From assembly GCA_900316305.1 (NCBI GenBank), contig ONCM01000004.1, forward strand, positions 1 to 64,000: 64,000 nucleotides of DNA, in the 5' to 3' direction. Source of the stretch: an uncultured Bacteroidales bacterium (GTDB taxonomy: Bacteria; Bacteroidota; Bacteroidia; Bacteroidales; WCHB1-69). The notes beneath the pieces are model-generated. The model did not search any database and had not been told where the DNA came from. It saw only the letters and a list, made by a program, of their open reading frames with translations. This document shows positions 1-64,000 of this stretch, one piece after another; within the stretch, counting starts at the first letter, position 1, and each line of letters starts with the position of its first letter. Made by a program: the position numbers and the translations under genes.

Positions 1-1
1 T

Positions 2-2146
2 CCTGATTTCAGCAATATCGACTTCAAGAAGCTCCCGCAAAACCCGACGGATTTCCGTCAGTGGGAGAAAGATAACAACATCATTTCCAACTGGATGACT
101 TCCGAGCAGATTCCTGTCAAACAGGTGTATGGCGCGGACGACCTCCTCGGTATGGAACACCTGAACTACGCGTCGGGTATCCCGCCGTATTTGCGCGGAC
201 CCTACTCGATGATGTACGTTTTCCGTCCGTGGACCATTCGCCAGTACGCCGGATTCTCCACCGCCGAAGAGTCCAACGCCTTCTACCGCCGCAACTTGGC
301 TGCCGGTCAGAAGGGTTTGTCTGTGGCTTTCGACTTGGCCACGCACCGTGGCTACGACTCCGATCACCCGCGTGTGGTGGGTGATGTGGGTAAGGCCGGT
401 GTGGCCATAGACTCCATCCTCGACATGAAGATCCTCTTCGACCAGATCCCGTTGGACAAGATGTCCGTCTCCATGACGATGAACGGTGCCGTGCTGCCGA
501 TTTTGGCGTTCTACATCATCGCCGCCGAGGAGCAGGGCGCGACGCTCGACCAGCTGTCGGGCACCATCCAGAACGATATCCTCAAGGAGTTCATGGTGCG
601 TAACACCTACATTTACCCGCCGGCACACTCCATGAAGATCATCGCCGACATTTTCGAGTTCACGGCCAAGAATATGCCGAAGTTCAACTCCATCTCCATC
701 TCCGGCTACCACATGCAGGAGGCCGGTGCCACCGACGACATCGAGCTGGCTTACACGCTCGCCGACGGTCTGGAGTACCTCCGCGCCGGTGTGAACGCAG
801 GCATGAGCGTCGATGAGTTTGCTCCGCGCTTGTCCTTCTTCTGGGCAGTCGGTATGAACCATTTCATGGAGATCGCGAAGATGCGCGCCGCCCGTATGCT
901 GTGGGCCAAGATCGTGAAGCAGTTCAACCCGCAGAATCCGAAGTCCATGGCGTTGCGTACGCACTGTCAGACCTCTGGTTGGTCGCTCACCGAGCAGGAT
1001 CCGTTCAACAACGTCTGCCGTACCTGCGTCGAGGCTATGGGCGCTGCGCTGGGACACACCCAGTCGTTGCACACCAACGCGTTGGACGAGGCCATCGCCC
1101 TGCCGACCGACTTCTCCGCACGTATCGCCCGTAACACGCAGATTTACATCCAGGAAGAGACGCAAGTGTGCCGCTCCATCGACCCGTGGGCCGGTTCCTA
1201 CTATATCGAGAGCCTCACGCACCAGATCGCACACCGCGCTTGGGAGCACATCCAGGAAGTGGAATCCCTCGGCGGTATGGCCAAGGCCATCGAAACCGGC
1301 ATTCCGAAAATGCGTATCGAGGAGGCTTCCGCCCGCAAGCAGGCTCGTATCGACTCTGGCAAGGAATCCATCATCGGCGTCAGCAAGTACAAACTCGACA
1401 AGGAGTCTCCGATCGAGACCTTGGAGGTCGATAACACGACGGTTCGCGAGGCGCAGATCAAGCGTTTAGCCGAGCTTCGCGCTAATCGTAACGAGGAGGA
1501 TGTGCAGGCCGCTTTGGAAGCCCTCACCGAGTGCGCCAAGACCGGCAACGGCAACCTGCTCGACCTCTCCATCAAGGCCGCGAGAGTGCGTGCTTCCTTG
1601 GGCGAGATTTCCATGGCGTTGGAGAAAGTCTATGGACGTTATAAAGCAAAAATCAACTTAATTTCAGGCGTGTACAGTAAAGAACAACAAGACAACGCCG
1701 CATTCAAACGGGCTTGCGAGCGTTGCAACGAATTTGCCAAAAAGGAGGGCCGTCGCCCGCGTATCATGATTGCCAAGATGGGACAGGACGGTCACGACCG
1801 TGGTGCCAAGGTGGTCGCTACCGGCTATGCCGACATCGGTTTCGACGTCGATATGGGTCCGCTGTTCCAAACCCCCGAGGAGGCTGCAAAGCAGGCTGTG
1901 GAGAACGACGTCCACTTCCTCGGCGTTTCCTCATTGGCCGCTGGTCACAAAACGCTGGTTCCGCAGGTTATCGAGGAGCTCAAGAAGTTAGGCCGCGAGG
2001 ACATCATCATCACCGTGGGTGGTGTGATTCCGCCGCAGGACTACCAGTTCCTGTACGATTGCGGTGTCGCCGCCATCTTCGGTCCTGGCACTCGTATTGC
2101 CGATTCGGCGAATGCGATGCTGGACATCATCATGAATGAAGAATGA
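2..2146 (+). CDS. mutB: methylmalonyl-CoA mutase, large (catalytic) subunit, 5' end cut by window edge
   Basis: Interconverts succinyl-CoA and (R)-methylmalonyl-CoA using adenosylcobalamin; in Bacteroidales this serves succinate-to-propionate fermentation. The reading frame is open from base 2, so the ATG at 95 is internal: the 31 codons before it match the N-terminal part of the family, and the visible 714 residues are close to full length. The N-terminal substrate barrel contains [20 protein letters not shown]. The C-terminal B12-binding domain has DGHDRG (the DxHxxG cobalt-ligand motif, His near visible residue 598) and then GGVIPPQDY. The small subunit gene would be expected just upstream, outside the window. 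The last codons and the TGA stop lie in a dispersed word repeat (2135-2160). Confidence 0.97.
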
Positions 2147-2166
2147 TGAATGTAGAATGAAGAATA
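2131..2166. repeat. intergenic word repeat (AATGAAGAATGATGAATG type)
   Basis: Low-complexity run of ATGAA/GTAGAATG words covering the end of mutB. The 26 bases at 2135-2160 are the exact reverse complement of 30783-30808, where they end an unrelated gene. In both places they encode NEE followed by TGA. Confidence 0.8.
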
Positions 2167-2167
2167 T

Positions 2168-2203
2168 AATGGGAGTGGGGATTTGGACTTGCTCCCATTT
2201 TTT
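2168..2203 (+). terminator. rho-independent terminator after mutB
   Basis: Perfect 8-bp stem AATGGGAG (2168-2175) with CTCCCATT (2192-2199), 16-base loop, then a run of T to 2203. An in-frame ATG at 2183 lies in the loop, which argues against it as the start of the next gene. Confidence 0.8.
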
Positions 2204-2227
2204 GTATCCAATATAAAAAATGACGAT

Positions 2228-2848
2228 ATGAGCAACCCCCTTTTCAACATCCAGTACGGTCTGTTCGTCATCACGACGTGCGACGGTGGCCGCGACAACG
2301 GCTGTATCAGTAACACCATCGCGCAGGTGGCGATGCAGCCCGACCGCATCTCCGTGGCCTTGTGCAAGGAAAACCTGACCACCGAGCTCATCCAGCGTTC
2401 ACGCCGATTCACGGCCTCCATCCTCAGCGAAGTCGCTGACTTCGAGCTTTTCAAGCACTTCGGATTCCAGAGCGGGCGCGAGGTCGATAAGTTCGCCGAC
2501 TTCAAGGACTGCCGCCGTGTCAGCAACGGCACGTTGGCCATCACGCGCGGCACCAACACCTTCCTCTCCGTCAAGGTGGAGCAGGTCGTGGACCTCGGTT
2601 CGCACGTCCTCTTCATCGGCCCTGTCACCGAGATGGAGGTGCTCTCCGACGTGCCCTCCGCCACCTACAATTACTACCAGGAACACATCAAGCCGCAACC
2701 CGAACCCGTGGGCCATACCGCCGAAGGCAAGACCATCTGGCGTTGCGTCATCTGCGGTTACGAGTATGAGGGTGATGAGCTGCCCGAGGACTTCGTTTGT
2801 CCTCTTTGTAAACATCCGGCGTCGGATTTCGAGAAGGTAAGCGTGTGA
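2228..2848 (+). CDS. flavin reductase-like protein with C-terminal rubredoxin domain (high-molecular-weight rubredoxin type)
   Basis: 206 residues. The first ~150 match the FMN-binding split-barrel fold of flavoredoxin/flavin reductases (FNIQYGLFVITTC start, ISNTIAQVA, then ISVALCKENLTTELI). The last ~40 residues are a rubredoxin with two CxxC pairs, CVICGYEYEGDELP and CPLCKHPASDFEKV, that bind one iron. Such fusions pass electrons from NAD(P)H oxidoreductases to diiron or flavodiiron proteins in oxygen or NO detoxification. No such partner is adjacent. The start at 2228 is chosen because the upstream ATG (2183) lies within the mutB terminator. Transcribed alone. Confidence 0.9.
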   Translation: MSNPLFNIQYGLFVITTCDGGRDNGCISNTIAQVAMQPDRISVALCKENLTTELIQRSRRFTASILSEVADFELFKHFGFQSGREVDKFADFKDCRRVSNGTLAITRGTNTFLSVKVEQVVDLGSHVLFIGPVTEMEVLSDVPSATYNYYQEHIKPQPEPVGHTAEGKTIWRCVICGYEYEGDELPEDFVCPLCKHPASDFEKVSV

Positions 2849-2910
2849 TTTCTCTTTCAGATCTCTTGGTGGTGACTTCACGTTAAGAAGTACTTTGTAT
2901 CGGCATCGGC

Positions 2911-2956
2911 ATCATGCCGGAGGCATGAGACGCGCTGACAAGCGCAATTAACACCA
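2911..2956 (-). repeat. hairpin-rich intergenic repeat, copy 1 (inverted)
   Basis: Read on the - strand it gives GTTAATTGCGC, then a CG-rich part, then GCCTCCGGCATG. The same order (TTAATTGC, CG-rich step, GCCTCTCCG or GCCCCTCCGGGGC) occurs at 5321-5366 and 30694-30733. It lies between two unrelated genes. Confidence 0.6.
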
Positions 2957-2969
2957 TAATATTTTTTTC

Positions 2970-2977
2970 TATTTTTG
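2970..2977 (+). promoter_or_regulatory. Bacteroidota -7 box (TATTTTTG)
   Basis: Matches TAnnTTTG and is followed by CGCC. It lies 45 bases before the start of the next gene. No convincing -33 box is visible. Confidence 0.5.
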
Positions 2978-3022
2978 CGCCAGTAAAACCTCACCAAGAA
3001 CAAGAATCATCAAGATCAAAGT

Positions 3023-3583
3023 ATGTTACGTGACAAAGTTTTCAAACGAATGAACAGCACAAATCTTAACAGCCCGTTCATAAAATACGGCTGTGAGATA
3101 GTCAAATACCAACCTCAATACTATAAAGATTGTGTTTATACCAAAAACGAGTGGATATCTGTTAGCGACATCGGGAGAAGCTTTGATGGAGAGGTGTTGA
3201 CCAAGGAGGAATATCTGAGAGTCGAGTCCGCATACGTTGATACCCTAAAAGAACTTTTGGAAGTATCGGGTGTCAAGTTCTTAACGATTGTTGAACCAAA
3301 CACTTTTTATTGGCGTCGATCAAAGGCGTTCAACAAAGAGAACAAGGCTATCTATCAGATTGTATCCTCTTTGAAAGAGGGGCAACGTATAGCAGCTTCC
3401 AAGATAGATACGGTTTTGAAAGCTTGTTTGAGGGAATTGTTCTGGTGTGCATTAGTGAACGAGGCTAAAAAAGTGCAAGTGGATGTTGGATATGACTATT
3501 ACCTTCATTTTCATAGCCGCTTGCCTGAAGAGACCATCAGCAAAATTGCCCATAGTCACGGATTGTATTGTAATCCGCGATAA
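3023..3583 (+). CDS. hypothetical protein, 186 residues
   Basis: Not recognised. The protein is soluble, with no signal peptide or membrane segment, and is rich in Lys, Tyr and Val. It contains EPNTFYWRRSKAF and a C-terminal YDYYLHFHSR stretch. Base composition is clearly more AT-rich than mutB, which may mean recent acquisition. An internal ATG at 3050 (MNSTNLNSPF) is an alternative start. It has its own -7 box. The downstream gene begins 26 bases after the stop on the same strand and may be co-transcribed. Confidence 0.65.
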   Translation: MLRDKVFKRMNSTNLNSPFIKYGCEIVKYQPQYYKDCVYTKNEWISVSDIGRSFDGEVLTKEEYLRVESAYVDTLKELLEVSGVKFLTIVEPNTFYWRRSKAFNKENKAIYQIVSSLKEGQRIAASKIDTVLKACLRELFWCALVNEAKKVQVDVGYDYYLHFHSRLPEETISKIAHSHGLYCNPR

Positions 3584-3609
3584 GCAGTTTGAAGATTGAA
3601 TAAACGATT

Positions 3610-4050
3610 ATGTCTACTCTCACCATCCATCATCTCCGCCACTGGTACGAGCCGAAGCTGCCCCATGCTGTCTTCATCAACGGACTATACGTCGGTATGA
3701 TGAAAGACCACGACCTGCGTATTGAAATCCCGGCAGGCATCTATAACCTGAAGGTGCAGTTCGGCGGGCTTATTCCGTTAGGCAAAAGTGGCAAAAGCAT
3801 CGATTTATCGGTCTCTTCCACCGCGCAGGTGGAGGTGCCGCAGGAAGGGGATGTCCTCTGCGAGTTCCACGACCGAGAGCGGCTGTGGAACATCCTCTTC
3901 GACATCGACCTCATCCTTTGGGTGGTCTCGTGGTTCGTCACTATGCCGCCGCTCTACAAAATCCTGTCCAATGTTTTCTTTGTCATTTGGTTGGTGCGGA
4001 TCGTGGTGATCAGGAAGAGGTATTATAAGTTAGCTATTGGAAAAATGTAG
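3610..4050 (+). CDS. hypothetical membrane-anchored protein with N-terminal beta domain
   Basis: 146 residues, family not recognised. The first ~85 residues look like a small beta-sandwich of the PEGA-like kind: AVFINGLYVGMM, then LRIEIPAGIYNLKVQFGG, then SIDLSVSSTAQVEV. The C-terminal part has two hydrophobic segments (ILFDIDLILWVVSWFVTM and ILSNVFFVIWLVRIVVI) and ends in a basic tail, so it is probably an inner-membrane protein with the domain on one side. No signal peptide. Likely downstream partner of the 3023 gene. Confidence 0.6.
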   Translation: MSTLTIHHLRHWYEPKLPHAVFINGLYVGMMKDHDLRIEIPAGIYNLKVQFGGLIPLGKSGKSIDLSVSSTAQVEVPQEGDVLCEFHDRERLWNILFDIDLILWVVSWFVTMPPLYKILSNVFFVIWLVRIVVIRKRYYKLAIGKM

Positions 4051-4090
4051 TGAGATGAAGATTATTCGTTGGAATAAGTTGTATTTTTGC
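4039..4090 (+). promoter_or_regulatory. promoter region of the symporter gene, duplicated at 5580
   Basis: Ends in the -7 box TATTTTTG (4082-4089). The 50 bases up to the box are clearly similar to 5580-5632 before the toxin-antitoxin pair; both contain GGAAAAATG, AGTGAGA and GATTATTCGTTGGAA. It overlaps the last codons of the preceding gene. Confidence 0.6.
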
Positions 4091-4110
4091 GCGTTCTTTT
4101 ACGATAGAAT

Positions 4111-5319
4111 ATGAAAAAGCTCTCCCTTACCGCCCAGATTGGCATCGCCCTGCTGCTTGCAGTGGTGGCGGGCATCTTGCTTCGCAACCAAGCCGGCTTT
4201 GTCGATACGTATATCAAACCCTTTGGCATTATCTTCCTGAACTTGCTGAAGTTTATTGTGGCACCGCTGGTGCTCTTCTCCATCATGGCGGGCATCCTTT
4301 CGATGAACGACATCTCGAAAGTGGGAAAGCTGGGATTCCGGGCTCTGCTCTATTTCATGACAACCACCCTTTTCGCAGTGACGTTGGGACTGGTGGTTCC
4401 CAGTCTGTTGAAGGGCTTCCTGCCGGTTATCAACATTGATTTGGATGCTGCGGCGGAGCCCGTGGAAACATCCAATGTTACGGTGATGGACCAACTGGTC
4501 AACATGTTTCCGGAGAACATCATTGAGCCGTTGAGCTCGATGGCAATGATGCAGGTCATCGTGATCGCCCTGCTTTTCGGCATCGCCATGGTCCACGTGG
4601 GCGAGAAAGGCGAGATGGCGCGGAAAGTGACCCTCAGCTTCAACGACGTGGTGGGCAAGATTCTGGACTACATCATGGCATTGGCCCCCATCGGGGTGTT
4701 CTGTATGCTGACCCCTGTGGTGGTCGATAACGGTCCGGCGGTGCTGGGTTCCTACGCGGCGCTGCTGGCGCTGGCCTACCTCTGTTTCGTGGTTCATGCC
4801 GGAGTGGTTTATTCCTCTGCGGTGGCACTGTTGGGAGGCATGTCGCCGCTGAAGTTCTTCAAGGGTATGCAGCCGGCCATGCTGTTCGCCTTCTCTAGCG
4901 ACTCGTCGGTGGCCACGCTGCCCTACACGATGCAATGTGCGGAAAAGATGGGTGTCAGCAAGGATATCGGCAGTTTTGTGCTCTCGGTGGGCGCCACCAT
5001 CAACATGGACGGTGTCGCCATCTATTTGGGTGTGGCCTCCGTGTTCATGGCGACCTGTTGCGGCATCGACCTCACCATGAGCCAGTACTTGGCCATCGCT
5101 TTTGCCTCCACGGTGGCCTCCATCGGCACCCCGGGCATCCCGGGCGGTAGCTTGGCGTTGATGGCGATGGTGTTCGCCTCAGCGGGCATCCCAGTCGAGT
5201 GCGTGGCGGTGGCCGCTGGCATCGACCGCCTCATCGACATGGGCCGCACGGTCATGTCGGTCACCGGCGACGCCTCCTGCGCCGTGGTGATGCAGCGGAT
5301 GGTGGGGAAGAAGTTGTGA
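4111..5319 (+). CDS. dicarboxylate/amino acid:cation symporter (DAACS family)
   Basis: 402 residues, normal length for the GltPh/GltP/DctA family of Na+- or H+-coupled transporters for glutamate, aspartate, succinate or serine. Hallmarks: the serine-rich HP1 loop FSSDSSVATLP, the transmembrane-7 motif GATINMDGVAIY (family NMDGT), the HP2 tip GTPGIPGGSLAL, and the transmembrane-8 stretch IDRLIDMGRTVMSVTGDA with the conserved Asp/Arg positions. The conserved Thr of NMDGT is Val here. Substrate cannot be assigned from sequence. Inner membrane, several helices and two re-entrant loops. Single-gene unit with its own promoter. A hairpin-rich repeat begins right after the stop. Confidence 0.92.
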   Translation: MKKLSLTAQIGIALLLAVVAGILLRNQAGFVDTYIKPFGIIFLNLLKFIVAPLVLFSIMAGILSMNDISKVGKLGFRALLYFMTTTLFAVTLGLVVPSLLKGFLPVINIDLDAAAEPVETSNVTVMDQLVNMFPENIIEPLSSMAMMQVIVIALLFGIAMVHVGEKGEMARKVTLSFNDVVGKILDYIMALAPIGVFCMLTPVVVDNGPAVLGSYAALLALAYLCFVVHAGVVYSSAVALLGGMSPLKFFKGMQPAMLFAFSSDSSVATLPYTMQCAEKMGVSKDIGSFVLSVGATINMDGVAIYLGVASVFMATCCGIDLTMSQYLAIAFASTVASIGTPGIPGGSLALMAMVFASAGIPVECVAVAAGIDRLIDMGRTVMSVTGDASCAVVMQRMVGKKL

Positions 5320-5320
5320 C

Positions 5321-5366
5321 GGTGTTAATTGCACTGCGTGCGTGACGCCTCTCCGAGGCTATGCAC
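5321..5366 (+). repeat. hairpin-rich intergenic repeat, copy 2
   Basis: Begins GGTGTTAATTGC and contains GCGTGCGTGACGCCTCTCCG and GAGGCTATGCAC. Related to 30694-30733 and, inverted, to 2911-2956. It starts one base after the symporter stop codon and could act as an RNA structure at the 3' end. Confidence 0.6.
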
Positions 5367-5466
5367 CACACGAGCCATAAACAGTTTACAAGGCGACACA
5401 ATGCTTGATTTTTTTTGTCAACGAATCGGTTGATATTTTTTTGTATTTGTGCGCGGTCGTTTTGCG

Positions 5467-5553
5467 ATGAATTATGAAAGAGCGTTTTACTTTGCGCAAA
5501 CGAGTCCGGAATATGATGTCTCAATTGAAACGATGCGGGAATTTCTTGTGTAA
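5467..5553 (+). CDS. possible small protein, 28 residues
   Basis: Short frame beginning MNYERAFYFAQTSPEYDVSI and ending before TAA. An upstream T-rich segment with TTTGTATTTGTG could act as a weak promoter. It could equally be a remnant of a lost gene. No family recognised. Confidence 0.2.
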   Translation: MNYERAFYFAQTSPEYDVSIETMREFLV

Positions 5554-5579
5554 CATTTGAATGGGTAATCACTTTTTAT

Positions 5580-5632
5580 GGAAAAATGCAGTGAGAGATG
5601 ATTATTCGTTGGAAAAAGTGTATCTTTGCAGC
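5580..5632 (+). promoter_or_regulatory. promoter of toxin-antitoxin operon, copy of 4039-4090
   Basis: Ends in the -7 box TATCTTTG (5621-5628) followed by CAGCC. Shares GGAAAAATG, AGTGAGA and ATTATTCGTTGGAA with the symporter promoter. The upstream in-frame ATG at 5561 precedes this box, so translation must start downstream, at 5657. Confidence 0.6.
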
Positions 5633-5656
5633 CGAAATCTTAAGAAAGAAACAGAT

Positions 5657-5881
5657 ATGACAGCAATTACCATTAACATACCAAACCATGAGGTCAGCTT
5701 TTTCAAAAAGATGATTTCAAAAATGGGTTGGACTTACAGTGAGGCTGACGTGGTGCAAATGAAAGCCACGCCGAAAGAACAGGCTTTAGCCAAAGTTGAC
5801 CATGCTTTTGGACAACTCAAGCAGATGCAGGAAGGGAAAATTAATGGTGTCGATGCAGAAGAATTGCTCAATGAACTGTAA
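5657..5881 (+). CDS. type II antitoxin, small
   Basis: 74 residues. N-terminal MTAITINIPNHEVSFFKKMI resembles the beta-helix DNA-binding/dimer end of small RelB/ribbon-type antitoxins. The acidic C-terminus (GVDAEELLNEL) would be the toxin-binding part. Start at 5657 is chosen because an ATG 96 bases upstream lies before the -7 box. Overlaps the toxin start by 11 bases, the usual translational coupling. By family habit it would repress its own promoter. Confidence 0.75.
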   Translation: MTAITINIPNHEVSFFKKMISKMGWTYSEADVVQMKATPKEQALAKVDHAFGQLKQMQEGKINGVDAEELLNEL

Positions 5882-6209
5882 AATTACCACCACACCGGAC
5901 TTCGCCCGCGATTTAAAGCAACTGGCCAAGCACTATCCTTCGATGAAGCAAGATTATAGTGCTTTTCTTAAAGCGTTGCGTGAAACACCGCAAATGGGAA
6001 CACCTCTCGGTAAACATTTGCGCAAAGTTCGTTTCCCCATCACTTCCAAAGACAAAGGAAAAAGTGGCGGAGCAAGAGTTATTACCCATGTCCTTGTGGA
6101 AACAAACGAAACGGATATCACTCTTGTCGCCATTTATGACAAATCCGACCAAGAAAACATTACCGACAAAGAGCTTAAGCAGTTGATGAAACGAAACGGG
6201 TTGGTGTAA
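5871..6209 (+). CDS. RelE/ParE-family toxin
   Basis: 112 residues from the ATG at 5871. The N-terminus KITTTPDFARDLKQLAKHYP is the typical beta-alpha opening of RelE-fold toxins. It is followed by LGKHLRKVRF and the central strands GGARVITHVL and DITLVAIYDKSDQENI. This YDK(S/A)xxEnl end is common among RelE-like mRNA interferases that cleave mRNA at the ribosome. The exact target is not predictable. Overlaps its antitoxin. Confidence 0.85.
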   Translation: MNCKITTTPDFARDLKQLAKHYPSMKQDYSAFLKALRETPQMGTPLGKHLRKVRFPITSKDKGKSGGARVITHVLVETNETDITLVAIYDKSDQENITDKELKQLMKRNGLV

Positions 6210-6242
6210 TATATGTCGCAGATAATATAACACTGTTACAAT

Positions 6243-6818
6243 ATGGGATTCAATAGAAAAGAAGGCAAGCCTCCGCTTTACCGAAAGGTGAACAAGCGAA
6301 CCCACAATGGGTATTGGCATTATATTCAGGTTGGCAACTTGAAGTACCGTTTTGAACGAGGAAAGAAACAGGATGCTTTGCCGGAGAAGATGCCCATAAA
6401 GCAGCACAACTCATTCCATAGAACAGGTTACGACTATACACCGTTAATCAAATTCCTTCATGCCCACGTTGGTCAGCCGTGGGAAGAGGTCTATAAGGAA
6501 TGCGTCTCCCGGTTGGACAGTCCCAGACCAATAACATGGATGGTGGTGAATGTCAACGAACGTGGGCTTGTAGTGGACAACTATCCTGGCAGGGAAATGC
6601 CAGATTATGTTGGTAGGAGTCTTGGAGAAGAGAGCTTTTGGTCAGCTTTATGGGTAGATGCTGACGGATTATTACAGTTTGTGGACAAAGACGACAAGTG
6701 GATTGATGAGTTCGTGAAATACATGACAGATAATTACTACGGAGAGATGTGGACAGTATCGTGTAATGGCAAGACTGTGTGGCCAGCAAACGCGGTAAAG
6801 CCGGAAAAAAGTGTTTGA
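6243..6818 (+). CDS. hypothetical protein, 191 residues
   Basis: Not recognised. Soluble with no signal peptide. The N-terminal 60 residues are strongly basic (MGFNRKEGKPPLYRKVNKRT and RFERGKKQDALP), which suggests nucleic-acid or ribosome contact. The rest is acidic and aromatic-rich, with YDYTPLIKFLHAHVGQPW and two short strand-like repeats (GLVVDNYPG, GLLQFVDKDD). It starts 33 bases after the toxin stop and may belong to the same transcript, a place where accessory genes of unknown role are common. Lower GC than the flanking housekeeping genes. Confidence 0.6.
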   Translation: MGFNRKEGKPPLYRKVNKRTHNGYWHYIQVGNLKYRFERGKKQDALPEKMPIKQHNSFHRTGYDYTPLIKFLHAHVGQPWEEVYKECVSRLDSPRPITWMVVNVNERGLVVDNYPGREMPDYVGRSLGEESFWSALWVDADGLLQFVDKDDKWIDEFVKYMTDNYYGEMWTVSCNGKTVWPANAVKPEKSV

Positions 6819-6850
6819 AATCAGCCTGAAAAATTTCGTAGTAATAAGTG

Positions 6851-6858
6851 TATCTTCG
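6851..6858 (+). promoter_or_regulatory. -7 box (TATCTTCG) before carbonic anhydrase
   Basis: TAnnTTTG with one mismatch, followed by CATTTCG. It lies 26 bases before the start codon. Confidence 0.45.
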
Positions 6859-6884
6859 CATTTCGATTTCTATTCTAAAGCATT

Positions 6885-7427
6885 ATGATCGACCAAATTA
6901 TCGAATACAACAAGACATTCGTGGCGCAGAAAGGCTACGAGAAGTATCTCACGGACAAGTATCCCGACAAAAAGTTGGCGGTGTTGTCGTGCATGGACAC
7001 GCGGTTGACGGAGCTGCTGCCCGCCGCCCTCGGACTGAAAAACGGCGACGCAAAGATCATCAAAAACGCGGGAGGACTGGTAATCTCCGCCTTCGATTCC
7101 GCCATGCGCAGCCTGATTGTGGCCATCTACGAGCTTGGAGTTGAGGAAATCATGGTGGTGGCGCACTCGCATTGCGGCGCCTGCCACATGAGCTACGACC
7201 ACTTCCACCACGAGATGATTGCCCGCGGTGTGACGGACGAAACGCTCGAAACCATCCGCAAATGCGGCATCGACCTTGACCACTGGTTGGAGGGTTTCAA
7301 GGATACTCCGACCTCCGTTCGCAAGACCGTGGAGACCATCCGCACCCACCCGCTCGTGCCGAAAGACATCGTGGTCAGAGGATTTATTATTGATTCGGAG
7401 ACGGGGGCGTTGGAGGAGATTGGATGA
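6885..7427 (+). CDS. beta-class carbonic anhydrase
   Basis: 180 residues, typical of the short bacterial beta class. The zinc site is complete: Cys36-x-Asp38-x-Arg40 in VLSCMDTRLTELLP, and His94-x-x-Cys97 in VVAHSHCGAC. The NAGGLV segment also matches the family. It hydrates CO2 to bicarbonate in the cytoplasm, supplying carboxylation reactions such as fumarate and propionate metabolism. Own promoter, no operon partner visible. Homologs of this subgroup are often labelled simply carbonic anhydrase-like, but the active site here is intact. Confidence 0.93.
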   Translation: MIDQIIEYNKTFVAQKGYEKYLTDKYPDKKLAVLSCMDTRLTELLPAALGLKNGDAKIIKNAGGLVISAFDSAMRSLIVAIYELGVEEIMVVAHSHCGACHMSYDHFHHEMIARGVTDETLETIRKCGIDLDHWLEGFKDTPTSVRKTVETIRTHPLVPKDIVVRGFIIDSETGALEEIG

Positions 7428-7500
7428 TTCGTTCAGAAAAGTAGGTTGAATATGTTTTAATGTGTTGAAATTCAGTGTATTTTCATTTTTTTTTGATAAT

Positions 7501-7931
7501 ATGAAACGTTTTTCAACGAAATTGATATTTTGTGCCGCCCTGCTCGTCATCGGATTAATGGCCTGCAAGAACGGTAACGTTAACAGCCTTGAGGCTGACA
7601 CTACGCCACAAAGCGACACCATTTCTTATGACTCCGACACTCTCAAGGAGGTCAAGCAATACGATTCCGAAGGCCGGAGAACGGGTTCCTGGACGTATGA
7701 AGAATACGGGTGGATTACCGGGCATATATCAAGGAGTATCTTAACGATGGAAAAACTGTCCGATTCGAGGGCGTAGGCTATTACGGGGACAATGGCTCGC
7801 TACTTGCAGAGGGTTATTGGTGTGTCGGCCGCTGGAAAATTTACGATACCAAAAGCAAAACGGTGAAGACCGTGACCTTTAAAAAGCCGAACTGCGAGAT
7901 AAAATCGTACGTTTACTCTTTGGGAATTTAG
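7501..7931 (+). pseudogene. frameshifted small lipoprotein with MORN-like repeats
   Basis: The first frame starts MKRFSTKLIFCAALL and has an SPII lipobox LMAC (Cys22), then an acidic linker and EGRRTGSWTYEEYG. That frame drifts into nonsense after about 7710 and stops at 7776. A second frame from 7710 continues the same kind of sequence (DYRAYIKEYLNDGKTVRFEG, then GYWCVGRWKIYDTKS) to 7931. Adding one base in the GGG run at 7708-7710 joins them into a ~143-residue lipoprotein with YwqK/MORN-like strands. It is either a real inactivating deletion or a sequencing error in the G run. Confidence 0.7.
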
Positions 7932-7941
7932 AAACTGGCGA

Positions 7942-7968
7942 GTAGAGACGAGAATTTTGCGTCTCTAC
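7942..7968. repeat. GTAGAGACG palindrome, copy A
   Basis: Arms GTAGAGACG and CGTCTCTAC around a 9-base centre. First of eight copies in the window. It lies 11 bases after the frameshifted lipoprotein. Confidence 0.9.
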
Positions 7969-8021
7969 AAGGGAGAACATCCAATTGTCTGAATAGTTTC
8001 CGAAATTCGTAAACAGAACCC

Positions 8022-8756
8022 CTATTCGTAATGTCTAATCCTCACATCGATGCCTTGTAACTGCGCAGGAATTCCGCTCACATCGGTTTGGCCGTAGTGA
8101 TAAGGAAACAACACCTTGGGCTTCACGATCTTGGCAGCACGAACCAGCTGCTCGGGAGTCATTGTGTAAGGCTGGTTGCAGGGCAGGAAGGCAATGTCAA
8201 TATCCTTAATGTTTTCCATTTCCGGTATGTCTTCCGTGTCACCGGCAATGTAGATGCGCAGTCCGTCGATGGTGAAGATGTAGCCGTTGTCGCGTCCTTT
8301 GGGGTGGAACTGCAGATGCCCCTCGGTGGTGTTGTAGGCGGGGACAGCCTCTACTGTGATGTCGTCGGCGAGTTGCAACTTGTCGCCGTTGGCCATCGTC
8401 GTGCCGCTGCCGTACATCTTGACACAACGCTGATTCATCACCAATTGCGTTTTCGCTGTGGAGAGCAGTCGGATCGAGGCCTCGTTGTAGTGGTCGAAAT
8501 GCTCGTGCGTGACGAGGATGATGTCGGCTTTGGGAAAGGTGGAATAGTCCACCGTCCTGTTCTGCAGTTTTGGGCACGGATCGATTTCAATTTCCCGTCC
8601 GTCGTATTCAATGCGGATGCTGGAGTGCATCAGCGCGTAGATCTTGACAGTTTTCCCGCTTTTGGTGGTGAAGACGTCGGTTTCGTAGTTTGCTTTTTGC
8701 CCGCAGGCGGAAAAAAGGCCGATGGTGGCCAGTATGCAAGTGATCATTTTCTTCAT
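8022..8756 (-). CDS. MBL-fold metallohydrolase lipoprotein
   Basis: 244 residues. The signal peptide ends in the lipobox FSAC (Cys18), so it is a lipoprotein in the cell envelope. The metallo-beta-lactamase fold is shown by THEHFDH (His84, His86, Asp88, His89), AGDTEDIPEM (metal-bridging Asp) and the C-terminal PYHYG histidine. The order and spacing fit the UlaG-like/beta-lactamase superfamily domain 2 group, which includes phosphodiesterases and lactonases. Its substrate is unknown. Single gene with its own -7 box. Confidence 0.88.
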   Translation of the reverse strand: MKKMITCILATIGLFSACGQKANYETDVFTTKSGKTVKIYALMHSSIRIEYDGREIEIDPCPKLQNRTVDYSTFPKADIILVTHEHFDHYNEASIRLLSTAKTQLVMNQRCVKMYGSGTTMANGDKLQLADDITVEAVPAYNTTEGHLQFHPKGRDNGYIFTIDGLRIYIAGDTEDIPEMENIKDIDIAFLPCNQPYTMTPEQLVRAAKIVKPKVLFPYHYGQTDVSGIPAQLQGIDVRIRHYE

Positions 8757-8785
8757 GACGATTCTGTACTATTGATTTTCAGCGG

Positions 8786-8793
8786 CAAAGATA
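8786..8793 (-). promoter_or_regulatory. -7 box (TATCTTTG) for the MBL lipoprotein
   Basis: On the - strand it reads TATCTTTGCCGC, about 30 bases before the ATG. Confidence 0.55.
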
Positions 8794-8884
8794 CATTTAA
8801 TTCCCGAAATATGTGTACAATAAAACACGAATAACAATGTCAATGTAATCATATGACCATTGTTATTTGTATATTTCATTGCTG

Positions 8885-10099
8885 CTAGAACCTCCAAATC
8901 TCTATCGGGTACTTGTCCTTGTGCTGCCAGACGACTTGGCCGCGGTGGTTGATGTAGCCGGACCGTCTGTCTTTCGGGTCGTTGCTCAGAATCACGTATG
9001 CGAGTCCACCGTAAAAATGGTCCGCGTCAACGTATTGCGGCGGAATGACCCACTCACCCTTTTTGTTGATATAACCCCATCTGTCTGTACTGTCAATGGT
9101 TTGGACAACTAGTGCCAGCCCGTCGGAGAAATGCATGGGATAGTATTCCGGCTCCAGCGTGAACACCACAGTCCCCGTTGAATCGATGAAGCCGTAATGG
9201 TCGCCGATCTTCACAGCGGCGAGCCCTTCATGGAATATTCCCACATCGTCGAATTGTTGCGCTGTCACGGTTTTCCCATCGTGGGTGGTCAGAGTCCATT
9301 TGCCCTCGCGCTTTGTCCATGCAAGATCACCTGAATATGCCTTGAACGCGGATTCGAATAACGGCGGCACAATCCACTGCCCGTCAATGTTGATGATTCC
9401 CCACAAGCTGTCCTTTTCTGCCAAAGCTGCGTTTTTGTTGAGGAAATCCGGCGGAGACTTGAATTGTGGTGTGAAAAGATATTCGCCGTTTGCATTGATG
9501 GCTCCCCATAATTCTTCCTCTCCATCGTTAAACATGCAGGTTCTTCCTTCCGCAATTCCGTCCTGAAATGGCCAGGCAAAGCAGAATTTCTCTTCCCAAA
9601 GGATTTTCCCACAAGTGTTTATGTATAGATTTTGAAATTTGTTTTGGAAATATCCCCTTACTACGGTAATGGTGTCAAGAAAATCATCCCCCTCTTCAAA
9701 ACGGGGCTCAATGGCCATGGTGCCGTCCTGCCGGATGTAGCCGATTTTGTCCTTGACGACGACCTTGGCAAGTCCATTGTGGAAATAACCGGCGTATTCG
9801 AACTGCGGGCGGACGACCCATTCGCCTTTTGTGTTGATGAAACCCCACTTCCGTCCCTTGGCTGCGGGAACAGGCTCGGACTTGAGATCAAAGTAAGGAA
9901 CTCCGATTTGGCTAAAGGTCGGCCGGCAGATGATGTTCCCTGTGGTGTCCATCAGTCCGTAACGCACGTGATTGCCGTATCCCGTCCAGAAATGATGCAC
10001 AGGCCCCTCATACACCGAATCCTTCTGTGCGTTCAGGTGTATGCATAAACTGCAGATTGCCAATGGTATGAGAAGTCGAAATGTTCGAAAGTTTATCAT
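8885..10099 (-). CDS. exported WG-repeat protein
   Basis: 404 residues from the ATG at 10099; a start 8 codons upstream would put a less typical n-region ahead of the signal peptide (MINFRTFRLLIPLAICSLC, cleavage after NAQ). The mature protein is a series of WG/KWGF repeats such as KWGFINTKGEWVVRPQFEYA, GYIRQDGTMAIEPRFEEG and HYGFIDSTGTVVFTLEPEY, each a pair of strands. This family is usually periplasmic or surface and of unknown function. No lipobox and no T9SS domain. A second, unrelated-in-detail WG protein lies at 12840. Confidence 0.85.
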   Translation of the reverse strand: MINFRTFRLLIPLAICSLCIHLNAQKDSVYEGPVHHFWTGYGNHVRYGLMDTTGNIICRPTFSQIGVPYFDLKSEPVPAAKGRKWGFINTKGEWVVRPQFEYAGYFHNGLAKVVVKDKIGYIRQDGTMAIEPRFEEGDDFLDTITVVRGYFQNKFQNLYINTCGKILWEEKFCFAWPFQDGIAEGRTCMFNDGEEELWGAINANGEYLFTPQFKSPPDFLNKNAALAEKDSLWGIINIDGQWIVPPLFESAFKAYSGDLAWTKREGKWTLTTHDGKTVTAQQFDDVGIFHEGLAAVKIGDHYGFIDSTGTVVFTLEPEYYPMHFSDGLALVVQTIDSTDRWGYINKKGEWVIPPQYVDADHFYGGLAYVILSNDPKDRRSGYINHRGQVVWQHKDKYPIEIWRF

Positions 10100-10120
10100 A
10101 ATGATTATGTATTTCGGTTG

Positions 10121-10128
10121 CAAAAGTA
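10121..10128 (-). promoter_or_regulatory. -7 box (TACTTTTG) for the WG-repeat gene
   Basis: On the - strand it reads TACTTTTGCAACC, about 22 bases before the chosen start. Confidence 0.55.
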
Positions 10129-10186
10129 GTCATTATTTTTATAAATGACGCAAAAATCCCGAAAGGTTACAGTTTGTTGAAAAAAA

Positions 10187-10222
10187 TATCTCCACGGATC
10201 ACTCGTATCTTTGCGTAGAAAA
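10187..10222. repeat. boundary repeat of toxin-antitoxin module, copy 1
   Basis: Contains ATCTCCACGGATCACTCGTA then TCTTTGCG. A near copy follows the second module (11952-11990) and a third stands alone at 15480-15514. In this copy TATCTTTG (10206-10213) looks like a functional -7 box pointing toward the 3' end of the toxin gene. Confidence 0.7.
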
Positions 10223-10230
10223 TCCCTTTC

Positions 10231-10539
10231 CTATTTCGTCACCATTTTTGAAGGAAGAATCCGGTCAACCATTACCGTGTCGTCCTCAATATGAAAAATA
10301 TAGACCCAACGTTTATTGTGTGACACCATGCGGCGGGCATGGGGATGATAACGGCGGATGTCAGCATAGGGGCTGGGAGGATATATGTCTGCCAAAATAG
10401 ATAAGGAAAGAACCTCATTTGTTATCATATCAATATAACGATTCGCCCCATCACGCGACATTACAGAGATGAGGAAACCGAACATATCTCTTAAATCGGA
10501 CTCTGCCGATTTGTCAATCCTGACCTTGTATGTCGTCAT
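10231..10539 (-). CDS. RelE/ParE-family toxin, module 1
   Basis: 102 residues. Opening TTYKVRIDKSAESDLRDMF and ending in HARRMVSHNKRWVYIFHIED then VMVDRILPSK, the usual final strands of ParE/RelE toxins. Closely similar to the toxin at 11992. Its start overlaps the antitoxin end by 26 bases. RelE-fold proteins either cut mRNA or poison gyrase; the sequence does not decide between these. Confidence 0.85.
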   Translation of the reverse strand: MTTYKVRIDKSAESDLRDMFGFLISVMSRDGANRYIDMITNEVLSLSILADIYPPSPYADIRRYHPHARRMVSHNKRWVYIFHIEDDTVMVDRILPSKMVTK

Positions 10540-10801
10540 AATAGGCGTTTACCATGTAACGAAGTTTCCCAAAATACTCGTCAACCGTCATGAGCTCTTT
10601 TTTTCCGAACTTCTCATCGGCTTCCGCTTTCAATCGCGCATAACAGGCATCGAATCCTTCTGGTTTTTCGTCGAAGGAATCGGGCATTAAGTTTGAAATG
10701 ACAGTATCGTTACTGATGGTGGCCGTTGGACCGTACGTGGCAACGGGTTCTTCCGCTTTGGGTAGAGGCTTTTCTTTAGATTTGTATTTTTTTGTCTTCA
10801 T
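10514..10801 (-). CDS. antitoxin of module 1
   Basis: 95 residues beginning MKTKKYKSKEKPLPKAEEP. The middle is poorly conserved between the two modules while the part from KPEGFDACYARLKAEADEKF to ELMTVDEYFGKL is nearly identical, so the latter probably binds the toxin. No classical DNA-binding motif is obvious. It is the upstream gene of the pair, with its own -7 box. Confidence 0.75.
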   Translation of the reverse strand: MKTKKYKSKEKPLPKAEEPVATYGPTATISNDTVISNLMPDSFDEKPEGFDACYARLKAEADEKFGKKELMTVDEYFGKLRYMVNAYYDDIQGQD

Positions 10802-10824
10802 TTCAATTTTAAATTTTTAGAGTG

Positions 10825-10832
10825 CAAAAATA
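10825..10832 (-). promoter_or_regulatory. -7 box (TATTTTTG) of toxin-antitoxin module 1
   Basis: On the - strand it reads GTATTTTTGCAC, about 24 bases before the antitoxin ATG. The same arrangement is found before module 2. Confidence 0.55.
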
Positions 10833-10923
10833 CAAAAATTTCGGAAATGGAAAAGACTTGCGACTTTTTTTCCACCTTAAAAAATATCTGCGGGAATCTG
10901 CGAGTCCTGCGGGAATAATTTTG

Positions 10924-10931
10924 TATTTTTG
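10924..10931 (+). promoter_or_regulatory. -7 box (TATTTTTG) before the TIGR04076 gene
   Basis: Reads TTGTATTTTTGCGACC, 21 bases before the ATG. Confidence 0.55.
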
Positions 10932-10951
10932 CGACCCTAAATAACCGCATA

Positions 10952-11257
10952 ATGAATATCAAGATCACAGCCATACGGAAGGCGGACTACCGCGATTTGC
11001 AGGCGCGGTTCGAGAACCCCATCGAGCACGCGTGCGACGTGCAGGAGGGGCAGACATGGATTTCGGTCAACGGCGCGCAGCCCGAGGGGATGTGCGACAG
11101 CGCGTGGGAGTCGATGCGGTGGTTCGTGCAGGAACTGGCCGCCGGCCGCGGCAACTTCTACGACGGCTGGATGAAAAACCCGCACTCCGCCATGATCAGC
11201 TGCAACGATGGGTTCCGACCGGTGAGCTTCTATGTTGAGTTAGCAGTTAGCAGTTAG
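10952..11257 (+). CDS. TIGR04076 family protein
   Basis: 101 residues. It matches the small TIGR04076 family by order: MNIKITAIRKADYRDL, then GQTWISVNGAQPEGMCDSAW, then CNDGFRPVSFYVE. The conserved Cys residues (CD.QEGQ, MCDSAW, SCNDG) suggest metal or redox chemistry, but the family has no established function. The last residues (ELAVSS) and the TAG stop are encoded by a TTAGCAG/TTAGTAG heptamer array, so the original C-terminus may have been replaced. It lies between two copies of a toxin-antitoxin module. Confidence 0.8.
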   Translation: MNIKITAIRKADYRDLQARFENPIEHACDVQEGQTWISVNGAQPEGMCDSAWESMRWFVQELAAGRGNFYDGWMKNPHSAMISCNDGFRPVSFYVELAVSS

Positions 11258-11333
11258 TAGTTAGCAGTTAGTAGTTAGTAGTTAGCAGTTAGCAGTTAGT
11301 AGTTAGCAGTTAGCAGTTAGCAGTTAGTAGTTG
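11240..11333. repeat. heptamer array (TTAGCAG/TTAGTAG)
   Basis: About 13 tandem 7-base units mixing TTAGCAG and TTAGTAG. It overlaps the end of the TIGR04076 gene. The same words occur at 21494-21581 in both orientations and at the end of murD. Confidence 0.9.
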
Positions 11334-11376
11334 GTCGGTGCTTTTGTAGGGTAGAACGTAAGAGGTGGCATTATTT

Positions 11377-11448
11377 AAAAACATAATTCCTTGAGTAGCC
11401 CCGGAGGGGCAAGAGCTCGGTAGCTCAGGGTAAGGCCGCAACCCTGGG
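11377..11448 (+). repeat. three-hairpin intergenic repeat, copy 1
   Basis: Three successive hairpins: GCCCC-GGA-GGGGC (11398-11410), GAGCT-CGGT-AGCTC (11413-11426) and CAGGGT with ACCCTG (11426-11446). A shorter copy lies at 20484-20530, and an inverted one (GCCCCTCCGGGGC then GGAATTATGTTTT) at 30717-30757. Confidence 0.75.
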
Positions 11449-11482
11449 ATTAATGGACAAATTAATAAACAAACATTAGACA

Positions 11483-11932
11483 ATGGACAGAATTCTGTTC
11501 CCGAAAAAGATAGCGATGACGGTGCTCCTGTCGTGCGCCCTGCTCCTGACCTCCTGCTATAGCGGCAGCAAGTTAGTGGGCGGCAGTGTCAAGGCCGTTT
11601 CGGACAGCATTTGGGCGTACAGCCTCCGACATCCCGGCGGCTTCACGATGGATGTCGCCACGATGACGGAGCCCGCGGAGGGCGTTGTCGTGGCATACGC
11701 CGCCACGCAGGGCTGCCACTCCCGCAAACAGCTCGGCAGGGTGGTGCGCCACGCGCTCCGCCACGATGGTTACGTGGGCGGCTGGCTCGACACCACCGAC
11801 AGCCTCTACTACTTCGACAGTTCCCGCCTCTTCCCCGAGGACTCCCTTGCCGCCGCCATCCGCTTCGGCATCGAGAACGGACAGATCGCGGTTTTCATCC
11901 TGTCGGAGGGGCGCGAGGTGCGGCTGAAATGA
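11483..11932 (+). CDS. small lipoprotein, unknown function
   Basis: 149 residues. Basic n-region, hydrophobic core and SPII lipobox LLTSC (Cys ~25), so envelope-anchored. The mature part has no family recognised. Features are GFTMDVATMTEPAEGVVVAY, a single HSRKQLGRVVRHALRHDGY helix, and a C-terminal AAAIRFGIENGQIAVFILSE. GC-rich, similar to housekeeping genes here. It lies alone between the three-hairpin repeat and toxin-antitoxin module 2. Confidence 0.7.
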   Translation: MDRILFPKKIAMTVLLSCALLLTSCYSGSKLVGGSVKAVSDSIWAYSLRHPGGFTMDVATMTEPAEGVVVAYAATQGCHSRKQLGRVVRHALRHDGYVGGWLDTTDSLYYFDSSRLFPEDSLAAAIRFGIENGQIAVFILSEGREVRLK

Positions 11933-11951
11933 TTCACCGGAAACATGGGTA

Positions 11952-11990
11952 ATCTCCGTGGATCACGCGTATCTGCACGGAAAATGCTTT
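11952..11990. repeat. boundary repeat of toxin-antitoxin module, copy 2
   Basis: Reads ATCTCCGTGGATCACGCGTA then TCTGCACG. The -7-like box of copy 1 is degraded here (TATCTGCA). Confidence 0.7.
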
Positions 11991-11991
11991 C

Positions 11992-12300
11992 CTATTTCGT
12001 CATCAATTTAGAGGGAAGAATTCGGTCAACTATCACTGTGTCGTCCTCGATGTGAAAGATATAGACCCAACGTTTGTTATGCGACACCATGCGGCGGGCA
12101 CGGGGATGATAACGGCGGATGTCCGCATAGTGGCTGGGAGGATACAAGTCTGCCAATATAGACAGGGAATTCACTTCGTTAATCATGTTTTGGTGATATT
12201 TCTGCGCACCCTCAATAGACATGACTTTGCGCAGAAAAAGGGCCAAGTTCATCATATCAGCATCTGCTGCGGCATTGATTTTGATGTTATATGTTTTCAT
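11992..12300 (-). CDS. RelE/ParE-family toxin, module 2
   Basis: 102 residues, paralog of the toxin at 10231. The C-terminal half is nearly identical (LSILADLYPPSHYADIRRYH and RRMVSHNKRWVYIFHIEDD) while the N-terminal 40 residues have diverged (NIKINAAADADMMNLALFLR). That split is what one expects if the N-terminal helices set antitoxin specificity. Overlaps its antitoxin by 14 bases. Confidence 0.85.
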   Translation of the reverse strand: MKTYNIKINAAADADMMNLALFLRKVMSIEGAQKYHQNMINEVNSLSILADLYPPSHYADIRRYHPRARRMVSHNKRWVYIFHIEDDTVIVDRILPSKLMTK

Positions 12301-12562
12301 AGAGCCCCTCCACGATGTACCAAAGTTTCCCGAAATACTCTTCCACTGTCATAAGCTCTTTGTTGCCGAATTTTTCATCGGCTTCCGCTTTCAACCGGGC
12401 ATAGCAGGCGTCAAACCCTTCCGGCTTGTCGCCCAAGGATTCAGATGACAGATTGGGAATGATAACATCGTTACTGTTGGCAGCCGTTGGACCGTAAGTG
12501 GCAACGGGCTCTTCCGCTTTGGGTAGAGGCTTTTCTTTGAATTTGTACTTTTTTGTCTTCAC
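12287..12562 (-). CDS. antitoxin of module 2
   Basis: 91 residues, paralog of the antitoxin at 10514, with the same N-terminus (MKTKKYKFKEKPLPKAEEPV) and the same KPEGFDACYARLKAEADEKF block. The C-terminal end, where it meets the toxin gene, differs (WYIVEGLYENI). Divergence is concentrated in the middle and the last residues, parallel to the divergence in the toxin's N-terminus. Confidence 0.75.
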   Translation of the reverse strand: MKTKKYKFKEKPLPKAEEPVATYGPTAANSNDVIIPNLSSESLGDKPEGFDACYARLKAEADEKFGNKELMTVEEYFGKLWYIVEGLYENI

Positions 12563-12585
12563 GTCAAGTTTAAATTTTTAGAGCG

Positions 12586-12593
12586 CAAAAATA
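12586..12593 (-). promoter_or_regulatory. -7 box (TATTTTTG) of toxin-antitoxin module 2
   Basis: On the - strand it reads GTATTTTTGCGC, the same position relative to the antitoxin as in module 1. Confidence 0.55.
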
Positions 12594-12737
12594 CAAAAAT
12601 TACGGAAATGACAAAGGCAGGCCACTTTTTTTGAGGCAATGGAAATTCCGTGCCGATCCGCGCGATACGTGGCGATAAAAAAATATCAACACCCTGCAAC
12701 CTTTTGGAATTTCTGCGTCATATCAATAAAATTATTG

Positions 12738-12745
12738 TAGTTTTG
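12738..12745 (+). promoter_or_regulatory. -7 box (TAGTTTTG) before the second WG-repeat gene
   Basis: Reads TTGTAGTTTTGCGGCGG, with about 95 bases of leader to the chosen ATG. An in-frame ATG at 12771 would add 23 residues ahead of a perfect signal peptide and is therefore unlikely. Confidence 0.5.
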
Positions 12746-12839
12746 CGGCGGTGTTTTCCTGTCGGGATGGTTGGCGGACTTCGCATCCGGCGGGAGCAAC
12801 GCGGAGAATCAATCATCAGAAGTCCCAAAAGTTGAAGAA

Positions 12840-14525
12840 ATGAAACGCTTTTTGTCGGTTTTGCTGGTGCTCGCACTCTTGCTGGGTGTGACCTCTTTCT
12901 CTGTCCGGGCACAGGATTACAGAGACCTTCCCCCGCGGCTGCTGGTGTGGCAGGACACTCTTTTCGGACTCATCGACGGCTCGGGGAAAACCGTGCTGCC
13001 ATGCGAGTACGAGGAACTTCTCACTTACAACGACATGGCCTATCCGGAAGGTTACATCATAGCGAAACGAAATGGACTTTGTGGCGTATTGGACTGGAAC
13101 GGGCGGCCGATACTCCCTTACCGCTATGACGCGAGACCGAAACCGATTGCCAACAGCGGGGGACTTTTCGTGGTCTGCGGAGATGATAGGTTCGGCGGGG
13201 TCGTCAACAGCAAAGGCGATACGGTGGTGCCCTTCCGCTATCTTAACCTTTCGGAGTTTGGATACTTCGACTTCGGCAAAACCGGCTCACCGCCGCTGCT
13301 CATTTACTCCGTAGAGAAAACTACCAATAATGGCGAAACCTCATCCAATCGCACGAAACGGAAGCAGATTCTGAGCGGTTTGTTGGACCTGAACGGTCGC
13401 GAGGTGCTGGCCCCGGTCTATAAGAACCTGTTTTGTGGTGACAATGCAATCATTGTTACGGACACGAATGATTACGAAGGGGTGATGGATTTCAAGGGGG
13501 AGTGGATCCGCCCAATCAGTCCATTGTACACATACGACAACTATTATGATGATTTTTATGTGTCAATCAAAGAGAGAAGAACCCGTCTTGAGGGCCTGAT
13601 ATCGGATGACGGCAATATAGTTTTGCCTATTGAGTATCAGGAGGTAAGGCCGTTGTATTCTACAAAAGGGTTGATTGAAGCGAAGGACCGCTCTGGGCTT
13701 TGGGGATTGATGGACACGCATTTCCGGGTGCTCATCCCTCATCGCTATACCGAGCTGAACGCGCTTGGCGAGTTGGGCGATTCCTATTATTTTTATGGTG
13801 TTATGCGGGATGGCCGAGTGGAAATCATCGATACGGCGGGACGTGTTGTTGCTATGGACACGACCATACATTTTGACAACGACAATCTCCCTTACTTATA
13901 CCCTTTGGTTTATGTCGATAGTGCATGGCGGTTGGTGGATCCTATGGGAAAGTTACTTCCGCAGCGTTACAGCGAGGCATCTAATTATTGGTCTTCCACG
14001 CTGATGAGTGTGGCCACGGATTCGCTGCACCACGGCATTGTCGATCTGTGGGGAAATGTGGTGGTGCCGTTGCGCTACGTGGAGGCCGATGCCGACGGTG
14101 ACGATGTCATCCTTGCCCGCTGTCCGTCGGGGAAGGTGGAGGTGTTTAACGGCAAGGGCCGGAAGCTGCTCTCCTGCTGGGGCGCCCATCGGGAGGAAAA
14201 TGTGCTGTATGTCGCCAACAAAAAGGGGATGTGGGCCATCGCGGACAGTCGGACGGGCAAGCGCCTGAGCCGCTACTACTACATTTGGTTGGGCGTCAAC
14301 TCCTCGTCAGCGGAAACATGTTGGGCCGTTTACGACACGAACAACCGGCTGGGCTATGTCAATGCGCGCGGCCGCGAGATCATCCCGTGCAGTCTTGACG
14401 AAGGACGTGCTCGTACTGTGTGGGAGGAGCAGATCTACATCTTCCACGATTGCACCTGCGGCGAGCTCATCTATGGCTTTAAGCTCCCAAACGGGAGAAG
14501 CAGCAGACCCAAGCGCGGCTGCTGA
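12840..14525 (+). CDS. exported WG-repeat protein, large
   Basis: 561 residues from the ATG at 12840, chosen because it begins a clear signal peptide (MKRFLSVLLVLALLLGVTSF, cleavage after VRAQ). The mature protein is built of WG-like beta repeats: LFGLIDGSGKTVLPCEYEEL, LCGVLDWNGRPILPYRYDA, FGGVVNSKGDTVVPFRY, LWGLMDTHFRVLIPHRY, HGIVDLWGNVVVPLRYVEA, and others. Function unknown; the family is usually envelope-located. No lipobox. Ends with a short, Ser/Arg-rich tail. Not closely similar to the WG protein at 8885. Confidence 0.85.
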   Translation: MKRFLSVLLVLALLLGVTSFSVRAQDYRDLPPRLLVWQDTLFGLIDGSGKTVLPCEYEELLTYNDMAYPEGYIIAKRNGLCGVLDWNGRPILPYRYDARPKPIANSGGLFVVCGDDRFGGVVNSKGDTVVPFRYLNLSEFGYFDFGKTGSPPLLIYSVEKTTNNGETSSNRTKRKQILSGLLDLNGREVLAPVYKNLFCGDNAIIVTDTNDYEGVMDFKGEWIRPISPLYTYDNYYDDFYVSIKERRTRLEGLISDDGNIVLPIEYQEVRPLYSTKGLIEAKDRSGLWGLMDTHFRVLIPHRYTELNALGELGDSYYFYGVMRDGRVEIIDTAGRVVAMDTTIHFDNDNLPYLYPLVYVDSAWRLVDPMGKLLPQRYSEASNYWSSTLMSVATDSLHHGIVDLWGNVVVPLRYVEADADGDDVILARCPSGKVEVFNGKGRKLLSCWGAHREENVLYVANKKGMWAIADSRTGKRLSRYYYIWLGVNSSSAETCWAVYDTNNRLGYVNARGREIIPCSLDEGRARTVWEEQIYIFHDCTCGELIYGFKLPNGRSSRPKRGC

Positions 14526-14575
14526 AATGACAAACAACACAATAAACTCCCAGCTTTTGCGTTTCTAAAAAAAAG

Positions 14576-14583
14576 TATTTTCG
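14576..14583 (+). promoter_or_regulatory. -7 box (TATTTTCG) before the TonB-domain gene
   Basis: Reads AAGTATTTTCGCACCCG, then a word repeat of ATTCATC/ATTCTAC leading directly to the ATG. Confidence 0.45.
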
Positions 14584-14591
14584 CACCCGAT

Positions 14592-14622
14592 ATTCATCAT
14601 TCATCATTCTACATTCTACATT
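14592..14622. repeat. word repeat (ATTCATC/ATTCTAC)
   Basis: Tandem 7-base units ATTCATC and ATTCTAC forming the entire 5' leader up to the start codon of the TonB-domain gene. Reverse-complement relatives occur at 2131-2166. Confidence 0.75.
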
Positions 14623-15480
14623 ATGAAAAAGGGCAAACGGACTTGCAAAATCCTGAAGGATGTGCGGCGGAAGATCGCACAAGAGAACGACATCCCGTTG
14701 GTGGAACGCGAATGCACCCACGAGGGAGACTGCCGGGGCACATGTCCCTATTGCGAATCGGAGGTGCGCTACTTGGAGCGGGAACTCTCCAAACGCCGGG
14801 CGCTCGGCAAGGCCGTCACTGTGGCGGGCATCGCTGTCTCCACCATGATGATGGGCGCGTGCCACAGTCCGAAAACGCCCGCACCAGCCGCCAGCAACGA
14901 GCCTGAGCCCACCGTGGAGGCAACCTCCCAGCAAGTTCAGGAAGCAGCAGACGGACAGGAAGTTCCGCCGCCTCCTGGGCAATCAGATCCGTATGAGGTG
15001 GACGGCATCGTGGAAGAAGTGGGGAAAATACCAGACCTCCCGGAAAATTCGTCTGGATCCACTCCGAATCGCTGTACACAGAAGCCTTTACAAGTGGCTG
15101 ATGCAGATGATTGGGAGGAGGGGGTAGTTGTGGTGGGGGAAATTGAAGACGATGTTTATTTCGATGAGTCGCCGATGATGTTCGTGGAGGAGATGCCTGA
15201 ATTTCCCGGAGGAATGGATTCCTTGCAAGCCTTTTTGGTAAGGGAGATCCAATATCCTCAGGTGGCGAAGGATAATGGCATCACAGGCACGGTCTTGGTT
15301 GAGTTCGTGGTGGAGAAAGACGGGAGTGTGACCAACGCCAAGGTAAAGATCCCGCTCTTCCCCGAATGCGACAAGGAAGCCGTGCGCGGCGTGATGTCAA
15401 TGCCGAAGTGGAAACCCGGCAGAAACATGGGGAAACCGGTGCGCTGCTGGTACCAGGTGCCTGTGACGTTTCGATTGTGA
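14623..15480 (+). CDS. energy transducer TonB-like protein with N-terminal cytosolic Cys cluster
   Basis: 285 residues. Residues 1-65 are cytosolic and contain CTHEGDCRGTCPYC, a compact four-Cys group (Cx5Cx3Cx2C) suited to zinc or an iron-sulfur cluster. A single membrane segment follows (AVTVAGIAVSTMMMGAC), then a long Pro/Glu-rich linker with PPPPG, and a C-terminal TonB domain (FPGGMDSLQAFLVREIQYP, then GTVLVEFVVEKDGSVTNAKV and PKWKPGRNMGKPV). TonB domains contact outer-membrane receptors. No exbB/exbD nearby. The Cys group is what makes it unusual and may couple the protein to a cytosolic signal. Confidence 0.82.
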   Translation: MKKGKRTCKILKDVRRKIAQENDIPLVERECTHEGDCRGTCPYCESEVRYLERELSKRRALGKAVTVAGIAVSTMMMGACHSPKTPAPAASNEPEPTVEATSQQVQEAADGQEVPPPPGQSDPYEVDGIVEEVGKIPDLPENSSGSTPNRCTQKPLQVADADDWEEGVVVVGEIEDDVYFDESPMMFVEEMPEFPGGMDSLQAFLVREIQYPQVAKDNGITGTVLVEFVVEKDGSVTNAKVKIPLFPECDKEAVRGVMSMPKWKPGRNMGKPVRCWYQVPVTFRL

Positions 15481-15514
15481 TCTCCGCGGATCACTCGTAT
15501 CTGCACGTATAAAA
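15480..15514. repeat. boundary repeat, solo copy 3
   Basis: Reads ATCTCCGCGGATCACTCGTA then TCTGCACG directly from the last base of the TonB gene's stop codon. There is no toxin-antitoxin module here, so it is either a remnant or an independent element. Confidence 0.6.
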
Positions 15515-15570
15515 CTGTTCCCTAATCCCTATACCCTTGAACATCGACCCTTGAACATTGACTCTTGACC

Positions 15571-16203
15571 CTACTTCACTCTATACGAGAACCGGTCGAA
15601 ATTCCCAAACCCTAACCCTTGCAAACGTTCCACGCTGCGCTCTCTGTCCTCCTCGGTGTTGAACTCCGGAATCAGCGGTACGCGGAGGATGACATGCTCG
15701 TTGTCGTAGTTGGTGGCGAGCCATGAAAGGTTTTCCCACACCTGCGCGTTCGATTTCCCCGTGTATGCTGCGTATATCTCGTCGTTGGTGTCCTTGATGT
15801 CGATGATGAAGTCGTTGACGAGCGGGGCGACCGTTTGCAGGGAGGGCAGCGGCACGTTGAGCGAGGTTTCGAGGGTGATTTTCCAGCGGTCGGCACAAAG
15901 GGCGTGGAACTGGCGGATGAACTCGGGACGCAACAACGGCTCCCCGCCGCCGAAGCAAACTCCGCCGCCCGTGGCGATGAAGTAGAGGTCGTCGATGAGC
16001 AGTTCTTGATAGAGGCTCTCCGGCGTGAACCGGCGAACGCGGGCATTGGTATCCAAGCAGCTGGGATTCAGACAGTAACGACACTGAAGCGGACAGCCAT
16101 GGAAGGCAGCCAGCGTGGTCACGCCTTCGCCATCCACCCCAATGCGGTGGCGGTTCACTCCGATGAAAGGGGCTTCATTCGACAGCTCATTCTTCTCCAT
16201 CAT
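15571..16203 (-). CDS. radical SAM protein (activase-like)
   Basis: 210 residues, possibly from the second Met. The cluster motif is C37PLQC41RYC44 in FHGCPLQCRYCLNPSC, followed by a SAM-binding GGGEPLL. The short length with no extra cysteine domain resembles glycyl-radical-enzyme activases and NrdG-like proteins, but no glycyl radical enzyme is adjacent. The C-terminus keeps VILRVPLIPEFN, typical of the PflA fold. The gene overlaps the 3' end of the vWA-like gene (17 bases), so it is translated from the same message. Substrate unknown. Confidence 0.82.
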   Translation of the reverse strand: MMEKNELSNEAPFIGVNRHRIGVDGEGVTTLAAFHGCPLQCRYCLNPSCLDTNARVRRFTPESLYQELLIDDLYFIATGGGVCFGGGEPLLRPEFIRQFHALCADRWKITLETSLNVPLPSLQTVAPLVNDFIIDIKDTNDEIYAAYTGKSNAQVWENLSWLATNYDNEHVILRVPLIPEFNTEEDRERSVERLQGLGFGNFDRFSYRVK

Positions 16204-17647
16204 TTTGATTTTTAGTGTTTTTCTTGATTATAATGACAGAAATGGCCGCAAACAGTAGTAGGCAGAACAAGATTATCAGGTAGGCTAGGGGATTGTGCCC
16301 GAACTGGTAGGCCACGAGTTGCGACTGATAGTAATTATACGGCAACGTCGCATTGATGCGGTCGAGTTGGTCGCTGGAGAGACACTGCAGCACCATCTGG
16401 TAGGAGCCGGCGGGAACATTATCGGAAAATACAACATCCAGACAGGTTTGGGTGTTGTTGGAATCCAGTTGGAACGTTTTGTCTGCCAGGAGATGCCCAT
16501 CCAAGAGTAACCGGTATTCCCCGTCGGGAATGTCGTTAAATGTCAGCATAAACAGCGCTGAAGCGTTCCGCAGTCGTGCCTCCTTGTTCATCCAGTCGTT
16601 CAGGAAAAGATGGAGGGTGTCGGGACGGTTAGCCTTCCAGAAAAGGAATCGGGGATAATGCCGCACGTCGAGACTCGGATGCAGGGTCGGTGGCAGATAC
16701 AGAATCCGTTCGGGCTTGTTGATCACCCGAATTCGCAGACTGTCGGTGATTAGCCATACTTTTTCGGTGTCAATACTGACTCGGACGTCAAAGCTGTACT
16801 CGTTTTTGCCGCTCAGCATTCTTTCAATTTCGTTGGGTGAGCGGGGGGATACATGGATGCTCCCATATTCGTTCACGCGCACGGAGGTTCCAAGGGAAAA
16901 AAGGCTATCTTTGGCGTGAAATTTCAAGAAGTAAGGGCCGTCAATGGAGGAGTGAATGTTCTGCCGGCGTGTTTGGTAATTATCTCGTCCGCCTTCGATG
17001 ATATCTTGTAGGTTTTCCACTATTACGCGCGGCATAAGGGCGCAGATGGACTTCAGTTTCTTGCCTCTGGCATCGATGAGGAATATGTCGGGACAACGGT
17101 TGATGGCATCCACAAGAGGCTGACTGTAAGCGTTTCGCGTGAGCATGATGTAGAAAATATAGACATTGTCAGGCTTCATGGTGCACCAGTTCCGGATAAA
17201 ACGGCAGACGGCCTCTTCGTTTTCCAGATCTGTACTGTTGCTCAAAATATAGATAAAATTGTCTTTTTTGTTGTCAATATGCTTCACGGCATCCTTTAAT
17301 GCGGCGTAAAGGTTGGCTTTTCCATCATTTTGCATTAGTTTCCAGATGGTTTTGCCGGCTTTGCCCAAATAACCGTCAATTTGGTTGTCAGTGGCCCCAT
17401 TGACATCGAAGGTGATGGGCTTCTGTGGTTCGCTCTGGTAGGGAATCAGCGTGACGGTACCTTCCTGCAGCGCTTTCACCTCGTTATAGAGCCATCTCCG
17501 GGTGTTCTTCCCGAGGTTATCGGGATGTAACATTGATGGGGTGGCCTCCACCATGTAGATATAGTTGCGCTCTCGCTGTGCCTGTGCCGACAGGAGCAGC
17601 GAAAGGAGAAATATAACCGTCAATATTCTGTATATCAGCTGTTTCAT
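16187..17647 (-). CDS. exported von Willebrand A-like protein with C-terminal membrane anchor
   Basis: 486 residues. Signal peptide MKQLIYRILTVIFLLSLLLS ending in AQAQ. A vWA-like domain follows: YIYMVEATPSML takes the place of the metal-site DxSxS, with the first Asp replaced by Glu. Further parts are NLYAALKDAVKHID, DNFIYILSNSTDLEN (second metal-site region) and NVYIFYIMLTRNAYSQPL. Beta-rich middle, then a membrane helix (LAYLIILFCLLLFAAISVII) and a short basic tail. The domain faces the periplasm. Cotranscribed with the radical SAM gene downstream; this pairing is unusual. It has no close match to BatA/BatB-type proteins. Confidence 0.75.
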   Translation of the reverse strand: MKQLIYRILTVIFLLSLLLSAQAQRERNYIYMVEATPSMLHPDNLGKNTRRWLYNEVKALQEGTVTLIPYQSEPQKPITFDVNGATDNQIDGYLGKAGKTIWKLMQNDGKANLYAALKDAVKHIDNKKDNFIYILSNSTDLENEEAVCRFIRNWCTMKPDNVYIFYIMLTRNAYSQPLVDAINRCPDIFLIDARGKKLKSICALMPRVIVENLQDIIEGGRDNYQTRRQNIHSSIDGPYFLKFHAKDSLFSLGTSVRVNEYGSIHVSPRSPNEIERMLSGKNEYSFDVRVSIDTEKVWLITDSLRIRVINKPERILYLPPTLHPSLDVRHYPRFLFWKANRPDTLHLFLNDWMNKEARLRNASALFMLTFNDIPDGEYRLLLDGHLLADKTFQLDSNNTQTCLDVVFSDNVPAGSYQMVLQCLSSDQLDRINATLPYNYYQSQLVAYQFGHNPLAYLIILFCLLLFAAISVIIIKKNTKNQNDGEE

Positions 17648-17735
17648 TTATAGAGCTAACCGAAAAAATCGTACTGCAAAGTTACGAAATAAACCAAATG
17701 GAGCGTCGGCAGTCTCATATATCCGATGAAAAATG

Positions 17736-17743
17736 TACTTTTG
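17736..17743 (+). promoter_or_regulatory. -7 box (TACTTTTG)
   Basis: Reads TGTACTTTTGCAGG, 27 bases before the chosen start at 17771. An in-frame ATG at 17726 precedes it and so cannot be the start. Confidence 0.6.
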
Positions 17744-17770
17744 CAGGCAAATTTGTGTGAATCTGTTTTT

Positions 17771-18322
17771 ATGAAAAAGATATTGTTTACCGTTTTGTTT
17801 TGTATGTCGCTGACGCTCATTTTCGGACAGACTCAGCCGATGAGGTTCCTCGGGGTCGGCATGAACAGCACGATGTCCACGTTTGTGTCCAAGATGAAGG
17901 GTAAGGGATTTGTGGAGGATGTCAACCATACGAAGCCCAATTATACGCTGATGAAGGGCACTTTCGCGGGCGAACGCGTGAAAATCGAGATTCGTTCTGC
18001 CGCCAAAACGCACCTTGTCTATAGCGTGAACGTCTTTTTCAACATGAGCACGCAGTTCACCTACGAGGATTTGCAGGAGCGCTTGAGCGGCAAATATGGT
18101 GCAATTACCCAGGAAGTTAATAATATCAAGGAAGAACCCATCTACGTGAAATACACCACAGACTATTCCAAATGGCAGATCGACACCGATACGGTGACGC
18201 AAGGGTTTAACACCATTATCCTTTCCAAATGCAGCTATCACAGCACCTCGCCGGTGGTCATCACCTACATTGATGGGAAGAATTCCAAAGTGGAGGCCTT
18301 AGAAATCAATTCCGATTTTTAA
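17771..18322 (+). CDS. small exported protein, unknown function
   Basis: 183 residues. Signal peptide MKKILFTVLFCMSLTLIFG, cleaved near FGQ. The mature part opens with PMRFLGVGMNSTMSTFVSKM, then an alternation of strands and short helices (VKIEIRSAAKTHLVYSVNVF, FTYEDLQERLSGKYGAITQE, VVITYIDGKNSKVEAL). Similar proteins are common near Bacteroidales surface genes but have no assigned role. Not a lipoprotein. It is divergent from the vWA/radical SAM pair and has its own promoter. Confidence 0.75.
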   Translation: MKKILFTVLFCMSLTLIFGQTQPMRFLGVGMNSTMSTFVSKMKGKGFVEDVNHTKPNYTLMKGTFAGERVKIEIRSAAKTHLVYSVNVFFNMSTQFTYEDLQERLSGKYGAITQEVNNIKEEPIYVKYTTDYSKWQIDTDTVTQGFNTIILSKCSYHSTSPVVITYIDGKNSKVEALEINSDF

Positions 18323-18347
18323 AAGGTTAACGATTAGCGGTTAAGGG

Positions 18348-19832
18348 TTAAAAGTGTAGGAAGAGGTTTACGGGGAGAAATCCCTTCTCTTTATCCATTG
18401 TTTCGCAGCTGAAGGAGAGGATTCGCAGGTTCTGTCCGGTGAGACTGGCTTTGCCTTTGTCGGACATGCGGCTGCTCAGGAAAGAGGAGGAGGCGTCGTT
18501 AAAGAGCACGTAATTCAGGATGGAAGAAGACGCAACGGCATCATCCACAAACGGATAGAGTCTATTTTGTGGAAGTCCTCCCGCTGTTTTGATCTGGTTT
18601 TGATACGTTTTCAGCGCCTCTTTGGAATCCGCAAAGATCAGTGCATCCTCTTTCTCGACAAACCATGTGGCGGAATCGGGGGCGAAGGCTTTCAGCAGGG
18701 GACGCAGCGGTTGCGGAGTCTGGAAGAAGCCGTCGGGATGGGCGGCGCAGGCGGAATCGGCCCTGACTGCATCTTTGTAGAATATTTCCATGGCACTTTT
18801 CTCGCCGTTCGGGAGCAGGATGGCATAGCGATAGTCGGTGGAGTCGTCGAGCAGGGAGAAGTAGCCGATTTCCGAGGGGGCGAGGTCGCGAAGCGTCTGC
18901 GGGTCGTCGAACAGCTTCTTGCTTTTGAACTCTTTGGCATTGGGCGTTTCCAAATGGGTGTACCAGTCGGTGGTGGCCGGATAGTGGTTGGTGATGGTCA
19001 TGCCGTCGCCCGTCTTTTTGACAAACAGCTCGAAATTCCCGTTATCCGGATTATCCGTGAGCATGTATCCCGAAAGATGCATCTCGTTGCCGGAAAAACG
19101 TAGTTGGAAAGCCGTCCATCCCGCCTTTTTCAGACCGTTGGACAGCTTGTTGGCGCTCTCTTCTTTCAAGAAAGAGGAGAGGTAAGTCATATATTCTGAC
19201 GGGTTGACGACCAGCCAGTTTTGTTTGCGATTTTTTTCTGTAAGTTGATAAACCTCCTTGAACTGCTTGTCTGACAGCAGGTTTTTGGGATGGGCGTGCT
19301 GCACGATGGCGCGTTTCAGCAGCTCGATATCCGGGGAGAAGGAGATGATGTGGTTCAGATAGACGAACTTCATGCTTTTGAAGTTGGTGCCGTAGGTGTA
19401 GATGCGGTTGTTTTCAAAAGCGGTGTAGTTGTTAGGGTCGATGCTGAGGGCGCGCAACAGCCGTTTGAAGGCCGCTTTGTCGGCGTGCATGTTAAACAGC
19501 AGGCTGATGGTGTTGCCCTGCGTGTGCCCCGAGACGGTGAGGTCGTACTCGCCGGCGGGCAGTTTGCTGCGCATAGTCTCATACGCCGGCAGCGCATCCA
19601 TCACGAAAAGTTCGTTCAGGTATGGGGTCAGCATCGCGGTGCTGCTCACAAACCCGTCGTTGTCGTTCAGGGCGAAAATGAACGCCGCGTCCGTCGGGAT
19701 GGCCTCAATCAGCTCCGATTTCGCTTGCCGGAAGAGGGTGTAGTAAAAATAGGCACCGATTCCGGCCGCAATCACGGCGAAAATGGTGAGCCAGATGAGC
19801 CAGGGACGGCTTTCGCGTGCGTAGTTTTTCAT
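18348..19832 (-). CDS. membrane-anchored envelope protein (DUF3352-like)
   Basis: 494 residues. A single N-terminal membrane helix (WLIWLTIFAVIAAGIGAYFY) anchors a large periplasmic part. That part starts ELIEAIPTDAAFIFALNDND and includes AFKRLLRALSIDPNNYTAFE and DKQFKEVYQLTEKNRKQNW. This resembles the DUF3352 class, large exported proteins of unknown role, but I am not certain. No Cys lipobox. It is the last gene of a - strand group and is preceded by a word-repeat region and a palindrome that separate it from the DUF5606 gene. Confidence 0.65.
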   Translation of the reverse strand: MKNYARESRPWLIWLTIFAVIAAGIGAYFYYTLFRQAKSELIEAIPTDAAFIFALNDNDGFVSSTAMLTPYLNELFVMDALPAYETMRSKLPAGEYDLTVSGHTQGNTISLLFNMHADKAAFKRLLRALSIDPNNYTAFENNRIYTYGTNFKSMKFVYLNHIISFSPDIELLKRAIVQHAHPKNLLSDKQFKEVYQLTEKNRKQNWLVVNPSEYMTYLSSFLKEESANKLSNGLKKAGWTAFQLRFSGNEMHLSGYMLTDNPDNGNFELFVKKTGDGMTITNHYPATTDWYTHLETPNAKEFKSKKLFDDPQTLRDLAPSEIGYFSLLDDSTDYRYAILLPNGEKSAMEIFYKDAVRADSACAAHPDGFFQTPQPLRPLLKAFAPDSATWFVEKEDALIFADSKEALKTYQNQIKTAGGLPQNRLYPFVDDAVASSSILNYVLFNDASSSFLSSRMSDKGKASLTGQNLRILSFSCETMDKEKGFLPVNLFLHF

Positions 19833-19835
19833 AAA

Positions 19836-19910
19836 TGGTTATTGGTTATTGAAGTTGGTTTATAGTTTATAGTTTATGGTTTATGGTTTATGGTTGAGAG
19901 GTTAGAGAGT
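19836..19910. repeat. heptamer array (GGTTATT / GTTTATA / GTTTATG)
   Basis: Three adjacent 7-base word types repeated 2-4 times each, just upstream of the 18348-19832 gene on the - strand. Such arrays also lie at 20401-20470 and 52410-52445. Confidence 0.75.
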
Positions 19911-19922
19911 TAATGGGAAATT

Positions 19923-19950
19923 GTAGAGACGCAATGCATTGCGTCTCTAC
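19923..19950. repeat. GTAGAGACG palindrome, copy B
   Basis: Perfect 28-base palindrome, each half GTAGAGACGCAATG or its complement. Confidence 0.95.
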
Positions 19951-19962
19951 AGGTTATGGGGA

Positions 19963-20391
19963 TTATTGGTTGTCGGTTTGTTCGGCGGCAGGTTCTTCGG
20001 TGGCGGGTTCCTCAAGGTCAACGAGGTTGTGTTCCACGAGGATGTTGTACCAGGTGAAGACCTTCTTCATGTTGGAGACATAGACGCGGTCGCGGTCGTA
20101 TTCGGGCAGAATTTCGGCGAAATAGGCCTTGATGGCGTTGTTGTCCTTCGGCATCTCCATTTTCTTGCCGTCTTCTTTCTTGTAGATGTTCTGGAAAACG
20201 GTCTGGAGGGGCACTTCGTCGGTTTCCGTGAAAATGGCGATGTTGTCCAAAGCTGCTACGCCGTCGTTGGAGAATGCGGGGAAGCGTTTGCCGTCATCGA
20301 GACCTTCCACGATGAAGCTATTAGGGGTTTTGGAAAGGAATTTGAACAGGCCTCCTTTGCCTGTGATCGATAAGATTTTGCTTAAATCCAT
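19963..20391 (-). CDS. DUF5606 domain protein
   Basis: 142 residues. The N-terminus LSKILSITGKGGLFKFLSK and NSFIVEGLDDGKRFPAFSND match DUF5606, a small cytosolic protein conserved across Bacteroidota with no known role. The following PLQTVFQNIYKKEDGKKMEM and VYVSNMKKVFTWYNILVEH belong to the same family. The C-terminus is a Glu/Ala/Thr-rich tail that varies in length in relatives. Its stop codon lies within GATTATTGG, part of the word-repeat region next to palindrome copy B. Confidence 0.9.
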   Translation of the reverse strand: MDLSKILSITGKGGLFKFLSKTPNSFIVEGLDDGKRFPAFSNDGVAALDNIAIFTETDEVPLQTVFQNIYKKEDGKKMEMPKDNNAIKAYFAEILPEYDRDRVYVSNMKKVFTWYNILVEHNLVDLEEPATEEPAAEQTDNQ

Positions 20392-20400
20392 TTTTTTAAA

Positions 20401-20470
20401 GTTTATTGGTTATTGGTTATAGGTTATTGAAGTTTAATGTTTAATGTTTAATGTTTAAGGGTTAAGGGTT
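20401..20470. repeat. heptamer array (GGTTATT / GTTTAAT / GGGTTAA)
   Basis: Word types TTATTGG, GTTTAAT (three units) and GGGTTAA in series, upstream of the DUF5606 start on the - strand. Confidence 0.75.
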
Positions 20471-20483
20471 ACACGGTTAGAAA

Positions 20484-20530
20484 GATTTCCTTGAGTAGCC
20501 CAGGTAGGGGCAAGAGCTCGGTAGAGCAGG
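20484..20530 (+). repeat. three-hairpin intergenic repeat, copy 2 (short)
   Basis: Reads TTCCTTGAGTAGCCC, then GGGGCAAGAGCTCGGTAGAG. Compared with 11377-11448 the second hairpin changed on both sides (GCTC-GGTA-GAGC instead of GAGCT-CGGT-AGCTC), so pairing is kept. Confidence 0.7.
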
Positions 20531-20548
20531 AAGAAACGATAATCAATA

Positions 20549-21484
20549 TCATTCGTTATAATATTCGAACGTCCGTTTTTTGACATATACAATCTGGTTA
20601 TCGACAGCGCAGACCTCGGTTTGCCAGTTTTTGTTCTTGTCGTAGTCGAAGAAGTAGTGGTTTTCCTTGACGTTGTGAAGCTTGTCCTCGTAGATGACCT
20701 TGCGCACGCGACCGTCCTGGGCGTACTGCGTATAGGTGTATTCAATCATCTGGTCACCAGTCTTATAGACGCAGCGGTTGACTTCGTCGCCGTAGTTGTC
20801 GTATTCAATCTTGGCAGTCTTGAAGACTTTGCCGTTAGGTTCATGCTCAACAATCTCGTAAACAAGTCCTTGGTCATTGTAATGATACTCCGTCAGAAAT
20901 TTGTCGGGCGTTTGCGAGAACTTTTCCACTGTGCGGATGATGTTGCCGATCCCGTCCGTTGTGTGGGTGTATGTCAATTCAAGCGAATCCTGATCATCAT
21001 ACCTATGATATATTTCCTCACTGGCCAGGAAACGGTTGCGGTCGTAGTGATAAAGACAGTAGCTCAGCAGTCGGTCATTCGAATCGAAACAGTCCCAACG
21101 CTCTATTTTCGCATCTTTTGCATACGTATATTTGGTATATTCATAGACGCCATCCTTGCCTTTCCACCCGTATTTGATGTGCTCGAGAAGATAACCGTCC
21201 GAGGTATATCGTTGCAGATGGTGGGCACTGTGGGAGAAAAATTCGTCAAGATCGTAATACTTTTTCAGCTTTGCCAGATCGGAGGTGTCTGCCACGGAAA
21301 CGGAGTCTGCCCAAACATTGCAGGTCTCCGTCTCCAACGTCTTGACCCTCCCGAAGATATGGTTCCGCTGAAGATGATTCTTCTCAATGTCAGGGGTGAT
21401 GACTATGGGAGCGGGCTTCTTTTTACAGCCGCCGGCCACAATCGCCAATATGGCAAGAAGTATGAAAAAATGTCGCTTTATCAT
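20549..21484 (-). CDS. lipoprotein with YD/RHS-like strands
   Basis: 311 residues. SPII signal with lipobox VAGGC (Cys20) followed by a Lys-rich start. The body is a run of strand-turn-strand units in the style of RHS/YD proteins: HLQRYTSDGYLLEHIKYGWK, VYEYTKYTYAKDAKIERWDC, LLSYCLYHYDRNRFLASEEI, EYHYNDQGLVYEIVEHE, KTAKIEYDNYGDEVNRCVYK. Function unknown; likely at the outer membrane. It has its own heptamer-array leader upstream at 21494-21581 and is downstream of hutU on the same strand. Confidence 0.75.
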   Translation of the reverse strand: MIKRHFFILLAILAIVAGGCKKKPAPIVITPDIEKNHLQRNHIFGRVKTLETETCNVWADSVSVADTSDLAKLKKYYDLDEFFSHSAHHLQRYTSDGYLLEHIKYGWKGKDGVYEYTKYTYAKDAKIERWDCFDSNDRLLSYCLYHYDRNRFLASEEIYHRYDDQDSLELTYTHTTDGIGNIIRTVEKFSQTPDKFLTEYHYNDQGLVYEIVEHEPNGKVFKTAKIEYDNYGDEVNRCVYKTGDQMIEYTYTQYAQDGRVRKVIYEDKLHNVKENHYFFDYDKNKNWQTEVCAVDNQIVYVKKRTFEYYNE

Positions 21485-21493
21485 ATTATTTGG

Positions 21494-21577
21494 ATTAGTT
21501 AGTAGTTAGCAGTTAGCAGTTAGTAGTTGGTTGTCGGTAAGTGAACTGCTAACTGCTAATTACTAACTACTAACTAA

Positions 21578-21581
<4 letters not shown>
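21494..21581. repeat. inverted heptamer array
   Basis: The left half has TTAGTAG/TTAGCAG units, the right half the complements (CTAACTG, CTAACTA). The two halves can pair into a long hairpin. The right edge overlaps the stop codon of urocanate hydratase (21578-21580). Confidence 0.85.
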
Positions 21582-23575
<1,994 letters not shown>

Positions 23576-23607
23576 ATTTTTTGGTTTATTGTTTACTGAA
23601 AACAGGC

Positions 23608-23615
23608 CGCAAAAG
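23608..23615 (-). promoter_or_regulatory. -7 box (TACTTTTG) for hutU
   Basis: On the - strand it reads CGTACTTTTGCGGCC, 33 bases before the ATG. Confidence 0.55.
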
Positions 23616-23660
23616 TACGAAAAATTTTCGTTTCTTATGACGTTACAATTGTGTCCACGA

Positions 23661-26600
23661 TTACTCGTTTCTTACACATCTTACAGGCAGATGGCCGCTG
23701 ATAGGGGACCAGGTGATATAGAAGTCTGATTCAATGTACATCAGGACCGGAGTGTATGAGCAGGTGCTAAAACTATCTGAATGATGCAAGGTCGAGCTCC
23801 AGAAGGCTGTGGAGTAGCTAATTCCACTAAGAACAGGATGACTGTCGAGTGAGCCAGTAGGATATGCTGAAAATCCGGATTGATTGTTGAGTTGAGAATT
23901 GTAGCTTGGATAGCATCCTGAGAGGTTGGTGTAATGCCATCCAGAGGTGGATGCCAGTGCTTTTGACACGCAGGAATAGGTGGCTTCGCAGTAATTTTTC
24001 AGTGTTTGGAATTCTGAATAGGATGGCAAGTGCCAGCCGTTGGGACAAATTCCCTGAACTGCACCGGGCGTCTCAGAAGAGGCCGCACCGTTCATCGCTG
24101 TTTCCCATGAATACATCAGTCCGTAGATGGGAACATTTGCGCTATCGTTGTCTGGATAGCTGCTGTTGGAGAAGTAGGAACCGTCAACATAATGGGTGGA
24201 GCGGAGATTCTCCTTCAGCCAGCATTGTTCGCCGATCTGCACGGTGTGATAGATGTTTCCATCGAAATCCGTCACGGTGGTGTCACCCGGACAGGGATTT
24301 GCGTCATTGCGGGCGATGAACGTGACCTCCTGTCCGTAAGCCGTGCCTTGGCTGTTGGTGGCGTAAGCCCGCACGTAATAGCGGAAACCTTGTGTAAGAC
24401 CGGTAAGTTGGTACGCAAAGGGGTACGTGCCGGTTCCATCGGCAACACTGTGTTGTCCGTTAATGTCCGGATGGGGTTGCTCAGACCAGCAAATGCCCTT
24501 CTCCGTGATGGGGAAGCCGTTGTCCTGGATGTTTGAACCGCCTGTCCATGCCGAGTTGTAAGTGATCATGTTCGGGACTTCGGTGGTGATTTCGGGAATG
24601 GCTACGGTAGTGAACGTGACCTCGTTTCCGTAACTGGTTCCGACCTTGTTGGTGGCGTAGGCGCGGACGTAGTAGGTGGTGTTAGGGATGAGATCGGTGA
24701 TAGAGTGGCTGAAGATGCCTATTCCCATCCCATCCGTGGTGAAATTGGCCGAAAGGGTGGGGTTGGGAAGCGTGTCCCAACAGATCCCTCGGGCAAGAAT
24801 CTCTTCGTAACCGTCGAAGGTGACCATGCCGCTGCAGGTGGCGGAGATACCTCCAATGTTAGTGACGGATTGTGTGGTTACGCTTGGCAGTACGGGTACT
24901 GTCAGGATGAGGTTTTCGCCATAGGCCGTGCCAGCGCTGTTGGTGGCGTACGCGCGGACGTAGTAGGTGTCGCCGGCGGAAAGACTGTTAAGCTCTCCCA
25001 TAAACAGCCCCGTTCCCGTGCCACACGCGACATGCATCCCGGAAATGGTGGGATTCGGGGTGGTGCCCCAACAGATGCCCCGTTGTGTTATGGTGCTGTA
25101 GCCGTCGAAAAGGACGTTTCCGTCACAATTGGCCGAACTGCCGTTGAAAGCGTTGGCGATTTGCACGGTCTTCACGATGGGCAGAATCGGAGAGGGATTG
25201 GCACTTCCGGCATTGGCAGGATCCAACGTGCGGAATACCCGCTGCCGGCCATAGACAGTTCCGGAATTGTTGGTGGCAAAAGCACGGACATAGTAAACCG
25301 TATTACTCGCCAAATCATTGACTTGAATGGAGTGATCCCCAGCATTTAATGATTCTGAATAGATTATGTTGTCAACTAAAGACGGAGAGGGTTCGGTGCC
25401 CCAACAGATACCGTTGGTGATGACCGTGTCGGCATCGTAAACACTGATAGAATAAGGAATTACTGCGGAATTAGTGGTGATGCTGCCGGCCGCATCGGTG
25501 ATGGCCACTAAGGATGTCATATTCAGCGGCAAATCTCTCAGACATCTCACCGAAGTCATATAATATTGAATGGGGGTCAGAGTTGGAACGTAGTAGGAGT
25601 CAAATTTGGAGAGGGAAATCACCAAGAAATTGTTTCCTTCCAAAGTAGAATTGAGAAAAGCGGATTCAATTCCAAAAGCCTCGTAAGAATCGAATGTGTT
25701 ATATTCGCCGGCGGGTAGCATGGAAAAATCGGTGGCGTTGTTGTTGGAGACGCCATTTCCAATACTACAAAATCCATCATACGATTGCCAGGCATAGTCG
25801 GCAGCCAGCGCTTTTGCGAAGTGGTCGCTTTGATTGTTGCAATAGTAAGGGGGCTTGCTGCGCACATAGTTGAAAAGGACATTCCACTCATCATAACTGG
25901 GGACGTGCCAGCCATCGGGACAGATGCCTTGATTATTTGCGGGCGGGTTTCCGTGCATGGCCGCGTACCAACTGTACAGATATCCGTATTGGGCCACGTT
26001 GATGGGGTTCCCGTTTGGATAGCAGCGAATGGATGTTGTGGCGGAGACATTGGTGCCCAGCGGGATAAGAGTTCCGTCAGCGTAGTGGGTACTCCGCATA
26101 TTCTCCTTCATCCAGCATTGTGTACCCAAGGCGAGGGTGTGGTAGCGGTTTTCGTCATAATCGCGGACGGTGGAAACCCCGCAGAAGAACTCGTTGTCGT
26201 CCGTGACAAAGGTAACCGTATTTCCATACGCAGTTGCAATAGCGTTGGTGGCGTAAGTGCGGACATAGTAAAGTGTGTTCGGTTCAAGATCAGTCAACAT
26301 GTAGGTGAAGTCACCCAAACCCGCTCCTATTGGTGCAAATTGATCATCCAAGGAGGGTTCCGGTTGAGTACCCCAACAGATACCCCGTTCGGTGACGGGT
26401 ATTCCCCCGTCATAGACCACCGTACCGCCGACAGTAGCCGAAGAGTTGGTGAAGTCGTGGGCGGTAGCTGTGGTGACGAAGGGTTTGGAAGTGGTTGTAA
26501 AGGTGACATCTGCGCTGTAATTGGTGCCGGCATTGTTGGTGGCGAAAGCGTTCAGGTAGTAGGTGGTACCGGGAACTAACCCGCTGATACGGCTGGAGAA

Positions 26601-28772
26601 AGATCCTGTTGAAGTCTCAGACACTACGGTGTGATTGTCTTGGAGGGTCGGTGACGGCGTGGTGCTCCAGCAGAACCCTCTTTCAGTGATATTGTTGCCG
26701 CCGTCATCAGTAATAGAGCCGGTGACATCGGCTTCGGTGTTGGAGACGTATGTGTAGTTTGCCGTAATGCCATCGGGAAGGCTTATAGTGGTGAACGTCC
26801 TCATATTGCCGTAAGCGGTGCCTACTTGGTTGGTGGCGTACGCGCGCACGTGATAGGTGTGTCCGGAGACTAACCCTCCCATAGTGCACGTGAACGGTGA
26901 CGTATTTGTCCCGGCTGCGACATGGAAGTCCGCAAGGGTAGGGGTTGTTTGCGTCTCACTCCAACACAAACCCTGTTCCAGAATAGGCGTTCCACCATTA
27001 TTCGAGACGGTGCCACCTGAGACCGCGGAAGTGTCAAGGATATTGGTGACATTGGAGGTGTTGACGTAAGGTAGGGTGTAAGCTACGGTAGAAAAAGAAC
27101 TGTTTTCTCCGTAAGCCGTGCCGGAGGCGTTGGTTGCATAGGCTCTGTAGTAGTAGATAGTGCCGGCCGTGAGGTTGGTCAAGTTCGAAGAAAAGGTACC
27201 CATCCCTTGACCTTCAACCGTGTGCAGGGATGCCGTTGTGGGGTTGGGCTCGGTGTCCCAGCAGATACCACGTTCGGTGACCGTCTGCAAGCCGTCATAC
27301 AACACGGTGCCGCTACAGGTGGCAGAGTAGTAGCCGATGGACGTTGCATTCCCTGTAATTACAGTAGGAATGCTCACTTGGACGTCAGCGGAATCTGACG
27401 GAAATGCGAGTTCGGCTTCCACAATGTAGCCGTTGTCCTGGCTCCATCCGTCAATGATCTTGATCTGCCAGAGACCGTTCATCGGACAACCGATTAGCGA
27501 GGCAAAGGACTGGTCGGGATGATAGACGTTGGTCATATTGGCGACATCTGTGGAATCCGCATACGAATTGTTGCTTAGGCCGTTTGGCGAGGGATTGTTT
27601 GCGTAGATGCGGCTACAGGATTCATAGACTAACGCATTGGAACAGGCATATTGGTATCCTTCGGAAACATTATTGGACCAGCAGTAGTTCCAACAAATTC
27701 CTATGGGGTTTAGCCCAAGATTACATGGATCATAGCCGTCGGGTTTGTAATATTGCCCGAAGCGGAGGACAGGAGAGTCGTTTGTTTGCCATCCCCAATC
27801 ATCCGAAGGTATTAACGAGGTACAATTGTTGCTGCCGCCAGAGTTATGTTTTCTCAGGATGGCGGCGGACTGTCCGTTGGGACAGGTGAGCGAAATCCAC
27901 AAGTCGCCCACGTAGGAATGTTCCATTTTTAACCGTATATAGCGGATGGTTTCTTCACTTTGTATGGTTTTTCCAGAGGGATAGCCGCTTACCATAAAGT
28001 CAATGGTGCCAAGACAGGTGTTGTTGCAGGCCATCCCATCAGGGATGAACAAGGTGTCCGTGTTGACGAAATGCCCATCTACCGTGGTATGCTCCCATAG
28101 ATGGAATACCAATTCAATGGTCTCGTCTCCGTAAAGTTCTTGTTCAATGGTGTCGCTGTAGTAAGGGGTGTTGTCATTCAGGATGATGCCGGTGTAGCGC
28201 ATCAGGTCGCCGGGGACGTAAGGATGTTCGCCGCTCATGGTCCGTTTCAGGGTATAGGTTAGCGGACCGGCGTTGAGGTACTCGATGTGGTTATGGCCGG
28301 CATTCCCGTTGTTCACCATCTTGATGGAGGCCCCATCGCGGCTGGTCTTCACTGTCAGCAGATAGGATTGCGGGGTGTTCAGCCAAATGCGGAACGTGTG
28401 CGTTCCCGCGTGCAGTCGAACGGACTTTTCTGTTACTTTTCGTCCTGACATGTCTGTCACCGTTATGACAACGTGATCGTCATACGGCATCGTCATGTTG
28501 AAGTCTGTCACCCCATCGAAAGGGTTCGGGACATTCTGCGAAAGCGAGAATGCTGAGACATTCTCGTAGTCATTCAAGCCCGCGCCTGACAGGATAAGGA
28601 TCGTGTCAGGATAGTAGAGCGTGTCTGCCCAGTTTTGTGTAAGGTTCTCAACCACAACATGATGCAACTGCACATAGTTGTCAAGATTGTCTTTCCCCGT
28701 GAAGGTGAGGGTGGTTTGTGCTGTCAGTGTTCCAAAACAGCAGAGTACCATCCAAATGAATAGTCTTTTCAT
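23661..28772 (-). CDS. large FISUMP-domain surface protein with N-terminal sorting-like domain
   Basis: 1703 residues. Signal peptide MKRLFIWMVLCCFGTLTAQ. Residues ~77-160 look like a T9SS type A sorting domain (FSLSQNVPNPFDGVTDFNMT, then VTDMSGRKV), here near the N-terminus rather than the C-terminus. Residues ~245-475 resemble a proprotein-convertase P-domain. Then come two blocks, each of four ~90-residue repeats with the motif TERGICWGTxPxP, and each followed by a FISUMP domain (GTQCWMKENMRSTHYADGT near 870, and GEQCWLKENLRSTHYVDGS near 1500). It ends in that second FISUMP domain. Probably a surface adhesin or sugar-binding protein. Downstream of the subtilase. Confidence 0.88.
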   Translation of the reverse strand: MKRLFIWMVLCCFGTLTAQTTLTFTGKDNLDNYVQLHHVVVENLTQNWADTLYYPDTILILSGAGLNDYENVSAFSLSQNVPNPFDGVTDFNMTMPYDDHVVITVTDMSGRKVTEKSVRLHAGTHTFRIWLNTPQSYLLTVKTSRDGASIKMVNNGNAGHNHIEYLNAGPLTYTLKRTMSGEHPYVPGDLMRYTGIILNDNTPYYSDTIEQELYGDETIELVFHLWEHTTVDGHFVNTDTLFIPDGMACNNTCLGTIDFMVSGYPSGKTIQSEETIRYIRLKMEHSYVGDLWISLTCPNGQSAAILRKHNSGGSNNCTSLIPSDDWGWQTNDSPVLRFGQYYKPDGYDPCNLGLNPIGICWNYCWSNNVSEGYQYACSNALVYESCSRIYANNPSPNGLSNNSYADSTDVANMTNVYHPDQSFASLIGCPMNGLWQIKIIDGWSQDNGYIVEAELAFPSDSADVQVSIPTVITGNATSIGYYSATCSGTVLYDGLQTVTERGICWDTEPNPTTASLHTVEGQGMGTFSSNLTNLTAGTIYYYRAYATNASGTAYGENSSFSTVAYTLPYVNTSNVTNILDTSAVSGGTVSNNGGTPILEQGLCWSETQTTPTLADFHVAAGTNTSPFTCTMGGLVSGHTYHVRAYATNQVGTAYGNMRTFTTISLPDGITANYTYVSNTEADVTGSITDDGGNNITERGFCWSTTPSPTLQDNHTVVSETSTGSFSSRISGLVPGTTYYLNAFATNNAGTNYSADVTFTTTSKPFVTTATAHDFTNSSATVGGTVVYDGGIPVTERGICWGTQPEPSLDDQFAPIGAGLGDFTYMLTDLEPNTLYYVRTYATNAIATAYGNTVTFVTDDNEFFCGVSTVRDYDENRYHTLALGTQCWMKENMRSTHYADGTLIPLGTNVSATTSIRCYPNGNPINVAQYGYLYSWYAAMHGNPPANNQGICPDGWHVPSYDEWNVLFNYVRSKPPYYCNNQSDHFAKALAADYAWQSYDGFCSIGNGVSNNNATDFSMLPAGEYNTFDSYEAFGIESAFLNSTLEGNNFLVISLSKFDSYYVPTLTPIQYYMTSVRCLRDLPLNMTSLVAITDAAGSITTNSAVIPYSISVYDADTVITNGICWGTEPSPSLVDNIIYSESLNAGDHSIQVNDLASNTVYYVRAFATNNSGTVYGRQRVFRTLDPANAGSANPSPILPIVKTVQIANAFNGSSANCDGNVLFDGYSTITQRGICWGTTPNPTISGMHVACGTGTGLFMGELNSLSAGDTYYVRAYATNSAGTAYGENLILTVPVLPSVTTQSVTNIGGISATCSGMVTFDGYEEILARGICWDTLPNPTLSANFTTDGMGIGIFSHSITDLIPNTTYYVRAYATNKVGTSYGNEVTFTTVAIPEITTEVPNMITYNSAWTGGSNIQDNGFPITEKGICWSEQPHPDINGQHSVADGTGTYPFAYQLTGLTQGFRYYVRAYATNSQGTAYGQEVTFIARNDANPCPGDTTVTDFDGNIYHTVQIGEQCWLKENLRSTHYVDGSYFSNSSYPDNDSANVPIYGLMYSWETAMNGAASSETPGAVQGICPNGWHLPSYSEFQTLKNYCEATYSCVSKALASTSGWHYTNLSGCYPSYNSQLNNQSGFSAYPTGSLDSHPVLSGISYSTAFWSSTLHHSDSFSTCSYTPVLMYIESDFYITWSPISGHLPVRCVRNE

Positions 28773-28884
28773 AGTGTTTTATTTTGTTAATATATCATTA
28801 TAACGGAGGAAACAACAGCCGTTCCCGGTTATATGATACAAAAGTGCCAAAGGGTTGCACTTTGTTGAAAAATTTTTTGTGTCT

Positions 28885-30645
28885 CTACCGTTTGGGCTCT
28901 TCCATGGGCGGTTCCAATCCTACTATTCTGCTCTGTGTCTTGCCGTTGATGACGAAATCGAGGCGGTAGAACTGGTATGGCTGTTTTTTGGACAATTTGG
29001 GCAGGACGAGTTCGTGTGAAAGGAAGCCTTTCGTAGTCTGTATCGTTTTGTATTTCAGTTTGATCGTTTTACCTTCAACTATTTGCCCGTTGACGAATGT
29101 GATGGGCGTGGCTGTCACAGATTCAGGGAACACGCCGTTTTCAGTGATGGCGTGGAGGTCTCGGTCTTGTGTGCTGTAGCCGCAATTTGCCAAAATGACG
29201 ACATCTTTTTCGCCGTATTTCAGGATGTTATAGGCTCTAAGGAAGTCGGTGATACCATAGCCGTAGCCGTTTTCAACATCCACCTCAGTGATAGATTTGC
29301 CGTTAATACTCATGTTGCGGTCGCCGGCTTGGCGCACGGCCGCCATGATCTCGTAGTTGCTCTTTTCGGGGAAGGCCTGCCACAGACAGGTGACCATGCC
29401 GGAGAGCATCGGGGAGGAGAAGGAGGTGCCATCGGCCATGGTGATGACCCCTTTGGGTGTGCTGAGGTAGGTGTTGCGGCCCACGGCGCACGCGTCGGGC
29501 TTGATGCGGCCGTCGGCGGTGGGACCGAACGAGCTGAAATACGCCCGCCCGCCCTTGATGTTGACGGCACCCACGGTGAGGATGTCCTTGGCATCTGCCG
29601 GAGCACCGATATATTTCCACTTTTTGCCGCCCTCGTTGCCCGCACTGTTGCAGATCAGCAAACCTTTGCTGGCGGCGATGGTGGCGGCGCGGGAGGCACG
29701 GCTCACCTCACCCGTGAGGTCTTCGTAGGTACGCTGGTTCACGCTGTCGTCGAAGGTGGTGTAGCCTAATGAGGAGTTAAGAGTCTGACAACCAAGACTG
29801 TCGGCGTATTCCAAGCCGGCCACCCAGTTGTCCTCTTCCACGCGGTCCTCACTACCAGACTCTTCGGTTTGTGCCACATAAACCTGCACCATCGGGGCGG
29901 TGCCGACGAGTTTTCCGGGGATGTAGGAGGCGATGCAGGAGAGCACCATCGTGCCGTGCGAGTGCTTGCGCATCGGGTCTTTCTCGGGTTGCACGAAGTT
30001 GCGGGCACCGAGCAGACGATGGTCGTTGCGCAGGATGTCGAAGCAGGAGATGGAGTCGATGTTTTCGAAGCCGCCATCGAGGACCATCATCTGCATACCC
30101 TCGCCGCGGAAGCCCATGCGGTGCAACCAATGCACGTTGTTGACACGCACCTGCAGTTTTGCTTTACCGTAGTCAAAGTCGTTATTTTGTTGTATGTCAG
30201 TTTGATAGGAGTATGTTGGTTGGCCACCGCTGCCAGGAAAGACGTAGGCTGGCTCAACAGGCGGCAGGGGCTCTTTCGGGACATCGGTGCGCTGCACGGA
30301 ATCCACGAAAGGCAGCTTTTCGATGGCCTCCTTCATGTCCTCGCGCAGGGCATAGACGGTCATGCCGTTGAGCCACTTGGAGGTGGTGAAGCAGCGGGCG
30401 GCGGTGTCGAGGGCGAGCACCTGCCGCACGTATTCGGGGTTCACGGGCAGGTCGCGCTCGTCGATGGCGATGCCGCGGACCTTGCGTAGTTCGAGGGCGC
30501 GGGGCGACAGAAATGCCTCGGGTTTGTCAATGGAGTAGGGGGTTCCCTTTTTGTCGGTGAACGCCACCCAGTACTTCGCGGGGGTCTGGGCGAAGGTGGC
30601 GGCCGCAAGGATGGTCGCCAAGGCTAAGAGGAGGAGTTTTTTCAT
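28885..30645 (-). CDS. secreted S8 family serine peptidase (subtilase)
   Basis: 586 residues. Signal peptide MKKLLLLALATILAAATFAQ, then a propeptide-like region. The catalytic triad is complete: Asp190 (MMVLDGGFEN), His230 (KHSHGTMVLS), Ser408 (ADGTSFSSPMLSG), with oxyanion Asn337 (NSAGNEGG). The C-terminal ~130 residues form a beta domain ending SRIVGLEPPMEEPKR. No T9SS tail is visible, so it is probably periplasmic or exported by another route. Starts MKK near the 30-kb repeat region. It may be transcribed with the FISUMP protein downstream (112-base gap). Confidence 0.93.
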   Translation of the reverse strand: MKKLLLLALATILAAATFAQTPAKYWVAFTDKKGTPYSIDKPEAFLSPRALELRKVRGIAIDERDLPVNPEYVRQVLALDTAARCFTTSKWLNGMTVYALREDMKEAIEKLPFVDSVQRTDVPKEPLPPVEPAYVFPGSGGQPTYSYQTDIQQNNDFDYGKAKLQVRVNNVHWLHRMGFRGEGMQMMVLDGGFENIDSISCFDILRNDHRLLGARNFVQPEKDPMRKHSHGTMVLSCIASYIPGKLVGTAPMVQVYVAQTEESGSEDRVEEDNWVAGLEYADSLGCQTLNSSLGYTTFDDSVNQRTYEDLTGEVSRASRAATIAASKGLLICNSAGNEGGKKWKYIGAPADAKDILTVGAVNIKGGRAYFSSFGPTADGRIKPDACAVGRNTYLSTPKGVITMADGTSFSSPMLSGMVTCLWQAFPEKSNYEIMAAVRQAGDRNMSINGKSITEVDVENGYGYGITDFLRAYNILKYGEKDVVILANCGYSTQDRDLHAITENGVFPESVTATPITFVNGQIVEGKTIKLKYKTIQTTKGFLSHELVLPKLSKKQPYQFYRLDFVINGKTQSRIVGLEPPMEEPKR

Positions 30646-30663
30646 AATTATGTTATTTTGATG

Positions 30664-30757
30664 TGCCCCACACTGCGGCTATCGCCTTGTGTGGGGTTAA
30701 TTGCGCTTCGCGCGTTTTGCCCCTCCGGGGCTGCTTAAGGAATTATGTTTTAAAATA
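30664..30757. repeat. composite hairpin repeat (inverted three-hairpin and GTTAATTGC families)
   Basis: First a hairpin CCCCACAC (30666-30673) with GTGTGGGG (30689-30696), then GTTAATTGCGCTTCGCGCG, then GCCCCTCCGGGGC and GGAATTATGTTTT. The last part is the reverse complement of the start of the repeat at 11377-11448. The middle part matches 5321-5366. Confidence 0.75.
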
Positions 30758-30770
30758 TGGGGGTTAACAC

Positions 30771-30808
30771 ATTCATAATTCATCATTCTACATTCATCAT
30801 TCTTCATT
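30771..30808. repeat. word repeat (ATTCATC/ATTCTAC/ATTCTTC)
   Basis: The 26 bases at 30783-30808 are the exact reverse complement of 2135-2160. They encode the last residues (NEE) and stop of the next gene on the - strand, as at the end of mutB. Confidence 0.9.
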
Positions 30809-31648
30809 TTTCCGCAGGTACTCTTCCGCATACCGGTAGAATTTCATCGCCATTTCCTTGTTGCCGCGCTTTTCGGCCTCGCGGGCGATGGTGAGGTACG
30901 ACTCATAGACGCCCTCGCGGGAACGCAGGATGCCTTTGTAATAGTCGTCGTTGCAGTAGCCGCTGGGCATGTTGTTGCAGAAGTGCTCCAGGGCGAGGAA
31001 GACCTCCAGAGCCTCCGCTGCATGACCGTTTTTCACCAGCTCGTCGCCGTGCGTGTAAAGTCGGTCGTAAAGCATCAGCGTGAAGTCAGAGACCGCCATC
31101 TCCTGCTCGTCGGTGAGGGTGGTCTGCGTATAGACTTTGTGGATGAGATCGACGCAAGGCTGGTATTGTCGTTGTGCCAGCAGAATCTTGCACTTCAGCA
31201 GCATGGCATCGGGGTTAAGCGGGTTGTATTGCAGTGCCCGATCGAGATTGTACATGGCTCGGTTGGTGTCATAGAACGACATCTCCTCCACGGCGCGGAC
31301 GTAAAAATCCTGGTCCACCCGTGCCTTGCGCGCGGCAAAGATTTCGTTCATACGCTCTGCTTTGCTGCGAACGCGTACGTATGCTTGCTTGGTGGCGTAG
31401 AAATCCATCCGGGGGTTCCGTGCCAACGTGGTGTTCAGCTGCGGGGCAATCTTGTCCATCTCCTTGAGGATGTCCCGCAGGAATAGGTAGTGTAGCGATA
31501 CAATCTCAGGATCCTCGTACTCCAGCTCATTCAGCCGACTGTCCCAACGCTGGAACATCACCGGTAGCGAGTCTGCGGGAACGGGCTTCTGTGCCTGCAG
31601 TTCGAAAACCACCGGCAACAGGAAGAGGAAAAGGATCCTTGTTCTCAT
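30797..31648 (-). CDS. exported helical repeat (TPR-like) protein
   Basis: 283 residues from the ATG at 31648, which starts a clean signal peptide (MRTRILFLFLLPVVFELQAQ). Fifteen codons further upstream there is another ATG with no signal character. The mature part is all helical, with pairs such as SFYDTNRAMYNLDRALQYNP, DAMLLKCKILLAQRQYQPCV and HAAEALEVFLALEHF, matching tetratricopeptide-like repeats. Probably a periplasmic scaffold of unknown partner. The final NEE and TGA come from a dispersed word repeat. Confidence 0.75.
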   Translation of the reverse strand: MRTRILFLFLLPVVFELQAQKPVPADSLPVMFQRWDSRLNELEYEDPEIVSLHYLFLRDILKEMDKIAPQLNTTLARNPRMDFYATKQAYVRVRSKAERMNEIFAARKARVDQDFYVRAVEEMSFYDTNRAMYNLDRALQYNPLNPDAMLLKCKILLAQRQYQPCVDLIHKVYTQTTLTDEQEMAVSDFTLMLYDRLYTHGDELVKNGHAAEALEVFLALEHFCNNMPSGYCNDDYYKGILRSREGVYESYLTIAREAEKRGNKEMAMKFYRYAEEYLRKNEE

Positions 31649-31681
31649 TCTTAAATGGTTAATGGTTGTTAAATGGGTGTC

Positions 31682-31709
31682 GTAGAGACGCAAAATCCTG
31701 CGTCTCTAC
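31682..31709. repeat. GTAGAGACG palindrome, copy C
   Basis: 28 bases, arms GTAGAGACGC and GCGTCTCTAC with an imperfect AAAATCCT centre. It lies between the TPR-like gene and the thioredoxin gene. Confidence 0.9.
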
Positions 31710-31727
31710 AATACCCTAATCCGAATA

Positions 31728-32252
31728 TTATTTGATGAAATCTTCAATGGCATTCACCAGTTCGGCCTCTGAAGGAGCACCGACCATCTTGCCGGGTTGG
31801 GTGTTGGATTTCAGGAAGATAAGAGTGGGGATGCTGCTGATGCCGAGACTTTGGCAGATGTCTTGCGCCCTGTCAACATTGATCTTGTAGATGATCAGTT
31901 TTCCCTTGTACTTTTCGGCGAGTTTCTCCGTGATGGGCTTCAGCTGCATACACGGTTTGCACCAGTCGGCGTAGAAATCGACGATGCAAGGAGTGCTGCC
32001 CTTGTAGCGGAGTCCGAGTTCGGGGTTCATGTCGGCGACGCGATCCCGGAATTCTTCGGCGGTGAGGGCGATGACCTTGCCGGAGAGGTCTTCCTTCTGG
32101 GCGGGAGTTGCCTCTTGGCCCGGATTCAGATGGCTGTAGTCGTTGGCCGTTTCTGTTTGGGTCGGATCTTGATTCTGGTCCGTTTTGTTTTTCTGTCCGC
32201 AGGCGGTGAACATCATTGCCGCGAGGGTGAGGATGAGGATGTGTTTTTTCAT
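31728..32252 (-). CDS. thioredoxin-fold lipoprotein
   Basis: 174 residues. SPII lipobox FTAC (Cys18), then an acidic/Gln-rich linker of about 40 residues, then a thioredoxin domain with the active site ADWCKPC (Cys98, Cys101) and the cis-Pro loop ISSIPTLIFLKS. Typical of periplasm-facing disulfide oxidoreductases of Bacteroidota, where several such lipoproteins keep envelope cysteines reduced or act in oxygen defence. Monocistronic or coupled with the gene at 30797, separated only by palindrome copy C. Confidence 0.9.
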   Translation of the reverse strand: MKKHILILTLAAMMFTACGQKNKTDQNQDPTQTETANDYSHLNPGQEATPAQKEDLSGKVIALTAEEFRDRVADMNPELGLRYKGSTPCIVDFYADWCKPCMQLKPITEKLAEKYKGKLIIYKINVDRAQDICQSLGISSIPTLIFLKSNTQPGKMVGAPSEAELVNAIEDFIK

Positions 32253-32276
32253 ATTGATTACTGGTTTGTTCTGATG

Positions 32277-32338
32277 ACCCTAGGGCTCGACTTCGTCTCA
32301 CCCTAGGTTGACACGTGTCGGGCTTGCAGCCCTCTTGG
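32277..32338. repeat. hairpin-rich intergenic sequence
   Basis: Contains CCCTAGGG, a second CCCTAGG, GACACGTGTC and GGGCTTGCAGCCC, each self-complementary or paired. A single copy of this type in the window. Confidence 0.5.
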
Positions 32339-32342
32339 AATG

Positions 32343-32372
32343 TACTACTAACTGCCAACTACTAACTGTTTG
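32343..32372. repeat. heptamer array at the end of murD
   Basis: On the - strand TTAGTAG, TTGGCAG and TTAGTAG words form the last codons (QLVVGS) and the TAG stop of murD. Confidence 0.75.
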
Positions 32373-33724
32373 AAGTACGTTCCGCGTTGTTCGAAGTTCT
32401 TGAACTGGTTGTAGCTGGCGGCGGCGGGGGAGAGGAGGACGATGCCGCCTTCGGGGGTCTTGTCGAAGGCGAAACGGACGATGGCCTCCCAGTCGTCGGT
32501 TTCGATGAAGTTGGTCGGCATGGCGTTTTGCTCGCGGCACATCTCCAGCATCCGGTGGCCGGCAGGACCCGTGAAGGCGATGTTCTCAATCGGATTCTTC
32601 TTGAGGAAGTCGATGAGCACCTGGTAGTCGATGCCGCGGTCGTGACCACCGAGGATAAGGGTCTCCACGCCACGCAGGGCTTTCACCGCCGCGATGGCCG
32701 ACTCGGGGATCGTGGAGATGCTGTCGTTGTAGAACTCGATGCCCTTGAAAGTGCCTACGAACTCAATGCGGTGCGGCAACCCCTTGAAGGTCAGCAGTGC
32801 ATCCATGATGTCGTTGTGCGCGACACCGAACCGGCGGCTAATGGCGATGGCAGCCATGATGTTGAAATAATTGTGCGTGCCGGGCAGGTTCTTGTAGTCG
32901 ATGAGGTCGTATTCATCGATGATTTCGCCGTCGTTGAAGAAGCGGACGAGGTGGTTATGACAGCGGGCGTGCAGACCGGGATGGATTTGCGTGCCGAAGA
33001 CGCAGGTGTCGCTCTCGGGTTTGTTGCCCTTCACCCAACCGGGGATATGTTCGTCGTCGCCGTTGTAAACCAAGAAGTTGCCGGCATGTTGGAACTTGAA
33101 GATGTTGGTTTTGGCGTTCTGGTAGTTGTTGAACGAGTTGAAGTGGTCGAGGTGCTCTTGGTAGATGTTGAGCAGCACAGCGTAGTCGGGGGAGTGGTGC
33201 GTGAACTCCAGCTGGTGGGCCGAAAGCTCCGCCACCACGATGGATTCGGGAGTGAGCTGCTCCACGATGTCGAAAAACGGGGTACCGATGTTGCCCGCCA
33301 GAAAGACGTTTTCGCGCACATGGCTCAGGATGTGGTAGATCAGCGAGGCCGTGGTGCTCTTGCCCTTCGTCCCCGTGATGCCCACCACCTGCTCGTGGAA
33401 ATACTCCAAAAAGAGGTTCGTCTGCGAGGTGATTCGCTCATTGTCGATGTAATAGTCCAGCATATTGAAGCTGATGCCCGGACTTTTGAAAATCAGGTCG
33501 TAGTTGTTGAGGTTGCGGTCGTACTCCTTGCCTTTGATGATTTTGAGGTGCTTGTCCTCGGCAAAGTCATCGGTTTTCAGGTTCTCGTTGCCGTCAGCGA
33601 CCACCAGTTTCATTTTCGGGAAGTGCCGGCGGATAAAACGGTAGGTGGAGATTCCTTCCTTACCGAATCCTAATATAATAACTTTTTGATTCTCAATTCT
33701 TTCGAGAAGTTGCTCTAAGGCCAT
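32348..33724 (-). CDS. murD: UDP-N-acetylmuramoyl-L-alanine--D-glutamate ligase
   Basis: 458 residues from the ATG at 33724, which gives MALEQLLERIENQKVIILGF; the upstream ATG at 33757 lies in the promoter region. It adds D-Glu to UDP-MurNAc-L-Ala in the cytoplasm, using ATP. The N-terminal nucleotide domain is followed by the ATP loop GITGTKGKSTTAS (residues 115-127), then the Mur ligase middle domain and C-terminal domain (GGHDRGIDYQVLIDFLKKNP, LLSPAAASYNQFKNFEQRG). murD is usually inside the division/cell-wall cluster, but no other mur or fts gene is nearby here. The last residues and stop derive from a heptamer array. Confidence 0.95.
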   Translation of the reverse strand: MALEQLLERIENQKVIILGFGKEGISTYRFIRRHFPKMKLVVADGNENLKTDDFAEDKHLKIIKGKEYDRNLNNYDLIFKSPGISFNMLDYYIDNERITSQTNLFLEYFHEQVVGITGTKGKSTTASLIYHILSHVRENVFLAGNIGTPFFDIVEQLTPESIVVAELSAHQLEFTHHSPDYAVLLNIYQEHLDHFNSFNNYQNAKTNIFKFQHAGNFLVYNGDDEHIPGWVKGNKPESDTCVFGTQIHPGLHARCHNHLVRFFNDGEIIDEYDLIDYKNLPGTHNYFNIMAAIAISRRFGVAHNDIMDALLTFKGLPHRIEFVGTFKGIEFYNDSISTIPESAIAAVKALRGVETLILGGHDRGIDYQVLIDFLKKNPIENIAFTGPAGHRMLEMCREQNAMPTNFIETDDWEAIVRFAFDKTPEGGIVLLSPAAASYNQFKNFEQRGTYFKQLVVGS

Positions 33725-33745
33725 AGGTGGTTTGGTTTTAAGGCA

Positions 33746-33753
33746 CAAAAATA
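33746..33753 (-). promoter_or_regulatory. -7 box (TATTTTTG) for murD
   Basis: On the - strand it reads TTATTTTTGTGCC, 22 bases before the start. Divergent from the box at 33806. Confidence 0.5.
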
Positions 33754-33805
33754 ACAAAAAATGTGATTCACGAGGAAATAACGGCGTATGTCCGCAAAGA
33801 TTGTA

Positions 33806-33813
33806 TATCTTTG
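33806..33813 (+). promoter_or_regulatory. -7 box (TATCTTTG) for the GNAT gene
   Basis: Reads GTATATCTTTGCGCC, 26 bases before the ATG at 33839, which is why the in-frame ATG at 33788 is rejected. Confidence 0.6.
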
Positions 33814-33838
33814 CGCCTCAATTGAAAAATTTAAGATT

Positions 33839-34273
33839 ATGCAAGAATATCAGATACGATTGATGACGATGGACGACTACGACCAGGTATATGCGTTGTG
33901 GTCGATCACGGAAGGCATGGCGTTGCGCGGCTACGATGACTCCGCGGAAGGCATCGCCAAGTTCCTGAAAAAGAACCCCACCTCCAATTTTGTAGCGGTT
34001 ATGGACGGTGAAATTGTAGGTGTGATCATGTGCGGCATGGACGGTCGCCGCGCCTACATCTACCACACGGTCGTGCGCAAGGACCTCCGTCAGCGCGGCA
34101 TCGGCAAAGCCCTGCTCAACATGGTCTATCACGCCATCGAACAGGAGGGCATCAAGAAGAACGGCTTATTGGTGCTGAAAAACAACGAAATCGGTAATAA
34201 GTTCTGGCAAATGCAGGGCTGGACGGAGAGGGTGGATCTTAATTATTACAGCAAAAATAACGTGGAACAATAG
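33839..34273 (+). CDS. GNAT family N-acetyltransferase
   Basis: 144 residues. The order of the GNAT fold is clear: IRLMTMDDYDQVYALWSIT at the N-terminus, FVAVMDGEIVGVIMCG (strand 4), and the acetyl-CoA loop RKDLRQRGIGKALLNMVYHA with the Q/RxxGxG/A signature. The C-terminus is NKFWQMQGWTERVDLNYYSK. Substrate unknown; this short type acetylates amines of small molecules or protein N-termini. Divergently transcribed from murD. Confidence 0.9.
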   Translation: MQEYQIRLMTMDDYDQVYALWSITEGMALRGYDDSAEGIAKFLKKNPTSNFVAVMDGEIVGVIMCGMDGRRAYIYHTVVRKDLRQRGIGKALLNMVYHAIEQEGIKKNGLLVLKNNEIGNKFWQMQGWTERVDLNYYSKNNVEQ

Positions 34274-34292
34274 AGACACAGTGTTCCCGTAT

Positions 34293-34320
34293 GTAGAGAC
34301 GCGGTGCACCACGTCTCTAC
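34293..34320. repeat. GTAGAGACG palindrome, copy D
   Basis: 28 bases with centre GGTGCACC. Its sequence equals the reverse complement of copy F inside the giant surface gene. A further partial arm (TAGAGACAC) lies just before it. Confidence 0.95.
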
Positions 34321-34336
34321 ATATGGGTTGAACGAT

Positions 34337-34370
34337 AAAAAAAACGGTTTCTTTCGAAACCGTTTTTTTT
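34337..34370. terminator. strong bidirectional terminator
   Basis: 15-bp perfect stem, AAAAAAAACGGTTTC with GAAACCGTTTTTTTT, 4-base loop TTTC. A-rich on one side and T-rich on the other, so it can end both the + strand GNAT transcript and the - strand tRNA/ribosomal transcript. Confidence 0.9.
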
Positions 34371-34377
34371 ACGTACG

Positions 34378-34451
34378 TGGAGCGTATGAGAATCGAACTC
34401 ACGACCTCTTGACTGCCAGTCAAACGCTCTAGCCAACTGAGCTAACGCCCC
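34378..34451 (-). tRNA. tRNA-Ala (anticodon GGC)
   Basis: 74 bases, no encoded CCA. Acceptor GGGGCGT pairs with ACGCTCC, with the G3:U70 wobble pair that is the alanine identity signal. D arm TTAGCTCAGTTGGCTAGAGC; anticodon loop CTGGCAG; T arm GTGAGTTCGATTCTCAT. Located 34 bases past the end of rpsJ on the same strand and followed by the terminator at 34337-34370, so probably cut from the ribosomal transcript. Confidence 0.95.
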
Positions 34452-34485
34452 AGAGTTAGCCTGATGTTCAGGCTGTTTGTTTACT

Positions 34486-34800
34486 TCAGACTTTGATTTC
34501 AACGTCAACGCCGCTGGGCAATTCCAGCTTCATCAGAGCGTCGATGGTCTGAGTGGTGGTACCGTAGATGTCCAGGATTCTCTTGTAGGTGGAGAGCTGG
34601 AACTGTTCTCTAGACTTCTTGTTGACGAAGGTAGAGCGGTTCACGGTGAAGATTTTCTTGTGGGTCGGAAGCGGAATAGGGCCAACGAGCACCACTTTGT
34701 CGTCCTTCACGCTGTTCACAGTCTTGACGATCTTCTCGGCAGACTTGTCAACCAACGTGTGGTCGAATGATTTCAGTTTAATTCTAATTCTATGAGCCAT
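34486..34800 (-). CDS. rpsJ: 30S ribosomal protein S10
   Basis: 104 residues, full length. [40 protein letters not shown] and [20 protein letters not shown] are the conserved S10 segments. It is last in the order rpsL-rpsG-fusA-rpsJ. In most Bacteroidota rpsJ is followed directly by rplC and the rest of the S10 operon; here a tRNA-Ala and a terminator follow instead. S10 also takes part in transcription antitermination. Confidence 0.97.
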
Positions 34801-34806
34801 TTATCT

Positions 34807-34878
34807 TTATTGTTTAATTGTTTACTGTTTACTGTTTAAGGGTTAAAGCTTAGTAGCTTAGAAGCTTAATAGCTTAGA
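34807..34878. repeat. word array between fusA and rpsJ
   Basis: GTTTACT, GTTTAAG and GCTTAGAA/GCTTAATA words in series in the ~85 bases between fusA and rpsJ, where an operon normally has little spacing. Confidence 0.7.
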
Positions 34879-34885
34879 TTCAAAG

Positions 34886-36979
34886 TTATAAAATAAAACG
34901 TCCAACGTTCATGATGTAGTCTTTGATCTCAGGGGTGACCTCCGCGTATTTCAGGAATTCCATACTGAAGGTGGCGCGTCCTGAGGTGATGGAGCGTAAC
35001 GTAGTCACATATCCGAACATTTCAGCCAAGGGCACTTGCGCCGTGATGATTTGGAAACCGACTTTGGCGTCGATTTGTTCCAGCACGGAGCGTCTGCGGT
35101 TGAGGTCGCCGGTGACGTTGCCGATGTACTCGTCCGGGGTGGTGATTTCCACCTTCATGATGGGTTCGAGTATGGCGGTGTCGATGTCTTTCAGTGCTTC
35201 GCGGAAGCCGATCTTCGCGCAGACCTCGAACGACAGAGCGTCAGAGTCTGTGGGGTGCGATTCGCCGTCCGTGACGGTGACTGAGAGAGCCTCCAACGGA
35301 AAACCGTATTTGCCGTTGGACATGGCGATTTTGAATCCTTTTTCCGCACCGATGATGTAGTTCTTCGGCACGAGGTCGCCCTTGATTTCGTTGCTGAATT
35401 GCAACCCTTTGGCGTCGAGGGGCAGCGGGTCGATATGGAAGTCCAGCACTGCGAAGGATCCGCGTCCGCCGTTTTGGCGTTTGTAGGCTTCGCGGTGTTG
35501 CACGGGTACCAGTACGGCCTCCTTGTAGGCGACGCGCGGTTTACCGTGGTTGCAATCGACGTTGAACTCGCGTTTGAGGCGGTCCAACAGGATTTCCAAG
35601 TGCAACTCGCCCATGCCGCTGATCAGCGTTTGTCCGGATTCGGAGTCCTCCTTCACTTGGAAGGTGGGATCCTCATCAGCCAGCTTGCTGAGGGCCAGCG
35701 TCATCTTCTCCTCATCGTCTTTGGTTTTGGGCTCGATGGCGATTTGGATCACGGGTTCGGGGAACACGATGTTCTCCAGAATCACGGGATGCCGTTCGTC
35801 CGTCAAGCTGTCGCCGGTGTGAATGTCTTTCATGCCGACGAGGGCGACGATATTTCCTGCGGTAGCGCTTTCCAACGGTTGTTGCTTGTTGGAGTGCATT
35901 TGCAGAATCTTGGCTGCGCGCTCTTTTTTGCCGGAGGTGACATTGAAAACGTTCTCGCCTGCTTTCAGTTCGCCGGAATAGACCTTGATGAAGGTCAGTT
36001 TTCCGATATAAGGATCGGTTGCGATTTTGAAAGCGAGGGCTGCAAACGGTTCGTTGACATCAGCCTTGCGGGTCTCTTTCTCCTCGGTTTTGGGGTTAAT
36101 GCCTTCGATTGCAGGCATGTCCAAAGGGGAGGGGAGGTACTTCACGATGGCGTCAATGACACGTTGCACCCCTTTGTTCTTGAAAGAGGACCCGCAGAGT
36201 ACGGGTTCGATCTTGCGGGCGAGGGTCGCCTCGCGAATCGTGGCCTCCATCTCCTCGATGGTGATGCTGTCAGGATCTTCGAAGTATTTCTCCATGATGG
36301 ATTCGTTGAGCTCTGACAGAGTCTCGAGAAGGAGGGTGCGGTATTGGTTGACATCGTCCTGCATGTCGGCGGGGATGGGGATTTCGTGGTAGGTGCTACC
36401 GAGGTCATCCTCGTCCCATTCGTATGCCTTCATTTCGAGGAGGTCAACAATGCCGGTGAAGTTGTCTTCGCTGCCGATGGGCAGTTGGAGGGGCAGGGGG
36501 TGGGCTTTCAGTTTGTCTTGAATCTGGTTGACGACGGCGTAGAAGTTAGCGCCGGCGCGGTCCATCTTGTTGACGTAGCAGATGCGTGCCACGTCGTACT
36601 TGTTAGCCTGCCGCCATACGGTCTCCGACTGTGCTTCCACGCCTCCGACGGCGCAGAATATGGCTACAGCTCCATCCAATATTCTCAAAGAACGTTCGAC
36701 TTCGACGGTGAAATCAACGTGACCTGGAGTGTCGATGATGTTGATTTTATAGTCTTGGTCGTTGTATTTCCACATCACTGTGGTGGCCGCGCTGGTGATG
36801 GTGATTCCGCGTTCTTGCTCCTGCACCATCCAGTCCATCGTGGCAGTTCCCTCATCCACCTCACCGATCTTATAGCTTTTTCCGGTGTAGTACAGAATCC
36901 GTTCGGTGGTGGTCGTCTTGCCGGCGTCAATATGGGCCATTATGCCGATATTGCGTATCTGATGCAAATCTTCTGCCAT
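34886..36979 (-). CDS. fusA: elongation factor G
   Basis: 697 residues from the ATG at 36979 ([20 protein letters not shown]). Sixteen codons upstream there is another ATG that is poorly conserved. It drives ribosome translocation with GTP. The P-loop is [10 protein letters not shown], the switch II is DTPGHVDFT, and NKMD is the guanine-binding motif. Domain IV shows the usual C-terminal [13 protein letters not shown]-type end for Bacteroidota. Separated from rpsJ by a word array, from rpsG by 48 bases. Confidence 0.97.
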
Positions 36980-37027
36980 CTTAGCGAATGCTGTTTTAAG
37001 GTGAAATGAATGGGAGGCTGACGCCAA

Positions 37028-37495
37028 CTACATGCGCATGTGTGCGAATGCCTTGTTGGCTTCGGCCATTCTGTGAATTTCCTCTTTCTTCTTGAAAGCG
37101 GCGCCTTCACTCTTATATGCAGCCATGATCTCCTGAGCAAGCTTGTCGGCCATGGTTTTCTCATGACGTTTGCGTGCGAAGGCGATCAGGTTCTTCATAC
37201 CTACGGACTGCTTTCTGCCCGGTTTGATTTCCTCAGGGACGGGGAGGGTGGTACCGCCGACGCGCTTACTCTTGACCTCCACGCTGGGGGTGACGTTTTC
37301 GAGGGCTTTCTTCCACACTTCGAGACCGTTCTCGTTGGTCTTCTCGCTCACGATGTCGATAGCGTTGTAGAAGATTTCGAAAGCAAGGTTCTTTTTGCCT
37401 TTCAACATGATGTTATTGACGAATTTCGTTACTTGTTCGTCATTGAATTTCGGATCCGGAAGAATGATCCTTTTCTTTGCATGTGAATTTCTCAT
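37028..37495 (-). CDS. rpsG: 30S ribosomal protein S7
   Basis: 155 residues, normal length. [59 protein letters not shown] and [18 protein letters not shown] are the conserved parts. It binds 16S rRNA at the decoding region and organises the small-subunit head. Second gene of the str-type operon. Confidence 0.97.
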
Positions 37496-37577
37496 ACTCT
37501 TGTATCTTCAATAATTGGGTTATTTACTCTTGAATCGCCAATCGCGGCGTTCAATTTACATTAATTTTAGGGAATTA

Positions 37578-37964
37578 TTATTTGCTAGGGGCTTTTTTGG
37601 GACGTTTGGCACCGTATTTGGAGCGTCCTTGCAGACGGCCGTCAACGCCGGCGGAGTCAAGGGCACCGCGAACGATGTGGTAACGGACACCAGGAAGGTC
37701 TTTCACACGGCCTCCGCGAACCAGCACGATGCTGTGTTCCTGAAGGTTGTGGCCTTCACCGGGGATGTAGGCGTTCACCTCTTTACCGTTGGTCATTCTA
37801 ACTCTGGCCACCTTACGCATGGCTGAATTAGGTTTTTTCGGCGTCGTGGTGTACACTCTCAAGCAAACACCGCGTCTTTGCGGACATGCGTCCAAAGCCT
37901 TGGACTTACTTTGCGAAGTAAGCTTTTTTCTTCCCTTTCTTACTAATTGTTGAATGGTAGGCAT
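37578..37964 (-). CDS. rpsL: 30S ribosomal protein S12
   Basis: 128 residues. The conserved segments are [59 protein letters not shown] and [20 protein letters not shown]. The lysine positions linked to streptomycin response are within TPKKPNS. First gene of the operon, with a -7 box upstream. Confidence 0.97.
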
Positions 37965-38025
37965 AAATTTTTTTTCCTTTTAATTTTTTGATTTTAAGTT
38001 CTTTTTGTTCTAAAATTTCGGGCTG

Positions 38026-38033
38026 CAAAAATA
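38026..38033 (-). promoter_or_regulatory. -7 box (TATTTTTG) for the ribosomal operon
   Basis: On the - strand it reads GTGTATTTTTGCAGCC, about 62 bases before the rpsL start. Confidence 0.55.
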
Positions 38034-38097
38034 CACTTTTTTTGATTCTGATTTGTGGTCGCAAACTTTTTTTTTCAACAGGTGTTAAAAAGAGGTT

Positions 38098-38150
38098 ACA
38101 AGTTTAGAAGCTTAGGAGTTTAGGTGGTTAGAAGTTTACAAGTTTATAGG
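38098..38150. repeat. 8-base word array (AGTTTAGA/AGTTTACA/GCTTAGG)
   Basis: Runs of TTTAGAAG, TTTAGGTG and TTTACAAG words between the rpsL promoter and palindrome E. The same words fill 53818-53921. Confidence 0.7.
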
Positions 38151-38164
38151 GATGGTGTCCCGTT

Positions 38165-38192
38165 GTAGAGACGCGCCATGGCACGTCTCTAC
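38165..38192. repeat. GTAGAGACG palindrome, copy E, overlapping a stop codon
   Basis: 28 bases, arms GTAGAGACGTGCC (minus strand) and its complement. Its first TAG on the - strand (38189-38191) is the stop codon of the giant surface gene. Confidence 0.95.
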
Positions 38193-41100
38193 TGGGAGAT
38201 CTTCCGGATGCAGCGCACGCCTTGAAGGTCGGTCTTTGGATGATTGCTGAACAATCCCTCATTACAATAATATTGTATAACGGCGCTGTTGAAAGTGCTG
38301 GTGTTGGTCCCGGGCATCCAGAAGTAGCTGCCGGTCAGCTGGTCTTCGTAACGTTGGGACACACTGTTGAAGTGGCCGTTGGCGCGTGCGTTGAAGCCCG
38401 TGTTCGGGACGGTGCCCTCGTGGCCGCTCAGCCAATACTGCGTGCCCGGATCCTTCAGCAGTTCGGTGCCGCCGGCGGTAGCGTTCAGCAGGGCGAAGTC
38501 GGCCTCGTTGGCCACCGCCCAGCCGTCGGGACAGATACCCTGCACGTAGGGTTCGCCGTCGTAGCCGATCTGTGTCGCGGGAACAGCGTTATTGTCGTTC
38601 TCGGGTACGCCCATGGCGGTGTACCAGCTGTAGAGATAGCCGAACTTCTCCACATTGGCATCGTCGTCTCCGAATGCTTTATGTTTGCCGGTGGCCCACT
38701 GCAGGTTCTCGGTGAACCAGCACTGCGTGCCGATGCGAACAGCGTCGTAGATATGGCCGTAGAACTCCATCCCGGAGCATTCGGCGAGATTCTGCTCAAT
38801 GAGGAGCGTGACATCGAAGGCGGGAGCGTAACTGGAGGTCACATTCGAAGAAGTGGCATCTAGGACAAAGAGGGACTTTTCGATGGTACCGGTTTCCATG
38901 AAAGCCTGGGAAGAGCCATCATGGCTGACATACACGCCCGGGGCTGCACTTGACGTCCATAGTTGGCCGCTAAGCGATTGTCCCTCCACTAATCCCGTCA
39001 CATGGAGCTGATCAGCAGTGACGGTGAAAATCTCGCCATCATACACCTTGCTGGAATCGAGAGAAATGCTAATGGACTTCTTGGTGATCTTCAGCCAACC
39101 GTCCGTCACATCGAAAGAAACATCATAGTTGGTGTTCGTTGCGCTGAACTGCTCGGCCGTCAATCCCATCATGTACTTGCCACCGTTTTCAGAGGTCACA
39201 TTCGTGCCGCGGGCCACTGCTTCAGGACCAACGATGTCATTTTCGGTCAATGTTGTCCCGGTGGGGATGTTGACGGTATAACCCGTCACGCTCTGCTCAC
39301 TGCCGTTGTAGGTCTTCGAGGCCGTGTTGCCGGTGATGGTGACCGTTACGGACGCTGGTTTCACGGTAATCGTCTGCTCCTTTGTGGTTGCATTCTGACA
39401 GGTGTCCGTCATCGTCCAGCTTCTGACGATGGTCAGGGAGCCGTCAGGATTTGTAGCAGGGGCGGAATCCTGATAAGTTGTATCGGCCGTTGAACAGGTG
39501 GCCGACACATTACTGACCGTTCCAGTGATCGCCGGATCAATGTCATAAGTGCTGTCCAAGTTGCGGAAAACGGTGATATTATTGGGCGCGGCAAAAGTGG
39601 GTGCCGTCGTGTTGCCACCACTCACGCTTTGCGTCTTCGTTTCCGTGACACAGCCGTTTGTGATGGTGAAGGTACGGGTCACTTTCCAAGAACAGTTGCT
39701 GGCACTCTCCACAACATCTTCGGAGGTGACAGATAGACTATGGATGTTGTTGCAATCGGTGGAGTACATATTCCAGACATCGCCATTGGTTTTGAGATGC
39801 GAAGTCACATCTGCTGAGTAACAAGCGTTGCCCAAAGTCACATCTGTCAGGTCGTTGTCGGTGAAATGCAGCTGTGAAGGCAGGACATGGTACGTATAAT
39901 ACCACTGGAATACCTTGCCCGCACAATCTTGATAGGTGTAATTATAGGTAAAATCACCGGTGCAGGAAGACGATTGGTAGTTGTTGCTCAGCGTAGGTTC
40001 GCCCGGCTCGAGCACATTACCACAAGTATCCACCACCATCGGCATTGCGATATTGGAATTTTCATGCGGCGGGATGATTTCATCCACATAGCAATATACC
40101 TCAGAAGAGGTGGGCACAGGTTCGCCAACTTCGTGGGGTGCTTCATTATGGGTGATATTAATAACCTGGGATACTGTCACACTGTCGCTGCAACCGTCCG
40201 AGATGGTGTAATATCTCGTCACTGAGGAGCAGGCGGCACCCGTGTGTACATCGTGGCTGGAGATATGGAGATCGCCCGGGCAGTCGCCTTGGATGGTCAG
40301 ACCGGCGGATTCGAGTCCCTCCACTGTCGTATAAGGTGCTGGCGCATCGCTTGCGGTGCAACCGTTGACCGTAACAGTCTCCAATGTGCCGACAACGATG
40401 AGGGTGTCGTCCACAATCGTCAGCACACCAGGCAGATAGGTAATATTGTAGTTACCCTGTTTGATCGCGCCGGAGGGCGTAATGGCATACGTTCCGACCG
40501 TGTCTCCAGGCTCTCGAGTGATGGTGTCGGAAATCACACTTTCGGAATCGCCATTCTTCAGACCAGTAACGGTGGCGGTCAATGGCGGATCGGGTGTGCC
40601 ACGCACTTTCTCCTTGTTATCGGCCATCACCATAGCGGTAGCCGGGGTGATGGTGAAGCTGCCCGGGACGGTTGCCACCTCATAGTTCGGATTGCTGCCG
40701 AGGGTGACGGAGATGGGGTAGGTGCCGACATTCTCGCCTTCGGTTCGGGACAAGGTGAAAGCAATAACATCGCTTCCCACAGTGCCGGTGACCGTGGCGG
40801 TGAGTGTCGGGTCGGCATTGCCGTAAATCTTACCCTTGTTGTTGGCGACCACAGTGGCAGGTTTCTTGTTGATGGTGAAAGTGCCAGATGTGGTGGTTAC
40901 CTCGTAGTTGGGGTTGTTGCCAAGGGTGACGGAGATGGGGTAGGTGCCGGCGTTCTCGCCTTCGGATCGGGACAAGGTGTAGGCGATGGCATCGCTTCCC
41001 ACAGAACCGATTACGGTAGCAGTGAGGGTCGGGTCAGAGTTGCCGTAGGTTTTGCTAGCATTATTAGCGGTTACGGTGGCAGGCTTCTTGTTGATGGTGA

Positions 41101-44100
41101 AGGTACCGGTGATTGTGGTCACGTCGTAGTTGGGGTTGTTGCCAAGGGTGACGGTGATGGGGTAGGTGCCCGCGTTCTCGCCTTCGGCTCGGGACAAGGT
41201 GAAGGCGATGGTATCGCCTTCCACGGAACCTTCCACAGAAACGGAGAATTCGGGATCAGGGGTGCCGTAGGTTTTGCTGTTATCAATGGCCGTTACCATG
41301 GCAGGTTTTTTGTCGATAAAGAAGACACCGTTCGTTGGGGTCACCTCGTAGTTGGGATTGTAACCGGGGGTGACGGTGATGGGGTAAGTGCCGGCGTTCT
41401 CACCTTCGGCGCGGGATAAGGAGAAAGCGATGGCATCTCCTTCCACGGAACCTACTATGGTAGCCGTTAGTTCGGGGTCGGTGTCACTGTAGGTTTTGCT
41501 AACATTTTCGGCGGTGATGGTGGCAGGCCGTTTGTTGATGGTGAAGGTGCCGTTGGTCGGTGTAACCTCGTAGTTCGGGTTGTTGCCGAGGGTGACGGTA
41601 ATGGGGTAGGTGCCGACCGTTTCGCCAGCTTCGCGGCTCAACGAGAAGGCGATGGTATCGCCTTCGACAGTGCCTGTGATCGTGGCGGTGAGCGTCGGGT
41701 CGGTGTTGCCGTAGGTTTTCGACGAATCATCGGCTGTCACCGTGGCCGGAGCCTTGGTAATGGTCTGCCAACCATCTTCCGTCACAATGAAGTTCACATG
41801 GGGGAAGTTGGTGTTCGTATTGGAGAACTGATTTGCATTCAACCCCATCGGCGTTGTACCCACATCCGTTCTTGCCGCTGATGCAGAACCGCTAAAAGTA
41901 AAGTCGTGTTCTGTATATGACGGATTGCTGACACTGACCACATCATACCCGATAACGGAATGTTCAACACCATTGTAAACCGCTGTGTCGCGATGACCGG
42001 CAATTCTCACTTCTATCGCATCCGAGGAGGTGATCGTCAGCGTACCGGGTACGTAATTCACATTGTAATTGCCCTGAACGGCATTACCACTCGGAGTGAT
42101 GGCATACGTGCCGACATCCTCGCCTTCGGCTCGGGACAAGGTGAAAGCGATGGCATCGTTTTCCAAGGTACCAGAGATGGTAGCGGAGAATTCGGGGTCG
42201 GGGTCACCGTAGGCTTTGGCGGTGTCATGGGCGGTGACGGTGGCAGCTTTCCTGTTGATGGTGAAGGTGCCGTTTGTGGCGGTCACTTCGTAGTTGGGGT
42301 TGCTGCCGAGGGTGACGGTGATGGGGTAGGTGCCCGCGTTCTCGCCTTCGGCTCGGGACAAGGTGAAGGCGATGGTTTCGCTTTCCACAGAACCTGTGAC
42401 CGTGGCGGTGAGGGTGGGGTCGGTTTCACCGTAGGTTTTGCTCTTGTTGTCGGCAACCACCGTCGCAGGAGCTGGGGTTATAGTCTGGTAGCCATCTGTC
42501 ACAATGAACGTCACATCAAAGCTTCCATTATTGTTGATAAACTGCCCTGCAGCCAATCCCATATAGCTGGTGCCGACATACGTTCTTTCGGCTTCGGTAG
42601 TAGTGCCATTAAAGTCGAAATCATTTTCCGTATAGTCCGGATTGCTGATAGAGACGACATCGTAACCGTTCACGCTATGTCCCTCTCCGTCGTAAGCGGT
42701 TGTATTGCTATGGCCGACAATTCTCACCACCACCTCGGTGGAAGAGGTGATCGTGAGCGTACCGGGCACGTAGGTCACATCGTAGTTGCCTTGCACGGCA
42801 TCGCCCGAAGGCGTGATGGCGTATGTGCCAACCGTCTCACCAGCCTCTCTGTTCAGTGTATAAGTAATGACACTTGCTGCATCGTTATTTTGCAGGCCGC
42901 TAACCGTGGCGGTCAGTTCAGGATCTATCGCATCTTTCACTTTCTCTTTGTCATCGGCCGTAACCGTCGCGGTAGCTCTAGTGATGGTGAATGTGCCGGG
43001 GGTAGCGGTCACTGTGTAGTTGGGGTTGGTGCCGAGGGTGACGGAGATGGGGTAGGTGCCGGTCGTTTCGCCGGCTTCGCGGGATAAGGTGAAATCAATA
43101 ACATCGCTTTCCACAGTACCGGTGACCGTGGCGGTGAGTTCGGGATCGCTATCGCCGTAGGTTTTGCTCTTGTTGTCGGCGGTCACTGTCACGGGGGCGG
43201 GTGTCACCTTCAGCACACCGAGATTGTCGCTAATCTCGTAGTTGTTCGGATTAGTAGTGCCCCAGTCGATGGTGTAGGTGTTGGCACTCTCGCCGACTTC
43301 CGTCTGGCTGCCAGTGGTGGTCACAGTAATGCTTTCATTCGAGGCCAGGCCAGAGATGCTGCCCGCCCCTGTGGAGGGATCGAATGCGGCGGTGAGCGCG
43401 GTGCCGTCGTAGGGCTTGGTGGCGGACGGGGTGGTGATGAAGAGATCGGTTGGCTCCACGGTCAGCGTGCCCGCGACTGTGGTCACATTGGTGAAGTAGT
43501 CGGTCTTAGTCTCGCCATTGGCGTTCTTGATCACGTAACTGGTCACCTCGTTTGCGCTGGTGCCGACATCGGTCTGGCTGCCGCTCGTGGTGGCTTCCAC
43601 ATAGAAGTCGTTGGGCAGACCAGTGGCGACTACGGTGTCGTTGGTCAATGCGGTACCATCGTACTTTTTGCTAGCGCTTTTCGCGGTCAGTGTTATTGGC
43701 TGTGTGTTGGGGGTGACAGTGAGCGTACCGAAATGATTGATCACCGTGTAGTTTTTCTGCTGCGCTATGTTCTCGTCCCAGGGACCGGGATTGCCCCAGT
43801 CAATATAGCAGGTGTTGGGGCTGGAGCCCACATCCGTCAGGCTGGCGGAGGGCATACACCAGACGTGCTCGCCATTCTGCAGTCCCTGAACATTCCAGTC
43901 GTAGCTGGTCAGCTCCGTGCCGTCGTACTCTTTGGTGGCACTACCTGTGAAGAGCGTCAGCGTCGCGGGCACGATGACGATACAGCTGTCGATGGGATAG
44001 AAGTGGTAGAGGCAGGTCTTGTCTTTACCCGTCTCCGCGTCTTTGATACTCCAACCTACAATTTTGTTTCTCACGCTGTCCACATCCTTGATCATCATAT

Positions 44101-47100
44101 CCGGGTTCGAAAGAGACACTATCAGCGAGTCTCCAATCCTGAGGGCGAGCTGCCTCCACTGGTCACTGGTAACATAGTATTCAGCCCGTTCCGGAACCTT
44201 CCAATTATCGTCATATTCCACGACGTTGATGCTGTTGAGCGAGACAGGGATGCCGTCATAGACCTTTTTGAAACCCTTGGCGCGAAGTGTCATCTTGGGG
44301 TTGATAGGATCGTTGACTTTAATCTGTTTATCTTGATAGCACCCCAAACTGTCAGTGATAGTAATGTAATACAAGCCGTTGGCGAGGTTGAACAGGGTGT
44401 CGTAGCCTTTCGGTACACCGGATTCGTCGGGGGGATTGAGGGCGGGGATCGTGTCGTCGGCTATTAACCTATGGTTCGAATCCCAGCACATAATCGAATA
44501 CGGCGAACCGTCCCTGTTGAATTCGAACTGCCTGATCACAAGCTCAATCCAGCCGTCGTCAGTATCGACGCAGTTGCCCCATTTGGTTGCGAGGTAGTTA
44601 AAGGAATATTCATCAACCAATATGGTGTCGTGAGCTTGGCACAAAGGAGCGTTAATATCAGTGGTGGTGAGATAGTAGGTGTCGGAGGAGAGGTAGCGGA
44701 GGGAGTCGGGATGACCGGCAATGAAAGATTCATTGTCAATGGTGCCATTCGCCCTTGACCATTCGTAGGTATATTCTGTGCTGGTATGTTCTGTGCTGAA
44801 TCCGCCGCCGATGACCGTCGCTTTCAGGAATCCGATGTTGTGCCCGTATTTACTCCAATAGCTATCCATGCAGGCATCTTGCTTGGCGAGGGTCGTCTCC
44901 AGCGGTGTTGAGAAGAACAGTTCGATGGCCTTTGTGCTGTCGCAATCCTCACCTTCGGGACTATAGGAATAGAAACCGGGTTCGTCCAAGATTTCGGTGT
45001 GGTCGTTGGTCGGCTTCCAAGCATAAGCGGAGCAGGCCAGTATGGTGTCGATCTTGATATTTGCCGCTGCGACGTTCAGCGGCATCACACGGCGTTCGCA
45101 GCTGATACTACCCGACAGAACCACCATTAGCGAATCTTCGCCGCAGGTAAAAAGCGAGAATTCGCCGTTGGTGGTTTCTGGATCGGGAGTATTTAACGCG
45201 GTGCCCGTACCGTAGCGATACCATTTGGCATCGGCGGTAGTGTCGGCGGTGAAATCCGCCACAATGTTGTTCACCGTCATGTGTCCGGGCAGGTAAATAG
45301 GCTTCACCGAGGCAATGGCCGCAGGGGAATTATGAATGATGAATTCTGAATTCTGAATAGTTTTGAGACGAGGGTATTCATTCTCGTTATAGGACCAGTA
45401 AGTGTCGCCTAACTCAGTTTTAAGGCTGTCGCCAATCATTTCGGCGGTTGAGTGGGCGGTGGGGCCCTCTGCATCCTGCAGATGTTTATCTTTCAGAGGA
45501 CAGAGCTGTTTGTCGAAATAACAATGATGAATGTTGAATGATGAATTCTGAATTAAATTGACAAATGGATCTGTCACGGTGTCGCCACTAACATATCCCG
45601 CGTTGTAACAATTGTACATGGTACATTGTGCATTGTACAGTGCACCGGCAAGGCCGCCAACTTGCGTTTTACCGTTAATTGCTCCGGTATTGTAACAATT
45701 CTGAATTCTGAATTCTGAATTCTGAATTGAACCAATCATACCGCCAACCCGACTGTCATTATCGGAGCCGCTGACCATTCCATAATTGAAACTTTGCTTT
45801 ATAGACCCCAGATAATTATCATTTATCAATTCTTCATTATCAATTAAACCGACAATTCCGCCTACGGATTGATTGCCGCGCACATTGCTGCCGTTATAGC
45901 AGTCGAAGATTTGGGAAAAGAATGCTTCGCCGATGAGGCCGCCCACAGCAGTTTGGCCTTTAACGACGGGAGTGGAGCTGCAGCTGGACAGGGTGCCGCA
46001 GTGGCTGACAGTACCGTTGCAGTATCCGGCCAGGGCGCCCACGCGGTTGTTGGCCGAGAGGAGGGAGACGTCGTAGAGGAAGAGGTTTTTCACGCGGCCC
46101 TGGAGATAGCCGAAGAGGCCCCAGAAGTCCAAGTCCTCGCTAGTGTTTATGAAACTGACGTGGACCGCGTGCCCGCCGCCGTCGAGGTAGCCGCGGAAAG
46201 GATGTTCTTCGGTGCCGATGGGCAACCAACTATAGTCAATGTAATTCACATCGTTATTGAGGCGGAAGTAGAAGCCGTCGGCGTCTGCGGGAATGGGGGT
46301 GGCATCGGTCAATAGTTGATTACTACCATAGAAAGATCCATTGGAGTAATAGAACGTCTGGCCGTTTTTGATATAAATCCTGAGTTGCGGGAAGCCAACA
46401 CTGTTTACGATAAGGGGCTGCTGTTCAGAGATGCCGAAGGAGAGCTGTACGGCGCGGAGAGGGATGGTATGGTTTTCCCCATTACTAAATATAGATTTCG
46501 TGGCTTTGATGCGCATGAAGTTGCGCATACCAGAGGGAGTGAGGGTGGTGCCCGAAAGAGTGGCTGCGTTGTCGCTGTTTTTGACCTTGCTCCATTTGAA
46601 GTTGGTGCCTGTAACAGGGGTGTAGGAAGGCAATGTGTAGGAAGTGTCGGGGGAGAAGGACAAGTTATAGATATCGCCAATCTGCAACGCAAGTGCCGAG
46701 ACCTGGCTGGCATCAGTGTTGGAAATGGTGGACAGACGCGGGTACATACCCTCGCCGTATATCCACGGACGGTCGCTACCGAAGGTGACTCCCATCATCT
46801 CGGAGGTGGAATGTGCCGTAACCCCCGTCACATCCTCCTCGTTCACGCCCTTGTAGGAACACATCTGCTTGTCGTAATGGAGGTTGTGGAACATGGTCGT
46901 GTCCGATGTGTAACCGCACACGGCACCGACCATCGAGGATCCCTCGACCCAGCCGGCGGAGTAACCATAGCCGGAGGCCACGGTGGGATCAAGCTGCGAA
47001 CCAACGATACCACCTACCTGCGAAATGCCTTTCACGATGCCCGTGTGGTAACAATCGGTGAAATGGCAGGCCTCCGACAGATGTCCTATCAGGCCCCCCA

Positions 47101-50100
47101 CAAAGTAGCGACCCATCACCAAACCGCTGTTGAAGCATGCACTGACATTGGAAGAATCTGTCAATGAGCCGACGATACCGCCGACGTAATCGTCTGACTT
47201 CGATTCGCAGACAGTACCCGCGTTGAAGCACCCGTTGATGCGGGTGCCTTTGGTACAAAGGCCTGCGATGCCGCCAATGTAGTTGCCCTCAGCGATGATG
47301 GTGCCCAAGTGCTCACAACCGTCGATAATACCGTTATCCATCTTGCCCACGACGCCGCCGATATAGTTGCCATGCGAAGGAACCCTACTTTGTTCGTCCA
47401 CATAGCAGCTGCGGATTTCCGACTGCGTGCCGTTGGAATAACCGGCAATGCAACCGACGTATGACATAATGGATTTATTGTAACTGTTGTTATAAGAGGT
47501 GTCGGCCACCAAGATGCCGTTGTGGTTGTATCCTACGATGCCACCGACGGTGTCAATGGTAACACCGGGGTTAATTGACAAGTGCGAGCGACAAGAGTCG
47601 ATAGTGCCGAAGTCGTTGTAGCCGCAGATGCCGCCGAAGCAGGAGCCGTGGGTATACGTGGCGTTCTCGATTTGGGTCATATCTGTCTGGCAACGAACAA
47701 TGCGACCGTAGTGGTTGGTGCCACAGATGAAACCGAGGTTGCGGCCGGTGACAGCAGAAAGCCTGCTGGGGCTATGGTAGTTAATGCCGACATCTTGAGT
47801 TATGAAACAGTTGCGGATGGTGCCGCTATTGTTGTATCCGCAGAGGATGCCGCGGTGGTCGCCCGTGGTATTATGGTTGGTGATGGCGCCAGCAATGGTG
47901 AGGTTCTTCACCGTGCCGCCGTTGATATAGCCGAAGAAGCCCTGATTGTCGCTTCCCGGAACGAGGAAGCTTAAGACGGTGTGGTTGCCGCCGTCGAAAT
48001 GGCCACGGAAGGGACGGGTCTTGGTACCGATAGAGGTCCACAGGTCAAGGACATTGTAAGGTTGCCCACTACTGGTGGTGCCATGGAAAGCGAGGTCAAC
48101 ATCGGCCGTTAATTTGAAGTAGAGGTTGCGGCCGCCGTCGGTGATTCTCACGCACGTCGAGGTATTGTTGGGTGTCGAAGTGAAGAAAGTTTGGTCGGTG
48201 TAACGATAATAACCAGACCCTTGGTTGATGATGGTGCGGAATTTCTTTAATTCATCCGCATTTTTGATAATTATCGGATTCGCCTCGGTAAGGTTCACCC
48301 ACAGCTGCACCTTGCGATAAACAGGATCGTTGGTACCGGCGCCCCGGAAGCCCAACGTAACAAAGCCCTGAGCAGGATGATTGTCGGTGCTGGGGATGGT
48401 GACGGCTATAAGGTTGTTGCTGGGAGTCGTCCCTATCGACACACAATTGCTGCCGCCAATACGTTGCCAGCTGCCGCCATCGGAATAATTCACCGAGAAT
48501 TGGTGGGAGACGGTGCTGTAGGTCTCGGTAGTGTACAACTTGGCCCTCATGGCAGAGGCTTTGGAAAGTATGGCGTTGATGCTTTGAACGCCCTTGAGTT
48601 GGGGATAATAATCGTCTTGGTAGTACCAGATACTGTCGCTGCTGTCATCTCCCAACAGAGGTTTCATATATTGCTCTCCCATCATGGTATCAGTAGGCAA
48701 ACCTTTGGCCACGCCTGTCTGATCGCTGCCGTCAATGCCACCTGCTGTTGACATTTGCTTGTCGTAGTAACAATTATGAATGGTTATGGGTGATGGGTTA
48801 TTGGTTATTGAGGAGCCGACGATGGAGCCGAGATGGAGGCCAGTAGAGCGTACGGTGTTGGAAACGTAGCAATTTTGAATGGTTATGGGTGATGGGTTAT
48901 TGGTTGTTGAGCCGTCTATGGCGCCGCAAATACCACCGACGTATTTCCTATTTTCACCATTAACGATTCCAGCGTTATAGCAATTCTGAAATTTGCATTC
49001 AGGATTCTGAATTAATCCCACGAGACCGCCGACGTAATTGTCGACTAAGGCGTTGCCGGGTTGGGCAGTCACAATGCCAGTGTTGAAACAATTGTACATC
49101 GTACATTGTTCATTGTTCATTGTGCCTATAAGGCCGCCGATATAGGGACAATCGGCATTACCGGTGATGTCGCCTAAGTTGGCGGAATTCTTCACATTGC
49201 CATCCTTGGCGATAATACCGCCGATACATTGGATACCCATGACATCGACGTAGTTGAAGCAGCCGATGATGCTGTCGTCTGCGGTCAATGAGACACCGGC
49301 GATGCCGCCGACGGTAACACCGTACATGTTGTCGCTTGTATTATTATATTTTTTGACGGAGCAGTTCTCAATGCGACCGCCGTTGAGAATGGCGCAGACG
49401 GCACCGGCAGTGTCGGCACCGACGATGGTTTCGACAGTGATGTTTAGGTCATACACCTTGCCCGTAAGGGTGCCGAAAAGGCCGACCACAGACCGGGTTG
49501 AATTAAGTCGGGCGAGAGTATGGTTATTGCCAAGGAATGTGCCCGCGAACCGTTTCGTGCCGATAGGAATCCAGTTGGATGTGATATCGGACAAGTTGAT
49601 GTCGTTGGTGAGGCTGAAGACGATGTCCTGCACATAATGCGGAAGGAGATAGTCTTTATAGATTACCATGTAGTTCCCGTTCACGATGTTTCGCAGATTA
49701 TTCAGATCATGAAAGTTGTCAACGGTCATCGTGTCGGACAGCGGGAGACTGTCTAACGCTAATCGTGGTGTGCAGGCGGCGATGGCGTCCATGCGGACGG
49801 ACGAGCTGTCGGTCCAAGTCAGTCGAGGGTAGCGCCCCTCCTCGTAGAGCCAGTCGTCGTCGCCCATATACTCTCGCACAAGGGCTTCGGGACCGATGAA
49901 GTAGCGTGTAGCTACTTTTGTCGCCCCTTCACAGACGGGATTGACATGGTAGTCGTTGTAAAACGTTGTATACGCTGATTCTACCTCCACTTGATTGCCA
50001 GTAAGCACACCGGCATTGTAACAATCTGTAGAGACGTGGTGCACCGCGTCTCTACAGTGTCCAACCAGGGGGTGTACGGTGCCATTGGCGGCCGTGATGT

Positions 50101-52405
50101 CCCCCGTGTTGAAGCATCGTTCGATGATGCAGGTATCGGCGTACACATGACCCACCAGACCGGCAGCGTACCCGCTGCCACTATTGACCACTTTGCAGCT
50201 GTTGAAACAGCCCGTGATGCGGATGCTGCTGAGTGCCTCACTGTCTGTTCCCACCGAGCCTATCAGAGCGGCACAGTTGTCGCCGTTGAACTGTAGGGGC
50301 GTACCTGCGTGTGCGCCCTTGACCACGGCGCAATTCTCGAAAGAACCGCCCATGACGTTGGTGGCCAAGGCGGCCGACGAACCTCTGCAGCCGGTGATGT
50401 GCGGGTCTTCGAGGATCAAATTGCTTATCTCGCCCTTGCTATAAACAAAGAGTGCACGATCGGTGCCGTTCGTCATCGTAAGGTTCATCAGCTTATGCCC
50501 CCGGCCGTCGTAAAAACCGGTGAAACAGGTGTCGGCGTTCTTGCCGATGGAGACCCAGTCACCCACGCTGGCAAGGTCGATGTCGGCGGTCTGTATCCAG
50601 TGAATGTGCGGAAGAGAGTCGTGAGGAATCAGGAAGCGGTGGTAAACGAAGTCCTGGTTTGCGTTGATGCCGTCGCGGAAGGCGAGGAAGTCTTCCAGAT
50701 TGCTGATGAGGAAGGGGTTCTCGGCGGAACCGACGTACGGGGGGATGTTGATCACCGCATCGTAATAGCGGGTGCGTCCAGCCACCTCTACGGTGAGGCG
50801 CACCACACCCTGCTTTTGCAGATAGACATTCCAGCTGTTGTTGGGCGCATAGAACACTCTGCTGACAGCATCGGGCCAGAGACTGTCGATGGTCCACGTA
50901 ACATCCAGACTGTCACACCCTTTCCACAGCGCGAAGGACTCGGTGAGGTTGGAGAGTTTCATGTGCTTGCGCTCTTGGTCATTCATGTTGTTGATGGTAC
51001 TTTGGCCGTTGCCATTCGGTTTCATGAAGACATCGAGAAACGGAACGAGGGTGGCGGTCACAATGGAATCTTGGGGGTAATCCAATTCGAGGCGGTAGGT
51101 GACATTTATCGGATCGTTGAATGGATCCGGGTAGGGGTAAACATTGCACAGATAGGTGTTTTTCCACAAGCTGGGCTTCTGATTTTTGATGTCGAAATAC
51201 ATCATGCTGTAATAGGTCATGTCGTAGGTGCTGAGGGCTGCGGCACCCCTATTGGCCCGCCAATCTGCCGGCACCCATGACGATCCAGGAATTGACGGAA
51301 GGTCGCTCAGCTGCCAGTCGAAGTAGCAGGTGTCCACCCGGATGCTATCAACATCCGGATCATAGCTATTGGTGCTGTTAGGGGAGAGCGCATAGCCGTA
51401 GATGCCACCTATGTGGTTGTTGACAATTTCTTCGTCGGTGCCGATACCGCCGTGGGTCGGGTTTGCACCCGAGAGGGCTGTGCCGACCATATCGGTGGTG
51501 CGGACAATCATGGAGGAGTAGCACTGACGCACGGTGCCCTTCTCCACCTTGCCGACCAAGCCGGCGACATAGTCACCGGTGCAATCGACATGCCCGGAAG
51601 CGAAGCAAACGCTGACTTCGGGCAATAGAGTGGAAGACTGCGCCCCCGCAGTTGTATCATCATACGCTGTCATCAGTCCGATGAAGCCGCCCACATTGCT
51701 GCCGTTTGTGCGGATGCTGCCCTCGAAGAAACAGTCGTTGATATGGCCTCCGGAGAGTTCGCCCACCATACCTCCGATGTTGCTGGCACCACCTCTGATG
51801 TAGGAATTGACAATGCCGAGTTTTTCGATGTGTGCATCCCCCTCCATTTTCGAAAAGAAGCCTACACCCACAGTGCCGTCCGGACGGTCGATGTACATAC
51901 CGCTGATCGTATGCCTATCACCGAGTAAGTAGCCTTTGAACACGCCAGTCTCGGGCCATACCGTCCAATTGGGGTCAATCTCGCCGTCGCAAGCGGCCAG
52001 ATTCCCCTCGTTGAGGGTGATGTCATTCGGTATCAAGAAATACTTACCTTCGCCGTAGGCGGGAATGGTGTCGTAGGTACCGCTGGTGGGAGGCGTTGTG
52101 CTACAGATCCACTCTTTGCTGTAGCCATATCTATAAAAGTAGAACTCGTTGCCAGTACTGAGGCAGTTGGCAAAGGCCACTAACTCTTCAGCCTTACGGA
52201 TCCGGTACGGATTATTGGGCGTGCCATGACCACCCTGTGCATTCGCCGTGCCCCCGGCGAACAGAAGCAAGCAGAAAGGCAGAAGAAGGAAGATGGTCTC
52301 TTCAGGGTGATTACGGCGATAGCGCCCTGCACGGATGAGCATGCACGCAAGGGCTATGAGTACCAAAGCTCCAATAATCAGAAGGACAATCAGTTTTGTG
52401 GACAT
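38189..52405 (-). CDS. giant repeat surface protein (GLUG, MBG and FISUMP domains), 4738 residues
   Basis: One open frame of 14.2 kb. The N-terminus has two hydrophobic segments, LIVLLIIGALVLIALAC and IFLLLPFCLLLFAGGTANA; the second looks like the true signal peptide. Residues ~150-2370 are GLUG-type beta-helix repeats with the motif I(N/D)CYNxG. Residues ~2370-2810 are beta-rich linker domains. Residues ~2810-4000 are MBG domains, many 74 residues long (KTYGNSDPTLTAT, GTYPISVTLGNNPNYEV). Then come Cys-containing domains, one more MBG unit, and a C-terminal FISUMP domain (GTQCWFTENLQWATGKHKAF). Probably a surface adhesin. No T9SS tail; the stop is supplied by a palindrome. Confidence 0.9.
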   Translation of the reverse strand: MSTKLIVLLIIGALVLIALACMLIRAGRYRRNHPEETIFLLLPFCLLLFAGGTANAQGGHGTPNNPYRIRKAEELVAFANCLSTGNEFYFYRYGYSKEWICSTTPPTSGTYDTIPAYGEGKYFLIPNDITLNEGNLAACDGEIDPNWTVWPETGVFKGYLLGDRHTISGMYIDRPDGTVGVGFFSKMEGDAHIEKLGIVNSYIRGGASNIGGMVGELSGGHINDCFFEGSIRTNGSNVGGFIGLMTAYDDTTAGAQSSTLLPEVSVCFASGHVDCTGDYVAGLVGKVEKGTVRQCYSSMIVRTTDMVGTALSGANPTHGGIGTDEEIVNNHIGGIYGYALSPNSTNSYDPDVDSIRVDTCYFDWQLSDLPSIPGSSWVPADWRANRGAAALSTYDMTYYSMMYFDIKNQKPSLWKNTYLCNVYPYPDPFNDPINVTYRLELDYPQDSIVTATLVPFLDVFMKPNGNGQSTINNMNDQERKHMKLSNLTESFALWKGCDSLDVTWTIDSLWPDAVSRVFYAPNNSWNVYLQKQGVVRLTVEVAGRTRYYDAVINIPPYVGSAENPFLISNLEDFLAFRDGINANQDFVYHRFLIPHDSLPHIHWIQTADIDLASVGDWVSIGKNADTCFTGFYDGRGHKLMNLTMTNGTDRALFVYSKGEISNLILEDPHITGCRGSSAALATNVMGGSFENCAVVKGAHAGTPLQFNGDNCAALIGSVGTDSEALSSIRITGCFNSCKVVNSGSGYAAGLVGHVYADTCIIERCFNTGDITAANGTVHPLVGHCRDAVHHVSTDCYNAGVLTGNQVEVESAYTTFYNDYHVNPVCEGATKVATRYFIGPEALVREYMGDDDWLYEEGRYPRLTWTDSSSVRMDAIAACTPRLALDSLPLSDTMTVDNFHDLNNLRNIVNGNYMVIYKDYLLPHYVQDIVFSLTNDINLSDITSNWIPIGTKRFAGTFLGNNHTLARLNSTRSVVGLFGTLTGKVYDLNITVETIVGADTAGAVCAILNGGRIENCSVKKYNNTSDNMYGVTVGGIAGVSLTADDSIIGCFNYVDVMGIQCIGGIIAKDGNVKNSANLGDITGNADCPYIGGLIGTMNNEQCTMYNCFNTGIVTAQPGNALVDNYVGGLVGLIQNPECKFQNCYNAGIVNGENRKYVGGICGAIDGSTTNNPSPITIQNCYVSNTVRSTGLHLGSIVGSSITNNPSPITIHNCYYDKQMSTAGGIDGSDQTGVAKGLPTDTMMGEQYMKPLLGDDSSDSIWYYQDDYYPQLKGVQSINAILSKASAMRAKLYTTETYSTVSHQFSVNYSDGGSWQRIGGSNCVSIGTTPSNNLIAVTIPSTDNHPAQGFVTLGFRGAGTNDPVYRKVQLWVNLTEANPIIIKNADELKKFRTIINQGSGYYRYTDQTFFTSTPNNTSTCVRITDGGRNLYFKLTADVDLAFHGTTSSGQPYNVLDLWTSIGTKTRPFRGHFDGGNHTVLSFLVPGSDNQGFFGYINGGTVKNLTIAGAITNHNTTGDHRGILCGYNNSGTIRNCFITQDVGINYHSPSRLSAVTGRNLGFICGTNHYGRIVRCQTDMTQIENATYTHGSCFGGICGYNDFGTIDSCRSHLSINPGVTIDTVGGIVGYNHNGILVADTSYNNSYNKSIMSYVGCIAGYSNGTQSEIRSCYVDEQSRVPSHGNYIGGVVGKMDNGIIDGCEHLGTIIAEGNYIGGIAGLCTKGTRINGCFNAGTVCESKSDDYVGGIVGSLTDSSNVSACFNSGLVMGRYFVGGLIGHLSEACHFTDCYHTGIVKGISQVGGIVGSQLDPTVASGYGYSAGWVEGSSMVGAVCGYTSDTTMFHNLHYDKQMCSYKGVNEEDVTGVTAHSTSEMMGVTFGSDRPWIYGEGMYPRLSTISNTDASQVSALALQIGDIYNLSFSPDTSYTLPSYTPVTGTNFKWSKVKNSDNAATLSGTTLTPSGMRNFMRIKATKSIFSNGENHTIPLRAVQLSFGISEQQPLIVNSVGFPQLRIYIKNGQTFYYSNGSFYGSNQLLTDATPIPADADGFYFRLNNDVNYIDYSWLPIGTEEHPFRGYLDGGGHAVHVSFINTSEDLDFWGLFGYLQGRVKNLFLYDVSLLSANNRVGALAGYCNGTVSHCGTLSSCSSTPVVKGQTAVGGLIGEAFFSQIFDCYNGSNVRGNQSVGGIVGLIDNEELINDNYLGSIKQSFNYGMVSGSDNDSRVGGMIGSIQNSEFRIQNCYNTGAINGKTQVGGLAGALYNAQCTMYNCYNAGYVSGDTVTDPFVNLIQNSSFNIHHCYFDKQLCPLKDKHLQDAEGPTAHSTAEMIGDSLKTELGDTYWSYNENEYPRLKTIQNSEFIIHNSPAAIASVKPIYLPGHMTVNNIVADFTADTTADAKWYRYGTGTALNTPDPETTNGEFSLFTCGEDSLMVVLSGSISCERRVMPLNVAAANIKIDTILACSAYAWKPTNDHTEILDEPGFYSYSPEGEDCDSTKAIELFFSTPLETTLAKQDACMDSYWSKYGHNIGFLKATVIGGGFSTEHTSTEYTYEWSRANGTIDNESFIAGHPDSLRYLSSDTYYLTTTDINAPLCQAHDTILVDEYSFNYLATKWGNCVDTDDGWIELVIRQFEFNRDGSPYSIMCWDSNHRLIADDTIPALNPPDESGVPKGYDTLFNLANGLYYITITDSLGCYQDKQIKVNDPINPKMTLRAKGFKKVYDGIPVSLNSINVVEYDDNWKVPERAEYYVTSDQWRQLALRIGDSLIVSLSNPDMMIKDVDSVRNKIVGWSIKDAETGKDKTCLYHFYPIDSCIVIVPATLTLFTGSATKEYDGTELTSYDWNVQGLQNGEHVWCMPSASLTDVGSSPNTCYIDWGNPGPWDENIAQQKNYTVINHFGTLTVTPNTQPITLTAKSASKKYDGTALTNDTVVATGLPNDFYVEATTSGSQTDVGTSANEVTSYVIKNANGETKTDYFTNVTTVAGTLTVEPTDLFITTPSATKPYDGTALTAAFDPSTGAGSISGLASNESITVTTTGSQTEVGESANTYTIDWGTTNPNNYEISDNLGVLKVTPAPVTVTADNKSKTYGDSDPELTATVTGTVESDVIDFTLSREAGETTGTYPISVTLGTNPNYTVTATPGTFTITRATATVTADDKEKVKDAIDPELTATVSGLQNNDAASVITYTLNREAGETVGTYAITPSGDAVQGNYDVTYVPGTLTITSSTEVVVRIVGHSNTTAYDGEGHSVNGYDVVSISNPDYTENDFDFNGTTTEAERTYVGTSYMGLAAGQFINNNGSFDVTFIVTDGYQTITPAPATVVADNKSKTYGETDPTLTATVTGSVESETIAFTLSRAEGENAGTYPITVTLGSNPNYEVTATNGTFTINRKAATVTAHDTAKAYGDPDPEFSATISGTLENDAIAFTLSRAEGEDVGTYAITPSGNAVQGNYNVNYVPGTLTITSSDAIEVRIAGHRDTAVYNGVEHSVIGYDVVSVSNPSYTEHDFTFSGSASAARTDVGTTPMGLNANQFSNTNTNFPHVNFIVTEDGWQTITKAPATVTADDSSKTYGNTDPTLTATITGTVEGDTIAFSLSREAGETVGTYPITVTLGNNPNYEVTPTNGTFTINKRPATITAENVSKTYSDTDPELTATIVGSVEGDAIAFSLSRAEGENAGTYPITVTPGYNPNYEVTPTNGVFFIDKKPAMVTAIDNSKTYGTPDPEFSVSVEGSVEGDTIAFTLSRAEGENAGTYPITVTLGNNPNYDVTTITGTFTINKKPATVTANNASKTYGNSDPTLTATVIGSVGSDAIAYTLSRSEGENAGTYPISVTLGNNPNYEVTTTSGTFTINKKPATVVANNKGKIYGNADPTLTATVTGTVGSDVIAFTLSRTEGENVGTYPISVTLGSNPNYEVATVPGSFTITPATAMVMADNKEKVRGTPDPPLTATVTGLKNGDSESVISDTITREPGDTVGTYAITPSGAIKQGNYNITYLPGVLTIVDDTLIVVGTLETVTVNGCTASDAPAPYTTVEGLESAGLTIQGDCPGDLHISSHDVHTGAACSSVTRYYTISDGCSDSVTVSQVINITHNEAPHEVGEPVPTSSEVYCYVDEIIPPHENSNIAMPMVVDTCGNVLEPGEPTLSNNYQSSSCTGDFTYNYTYQDCAGKVFQWYYTYHVLPSQLHFTDNDLTDVTLGNACYSADVTSHLKTNGDVWNMYSTDCNNIHSLSVTSEDVVESASNCSWKVTRTFTITNGCVTETKTQSVSGGNTTAPTFAAPNNITVFRNLDSTYDIDPAITGTVSNVSATCSTADTTYQDSAPATNPDGSLTIVRSWTMTDTCQNATTKEQTITVKPASVTVTITGNTASKTYNGSEQSVTGYTVNIPTGTTLTENDIVGPEAVARGTNVTSENGGKYMMGLTAEQFSATNTNYDVSFDVTDGWLKITKKSISISLDSSKVYDGEIFTVTADQLHVTGLVEGQSLSGQLWTSSAAPGVYVSHDGSSQAFMETGTIEKSLFVLDATSSNVTSSYAPAFDVTLLIEQNLAECSGMEFYGHIYDAVRIGTQCWFTENLQWATGKHKAFGDDDANVEKFGYLYSWYTAMGVPENDNNAVPATQIGYDGEPYVQGICPDGWAVANEADFALLNATAGGTELLKDPGTQYWLSGHEGTVPNTGFNARANGHFNSVSQRYEDQLTGSYFWMPGTNTSTFNSAVIQYYCNEGLFSNHPKTDLQGVRCIRKISQ
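40640..43190 (-). repeat. tandem MBG-coding repeats (222-base units)
   Basis: Within the giant gene, successive units of 222 bases (74 codons) are near-identical at DNA level from about 40640 to 41740, shown by GTAGTTGGGGTTGTTGCC-type segments recurring at ~40908, 41130 and on. Related, more divergent units continue to about 43190. Such near-identity favours unit gain and loss by recombination and makes assembly length uncertain. Confidence 0.8.
45329..45846 (-). repeat. low-complexity words embedded in the giant gene, cluster 1
   Basis: In-frame tracts of intergenic-type words: ATTCTGAATTCTGAA (45329-45360 and 45696-45730), ATGATGAATGTTGAATGATG (45522-45558), TTGTACATGGTACATTG (45610-45646), ATTATCATTTATCAATTC (45813-45845). 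Most stand immediately before an NCYNxG or HCYFDK motif of a GLUG repeat. Confidence 0.8.
48779..49125 (-). repeat. low-complexity words embedded in the giant gene, cluster 2
   Basis: Two nearly identical tracts GGTTATGGGTGATGGGTTAT (48779-48811 and 48877-48911), encoding TNNPSPITI before NCYV/NCYY. Another is TTGTACATCGTACATTG with TTCATTGTTCATTG (49091-49125), encoding NNEQCTMYNCFN. Confidence 0.8.
50028..50055. repeat. GTAGAGACG palindrome, copy F, inside coding sequence
   Basis: 28 bases (30 with the flanking T/A pair), in frame in the giant gene, encoding CRDAVHHVST just before DCYNAG. Identical in sequence, inverted, to copy D at 34293-34320. Confidence 0.95.
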
Positions 52406-52409
52406 TTCT

Positions 52410-52530
52410 TTAATGGTTATAGGTTATAGGTTATTGGTTATTGGTTTTTCATCGTTTTTCATCGTAATTCATCGTTTTTCATCGTAATTCATCGTTTTTC
52501 ATCGTAATTCATCGTAATTCTTCATCGTTA
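52410..52530. repeat. leader repeat of the giant gene (GGTTATT words and ATGAAAAACG/ATGAATTACG decamers)
   Basis: On the - strand about eight 10-base units ATGAAAAACG or ATGAATTACG, then AACCAATA/AACCTATA words, fill the leader between the -7 box and the ATG. Each decamer carries an ATG. Confidence 0.8.
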
Positions 52531-52541
52531 AAACGAAGCGG

Positions 52542-52549
52542 CAAAAGTA
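52542..52549 (-). promoter_or_regulatory. -7 box (TACTTTTG) for the giant gene
   Basis: On the - strand it reads TAGTACTTTTGCCGC. The transcript would have about 130 bases of repeat leader. Confidence 0.55.
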
Positions 52550-52645
52550 CTATATTATTATAAAACCATTTTTCCTTTGGCGGAAAATTCCACGAAAGGA
52601 AAAGGATTTTTCGGTTATAGGAAAAGGAATACGATAAGAGGAAAC

Positions 52646-52673
52646 GTAGAGACGCAAAATTTTGCGTCTCTAC
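52646..52673. repeat. GTAGAGACG palindrome, copy G
   Basis: Perfect 28-base palindrome, half GTAGAGACGCAAAA. It lies 15 bases beyond the stop of the AraC-type regulator gene. Confidence 0.95.
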
Positions 52674-52687
52674 AACGTGCGGGTACG

Positions 52688-53806
52688 TTACATTATCCGG
52701 TAACTCGATGGCGTCTCCTTCCCCTGCGCCTTGAAGGCCTTGGTCATGGAGGCTTGGGAGGAGAAACCGCAGCGCGCGGCGATGTCGGCGAGGCGCTCGT
52801 TGGGGTGTTGGTGGATAAGGCTGATGGCGTGGCGCACGCGGTGCTGGCTGATCATGTCGTAGAACGACTGGTAGCCGCTGCGGCGGATCACCTCGGCGAG
52901 GTACTTGCTGTTGGTGCTCAGGCGCGAGATGAGCACGTCACTGGTGATGTGCGGCTCGGTAAAGATTTTCTCTTCCGTGAGCAGGATTTCCAAACGACGG
53001 GCAAGGTCGTCGAAGCGGGCGTTGGTTACCTGCCGGACGGCGCTGTCTGAAGGTGTCGGAAGCTCCTTCTCTTCAGGGATTTCTGTCTGTTCCGGCAATC
53101 CCGACACTACCTTTCGCCATGGGTTCAGCGTGAGGATGCAGAACCCGACATTGCCGATGACGAACAGGATGTCGCGACCGAACTTCACCCACGGGTCGTC
53201 GGCGTAGAAATTGATGGCCAACAGCACGAGAACCAGCGTGGGCACCCAGCGGATGAGGTTGGCGAAGCGCACGGGGAAGTCGTCGCTGTCTGCGTATTGG
53301 TCCTCGTTGGCACGCCGCACGGCGTTCCTGATTCTCAGCGCCATGCGCACGGAGAGACTGAAGTAGGCAACGAAGAGGAGGCTCACCGCCCCCACGCTCC
53401 AAACACGCCACCCTTCGGGCATGTCAATAAGGTTTACCGCCTGCAGGAACATCGGCAGCAACACTAATATGGCGGGAATAAACAGCCAGTAGCCATTGAG
53501 CCGGTGCTTGATTTCGGGGAAAAAGTAGTCCTCGCACATGATGAGCATCTGGATGGAGAAGAAGAGCAACGAGAAAGCGTTGACGTATAGCAGCGCGTCG
53601 CTGTCGCCAATCTGCAGCAGGTAAGGAAGTTCGAAGATTTGCAGCAAGTAGATGATTCCCACCGCTTTCCGGGCCGGAAACAGTTCGTGATAATGCTCCT
53701 TGTATGCCTCTGGCTTGTAGAACCACTTCAGCAACCACCCGTAGAGATGGGTGATGATGAAGGCCAGGTTGGCGGAGAATAGTATCATGTAGGTGGTGTC
53801 AGTCAT
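52688..53806 (-). CDS. membrane-bound AraC-family regulator
   Basis: 372 residues. The N-terminal ~230 residues hold about six membrane segments (MILFSANLAFIITHLYGWLL, GIIYLLQIFELPYLLQIG, FIPAILVLLPMFLQAVNLI, AVSLLFVAYFSLSVRMAL). The C-terminal ~100 residues are an AraC DNA-binding domain with two helix-turn-helix units; the second is ADIAARCGFSSQASMTKAF, ending GKETPSSYRIM. Such proteins sense a signal in the membrane and act on nearby genes. It stands between the giant surface gene and the esterase/PCMD pair, so either could be its target. Confidence 0.88.
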   Translation of the reverse strand: MTDTTYMILFSANLAFIITHLYGWLLKWFYKPEAYKEHYHELFPARKAVGIIYLLQIFELPYLLQIGDSDALLYVNAFSLLFFSIQMLIMCEDYFFPEIKHRLNGYWLFIPAILVLLPMFLQAVNLIDMPEGWRVWSVGAVSLLFVAYFSLSVRMALRIRNAVRRANEDQYADSDDFPVRFANLIRWVPTLVLVLLAINFYADDPWVKFGRDILFVIGNVGFCILTLNPWRKVVSGLPEQTEIPEEKELPTPSDSAVRQVTNARFDDLARRLEILLTEEKIFTEPHITSDVLISRLSTNSKYLAEVIRRSGYQSFYDMISQHRVRHAISLIHQHPNERLADIAARCGFSSQASMTKAFKAQGKETPSSYRIM

Positions 53807-53817
53807 TGTGAGGTTGC

Positions 53818-53921
53818 TAGTTTACAAGTTTAGGAGTTTAGAAGTTTACAAGTTTAGGAGTTTAGAAGTTTACAAGTTTAGGAGTTTAGAAGTTTACAAG
53901 TTTAGGGGCTTAGAAGTTTAT
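53818..53921. repeat. 8-base word array (AGTTTACA/AGTTTAGG/AGTTTAGA)
   Basis: About 12 units of period 8 filling the gap between the AraC gene start and the end of the PCMD-type gene. Confidence 0.9.
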
Positions 53922-54952
53922 TATCGTGTGACGACTTCGCCGGTTAAGGCAATGGTATAGACCTGCTCTCCATCGTCGTGCATGACGATCACGCGGATGA
54001 GTGCGGGTTCCGTTTCCACGCGCACGTTGGCGTTGGGCGACTGTGCCTCGGCCTCCACCTGCGGGATATGGCCGCTGTTGTCGCAGAACCAAGCGTAGTC
54101 AGTGCGGTCGGGATCGAAATCCGGCAGCGGCTGCCCGTCAATCTTGAGGTAGGAGAGCCGCTTGTTGTATATCATCTCTATGTCGTCGATGATCAGTTTG
54201 TCGCCGCTGTTGCCGCCTTTGGCAACTTTGTTGGTCGAGAAGCAGACAAGGATGTAGGAGGGCGTGCGTGTGGTAGATTTTACCACACGGTTTTGCTCAT
54301 CGTAGTAGGTGAAGGCGAATTTGTAGCGGTGCCATTTCTGGTCGTTCGGATCCTTGAACTCGCAGAAGGCGTTTCCGATTTTGCCTTTCTGTGGGGTGGA
54401 AGCCGTATGCGTGGAAATGTCTTTGTACGCTAAGTTGCCATGTAAGTGAAATTTGGCGATGGCTACCGTGGAAGGTTTCTTCATGTCAAATTTGCACCAG
54501 AAATAGACCGAGTCGGGACGGCCGGTGAACGTCATCGCAGCCTTGTGCCCGCACTTGTTCTCCTTATCGGTGTAGGTGCAGTTGTCCGAACTCTTGTTGT
54601 CGGGCGAAGCAAATTGCATCTGGCCTGTGGTGAGTACCCCGTTGACGAGGTTGCCGGCGATGGTCACCGCGTAAATCTCGCAGCCGTAGCCGGTATGGCC
54701 GGTCACGCGGTTACTGTGATTCTTGGTCGTCTGTCCGCAACCCCACGAGTAGATGCCCTTGAGCTGACAGTCGCCGTCGCCGTAGGAGTGCCAGGATTTG
54801 GGCACTGCATTGCCCTTGTCGGTGGTGGTCCACTGCTCGAAACCCTTGTTCAGGACCTGCGTCTGCGCAGAAGTGGAATTGCAAATTAATACTTGAAGGC
54901 TGATAATAAGACCCGCCATCACGAGCCAAAACCCTCTATTTCGTCTATTCAT
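53921..54952 (-). CDS. exported PCMD-type protein (putative carbohydrate-binding)
   Basis: 343 residues from the ATG at 54952, which starts a signal peptide (MNRRNRGFWLVMAGLIISLQ, cleavage near TSAQ). The frame is open upstream to 55018 through five MNNT repeats, each with an ATG. The first ~250 residues match the PCMD family (putative carbohydrate metabolism domain): NKGFEQWTTTDKGNAVPKSW, then PDSVYFWCKFDMKKPSTVA and a C-terminal IIDDIEMIY. A second small Ig-like domain follows (SYLKIDGQPLPDFDPDRTDY, then VYTIALTGEVVTR). Surface or periplasmic. Same strand as the esterase upstream. Confidence 0.8.
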   Translation of the reverse strand: MNRRNRGFWLVMAGLIISLQVLICNSTSAQTQVLNKGFEQWTTTDKGNAVPKSWHSYGDGDCQLKGIYSWGCGQTTKNHSNRVTGHTGYGCEIYAVTIAGNLVNGVLTTGQMQFASPDNKSSDNCTYTDKENKCGHKAAMTFTGRPDSVYFWCKFDMKKPSTVAIAKFHLHGNLAYKDISTHTASTPQKGKIGNAFCEFKDPNDQKWHRYKFAFTYYDEQNRVVKSTTRTPSYILVCFSTNKVAKGGNSGDKLIIDDIEMIYNKRLSYLKIDGQPLPDFDPDRTDYAWFCDNSGHIPQVEAEAQSPNANVRVETEPALIRVIVMHDDGEQVYTIALTGEVVTR

Positions 54953-55060
54953 CGTATTATTCATCGTATTATTCATCGTATTATTCATCGTATTATTCAT
55001 CGTATTATTCATCGTCATTCATCGTCATTATTCATCGCTCATTCATCGTGTTATTCATCG
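54953..55060. repeat. 12-base tandem repeat (ATTATTCATCGT) across a gene start
   Basis: Five exact units on the - strand, ACGATGAATAAT, followed by less regular ATTCATCG words. Each unit carries an ATG in the frame of the PCMD gene, and the array also supplies the TGA stop of the esterase (55055-55057). Confidence 0.9.
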
Positions 55061-56203
55061 TTGGTTCCAAAACAGTGTCTGGGCATATTCGGTGAAATAG
55101 ACACGCCAGTTGCGCCAGGTGTGGCCGCCCTTGGTGTTATACATGGTGTAAAGGATATGTTTGCGCTGCATTCTTTTGCGAAACTTGTTGATACGGTGGT
55201 GGAAGAAATCTGCCGTGCCGCCGCCAATCCAATAGTAGGCGTAATTGTTGTTCGGGAGCTGCTTGCCACCTACCACGGGCGAGAACAGTCCGATGGACGA
55301 GAACGTGCTGTCGTACATGTTGGCCAGGTTGGCGGACTGTTTGGCACCGGCGGAGAGTCCTGCCACGGCGCGGCTACCCTGCTTTTGCGAGAAACGGTAT
55401 AAGCCACTTAGGTAGGCGTCCATTTCTGGGTAGCAGTGCTCGAATTCCAGATCGTTCCAAGCAGGGTAGAGGAAAATGTTCTTCAATAGGCCGATGTTCT
55501 CCTTCTGGGCGATCAAGCTGACGGGGTTGGCGTCGGGCATCACCATGATCATCGGTTTTGCGCGACGCTCTACGATGAGGTTGTCGAGCACCTGCGCGGC
55601 ACGACCACGGTCCATCCACGCGGTCTCATTGCCGTTGAGCCCGTGCAACAGGTAAAGAACAGGGTAGTCCTGACCGCTTTCGGCGTATTGGGGTGGGGTA
55701 TAGACGATTATCCTGCGGATTTTCTCTTCATTGGAAGACTGGAACTCCACGGTGTCTAACCGGCCATGGAGCGGATCCCAGAGGTACATATCGGTCTGCG
55801 GGGTGCCGCCGATGATGAAAACGCTCCGTCTTTCATCATGCACACGCACGGAATCCGGGTTGGCGGGGTCGCAGATTCTCTTGCCGTTTCGTTCGAATTG
55901 GTAGGTATAAACCTCGGGCGCCATCGGAGGCGTGGTGTAAGTCCAAATCCCGTCGCTGTCCTTGGTCATCCGCACGGAATGGTAGTCCTCGGTCAGTATG
56001 GTTTTGGTCTCTTTTTTCAACTCGCCGTCACAGAATAATTTGACGGAAAAAGCCGTGCTGTCCGCATAACGGAACACCACTGTCCGGTCTGGATTGATGG
56101 TCAACGACACATTCTGCGCCTGAATGCCTGCAACAAGGGCAAAGAATGTGATGAAAAATGCAACAAAAAATTTATATTTTATTCTTAACTTATTCAAAAT
56201 CAT
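55055..56203 (-). CDS. exported esterase, alpha/beta hydrolase (CE1-like)
   Basis: 382 residues. Signal peptide KFFVAFFITFFALVAGIQAQ. The N-terminal ~130 residues are an Ig-like/CBM48-like domain (RTVVFRYADSTAFSVKLFCD, DSDGIWTYTTPPMAPEVYTY). The catalytic domain has YPVLYLLHGLNGNETAWMD, the nucleophile motif AGLSAGAKQSA (GxSxG) and a late KGGHTWRNWR with the catalytic His. This is the layout of feruloyl and acetyl-xylan esterases of family CE1 in Bacteroidota. Likely periplasmic or at the surface, removing esters from plant polysaccharide. Divergent from the CNNM/CBS gene. Confidence 0.88.
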   Translation of the reverse strand: MILNKLRIKYKFFVAFFITFFALVAGIQAQNVSLTINPDRTVVFRYADSTAFSVKLFCDGELKKETKTILTEDYHSVRMTKDSDGIWTYTTPPMAPEVYTYQFERNGKRICDPANPDSVRVHDERRSVFIIGGTPQTDMYLWDPLHGRLDTVEFQSSNEEKIRRIIVYTPPQYAESGQDYPVLYLLHGLNGNETAWMDRGRAAQVLDNLIVERRAKPMIMVMPDANPVSLIAQKENIGLLKNIFLYPAWNDLEFEHCYPEMDAYLSGLYRFSQKQGSRAVAGLSAGAKQSANLANMYDSTFSSIGLFSPVVGGKQLPNNNYAYYWIGGGTADFFHHRINKFRKRMQRKHILYTMYNTKGGHTWRNWRVYFTEYAQTLFWNQR

Positions 56204-56232
56204 ACCCTTTACGCAACTCTCAATTGGGGCTG

Positions 56233-56240
56233 CAAAAATA
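56233..56240 (-). promoter_or_regulatory. -7 box (TATTTTTG) for the esterase
   Basis: On the - strand it reads TTGTATTTTTGCAGCC, about 30 bases before the start. Confidence 0.55.
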
Positions 56241-56280
56241 CAATATTTTTATATAGGTTATAAAGCATTCATAGAAATTG

Positions 56281-56288
56281 TATCTTTG
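56281..56288 (+). promoter_or_regulatory. -7 box (TATCTTTG) for the CNNM/CBS gene
   Basis: Reads TTGTATCTTTGCACCG. The leader to the CDS carries a complete short frame at 56326-56382. Confidence 0.55.
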
Positions 56289-56325
56289 CACCGTTTTTTA
56301 ACAAAAGCAATATTCGCATAAAATA

Positions 56326-56382
56326 ATGAATGTCAGTATTTTCGAGATATTAATCACCAATATTCTGCCTGAGAATAGATAG
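56326..56382 (+). CDS. possible leader peptide, 18 residues
   Basis: MNVSIFEILITNILPENR then TAG, ending two bases before the ATG of the next gene. Translation could be coupled to the downstream gene. No family recognised. Confidence 0.3.
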   Translation: MNVSIFEILITNILPENR

Positions 56383-56384
56383 CC

Positions 56385-57686
56385 ATGATACGTCTTCTTG
56401 TCATCCTTTTACTGATTTTGGCCAACGGCTTTTTCTCGATGAGCGAGATTGCCATCGTCTCGTTTAGGAAAATCCGTATCGACAAATATGCCGAGAAACA
56501 TCCCAAAGCTGTTCGCAAAGCCCTGTTCTTGCAGGATCATCAGGAGGAGTTCCTAGCCTCCATTCAGGTCTGCAGCACCCTCACCAGCCTGTTGACGGGT
56601 TTCATCGGCGGTGCCGCTCTGTCGCCCTACTTGGAGACGCTGTTCCTTTGGATGAACATGTCCGCGCCGCTGGCCTCTACCACCGCTCTGATTCTCGGCT
56701 TCTTGATTGTCACGTATGTTACCATCGTGCTGGGCGAGCTAGTGCCCAAAACCATCGGCCTTTCCAAACCCGAGCGTGTCTCTGTGTCTGTGGCTCCCAT
56801 CATGGACTTCATTCGCGTGGTTTTCAAGCCCGCTGTGAAAGCCCTTTCCGGTACTACGGTGCTGATTGACAAGATTCTCGGTGTCAAGGCAAACGAAGAC
56901 CATTTGACTGAGGATGAATTGCTGGATATTATCAAGGAGGCTGGCGAAACCGATGTCATTGAGGAGGAACAGAGCGAGATGCACGAGAATATCTTCACCT
57001 TCGCCGACAAACGCGCCGTGCATGTCATGATCCACCGTTCTGAAATCGAGTGGATTGACATCAACCAGTCGGAGGAGGAGTTTATCAAGCAGCTGTACGA
57101 CTTCACCGTTAGTCGTGTGCTTGTGTGTGACAAACATGTGGAAAACTACCTCGGTGTGCTGAATATCAAGGATTTCTTCATGGAATTGCAGAAGAACGGC
57201 AAGGCTGACATCCGCTCCATGTTGGATGAGCCGCTGGTCTTCACGGAGAACACCGATGCGCAGGACATCCTCAACGCCTTCCGCCAGAAACAGTACTACT
57301 TTGGTATTGTGGTCGATGAGTTCGGCGACTTGGCCGGTATCGTCACGTTGCACGATATTATCGAAAATATTATCGGCGAGATGCCTGAGGAAGAGGAAGT
57401 TGTGGAGCCCGATATCACTGAGTGCGAAGATCATTCCGTATTGGTGAAGGGCGATGCCCCCATCGATGTGCTCACCGACGTGATTGACGGCTACGAGGTC
57501 GATTACGATGAAATCGACTACTCCACGGTGGCCGGTTTCATGGTCGATCATCTTGAAACCATCCCGAAAGTTGGAGATTCGTTCGAATTCATGGGCTACC
57601 ACCTCGAAATTGTTAAAATGGACCACAATCGCATCGACGAGGTCCGCGTGAAATATATCACGGATTCAGAAAATGAATCCAATTAA
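56385..57686 (+). CDS. CNNM/CBS-domain membrane protein (hemolysin C/CorC family)
   Basis: 433 residues. The N-terminal CNNM membrane domain begins MIRLLVILLLILANGFFSMS and SEIAIVSFRKIRIDKYAE, with helices continuing to LGELVPKTIGLSKPERV. The tandem CBS pair follows (HVMIHRSEIEWIDINQSEEE, then FGIVVDEFGDLAGIVTLHDI), and a C-terminal CorC/HlyC domain (VDYDEIDYSTVAGFMVDHLE, FEFMGYHLEIVKMD). Homologs move or regulate Mg2+ or Co2+; hemolysis is not implied. The CBS pair usually binds adenine nucleotide. Confidence 0.93.
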   Translation: MIRLLVILLLILANGFFSMSEIAIVSFRKIRIDKYAEKHPKAVRKALFLQDHQEEFLASIQVCSTLTSLLTGFIGGAALSPYLETLFLWMNMSAPLASTTALILGFLIVTYVTIVLGELVPKTIGLSKPERVSVSVAPIMDFIRVVFKPAVKALSGTTVLIDKILGVKANEDHLTEDELLDIIKEAGETDVIEEEQSEMHENIFTFADKRAVHVMIHRSEIEWIDINQSEEEFIKQLYDFTVSRVLVCDKHVENYLGVLNIKDFFMELQKNGKADIRSMLDEPLVFTENTDAQDILNAFRQKQYYFGIVVDEFGDLAGIVTLHDIIENIIGEMPEEEEVVEPDITECEDHSVLVKGDAPIDVLTDVIDGYEVDYDEIDYSTVAGFMVDHLETIPKVGDSFEFMGYHLEIVKMDHNRIDEVRVKYITDSENESN

Positions 57687-57691
57687 CCCAT

Positions 57692-57719
57692 GTAGAGACG
57701 TTTCCTGAAACGTCTCTAC
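57692..57719. repeat. GTAGAGACG palindrome, copy H
   Basis: 28 bases with centre TTTCCTGAAA, in the gap before the lipoprotein/radical SAM pair. The inner bases differ from other copies but still pair (TTTC with GAAA). Confidence 0.95.
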
Positions 57720-57740
57720 AATTGTTTGATGATTATGATA

Positions 57741-58148
57741 ATGAACAAATTACGTCAGAAAAAACAACAAATATTGCGGTTCCTGTTCGGATCATTTTCC
57801 GTGACCGCCCTCATGTTCACCTTCCAGGCCTGCTACGGGATGCCGGATGATTATCGATATCCGATGGAAGGGAAGGTCGTTTCGGAGTCTACTGAAGAAC
57901 CCATTCCTGACATCCGGGTCATTGCGGAGAGAAACGGCGTCATGGTCGATAAAATTATTAGCACGGATTCTAATGGATATTTTGAACTCAATGTGGAGGC
58001 TCTGAAATTGGATTCGGTGAACATCCATTTAAAGGATGAGGACGGGGAAAATAATGGTCTCTATGCCGATTTGGACACGGTATTAAGCGTTGAGGACGCC
58101 ATTTGTCATCTGAATGTCTTGAAAATGAAGGGGAAAAGTGTCGAATAG
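57741..58148 (+). CDS. putative lipoprotein of the rSAM/lipoprotein system (TIGR04134-like)
   Basis: 135 residues from the ATG at 57741 (earlier in-frame ATGs at 57726-57740 are possible). N-terminal signal with Cys in MFTFQACYGMPDDY; the ACYG-P-DY motif right after the predicted lipid Cys is characteristic of the short lipoproteins paired with TIGR04133 radical SAM enzymes in Bacteroidetes. The body is a CNA_B/carboxypeptidase-regulatory-like beta domain (MEGKVVSESTEEPIPDIRVI, STDSNGYFELNVEALKLDSV). The last codons overlap the start of the radical SAM gene. Its target or modification is not known. Confidence 0.82.
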   Translation: MNKLRQKKQQILRFLFGSFSVTALMFTFQACYGMPDDYRYPMEGKVVSESTEEPIPDIRVIAERNGVMVDKIISTDSNGYFELNVEALKLDSVNIHLKDEDGENNGLYADLDTVLSVEDAICHLNVLKMKGKSVE

Positions 58149-59208
58149 TCACATCAAGCCCTTCAAGCGCTGGCTGTTTCGGGTTTTCCGCAAAAACGAG
58201 ACAGAAATCCACGAGTTGAATTACCTTTTTTGGGAATGCACGTGGCGTTGCAACTTGTCTTGCCGTCATTGCGGCTCGGATTGCAAATCAGAGAGTTGCG
58301 TTCCCGATATGCCTTTCCATGACTTTCTGAAGGCGGTGGAACCGTTAGCGCAACGCTATCCCCGCAACACGGTGATTGTGGCCATCACCGGTGGCGAACC
58401 TTTGCTGCGACCCGATTTGGCGGAATGTGGCAAGGCGTTGAGGGAAAAAGGGTTACGTTGGGGAATCGTCACCAACGGGATGCTGTACGACGAGGCAAAG
58501 CACGCCAAGCTGCTCGCCGCGGGACTCTCCTCCATCACGGTGAGTTTGGACGGTTTGGAAGCGACCCACAACTGGCTGCGCAACCATCCCGAAAGCTTCC
58601 AGAGGGCATTGCGCGCCTTGCGGCTTATCGCACTTACCTCCGGACTTTCGTATGACGTGGTGACCTGCGTGCACCAGCGAAATCTTCCGGAACTCCCTCA
58701 GCTCAAAGAACTTCTGATAGAAAATGGGATTAAGAACTGGCGGCTGTTTACGATTTCTCCCATCGGGCGGGCAGCGCACAACGACGAACTGCAGCTTTCC
58801 CGCGCGCAGGTAGAAGAGGTGATGCGGTTCATTGCCGAAACGCGTCGCGAAAACCGTATCCATCTGACGTTCAGCTGCGAAGCCTACACGGGCAAGTACG
58901 AGGAGCAGGTCCGCGACAGCTACTTCTTCTGCCGGGCGGGCATCAACATCGGCAGCGTGCTGATCAACGGCGACATCTCCGCCTGCCCTAACATCGACCG
59001 CAGTTTCGTGCAGGGCAACATCTATCAAGATGATCTGCTGGATGTTTGGGACAACCGGTTCCAACTCATGCGCGAACGGACGTGGATGCGCACGGGTATG
59101 TGTGAAAAATGCAAAGACTTCAAACAGTGCCTCGGTGGCGCGATGCATCTTCGGCCGTCAGCAAATGACAATATATTAAGATGTTACAATTTTCGGGCGG
59201 TGAAATGA
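58138..59208 (+). CDS. radical SAM/SPASM enzyme of the rSAM/lipoprotein system (TIGR04133-like)
   Basis: 356 residues from a GTG at 58138; no ATG occurs before the cluster motif, and an AAGGGGAAAA stretch precedes it. Radical SAM motif Cys38-x3-Cys42-x2-Cys45 in WRCNLSCRHCGSDC, then ITGGEPLLRPDL. The C-terminal SPASM-type cysteines (FCRAGINIGSVLINGDISAC and CEKCKDFKQCLGG, final Cys near residue 351) bind auxiliary clusters as in peptide-modifying enzymes. Overlaps the lipoprotein gene by 11 bases, matching the known two-gene arrangement. Probable action: modification of an envelope lipoprotein or a nearby peptide; not demonstrated. Confidence 0.9.
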   Translation: MSNSHIKPFKRWLFRVFRKNETEIHELNYLFWECTWRCNLSCRHCGSDCKSESCVPDMPFHDFLKAVEPLAQRYPRNTVIVAITGGEPLLRPDLAECGKALREKGLRWGIVTNGMLYDEAKHAKLLAAGLSSITVSLDGLEATHNWLRNHPESFQRALRALRLIALTSGLSYDVVTCVHQRNLPELPQLKELLIENGIKNWRLFTISPIGRAAHNDELQLSRAQVEEVMRFIAETRRENRIHLTFSCEAYTGKYEEQVRDSYFFCRAGINIGSVLINGDISACPNIDRSFVQGNIYQDDLLDVWDNRFQLMRERTWMRTGMCEKCKDFKQCLGGAMHLRPSANDNILRCYNFRAVK

Positions 59209-59287
59209 AACTTTTTTGCTCCAACTTCGTCTAACAAAAGTATAGAAAGCCAACAGCTAATAGCTAATAGCCAAAGTAATAGATGGA

Positions 59288-59905
59288 ATGATGAAAAATA
59301 TAGCTTACATATATTTAGTACTACTTGCGATGCTGCTCTCCCATGCGGGATTGTACGCGCAAGAGGCTGACAGTGTGACAGTTCCTGCCGACACCACTGT
59401 CTTGCCGATGGCTACTGGCTACGACTGGATCACTTATCGAGGGAAGGCTGACATCATTGACACGGGTGGCACGCGGACTTGCAACTTCTACATGGTCAAC
59501 CGCACTGACAGCATCCTCTACCTGAACATCCACGCGTATGGCGTCGAGGTGATGCGGGCGGTCTTCACTCCGGACAGTGTCATTTACGTCAACAAACTGA
59601 CCAGCCAATATTATCGGGATACGTATAAGCCTATTAACAAGTTTTTGCCGTTTTCCATTGATTTTCAGACTGTTCAGGCGTTGTTTAATGGCAGAACGGA
59701 GATGCTCCCGCAAGGACAGAAACTGTCGTACGAGTATTCGGCTTTCGCGCCCGTGGATAGTGCCAGCTCCTTCTTTACGGAGTTCGTTTTCAAGGAGTTG
59801 AATCGTGTCATAGAGGTGCGTGGCAAGATCAAGGTCATCCGCTTGAATGTGCCTGGGGTGACGAATATCAGAATTCCCGAGAAGTTTGAGCGTATCACCT
59901 TGTAA
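59288..59905 (+). CDS. exported protein, DUF4292-like
   Basis: 205 residues. Signal peptide KNIAYIYLVLLAMLLSHAG, cleaved after LYAQ. The mature part resembles DUF4292 (LolA-fold-like envelope proteins): GYDWITYRGKADIIDTGG, RTDSILYLNIHAYGVEVMRA, TPDSVIYVNKLTSQYYRDTY, then IDFQTVQALFNGRTEMLPQG. It is shorter than usual at the C-terminus. No lipobox. Two bases separate its stop from the queG-kdsD start, so it is translated with that gene. Confidence 0.7.
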   Translation: MMKNIAYIYLVLLAMLLSHAGLYAQEADSVTVPADTTVLPMATGYDWITYRGKADIIDTGGTRTCNFYMVNRTDSILYLNIHAYGVEVMRAVFTPDSVIYVNKLTSQYYRDTYKPINKFLPFSIDFQTVQALFNGRTEMLPQGQKLSYEYSAFAPVDSASSFFTEFVFKELNRVIEVRGKIKVIRLNVPGVTNIRIPEKFERITL

Positions 59906-59907
59906 GT

Positions 59908-61806
59908 ATGGATCTCGAAGCACTTAGTTCACAGCAGATTAAGTCTTGGGCGACGGACGTTGGTTTCCAAGACTGTGGCATTGCGCGTGCGCGGGTGCTT
60001 ACGGAGGCGGAGGCAGAGTTCCAACATTCCATTGAAAGTGGGCTGCACGCCGACATGCACTACTTGGAACGCAACATCGACAACCGGTTCAATCCCGAGA
60101 GCCTCTTGTCCGATTGCAAATCGGTTATCGTGGTGACATACAACTATTTGACGGATTTAGAACCGAAATCCGACAAGTATCGTACCGCCCGCTATACGTG
60201 GATTCAGGATTACCATATTTTGGTGAAAAATCTGTTGGAACAGTTGGCGGTTAGGATTGTAAAAGAGTATCCTACCGTAAAATATAGGTCAACCGTGGAT
60301 AGCTCTGCCATTTCCGAAAAACGCTGGGCGATGGAGGCCGGGGTTGGGTGTATGGGCAAGAACGGTCTAATTCACAATCAGCATGGATCTTTCTTCGTGA
60401 TTGGCATCCTGTTATTGGATCAGTTTTGCGACCAATATGACGAATCTTTGCGAAAATCGGACTGTGGAGCATGTGAAATTTGCGTAAAAAGCTGTCCGGT
60501 AAATGCTTTGGAAACCCCTTTCCAAGTGGACGCGAGACGGTGTGTTTCTTATCATAATACAGAAGATAAAACGCCGAATTACAATGAGTTGGCAGATGAT
60601 AAGTACGTCTTCGGTTGTGACATTTGTCAGGAGGTTTGCCCTCGGAACAAGAAAAAAAATCCGAACCCGCTGAACGTATCGAAAAATTCCTTATTTTTGC
60701 CGCTCGAAAATGATGACTTGGAAACGCTGACTGAAACGGATTTCAAGCGTTATTTTTCGGATACTTCGATTCTTAGAAGGAAGTATGCAAGATTTCGTTC
60801 TTTGATAGAAGCAAAAAGGCAACGAGAGCATCTTTATAGAATGGAACCACAAGAAATTATCCAATATGCCACGAAAGTGGTGCGCGAGGAGGCCGAAGCG
60901 GTAGCGAAGCTTGCTGAGTACATGGATGACAATTTTGTGAAAGCCGTTCAAGAGATTATCAAGAGCAAAGGTCGCGTCATCGTGACGGGAATAGGGAAGA
61001 GCGCCATCATCGGTCAGAAGATCGTGGGGACGTTCAACTCAACAGGAACGCCGGCTGTGTTTATGCACGCCGCCGATGCTGTTCACGGCGACTTGGGCAT
61101 CATTCAGAAAGATGATATTGTGGTCTGCATCTCCAAAAGCGGGAACACGCCGGAAATAGCCCTGCTGATTCCGTTTTTGAAAGCCAACGGAAACCTTCTC
61201 ATCGCCATTGTCGGTGATATGGAGTCACTCTTGGCAAAAGAAGCCCACTGTGTGTTGAACTGCACAGTGTCGCGGGAAGCAAGTCCCAATCATCTGGCCC
61301 CGACCAGTAGTGCTATGGCTCAGTTGGCTATCGGCGATGCCCTGGCTTCAACGCTGATCAAGATGCGCGGATTCTCCACGGAGGACTTCGCGAAATTGCA
61401 TCCGGGTGGTATCCTCGGCAAACGGACCCGCATGAAAGTGCTGGATCTGTATAAACTGAACGAGGTGCCCGCCGTCAGCAAGGAAGCGGGAATGCAGGAG
61501 ATTATTTTGGAAATCTCCGGAAAACGCTTGGGCGTTACGGCAGTCGTCGAAGGTGGAAAGGTGATCGGTGCCATCACTGACGGTGATCTCCGCCGCGCCA
61601 TCCAACATCACCAGGAAATCATGTCCCTCAAAGCTGAGGACATTATGACCCGGAAACCCAAAACCATCCACGAGAACACCCTCGCCGTGGATGCGTTGCA
61701 AATGATGAAAAATCATCAGATCACCAACATCTTTGTGGTGAGCGATGATGACAAGTACTTGGGTGTGATTCACATCCACGACATCATCAAGGAGGGTATT
61801 TATTAA
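59908..61806 (+). CDS. queG-kdsD: fused epoxyqueuosine reductase (QueG) and arabinose-5-phosphate isomerase (KdsD/KpsF)
   Basis: 632 residues. Residues 1-310 are QueG: VDSSAISEKRWAMEAGVGCM and two 4Fe-4S groups, CGACEICVKSCP and CDICQEVCPRNK; this reduces epoxyqueuosine to queuosine in tRNA, using B12. Residues ~312-632 are KdsD: SIS domain GIGKSAIIGQKIVGTFNSTG and VHGDLGIIQKDDIVVCISKS, then a CBS pair. KdsD makes arabinose 5-phosphate for LPS Kdo. Met312 at 60841, where a stand-alone KdsD would start, follows the end of QueG with no stop, and a -7-like box lies inside the QueG part. The two activities are unrelated, so this is either a real fusion or a lost stop. Queuosine and Kdo genes are not nearby. 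Confidence 0.88.
   Translation: MDLEALSSQQIKSWATDVGFQDCGIARARVLTEAEAEFQHSIESGLHADMHYLERNIDNRFNPESLLSDCKSVIVVTYNYLTDLEPKSDKYRTARYTWIQDYHILVKNLLEQLAVRIVKEYPTVKYRSTVDSSAISEKRWAMEAGVGCMGKNGLIHNQHGSFFVIGILLLDQFCDQYDESLRKSDCGACEICVKSCPVNALETPFQVDARRCVSYHNTEDKTPNYNELADDKYVFGCDICQEVCPRNKKKNPNPLNVSKNSLFLPLENDDLETLTETDFKRYFSDTSILRRKYARFRSLIEAKRQREHLYRMEPQEIIQYATKVVREEAEAVAKLAEYMDDNFVKAVQEIIKSKGRVIVTGIGKSAIIGQKIVGTFNSTGTPAVFMHAADAVHGDLGIIQKDDIVVCISKSGNTPEIALLIPFLKANGNLLIAIVGDMESLLAKEAHCVLNCTVSREASPNHLAPTSSAMAQLAIGDALASTLIKMRGFSTEDFAKLHPGGILGKRTRMKVLDLYKLNEVPAVSKEAGMQEIILEISGKRLGVTAVVEGGKVIGAITDGDLRRAIQHHQEIMSLKAEDIMTRKPKTIHENTLAVDALQMMKNHQITNIFVVSDDDKYLGVIHIHDIIKEGIY
60692..60699 (+). promoter_or_regulatory. 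-7-like box (TATTTTTG) inside queG
   Basis: Reads CCTTATTTTTGCCGCTC, about 140 bases before Met312. It could drive a separate kdsD message. Confidence 0.3.
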
Positions 61807-61889
61807 GCCCAGGTGGCGGAATGGTAGACGCGCTACATTCAGGGTGTAGTATCCGAACGGATGTGCAAGTTCGACTCTTGTTCTGGGCA
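61807..61889 (+). tRNA. tRNA-Leu (anticodon CAG)
   Basis: 83 bases, no encoded CCA. Acceptor GCCCAGG with TCTGGGC, discriminator A; anticodon stem CTACA/TGTAG with loop TTCAGGG; long variable arm ATCCGAACGGAT typical of leucine. The first base follows directly after the TAA stop of queG-kdsD (61804-61806), so the tRNA must be cut from that message or have its own start. Confidence 0.95.
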
Positions 61890-61896
61890 CTTTCAA

Positions 61897-61922
61897 GAAA
61901 GACGGTTAAATGGCCGTCTTTC
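61897..61922 (+). terminator. hairpin after tRNA-Leu
   Basis: 9-bp stem GAAAGACGG with CCGTCTTTC and an 8-base loop, followed by ATTGTTTTAG. The U-run is weak. Confidence 0.55.
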
Positions 61923-61944
61923 ATTGTTTTAGAATATTCCTGTT

Positions 61945-62607
61945 ATGGCAAAACTCTTTATTGTGCCGACTCCGATCGGTAATCTTGAGGATATCACCCT
62001 CCGCGCACTCAATGTCTTGAAGTCGGCGGATCTCATCCTTTGCGAGGACACCCGCACCACTAAAAATCTGCTCCAGCATTACCAAATTGAGGGCAAGCGC
62101 TGCATGGCTTACCACATCTTCAACGAGCATGAGCAGGTGGGGAATTATATCCGTCAGATTCAGCAGTGCGAGACGGCCGCTTTGGTGAGCGATGCCGGTA
62201 CCCCCGGCATTTCCGACCCTGGTTTCCTGCTGGTGCGCGAGGCCCTCAAACAGGATGTGGAGGTGGAATGCCTTCCCGGTGCCACCGCCTTCGTGCCTGC
62301 ACTCGTGCAGTCTGGATTTCCCTGCAGCAGCTTCTATTTTTTCGGTTTTCTGCCCCATAAAAAAGGTAAAGAAACCCTCCTCAAACGCTTCTCTGAAATG
62401 GAGGAGACGGTCATTTTCTACGAATCCCCGCACCGTCTGCTGAAAACATTGGCCAAAATGGTCGAGATTATGGGTCCCGACCGACAGATTGCTGTGGCGA
62501 AAGAATTGACGAAGTTGCATGCCTTCACCTTTAGAGGAACGTTGGCGGAAGCGGTACAATATTTTGAGAGTCAACCTATAAAAGGGGAGTTTGTAGTGGT
62601 CTTGTGA
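61945..62607 (+). CDS. rsmI: 16S rRNA (cytidine-1402-2'-O)-methyltransferase
   Basis: 220 residues, slightly short for the family, with the C-terminal extension absent as is common in Bacteroidota. Conserved segments: LFIVPTPIGNLEDITLRAL, LCEDTRTTKNLLQHY, ALVSDAGTPGISDPGFLLV, FGFLPHKKGKE and FYESPHRLLKTL. It methylates the ribose of C1402 in the decoding centre with SAM. Starts 22 bases after the tRNA hairpin. Confidence 0.95.
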   Translation: MAKLFIVPTPIGNLEDITLRALNVLKSADLILCEDTRTTKNLLQHYQIEGKRCMAYHIFNEHEQVGNYIRQIQQCETAALVSDAGTPGISDPGFLLVREALKQDVEVECLPGATAFVPALVQSGFPCSSFYFFGFLPHKKGKETLLKRFSEMEETVIFYESPHRLLKTLAKMVEIMGPDRQIAVAKELTKLHAFTFRGTLAEAVQYFESQPIKGEFVVVL

Positions 62608-62773
62608 AAAAAATACATATCAAAATCTATGAAAACAAAAACACATGAAAACCAAAATGAACCAGAGATATTTGACCATACAATACTCCCCCTTTTACCA
62701 TACAAAACAAAGTATTGTTTACCAACCAAAACGAAATTTAACCTATTTTTCTATAGAAACACCTCCTTTCCTT

Positions 62774-64000
62774 TTATTGGATAATTAGTTTTTTCGTTAT
62801 TTTGCCTCGAGTGGTTTCCGCTTTGAGTAGATAGCTTCCGGGCGCGATGCCAGACACGCTCAAACTGCTGCCGTCTGGTACATTCTGCCATTCGCGGACC
62901 AGATTCCCTGAGATGTCATAGAGTTGGATACGTTGCGCATCCTCGCAGAGATTCCATTGGAACGCCGTGACCGTGGGGTTAGGGTAGGGGTTTTCTCCTC
63001 CCGGATTGGTGGGCTCGTTTATTCCGGAGCCGTTCTCTCTTTTCGTGATGACGATGTTGTTCAGCTGGGTGTTGCCGCTTTCCGCCTCGGCCAGTTGCCA
63101 GCGCACGTAGCGGGTTTCCTCCGACAAATTGTACGGTCCTTGCTGAATGAAATCTTCCGTGCTGATATCGTTGTCATAAAGAGTGGCGATCGTGGACCAT
63201 TGCTCCCCGTCGGCGGATTCACTCACATTGAAGACGACCCCGCTGTAGGAAGACGGAGATCCGCTCTTTACGCCTTTCAAATCGAAAGCCAGTGTACCTG
63301 GCGAGCTGTCCAGATGGGCTGTCAAAGTTGCCGATCCCGCATTCTTGGTCTCGAATTTGACGGAGCCGTTCGCGTAGGAGCTACCCAGCTTGTAGCCTGT
63401 GAATCCGTTCATATTCTTGATCTCGGCGTGCGTGGAGTCGCTGTTGCCGGTGAGATCGAACGGCAGGGTGACCAGCGAACTGGTGTCGGAATCCACCACA
63501 TTATTCGTATCCGTGGTGTCATCGTCGTTAATCACTTCATCGCCATCCACAATACGGATGTCGTCCAGCCGGTAATCCACGTTGTGCCGGTTCGAGAAGC
63601 GGAGGTGCAGATGCGGGTGCGCAGGCACGTTGGGGAAGCATACGCGGTACCATTTGCCGGTCCCGGTGCCGGTCGGGAGGGTGTCCGACATCGGCAGACG
63701 CACCCACACGAGGCTGTCTGTGGAGTATTCGACCACGAAGTTGCTCCCGTTTTCCGTGCTGGTCTTGCGTAATCCGCAATAGAGTTTCACAGTCGGCAGG
63801 GTCGCGGTGGTGTTCAGTCCGGAAATCTGGAACCATTTCACCGTATCGTTGATCATGACGTTTCCGTTGCCCGATGCGCCTGCGTAACCGGTTGAAGCGC
63901 TGGATTTCCGAACGTCGCAGGTGCCGTTTCCGACGTAGATGACCGAACTGTTCTGCCATCCGGTGTAGTTCTCGATGAGCGTGTTGGTCGTGGGTGTCCC
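62774..64000 (-). CDS. T9SS-sorted secreted protein, 5' end cut by window edge
   Basis: The frame is open to the right edge of the window, beyond the ATG at 63856; the first visible residues read TLIENYTGWQNSSVIYVGNG. At least 408 residues are visible. Two carbohydrate-binding-like or lamin-tail-associated beta domains are present (MINDTVKWFQISGLNTTATL, VVEYSTDSLVWVRLPMSDTL, then FTGYKLGSSYANGSVKFETK). The C-terminal ~80 residues are a T9SS type A sorting domain: YPNPTVTAFQWNL, IQLYDISGNLVREWQNVPDG, ending GKITKKLIIQ. The same N-terminal fragment style is common before extracellular nucleases and glycosidases; the catalytic part, if any, lies outside. Confidence 0.85.
   Translation of the reverse strand, partial: GTPTTNTLIENYTGWQNSSVIYVGNGTCDVRKSSASTGYAGASGNGNVMINDTVKWFQISGLNTTATLPTVKLYCGLRKTSTENGSNFVVEYSTDSLVWVRLPMSDTLPTGTGTGKWYRVCFPNVPAHPHLHLRFSNRHNVDYRLDDIRIVDGDEVINDDDTTDTNNVVDSDTSSLVTLPFDLTGNSDSTHAEIKNMNGFTGYKLGSSYANGSVKFETKNAGSATLTAHLDSSPGTLAFDLKGVKSGSPSSYSGVVFNVSESADGEQWSTIATLYDNDISTEDFIQQGPYNLSEETRYVRWQLAEAESGNTQLNNIVITKRENGSGINEPTNPGGENPYPNPTVTAFQWNLCEDAQRIQLYDISGNLVREWQNVPDGSSLSVSGIAPGSYLLKAETTRGKITKKLIIQ

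Follow-up and report, generated by a model that had tools for sequence, protein, structure and literature searches.

Probable in-frame recruitment of intergenic heptamer arrays and palindromes as loop peptides in a clade of rumen bacteria

Results

A giant GLUG-repeat gene with in-frame repeats

The window that we analyzed, a 64,000-nt stretch of DNA from an uncultured Bacteroidales bacterium, contains a giant ORF on the minus strand and several repeat arrays between genes. The residues encoded by 45299–49300 belong to the GLUG motif family (PF07581), with a Glug score of 71.4 bits in seven stretches against a cut-off of 20.5; the score over the entire 4738-aa protein was weaker (36.7 bits). 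A solved-structure search with the GLUG piece returned one weak match (E 0.11), and an Rfam search of 45000–52500 returned no match at gathering score. The original prediction, that repeat tracts lie in frame within this gene, proved correct, and the tracts are more extensive than it had reported. The gene carries eight heptamer arrays, seven of which terminate at the Cys of a GLUG-type motif, and a ninth element overlooked by the prediction, a 30-bp palindrome that likewise lies at the pre-Cys loop. The features are as follows.

11236–11335: intergenic heptamer array, AGTTAGC/T
14592–14625: intergenic heptamer array of the CATTCATC type
20400–20471: intergenic heptamer arrays, GGTTATT and then GTTTAAT/GTTTAAG
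38189–52405, minus strand: giant ORF of 4738 aa, with GLUG-type repeats followed by ten MBG_2 stretches, HYR_4C and Fib_succ_major
45328–45361, minus strand: heptamer array, not in a GLUG unit; 21 nt longer in G000 than in G007 and G017
45520–45553, minus strand: heptamer array ATTCATC, ending at HCYFDK; G007 has an in-frame dispersed palindrome instead
45605–45639, minus strand: heptamer array AATGTAC, ending at NCYNAG; AATTCAC at equal length in G007
45695–45730, minus strand: heptamer array AATTCAG, ending at NCYNTG; a decayed AATKGAA-type array in G017
47243–47260, minus strand: native short loop LCTKGT; its G007 counterpart is an 18-residue palindrome-derived stretch
48775–48812, minus strand: heptamer array CAATAAC/CCATCAC, ending at NCYYDK; the loop has a CAATCAC word in G007 and is weakly repeated in G017
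48870–48908, minus strand: heptamer array CAATAAC/CCATCAC, ending at NCYVSN; nearly unchanged in G007 and G012
48983–49015, minus strand: degenerate heptamer array of the AATTCAG type, ending at NCYNAG
49090–49127, minus strand: heptamer array AATGAAC/AATGTAC, ending at NCFNTG; missing from G007
50027–50056, minus strand: palindrome TGTAGAGACG-N10-CGTCTCTACA in frame, reading CRDAVHHVST directly before DCYNAG

The tract at 48983–49015, which had been taken for an array, turned out to be degenerate and falls under the 12-of-14 threshold in G000. The palindrome at 50027–50056 is shared with G012, its 28-bp core recurs intergenically at 34293, and as single-stranded DNA it has a hairpin z-score of −4.1.

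Period and position of the tracts

At 12 of 14 matches, the giant ORF yielded seven tracts at lag 7 and none at lags 5, 6, 8, 9 and 10. Over the whole window at 13 of 14 matches, there were ten tracts at lag 7, two at lag 8, three at lag 10 and none at lags 2–6, 9, 11 and 13; lags 14 and 21, both multiples of 7, gave seven and two. In this predominance of period 7, the arrays behave as long heptanucleotide simple sequence repeats; G012 additionally holds 21 period-8 tracts. Synonymous resamplings of the giant protein (n = 500) averaged 0.26 period-7 tracts and never exceeded 2, compared with the 7 observed. Thus, the repeat sits in the DNA and is not imposed by the residues, and the predicted DNA-level repeats of intergenic type do exceed what the protein needs.

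The elements also prefer one position. When tracts were called mechanically, 4 of 7 terminated 9 nt or less from the motif Cys (P about 0.001). With array ends drawn by eye, the hypothesis being already known, and with the sub-threshold array and the palindrome included, 8 of 9 elements ended at the motif Cys (random placements, 0/100,000). The sole exception among the nine, array 45328–45361, lies beyond any GLUG unit.

The arrays are AT-rich (GC 0.31), and codon GC around the Cys was 0.25 in the 7 array units versus 0.51 in the 15 others. Those array-free units had been described as short and glycine-type at this place, which was mistaken: they have 9–14 residues to the Cys, compared with 11–17 where there is an array. 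In 11 of 20 array rows, the ideal word contains an in-frame stop, and all 11 depart from the word at that point; the rows share ancestry, and stops are necessarily missing from any open frame.

Repeats between genes

Repeats of this kind are abundant between genes. Of the 57 stringent arrays in the sampled DNA of G000, all but two are found outside ORFs (55), and those two are in the giant GLUG gene; the corresponding counts are 22/25 in G013 and 57/61 in G012. The proposal that the gene and the spacers share word types was right, tracts of the same type lying at 2131, 14592, 20401 and 30771. The 25 commonest intergenic doublets of the G000 sample include AATTCAG, AATGTAG and the CAATAAC class but neither AATGTAC nor AATTCAC, two coding words that are rare or unseen among the intergenic words of that sample.

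The palindromes are dispersed as well. An exact 30-mer (pal1) was found in 12 of 39 genomes, and the scanned stretches contained 70 pal1/pal2-type matches, 8 of them within the window; these are dispersed short palindromes of the kind of intragenic REPs or Rickettsia palindromic elements. Twenty of the 70 lie inside ORFs of at least 90 aa, part of which are perhaps spurious; clear in-frame copies occur in the GLUG gene, in T9SS tails and at the locus L064.

The loops in related genes

We compared the giant gene with three partial orthologues. At the array loops, the word of the orthologue is identical, different or absent, or a dispersed palindrome takes its place (G007), and a single loop carries differing words across G000, G007 and G017. 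Palindromes lie in frame at two loops in G007, and in the one insert that was compared closely, loop bases had been replaced. Loop lengths differ between orthologues by 6, 9, 12, 15, 21 and 36 nt, all of which keep the frame and only one of which, 21, is a multiple of 7. A process that "adds or expands" words, as had been suggested, captures this only partly, as the array loops of the orthologues are mostly of near-equal length and change their word instead. The ORF was open across every array loop in the orthologues seen, which does not fit a phase-variable (contingency) locus. Conservation of residues under differing DNA words, named in advance as evidence against DNA insertion, gave a mixed picture: a loose I or M-x-N-C is kept across species, and the codons still repeat at 7 nt to a degree that the residues do not require. 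The neighbouring loops at 48870 and 48775 have nearly identical arrays, and therefore some of the spread may be copying within the gene; the array at loop 48870 is conserved in three species.

The pre-Cys loop of the GLUG-type unit in the giant protein is the densest in-frame repeat site seen in our analysis. It repeatedly holds arrays and palindromes, in line with the idea of one tolerant loop, but this does not hold for GLUG loops in general: 19 stretches surrounding other giant GLUG genes had no array within the giant ORF. Loop type alone is therefore insufficient as an explanation, and a general property of GLUG loops is rejected for the genes examined.

In-frame elements in other genes

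Similar in-frame elements are found in IleRS, a P-type ATPase and T9SS-tail proteins, and the genes that hold them include ones with Pfam support; a solved-structure search with a T9SS tail gave one weak match (E 0.1). In IleRS, the four units of the array change one word together while the array keeps its length, and the eight differences that separate G000 from G027 all come down to two base changes recurring in the four units. The array leaves its word where that word would encode a stop. Counting overlapping positions, the 18-mer AGTTAGCAGTTAGCAGTT has 86, 23, 76 and 53 matches in G000, G009, G020 and G036, all four of which carry that word in IleRS; G027, whose IleRS word is AGTTAAG, has 0 matches of AGTTAGCAGTTAGCAGTT and 17 of the AGTTAAG 18-mer. 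With the misfits (8 and 0 matches, respectively, in G013, 0 and 4 in G005, 0 and 0 in G023), the match between a coding word and the common word of its own genome is suggestive only. A tree of the IleRS flanks had too little resolution for the word changes to be placed in order.

Discussion

We consider it probable that, in this clade of rumen bacteria, intergenic repeats, namely arrays of 7-bp words and palindromes of 28–30 bp, have been recruited in frame as loop peptides. On our best reading, this recruitment would resemble that of Rickettsia palindromic elements, but with mainly heptamer arrays that evolve in concert. A repeat would take over a loop, by a route that we infer, and mostly displace the native residues. 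Only versions that keep the frame, are free of in-frame stops and encode acceptable peptides would persist. The array would then exchange its word in all units at once and hardly alter in length; the simplest mechanism may be copying with a 7-nt misalignment during replication or repair. We assume that the inserts serve as neutral filling or surface diversification.

A wider reading, which we put forward only tentatively, is that a process acting across the genome turns short stretches of DNA into period-7 arrays and switches the word of every unit while the length stays constant. Genes would be affected as well as spacers, and coding loops like the ones in IleRS and the GLUG gene would record the length-neutral events of this process.

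It is rather unlikely that the arrays grew in situ by polymerase slippage, seeded by native I-x-N-C codons (ATTnnnAATTG), which space ATT by 7. Most arrays, as read from the sequence, are in register with the motif's ATTG, and slippage is the published hypothesis for heptamers. Of the longer simple repeats, heptanucleotide repeats are reported, with reference to Mrazek 2007, to be the commonest class in most of the genomes surveyed, and slippage has only been proposed as their origin. However, the 15 array-free units start the motif with ATC in 8 cases and with ATT in 1, and have Asn-Cys as AAT TGT or AAC TGC after I in only 2. These codons disfavour a native seed and suggest that the AT-rich anchor arrives together with the array. 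Moreover, most length differences are not multiples of 7, and palindromes share the loop.

Two further explanations are improbable. An array of single origin might have spread among the GLUG units via intragenic recombination, as the similarity of arrays 48870 and 48775 would suggest, but the remaining loops have at least three different words, and two loops in G007 have palindromes. Alternatively, a RAYT-kind transposase might insert palindromes, and perhaps arrays, into genes. Of 40 genomes, 36 have Y1_Tnp proteins, and the palindromes start with the GTAG that tags RAYT-linked REPs (PMC3733652). Around 30 Y1_Tnp loci, comprising the best match per genome only, there was nevertheless no palindrome enrichment (2 in 93,311 bases, versus 0.07 per kb in random stretches); a palindrome–Y1_Tnp link, with GTAG-tagged copies beside a RAYT gene, was not found, and the closely compared insert took the place of loop bases.

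We regard it as most improbable that protein selection alone favoured the residues, with the DNA repeat as a by-product. A loose, alternating-residue pattern persists despite differing words, but the pure form is refuted by the synonymous resampling, and equal base changes fall at differing codon positions in all units of IleRS; protein constraint remains as a filter. Although every genome is a draft in many contigs, assembly error or contamination could hardly give separate genomes in-frame arrays at the same loops over long open ORFs.

If intergenic repeats were indeed recruited, non-coding DNA would have been turned repeatedly into protein segments at defined sites of both a surface-type protein and an essential tRNA synthetase. 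The intragenic arrays would then be a frame-filtered record of array change, with concerted word turnover at an almost fixed length.

Work on Rickettsia palindromic elements reportedly includes that of Ogata in 2000 and 2002, as cited by Di Nocera in 2013 and a review. Our literature searches found no paper on heptamers with Bacteroidales or on in-frame palindromes with Bacteroidetes, and for the arm GTAGAGACG there was no title on such a repeat among the matches listed. Rickettsia palindromic elements and intragenic REPs are short dispersed palindromes in frame within genes, including tRNA synthetases, and in one gene, recB, two species have such elements at roughly corresponding places (Di Nocera 2013, PMC3733652; review PMC10969869). 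The palindromes described here are likewise short, dispersed and in frame in genes, and a tRNA synthetase, IleRS, holds an in-frame array. Unlike in the Rickettsia system, heptamer arrays are the main element and palindromes the second, and several units of one protein hold elements at one shared motif. The passages compared (PMC3733652; PMC10969869) do not name the palindrome GTAGAGACG-N10-CGTCTCTAC.

Like the heptameric repeats of Xanthomonas and Nostoc (PMC4692102), the heptamers are over-represented between genes. In both systems, repeats at the same place vary in length and sequence among close relatives; those of Xanthomonas and Nostoc are G-rich and quadruplex-forming, whereas our arrays are AT-rich (GC 0.31). 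The TAACTGA repeats of Beggiatoaceae, Cyanobacteria and some Bacteroidetes (MacGregor 2015, PMC4679880) are also heptamer direct repeats, mainly intergenic with some in ORFs, and constrained by stops encoded in the word. Their word is a single fixed one, found chiefly close to start codons and at the protein periphery, whereas the arrays described here have many words, lie inside folded domains and differ between species.

Results

In-frame repeats of the giant GLUG gene

The window covers positions 1 to 64,000 of contig 31, which belongs to a draft genome (3.28 Mb, 99 contigs). The giant gene it contains (38189-52405, minus strand) is an uninterrupted ORF of 4738 residues, in which Pfam identified ten MBG_2 stretches, Fib_succ_major and HYR_4C, with the GLUG motif clear within 45299-49300. 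The MBG part includes a 222-bp tandem repeat (4.8 copies, 40648-41719), and intergenic arrays of other periods lie near the gene (53819-53920, 52444-52529 and 54946-55061; periods 8/24, 10/20 and 12).

The original prediction that this gene holds in-frame repeat tracts proved right. At a threshold of 12/14 matches, the ORF contained seven tracts at lag 7 and none at lags 5, 6, 8, 9 or 10, against a mean of 0.26 (maximum 2) in 500 synonymous resamplings of the protein with the gene's own codon use. Eight array stretches tested singly by the same procedure gave P values of 0.0002 to 0.018 for reaching the observed lag-7 identity. Since synonymous resampling rarely yields such tracts, the repeat is a property of the DNA, one that the residues do not impose. 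The GC content of the seven tracts was 0.25-0.43, versus 0.45-0.52 in their flanks, and the five codons around the motif Cys (that of NCYNxG, NCFNTG or HCYFDK) averaged 0.25 in 7 array units versus 0.51 in 15 other units.

The tracts had also been said to end, nearly always, directly before the motif. Mechanical calling placed the motif Cys within 9 nt of the tract end in four of seven tracts (P about 0.001). With array ends drawn out by eye as far as the final unit, in knowledge of the hypothesis, eight of nine elements ended within 9 nt of a motif Cys, a result matched by 0 of 100,000 random placements. The nine comprise the eye-extended arrays, a sub-threshold array at 48983 and one palindrome:

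50027-50056, giant gene: palindrome reading CRDAVHHVST immediately before DCYNAG

Its 28-bp core is that of the intergenic palindrome at 34293, on the opposite strand, and the element is also present in the relative G012. The family, GTAGAGACG-N10-CGTCTCTAC, has eight copies in the window (7942, 19923, 31682, 34293, 38165, 50028, 52646 and 57692). In random stretches of three genomes, 54 of the 55 copies had a 10-nt core. Because this core is about 88% self-complementary although its sequence varies, a conserved hairpin is suggested. Stretches around Y1_Tnp loci revealed no link between palindromes and Y1_Tnp genes.

Orthologues carry different elements at the same loop

A search at the protein level gave matches in 59 of 148 relatives; orthologue-bearing isolates of Bacteroidales bacterium include Tb.RUG.140 and RGIG10164 (yak rumen). 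Three matches were close enough for alignment as orthologues, namely G007 (same contig as locus L033), G012 (L005, overlapping L034) and G017, each with a partial orthologue and none covering the whole gene.

Array loops by window position (G000, the window's genome)
45332 (outside a GLUG unit): G000 longer by 21 nt than G007 and G017
45523: ATTCATC words in G000 and G017; TGTAGGGGCGAATAATTATTCGCCCCTACA in frame in G007
45611: AATGTAC-type words in G000 and G017; AATTCAC in G007, equal length
45695: single-base difference, G000 versus G007
48778: CAATCAC in G007, 6 nt shorter
48870: one array common to G000, G007 and G012
49090: no array in G007, which is 12 nt shorter; 2/36 bases differ between G012 and G000

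Thus, intergenic-type repeats occupy the loop of the giant gene and can differ among species. At 45611, seven of the nine differences between G000 and G007 were base changes repeated across units. The exact 30-mer TGTAGGGGCGAATAATTATTCGCCCCTACA occurred in 12 of the 39 genomes searched, at three places in G000, and a second G007 loop carries an 18-residue stretch related to it where others read LCTKGT. Since the 48870 array is common to three genomes and 45695 is one base apart, word turnover has not affected every loop.

Among 20 stretches around giant GLUG genes from 18 relatives, several with ORFs cut by the stretch end, period-7 tracts lay within the giant GLUG ORF in G017 alone, the orthologue, and strict-pattern palindromes lay inside no ORF. 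As arrays were confined to the orthologue, the acceptor of repeats is this orthologue group, not the GLUG motif in itself.

Genome background of arrays

In 349,848 unmasked bases of G000 (0.92 coding), 57 arrays were called at 13/14 matches, 55 outside any ORF and two in the giant gene; the counts outside and inside ORFs were 22 and 3 in G013, and 57 and 4 in G012. Period 7 was the main excess in these genomes, accompanied by 21 noncoding period-8 tracts in G012 and, in G000, by 7 period-8 and 6 period-10 tracts. The commonest words varied from genome to genome. Orthologous intergenic arrays were alignable in 11 cases listed; several had another word or length, though a number of these aligned poorly.

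Elements in other proteins

We compared the in-frame elements of eight ORFs against Pfam; among these, an RHS-like ORF had no Pfam support.

In-frame elements relative to Pfam matches
IleRS: array within the tRNA-synt_1 match
P-type ATPase: array within the hydrolase match
T9SS tails (loci L111, L116): array within the tail
SpoIIE protein: array inside
Macro-domain protein: array just ahead of the domain
T9SS-tail protein (L064): palindrome, away from the tail

IleRS was matched in 27 of 40 genomes, with the loop readable in 26.

IleRS loop words by genome
AGTTAGC arrays: G000, G009, G020
AGTTAGC variants: G036, G005, G010, G023
AGTTAAG: G027
AGTGAAG/AGTTAAG: G013
GTTTAGA: G029
Degenerate forms: G001, G035, G025, G037
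Remaining readable loops: no clear array

These arrays (L089/L155-L182) have species-specific words in part of the genus, and G010 carries an array at one of its two IleRS loci and none at the other. In the two alignments listed against solved IleRS, the array lies in a gap. All eight array differences between G000 and G027 were two base changes, each repeated in four units (for random positions, P 2.5e-5 of occupying no more than two of the seven phases). The third unit has GAG or GAA in place of the word-encoded TAG or TAA. The ideal word has an in-frame stop in 11 of 20 array rows and all 11 depart there, in rows related by descent and in an open frame that lacks stops by necessity; the telling point is that the G000 IleRS array is otherwise true to its word, departing between its ends solely at the stop position.

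The P-type ATPase loop (L100:5601-5628, L185-L207) directly precedes GDGINDAP and has CTCAAC-type heptamers in G013, G012 and G036, where the remaining loci differ in sequence. For T9SS proteins, a sample leaning towards arrays comprised each genome's top match to a query bearing an array, together with L111 (31 loci, 21 recognised tails); a period-7 tract was present in 18, and one had a tract at some other lag. G000 gave 16 matches and eight recognised tails, with an array in three and a palindrome in four. Elsewhere in the order, 28 loci from other families yielded 23 recognised tails (one doubtful); a period-7 tract was found in one and a palindrome in none. In the sorting domains of the genus (L208-L237, L266-L281), arrays follow YPNPT..VNV, and the palindrome peptides VGANN.SPL and VET...TSLQ lie farther along.

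Discussion

The route by which the repeats arrived at the loop is one that we infer. The concerted change of word while array length stays constant agrees better with copying by 7-nt misalignment than with units simply being gained and lost. Alternatively, a new array may replace the old one at the loop. Assembly error is unlikely, because separate genomes hold in-frame arrays at matching loops.

A limited literature search found no published account of heptamer arrays inside Bacteroidales genes. Intragenic REPs are already known, tRNA synthetases included, with recB as one shared site (PMC3733652), and heptamers occur within ORFs, mainly at the periphery (PMC4679880).
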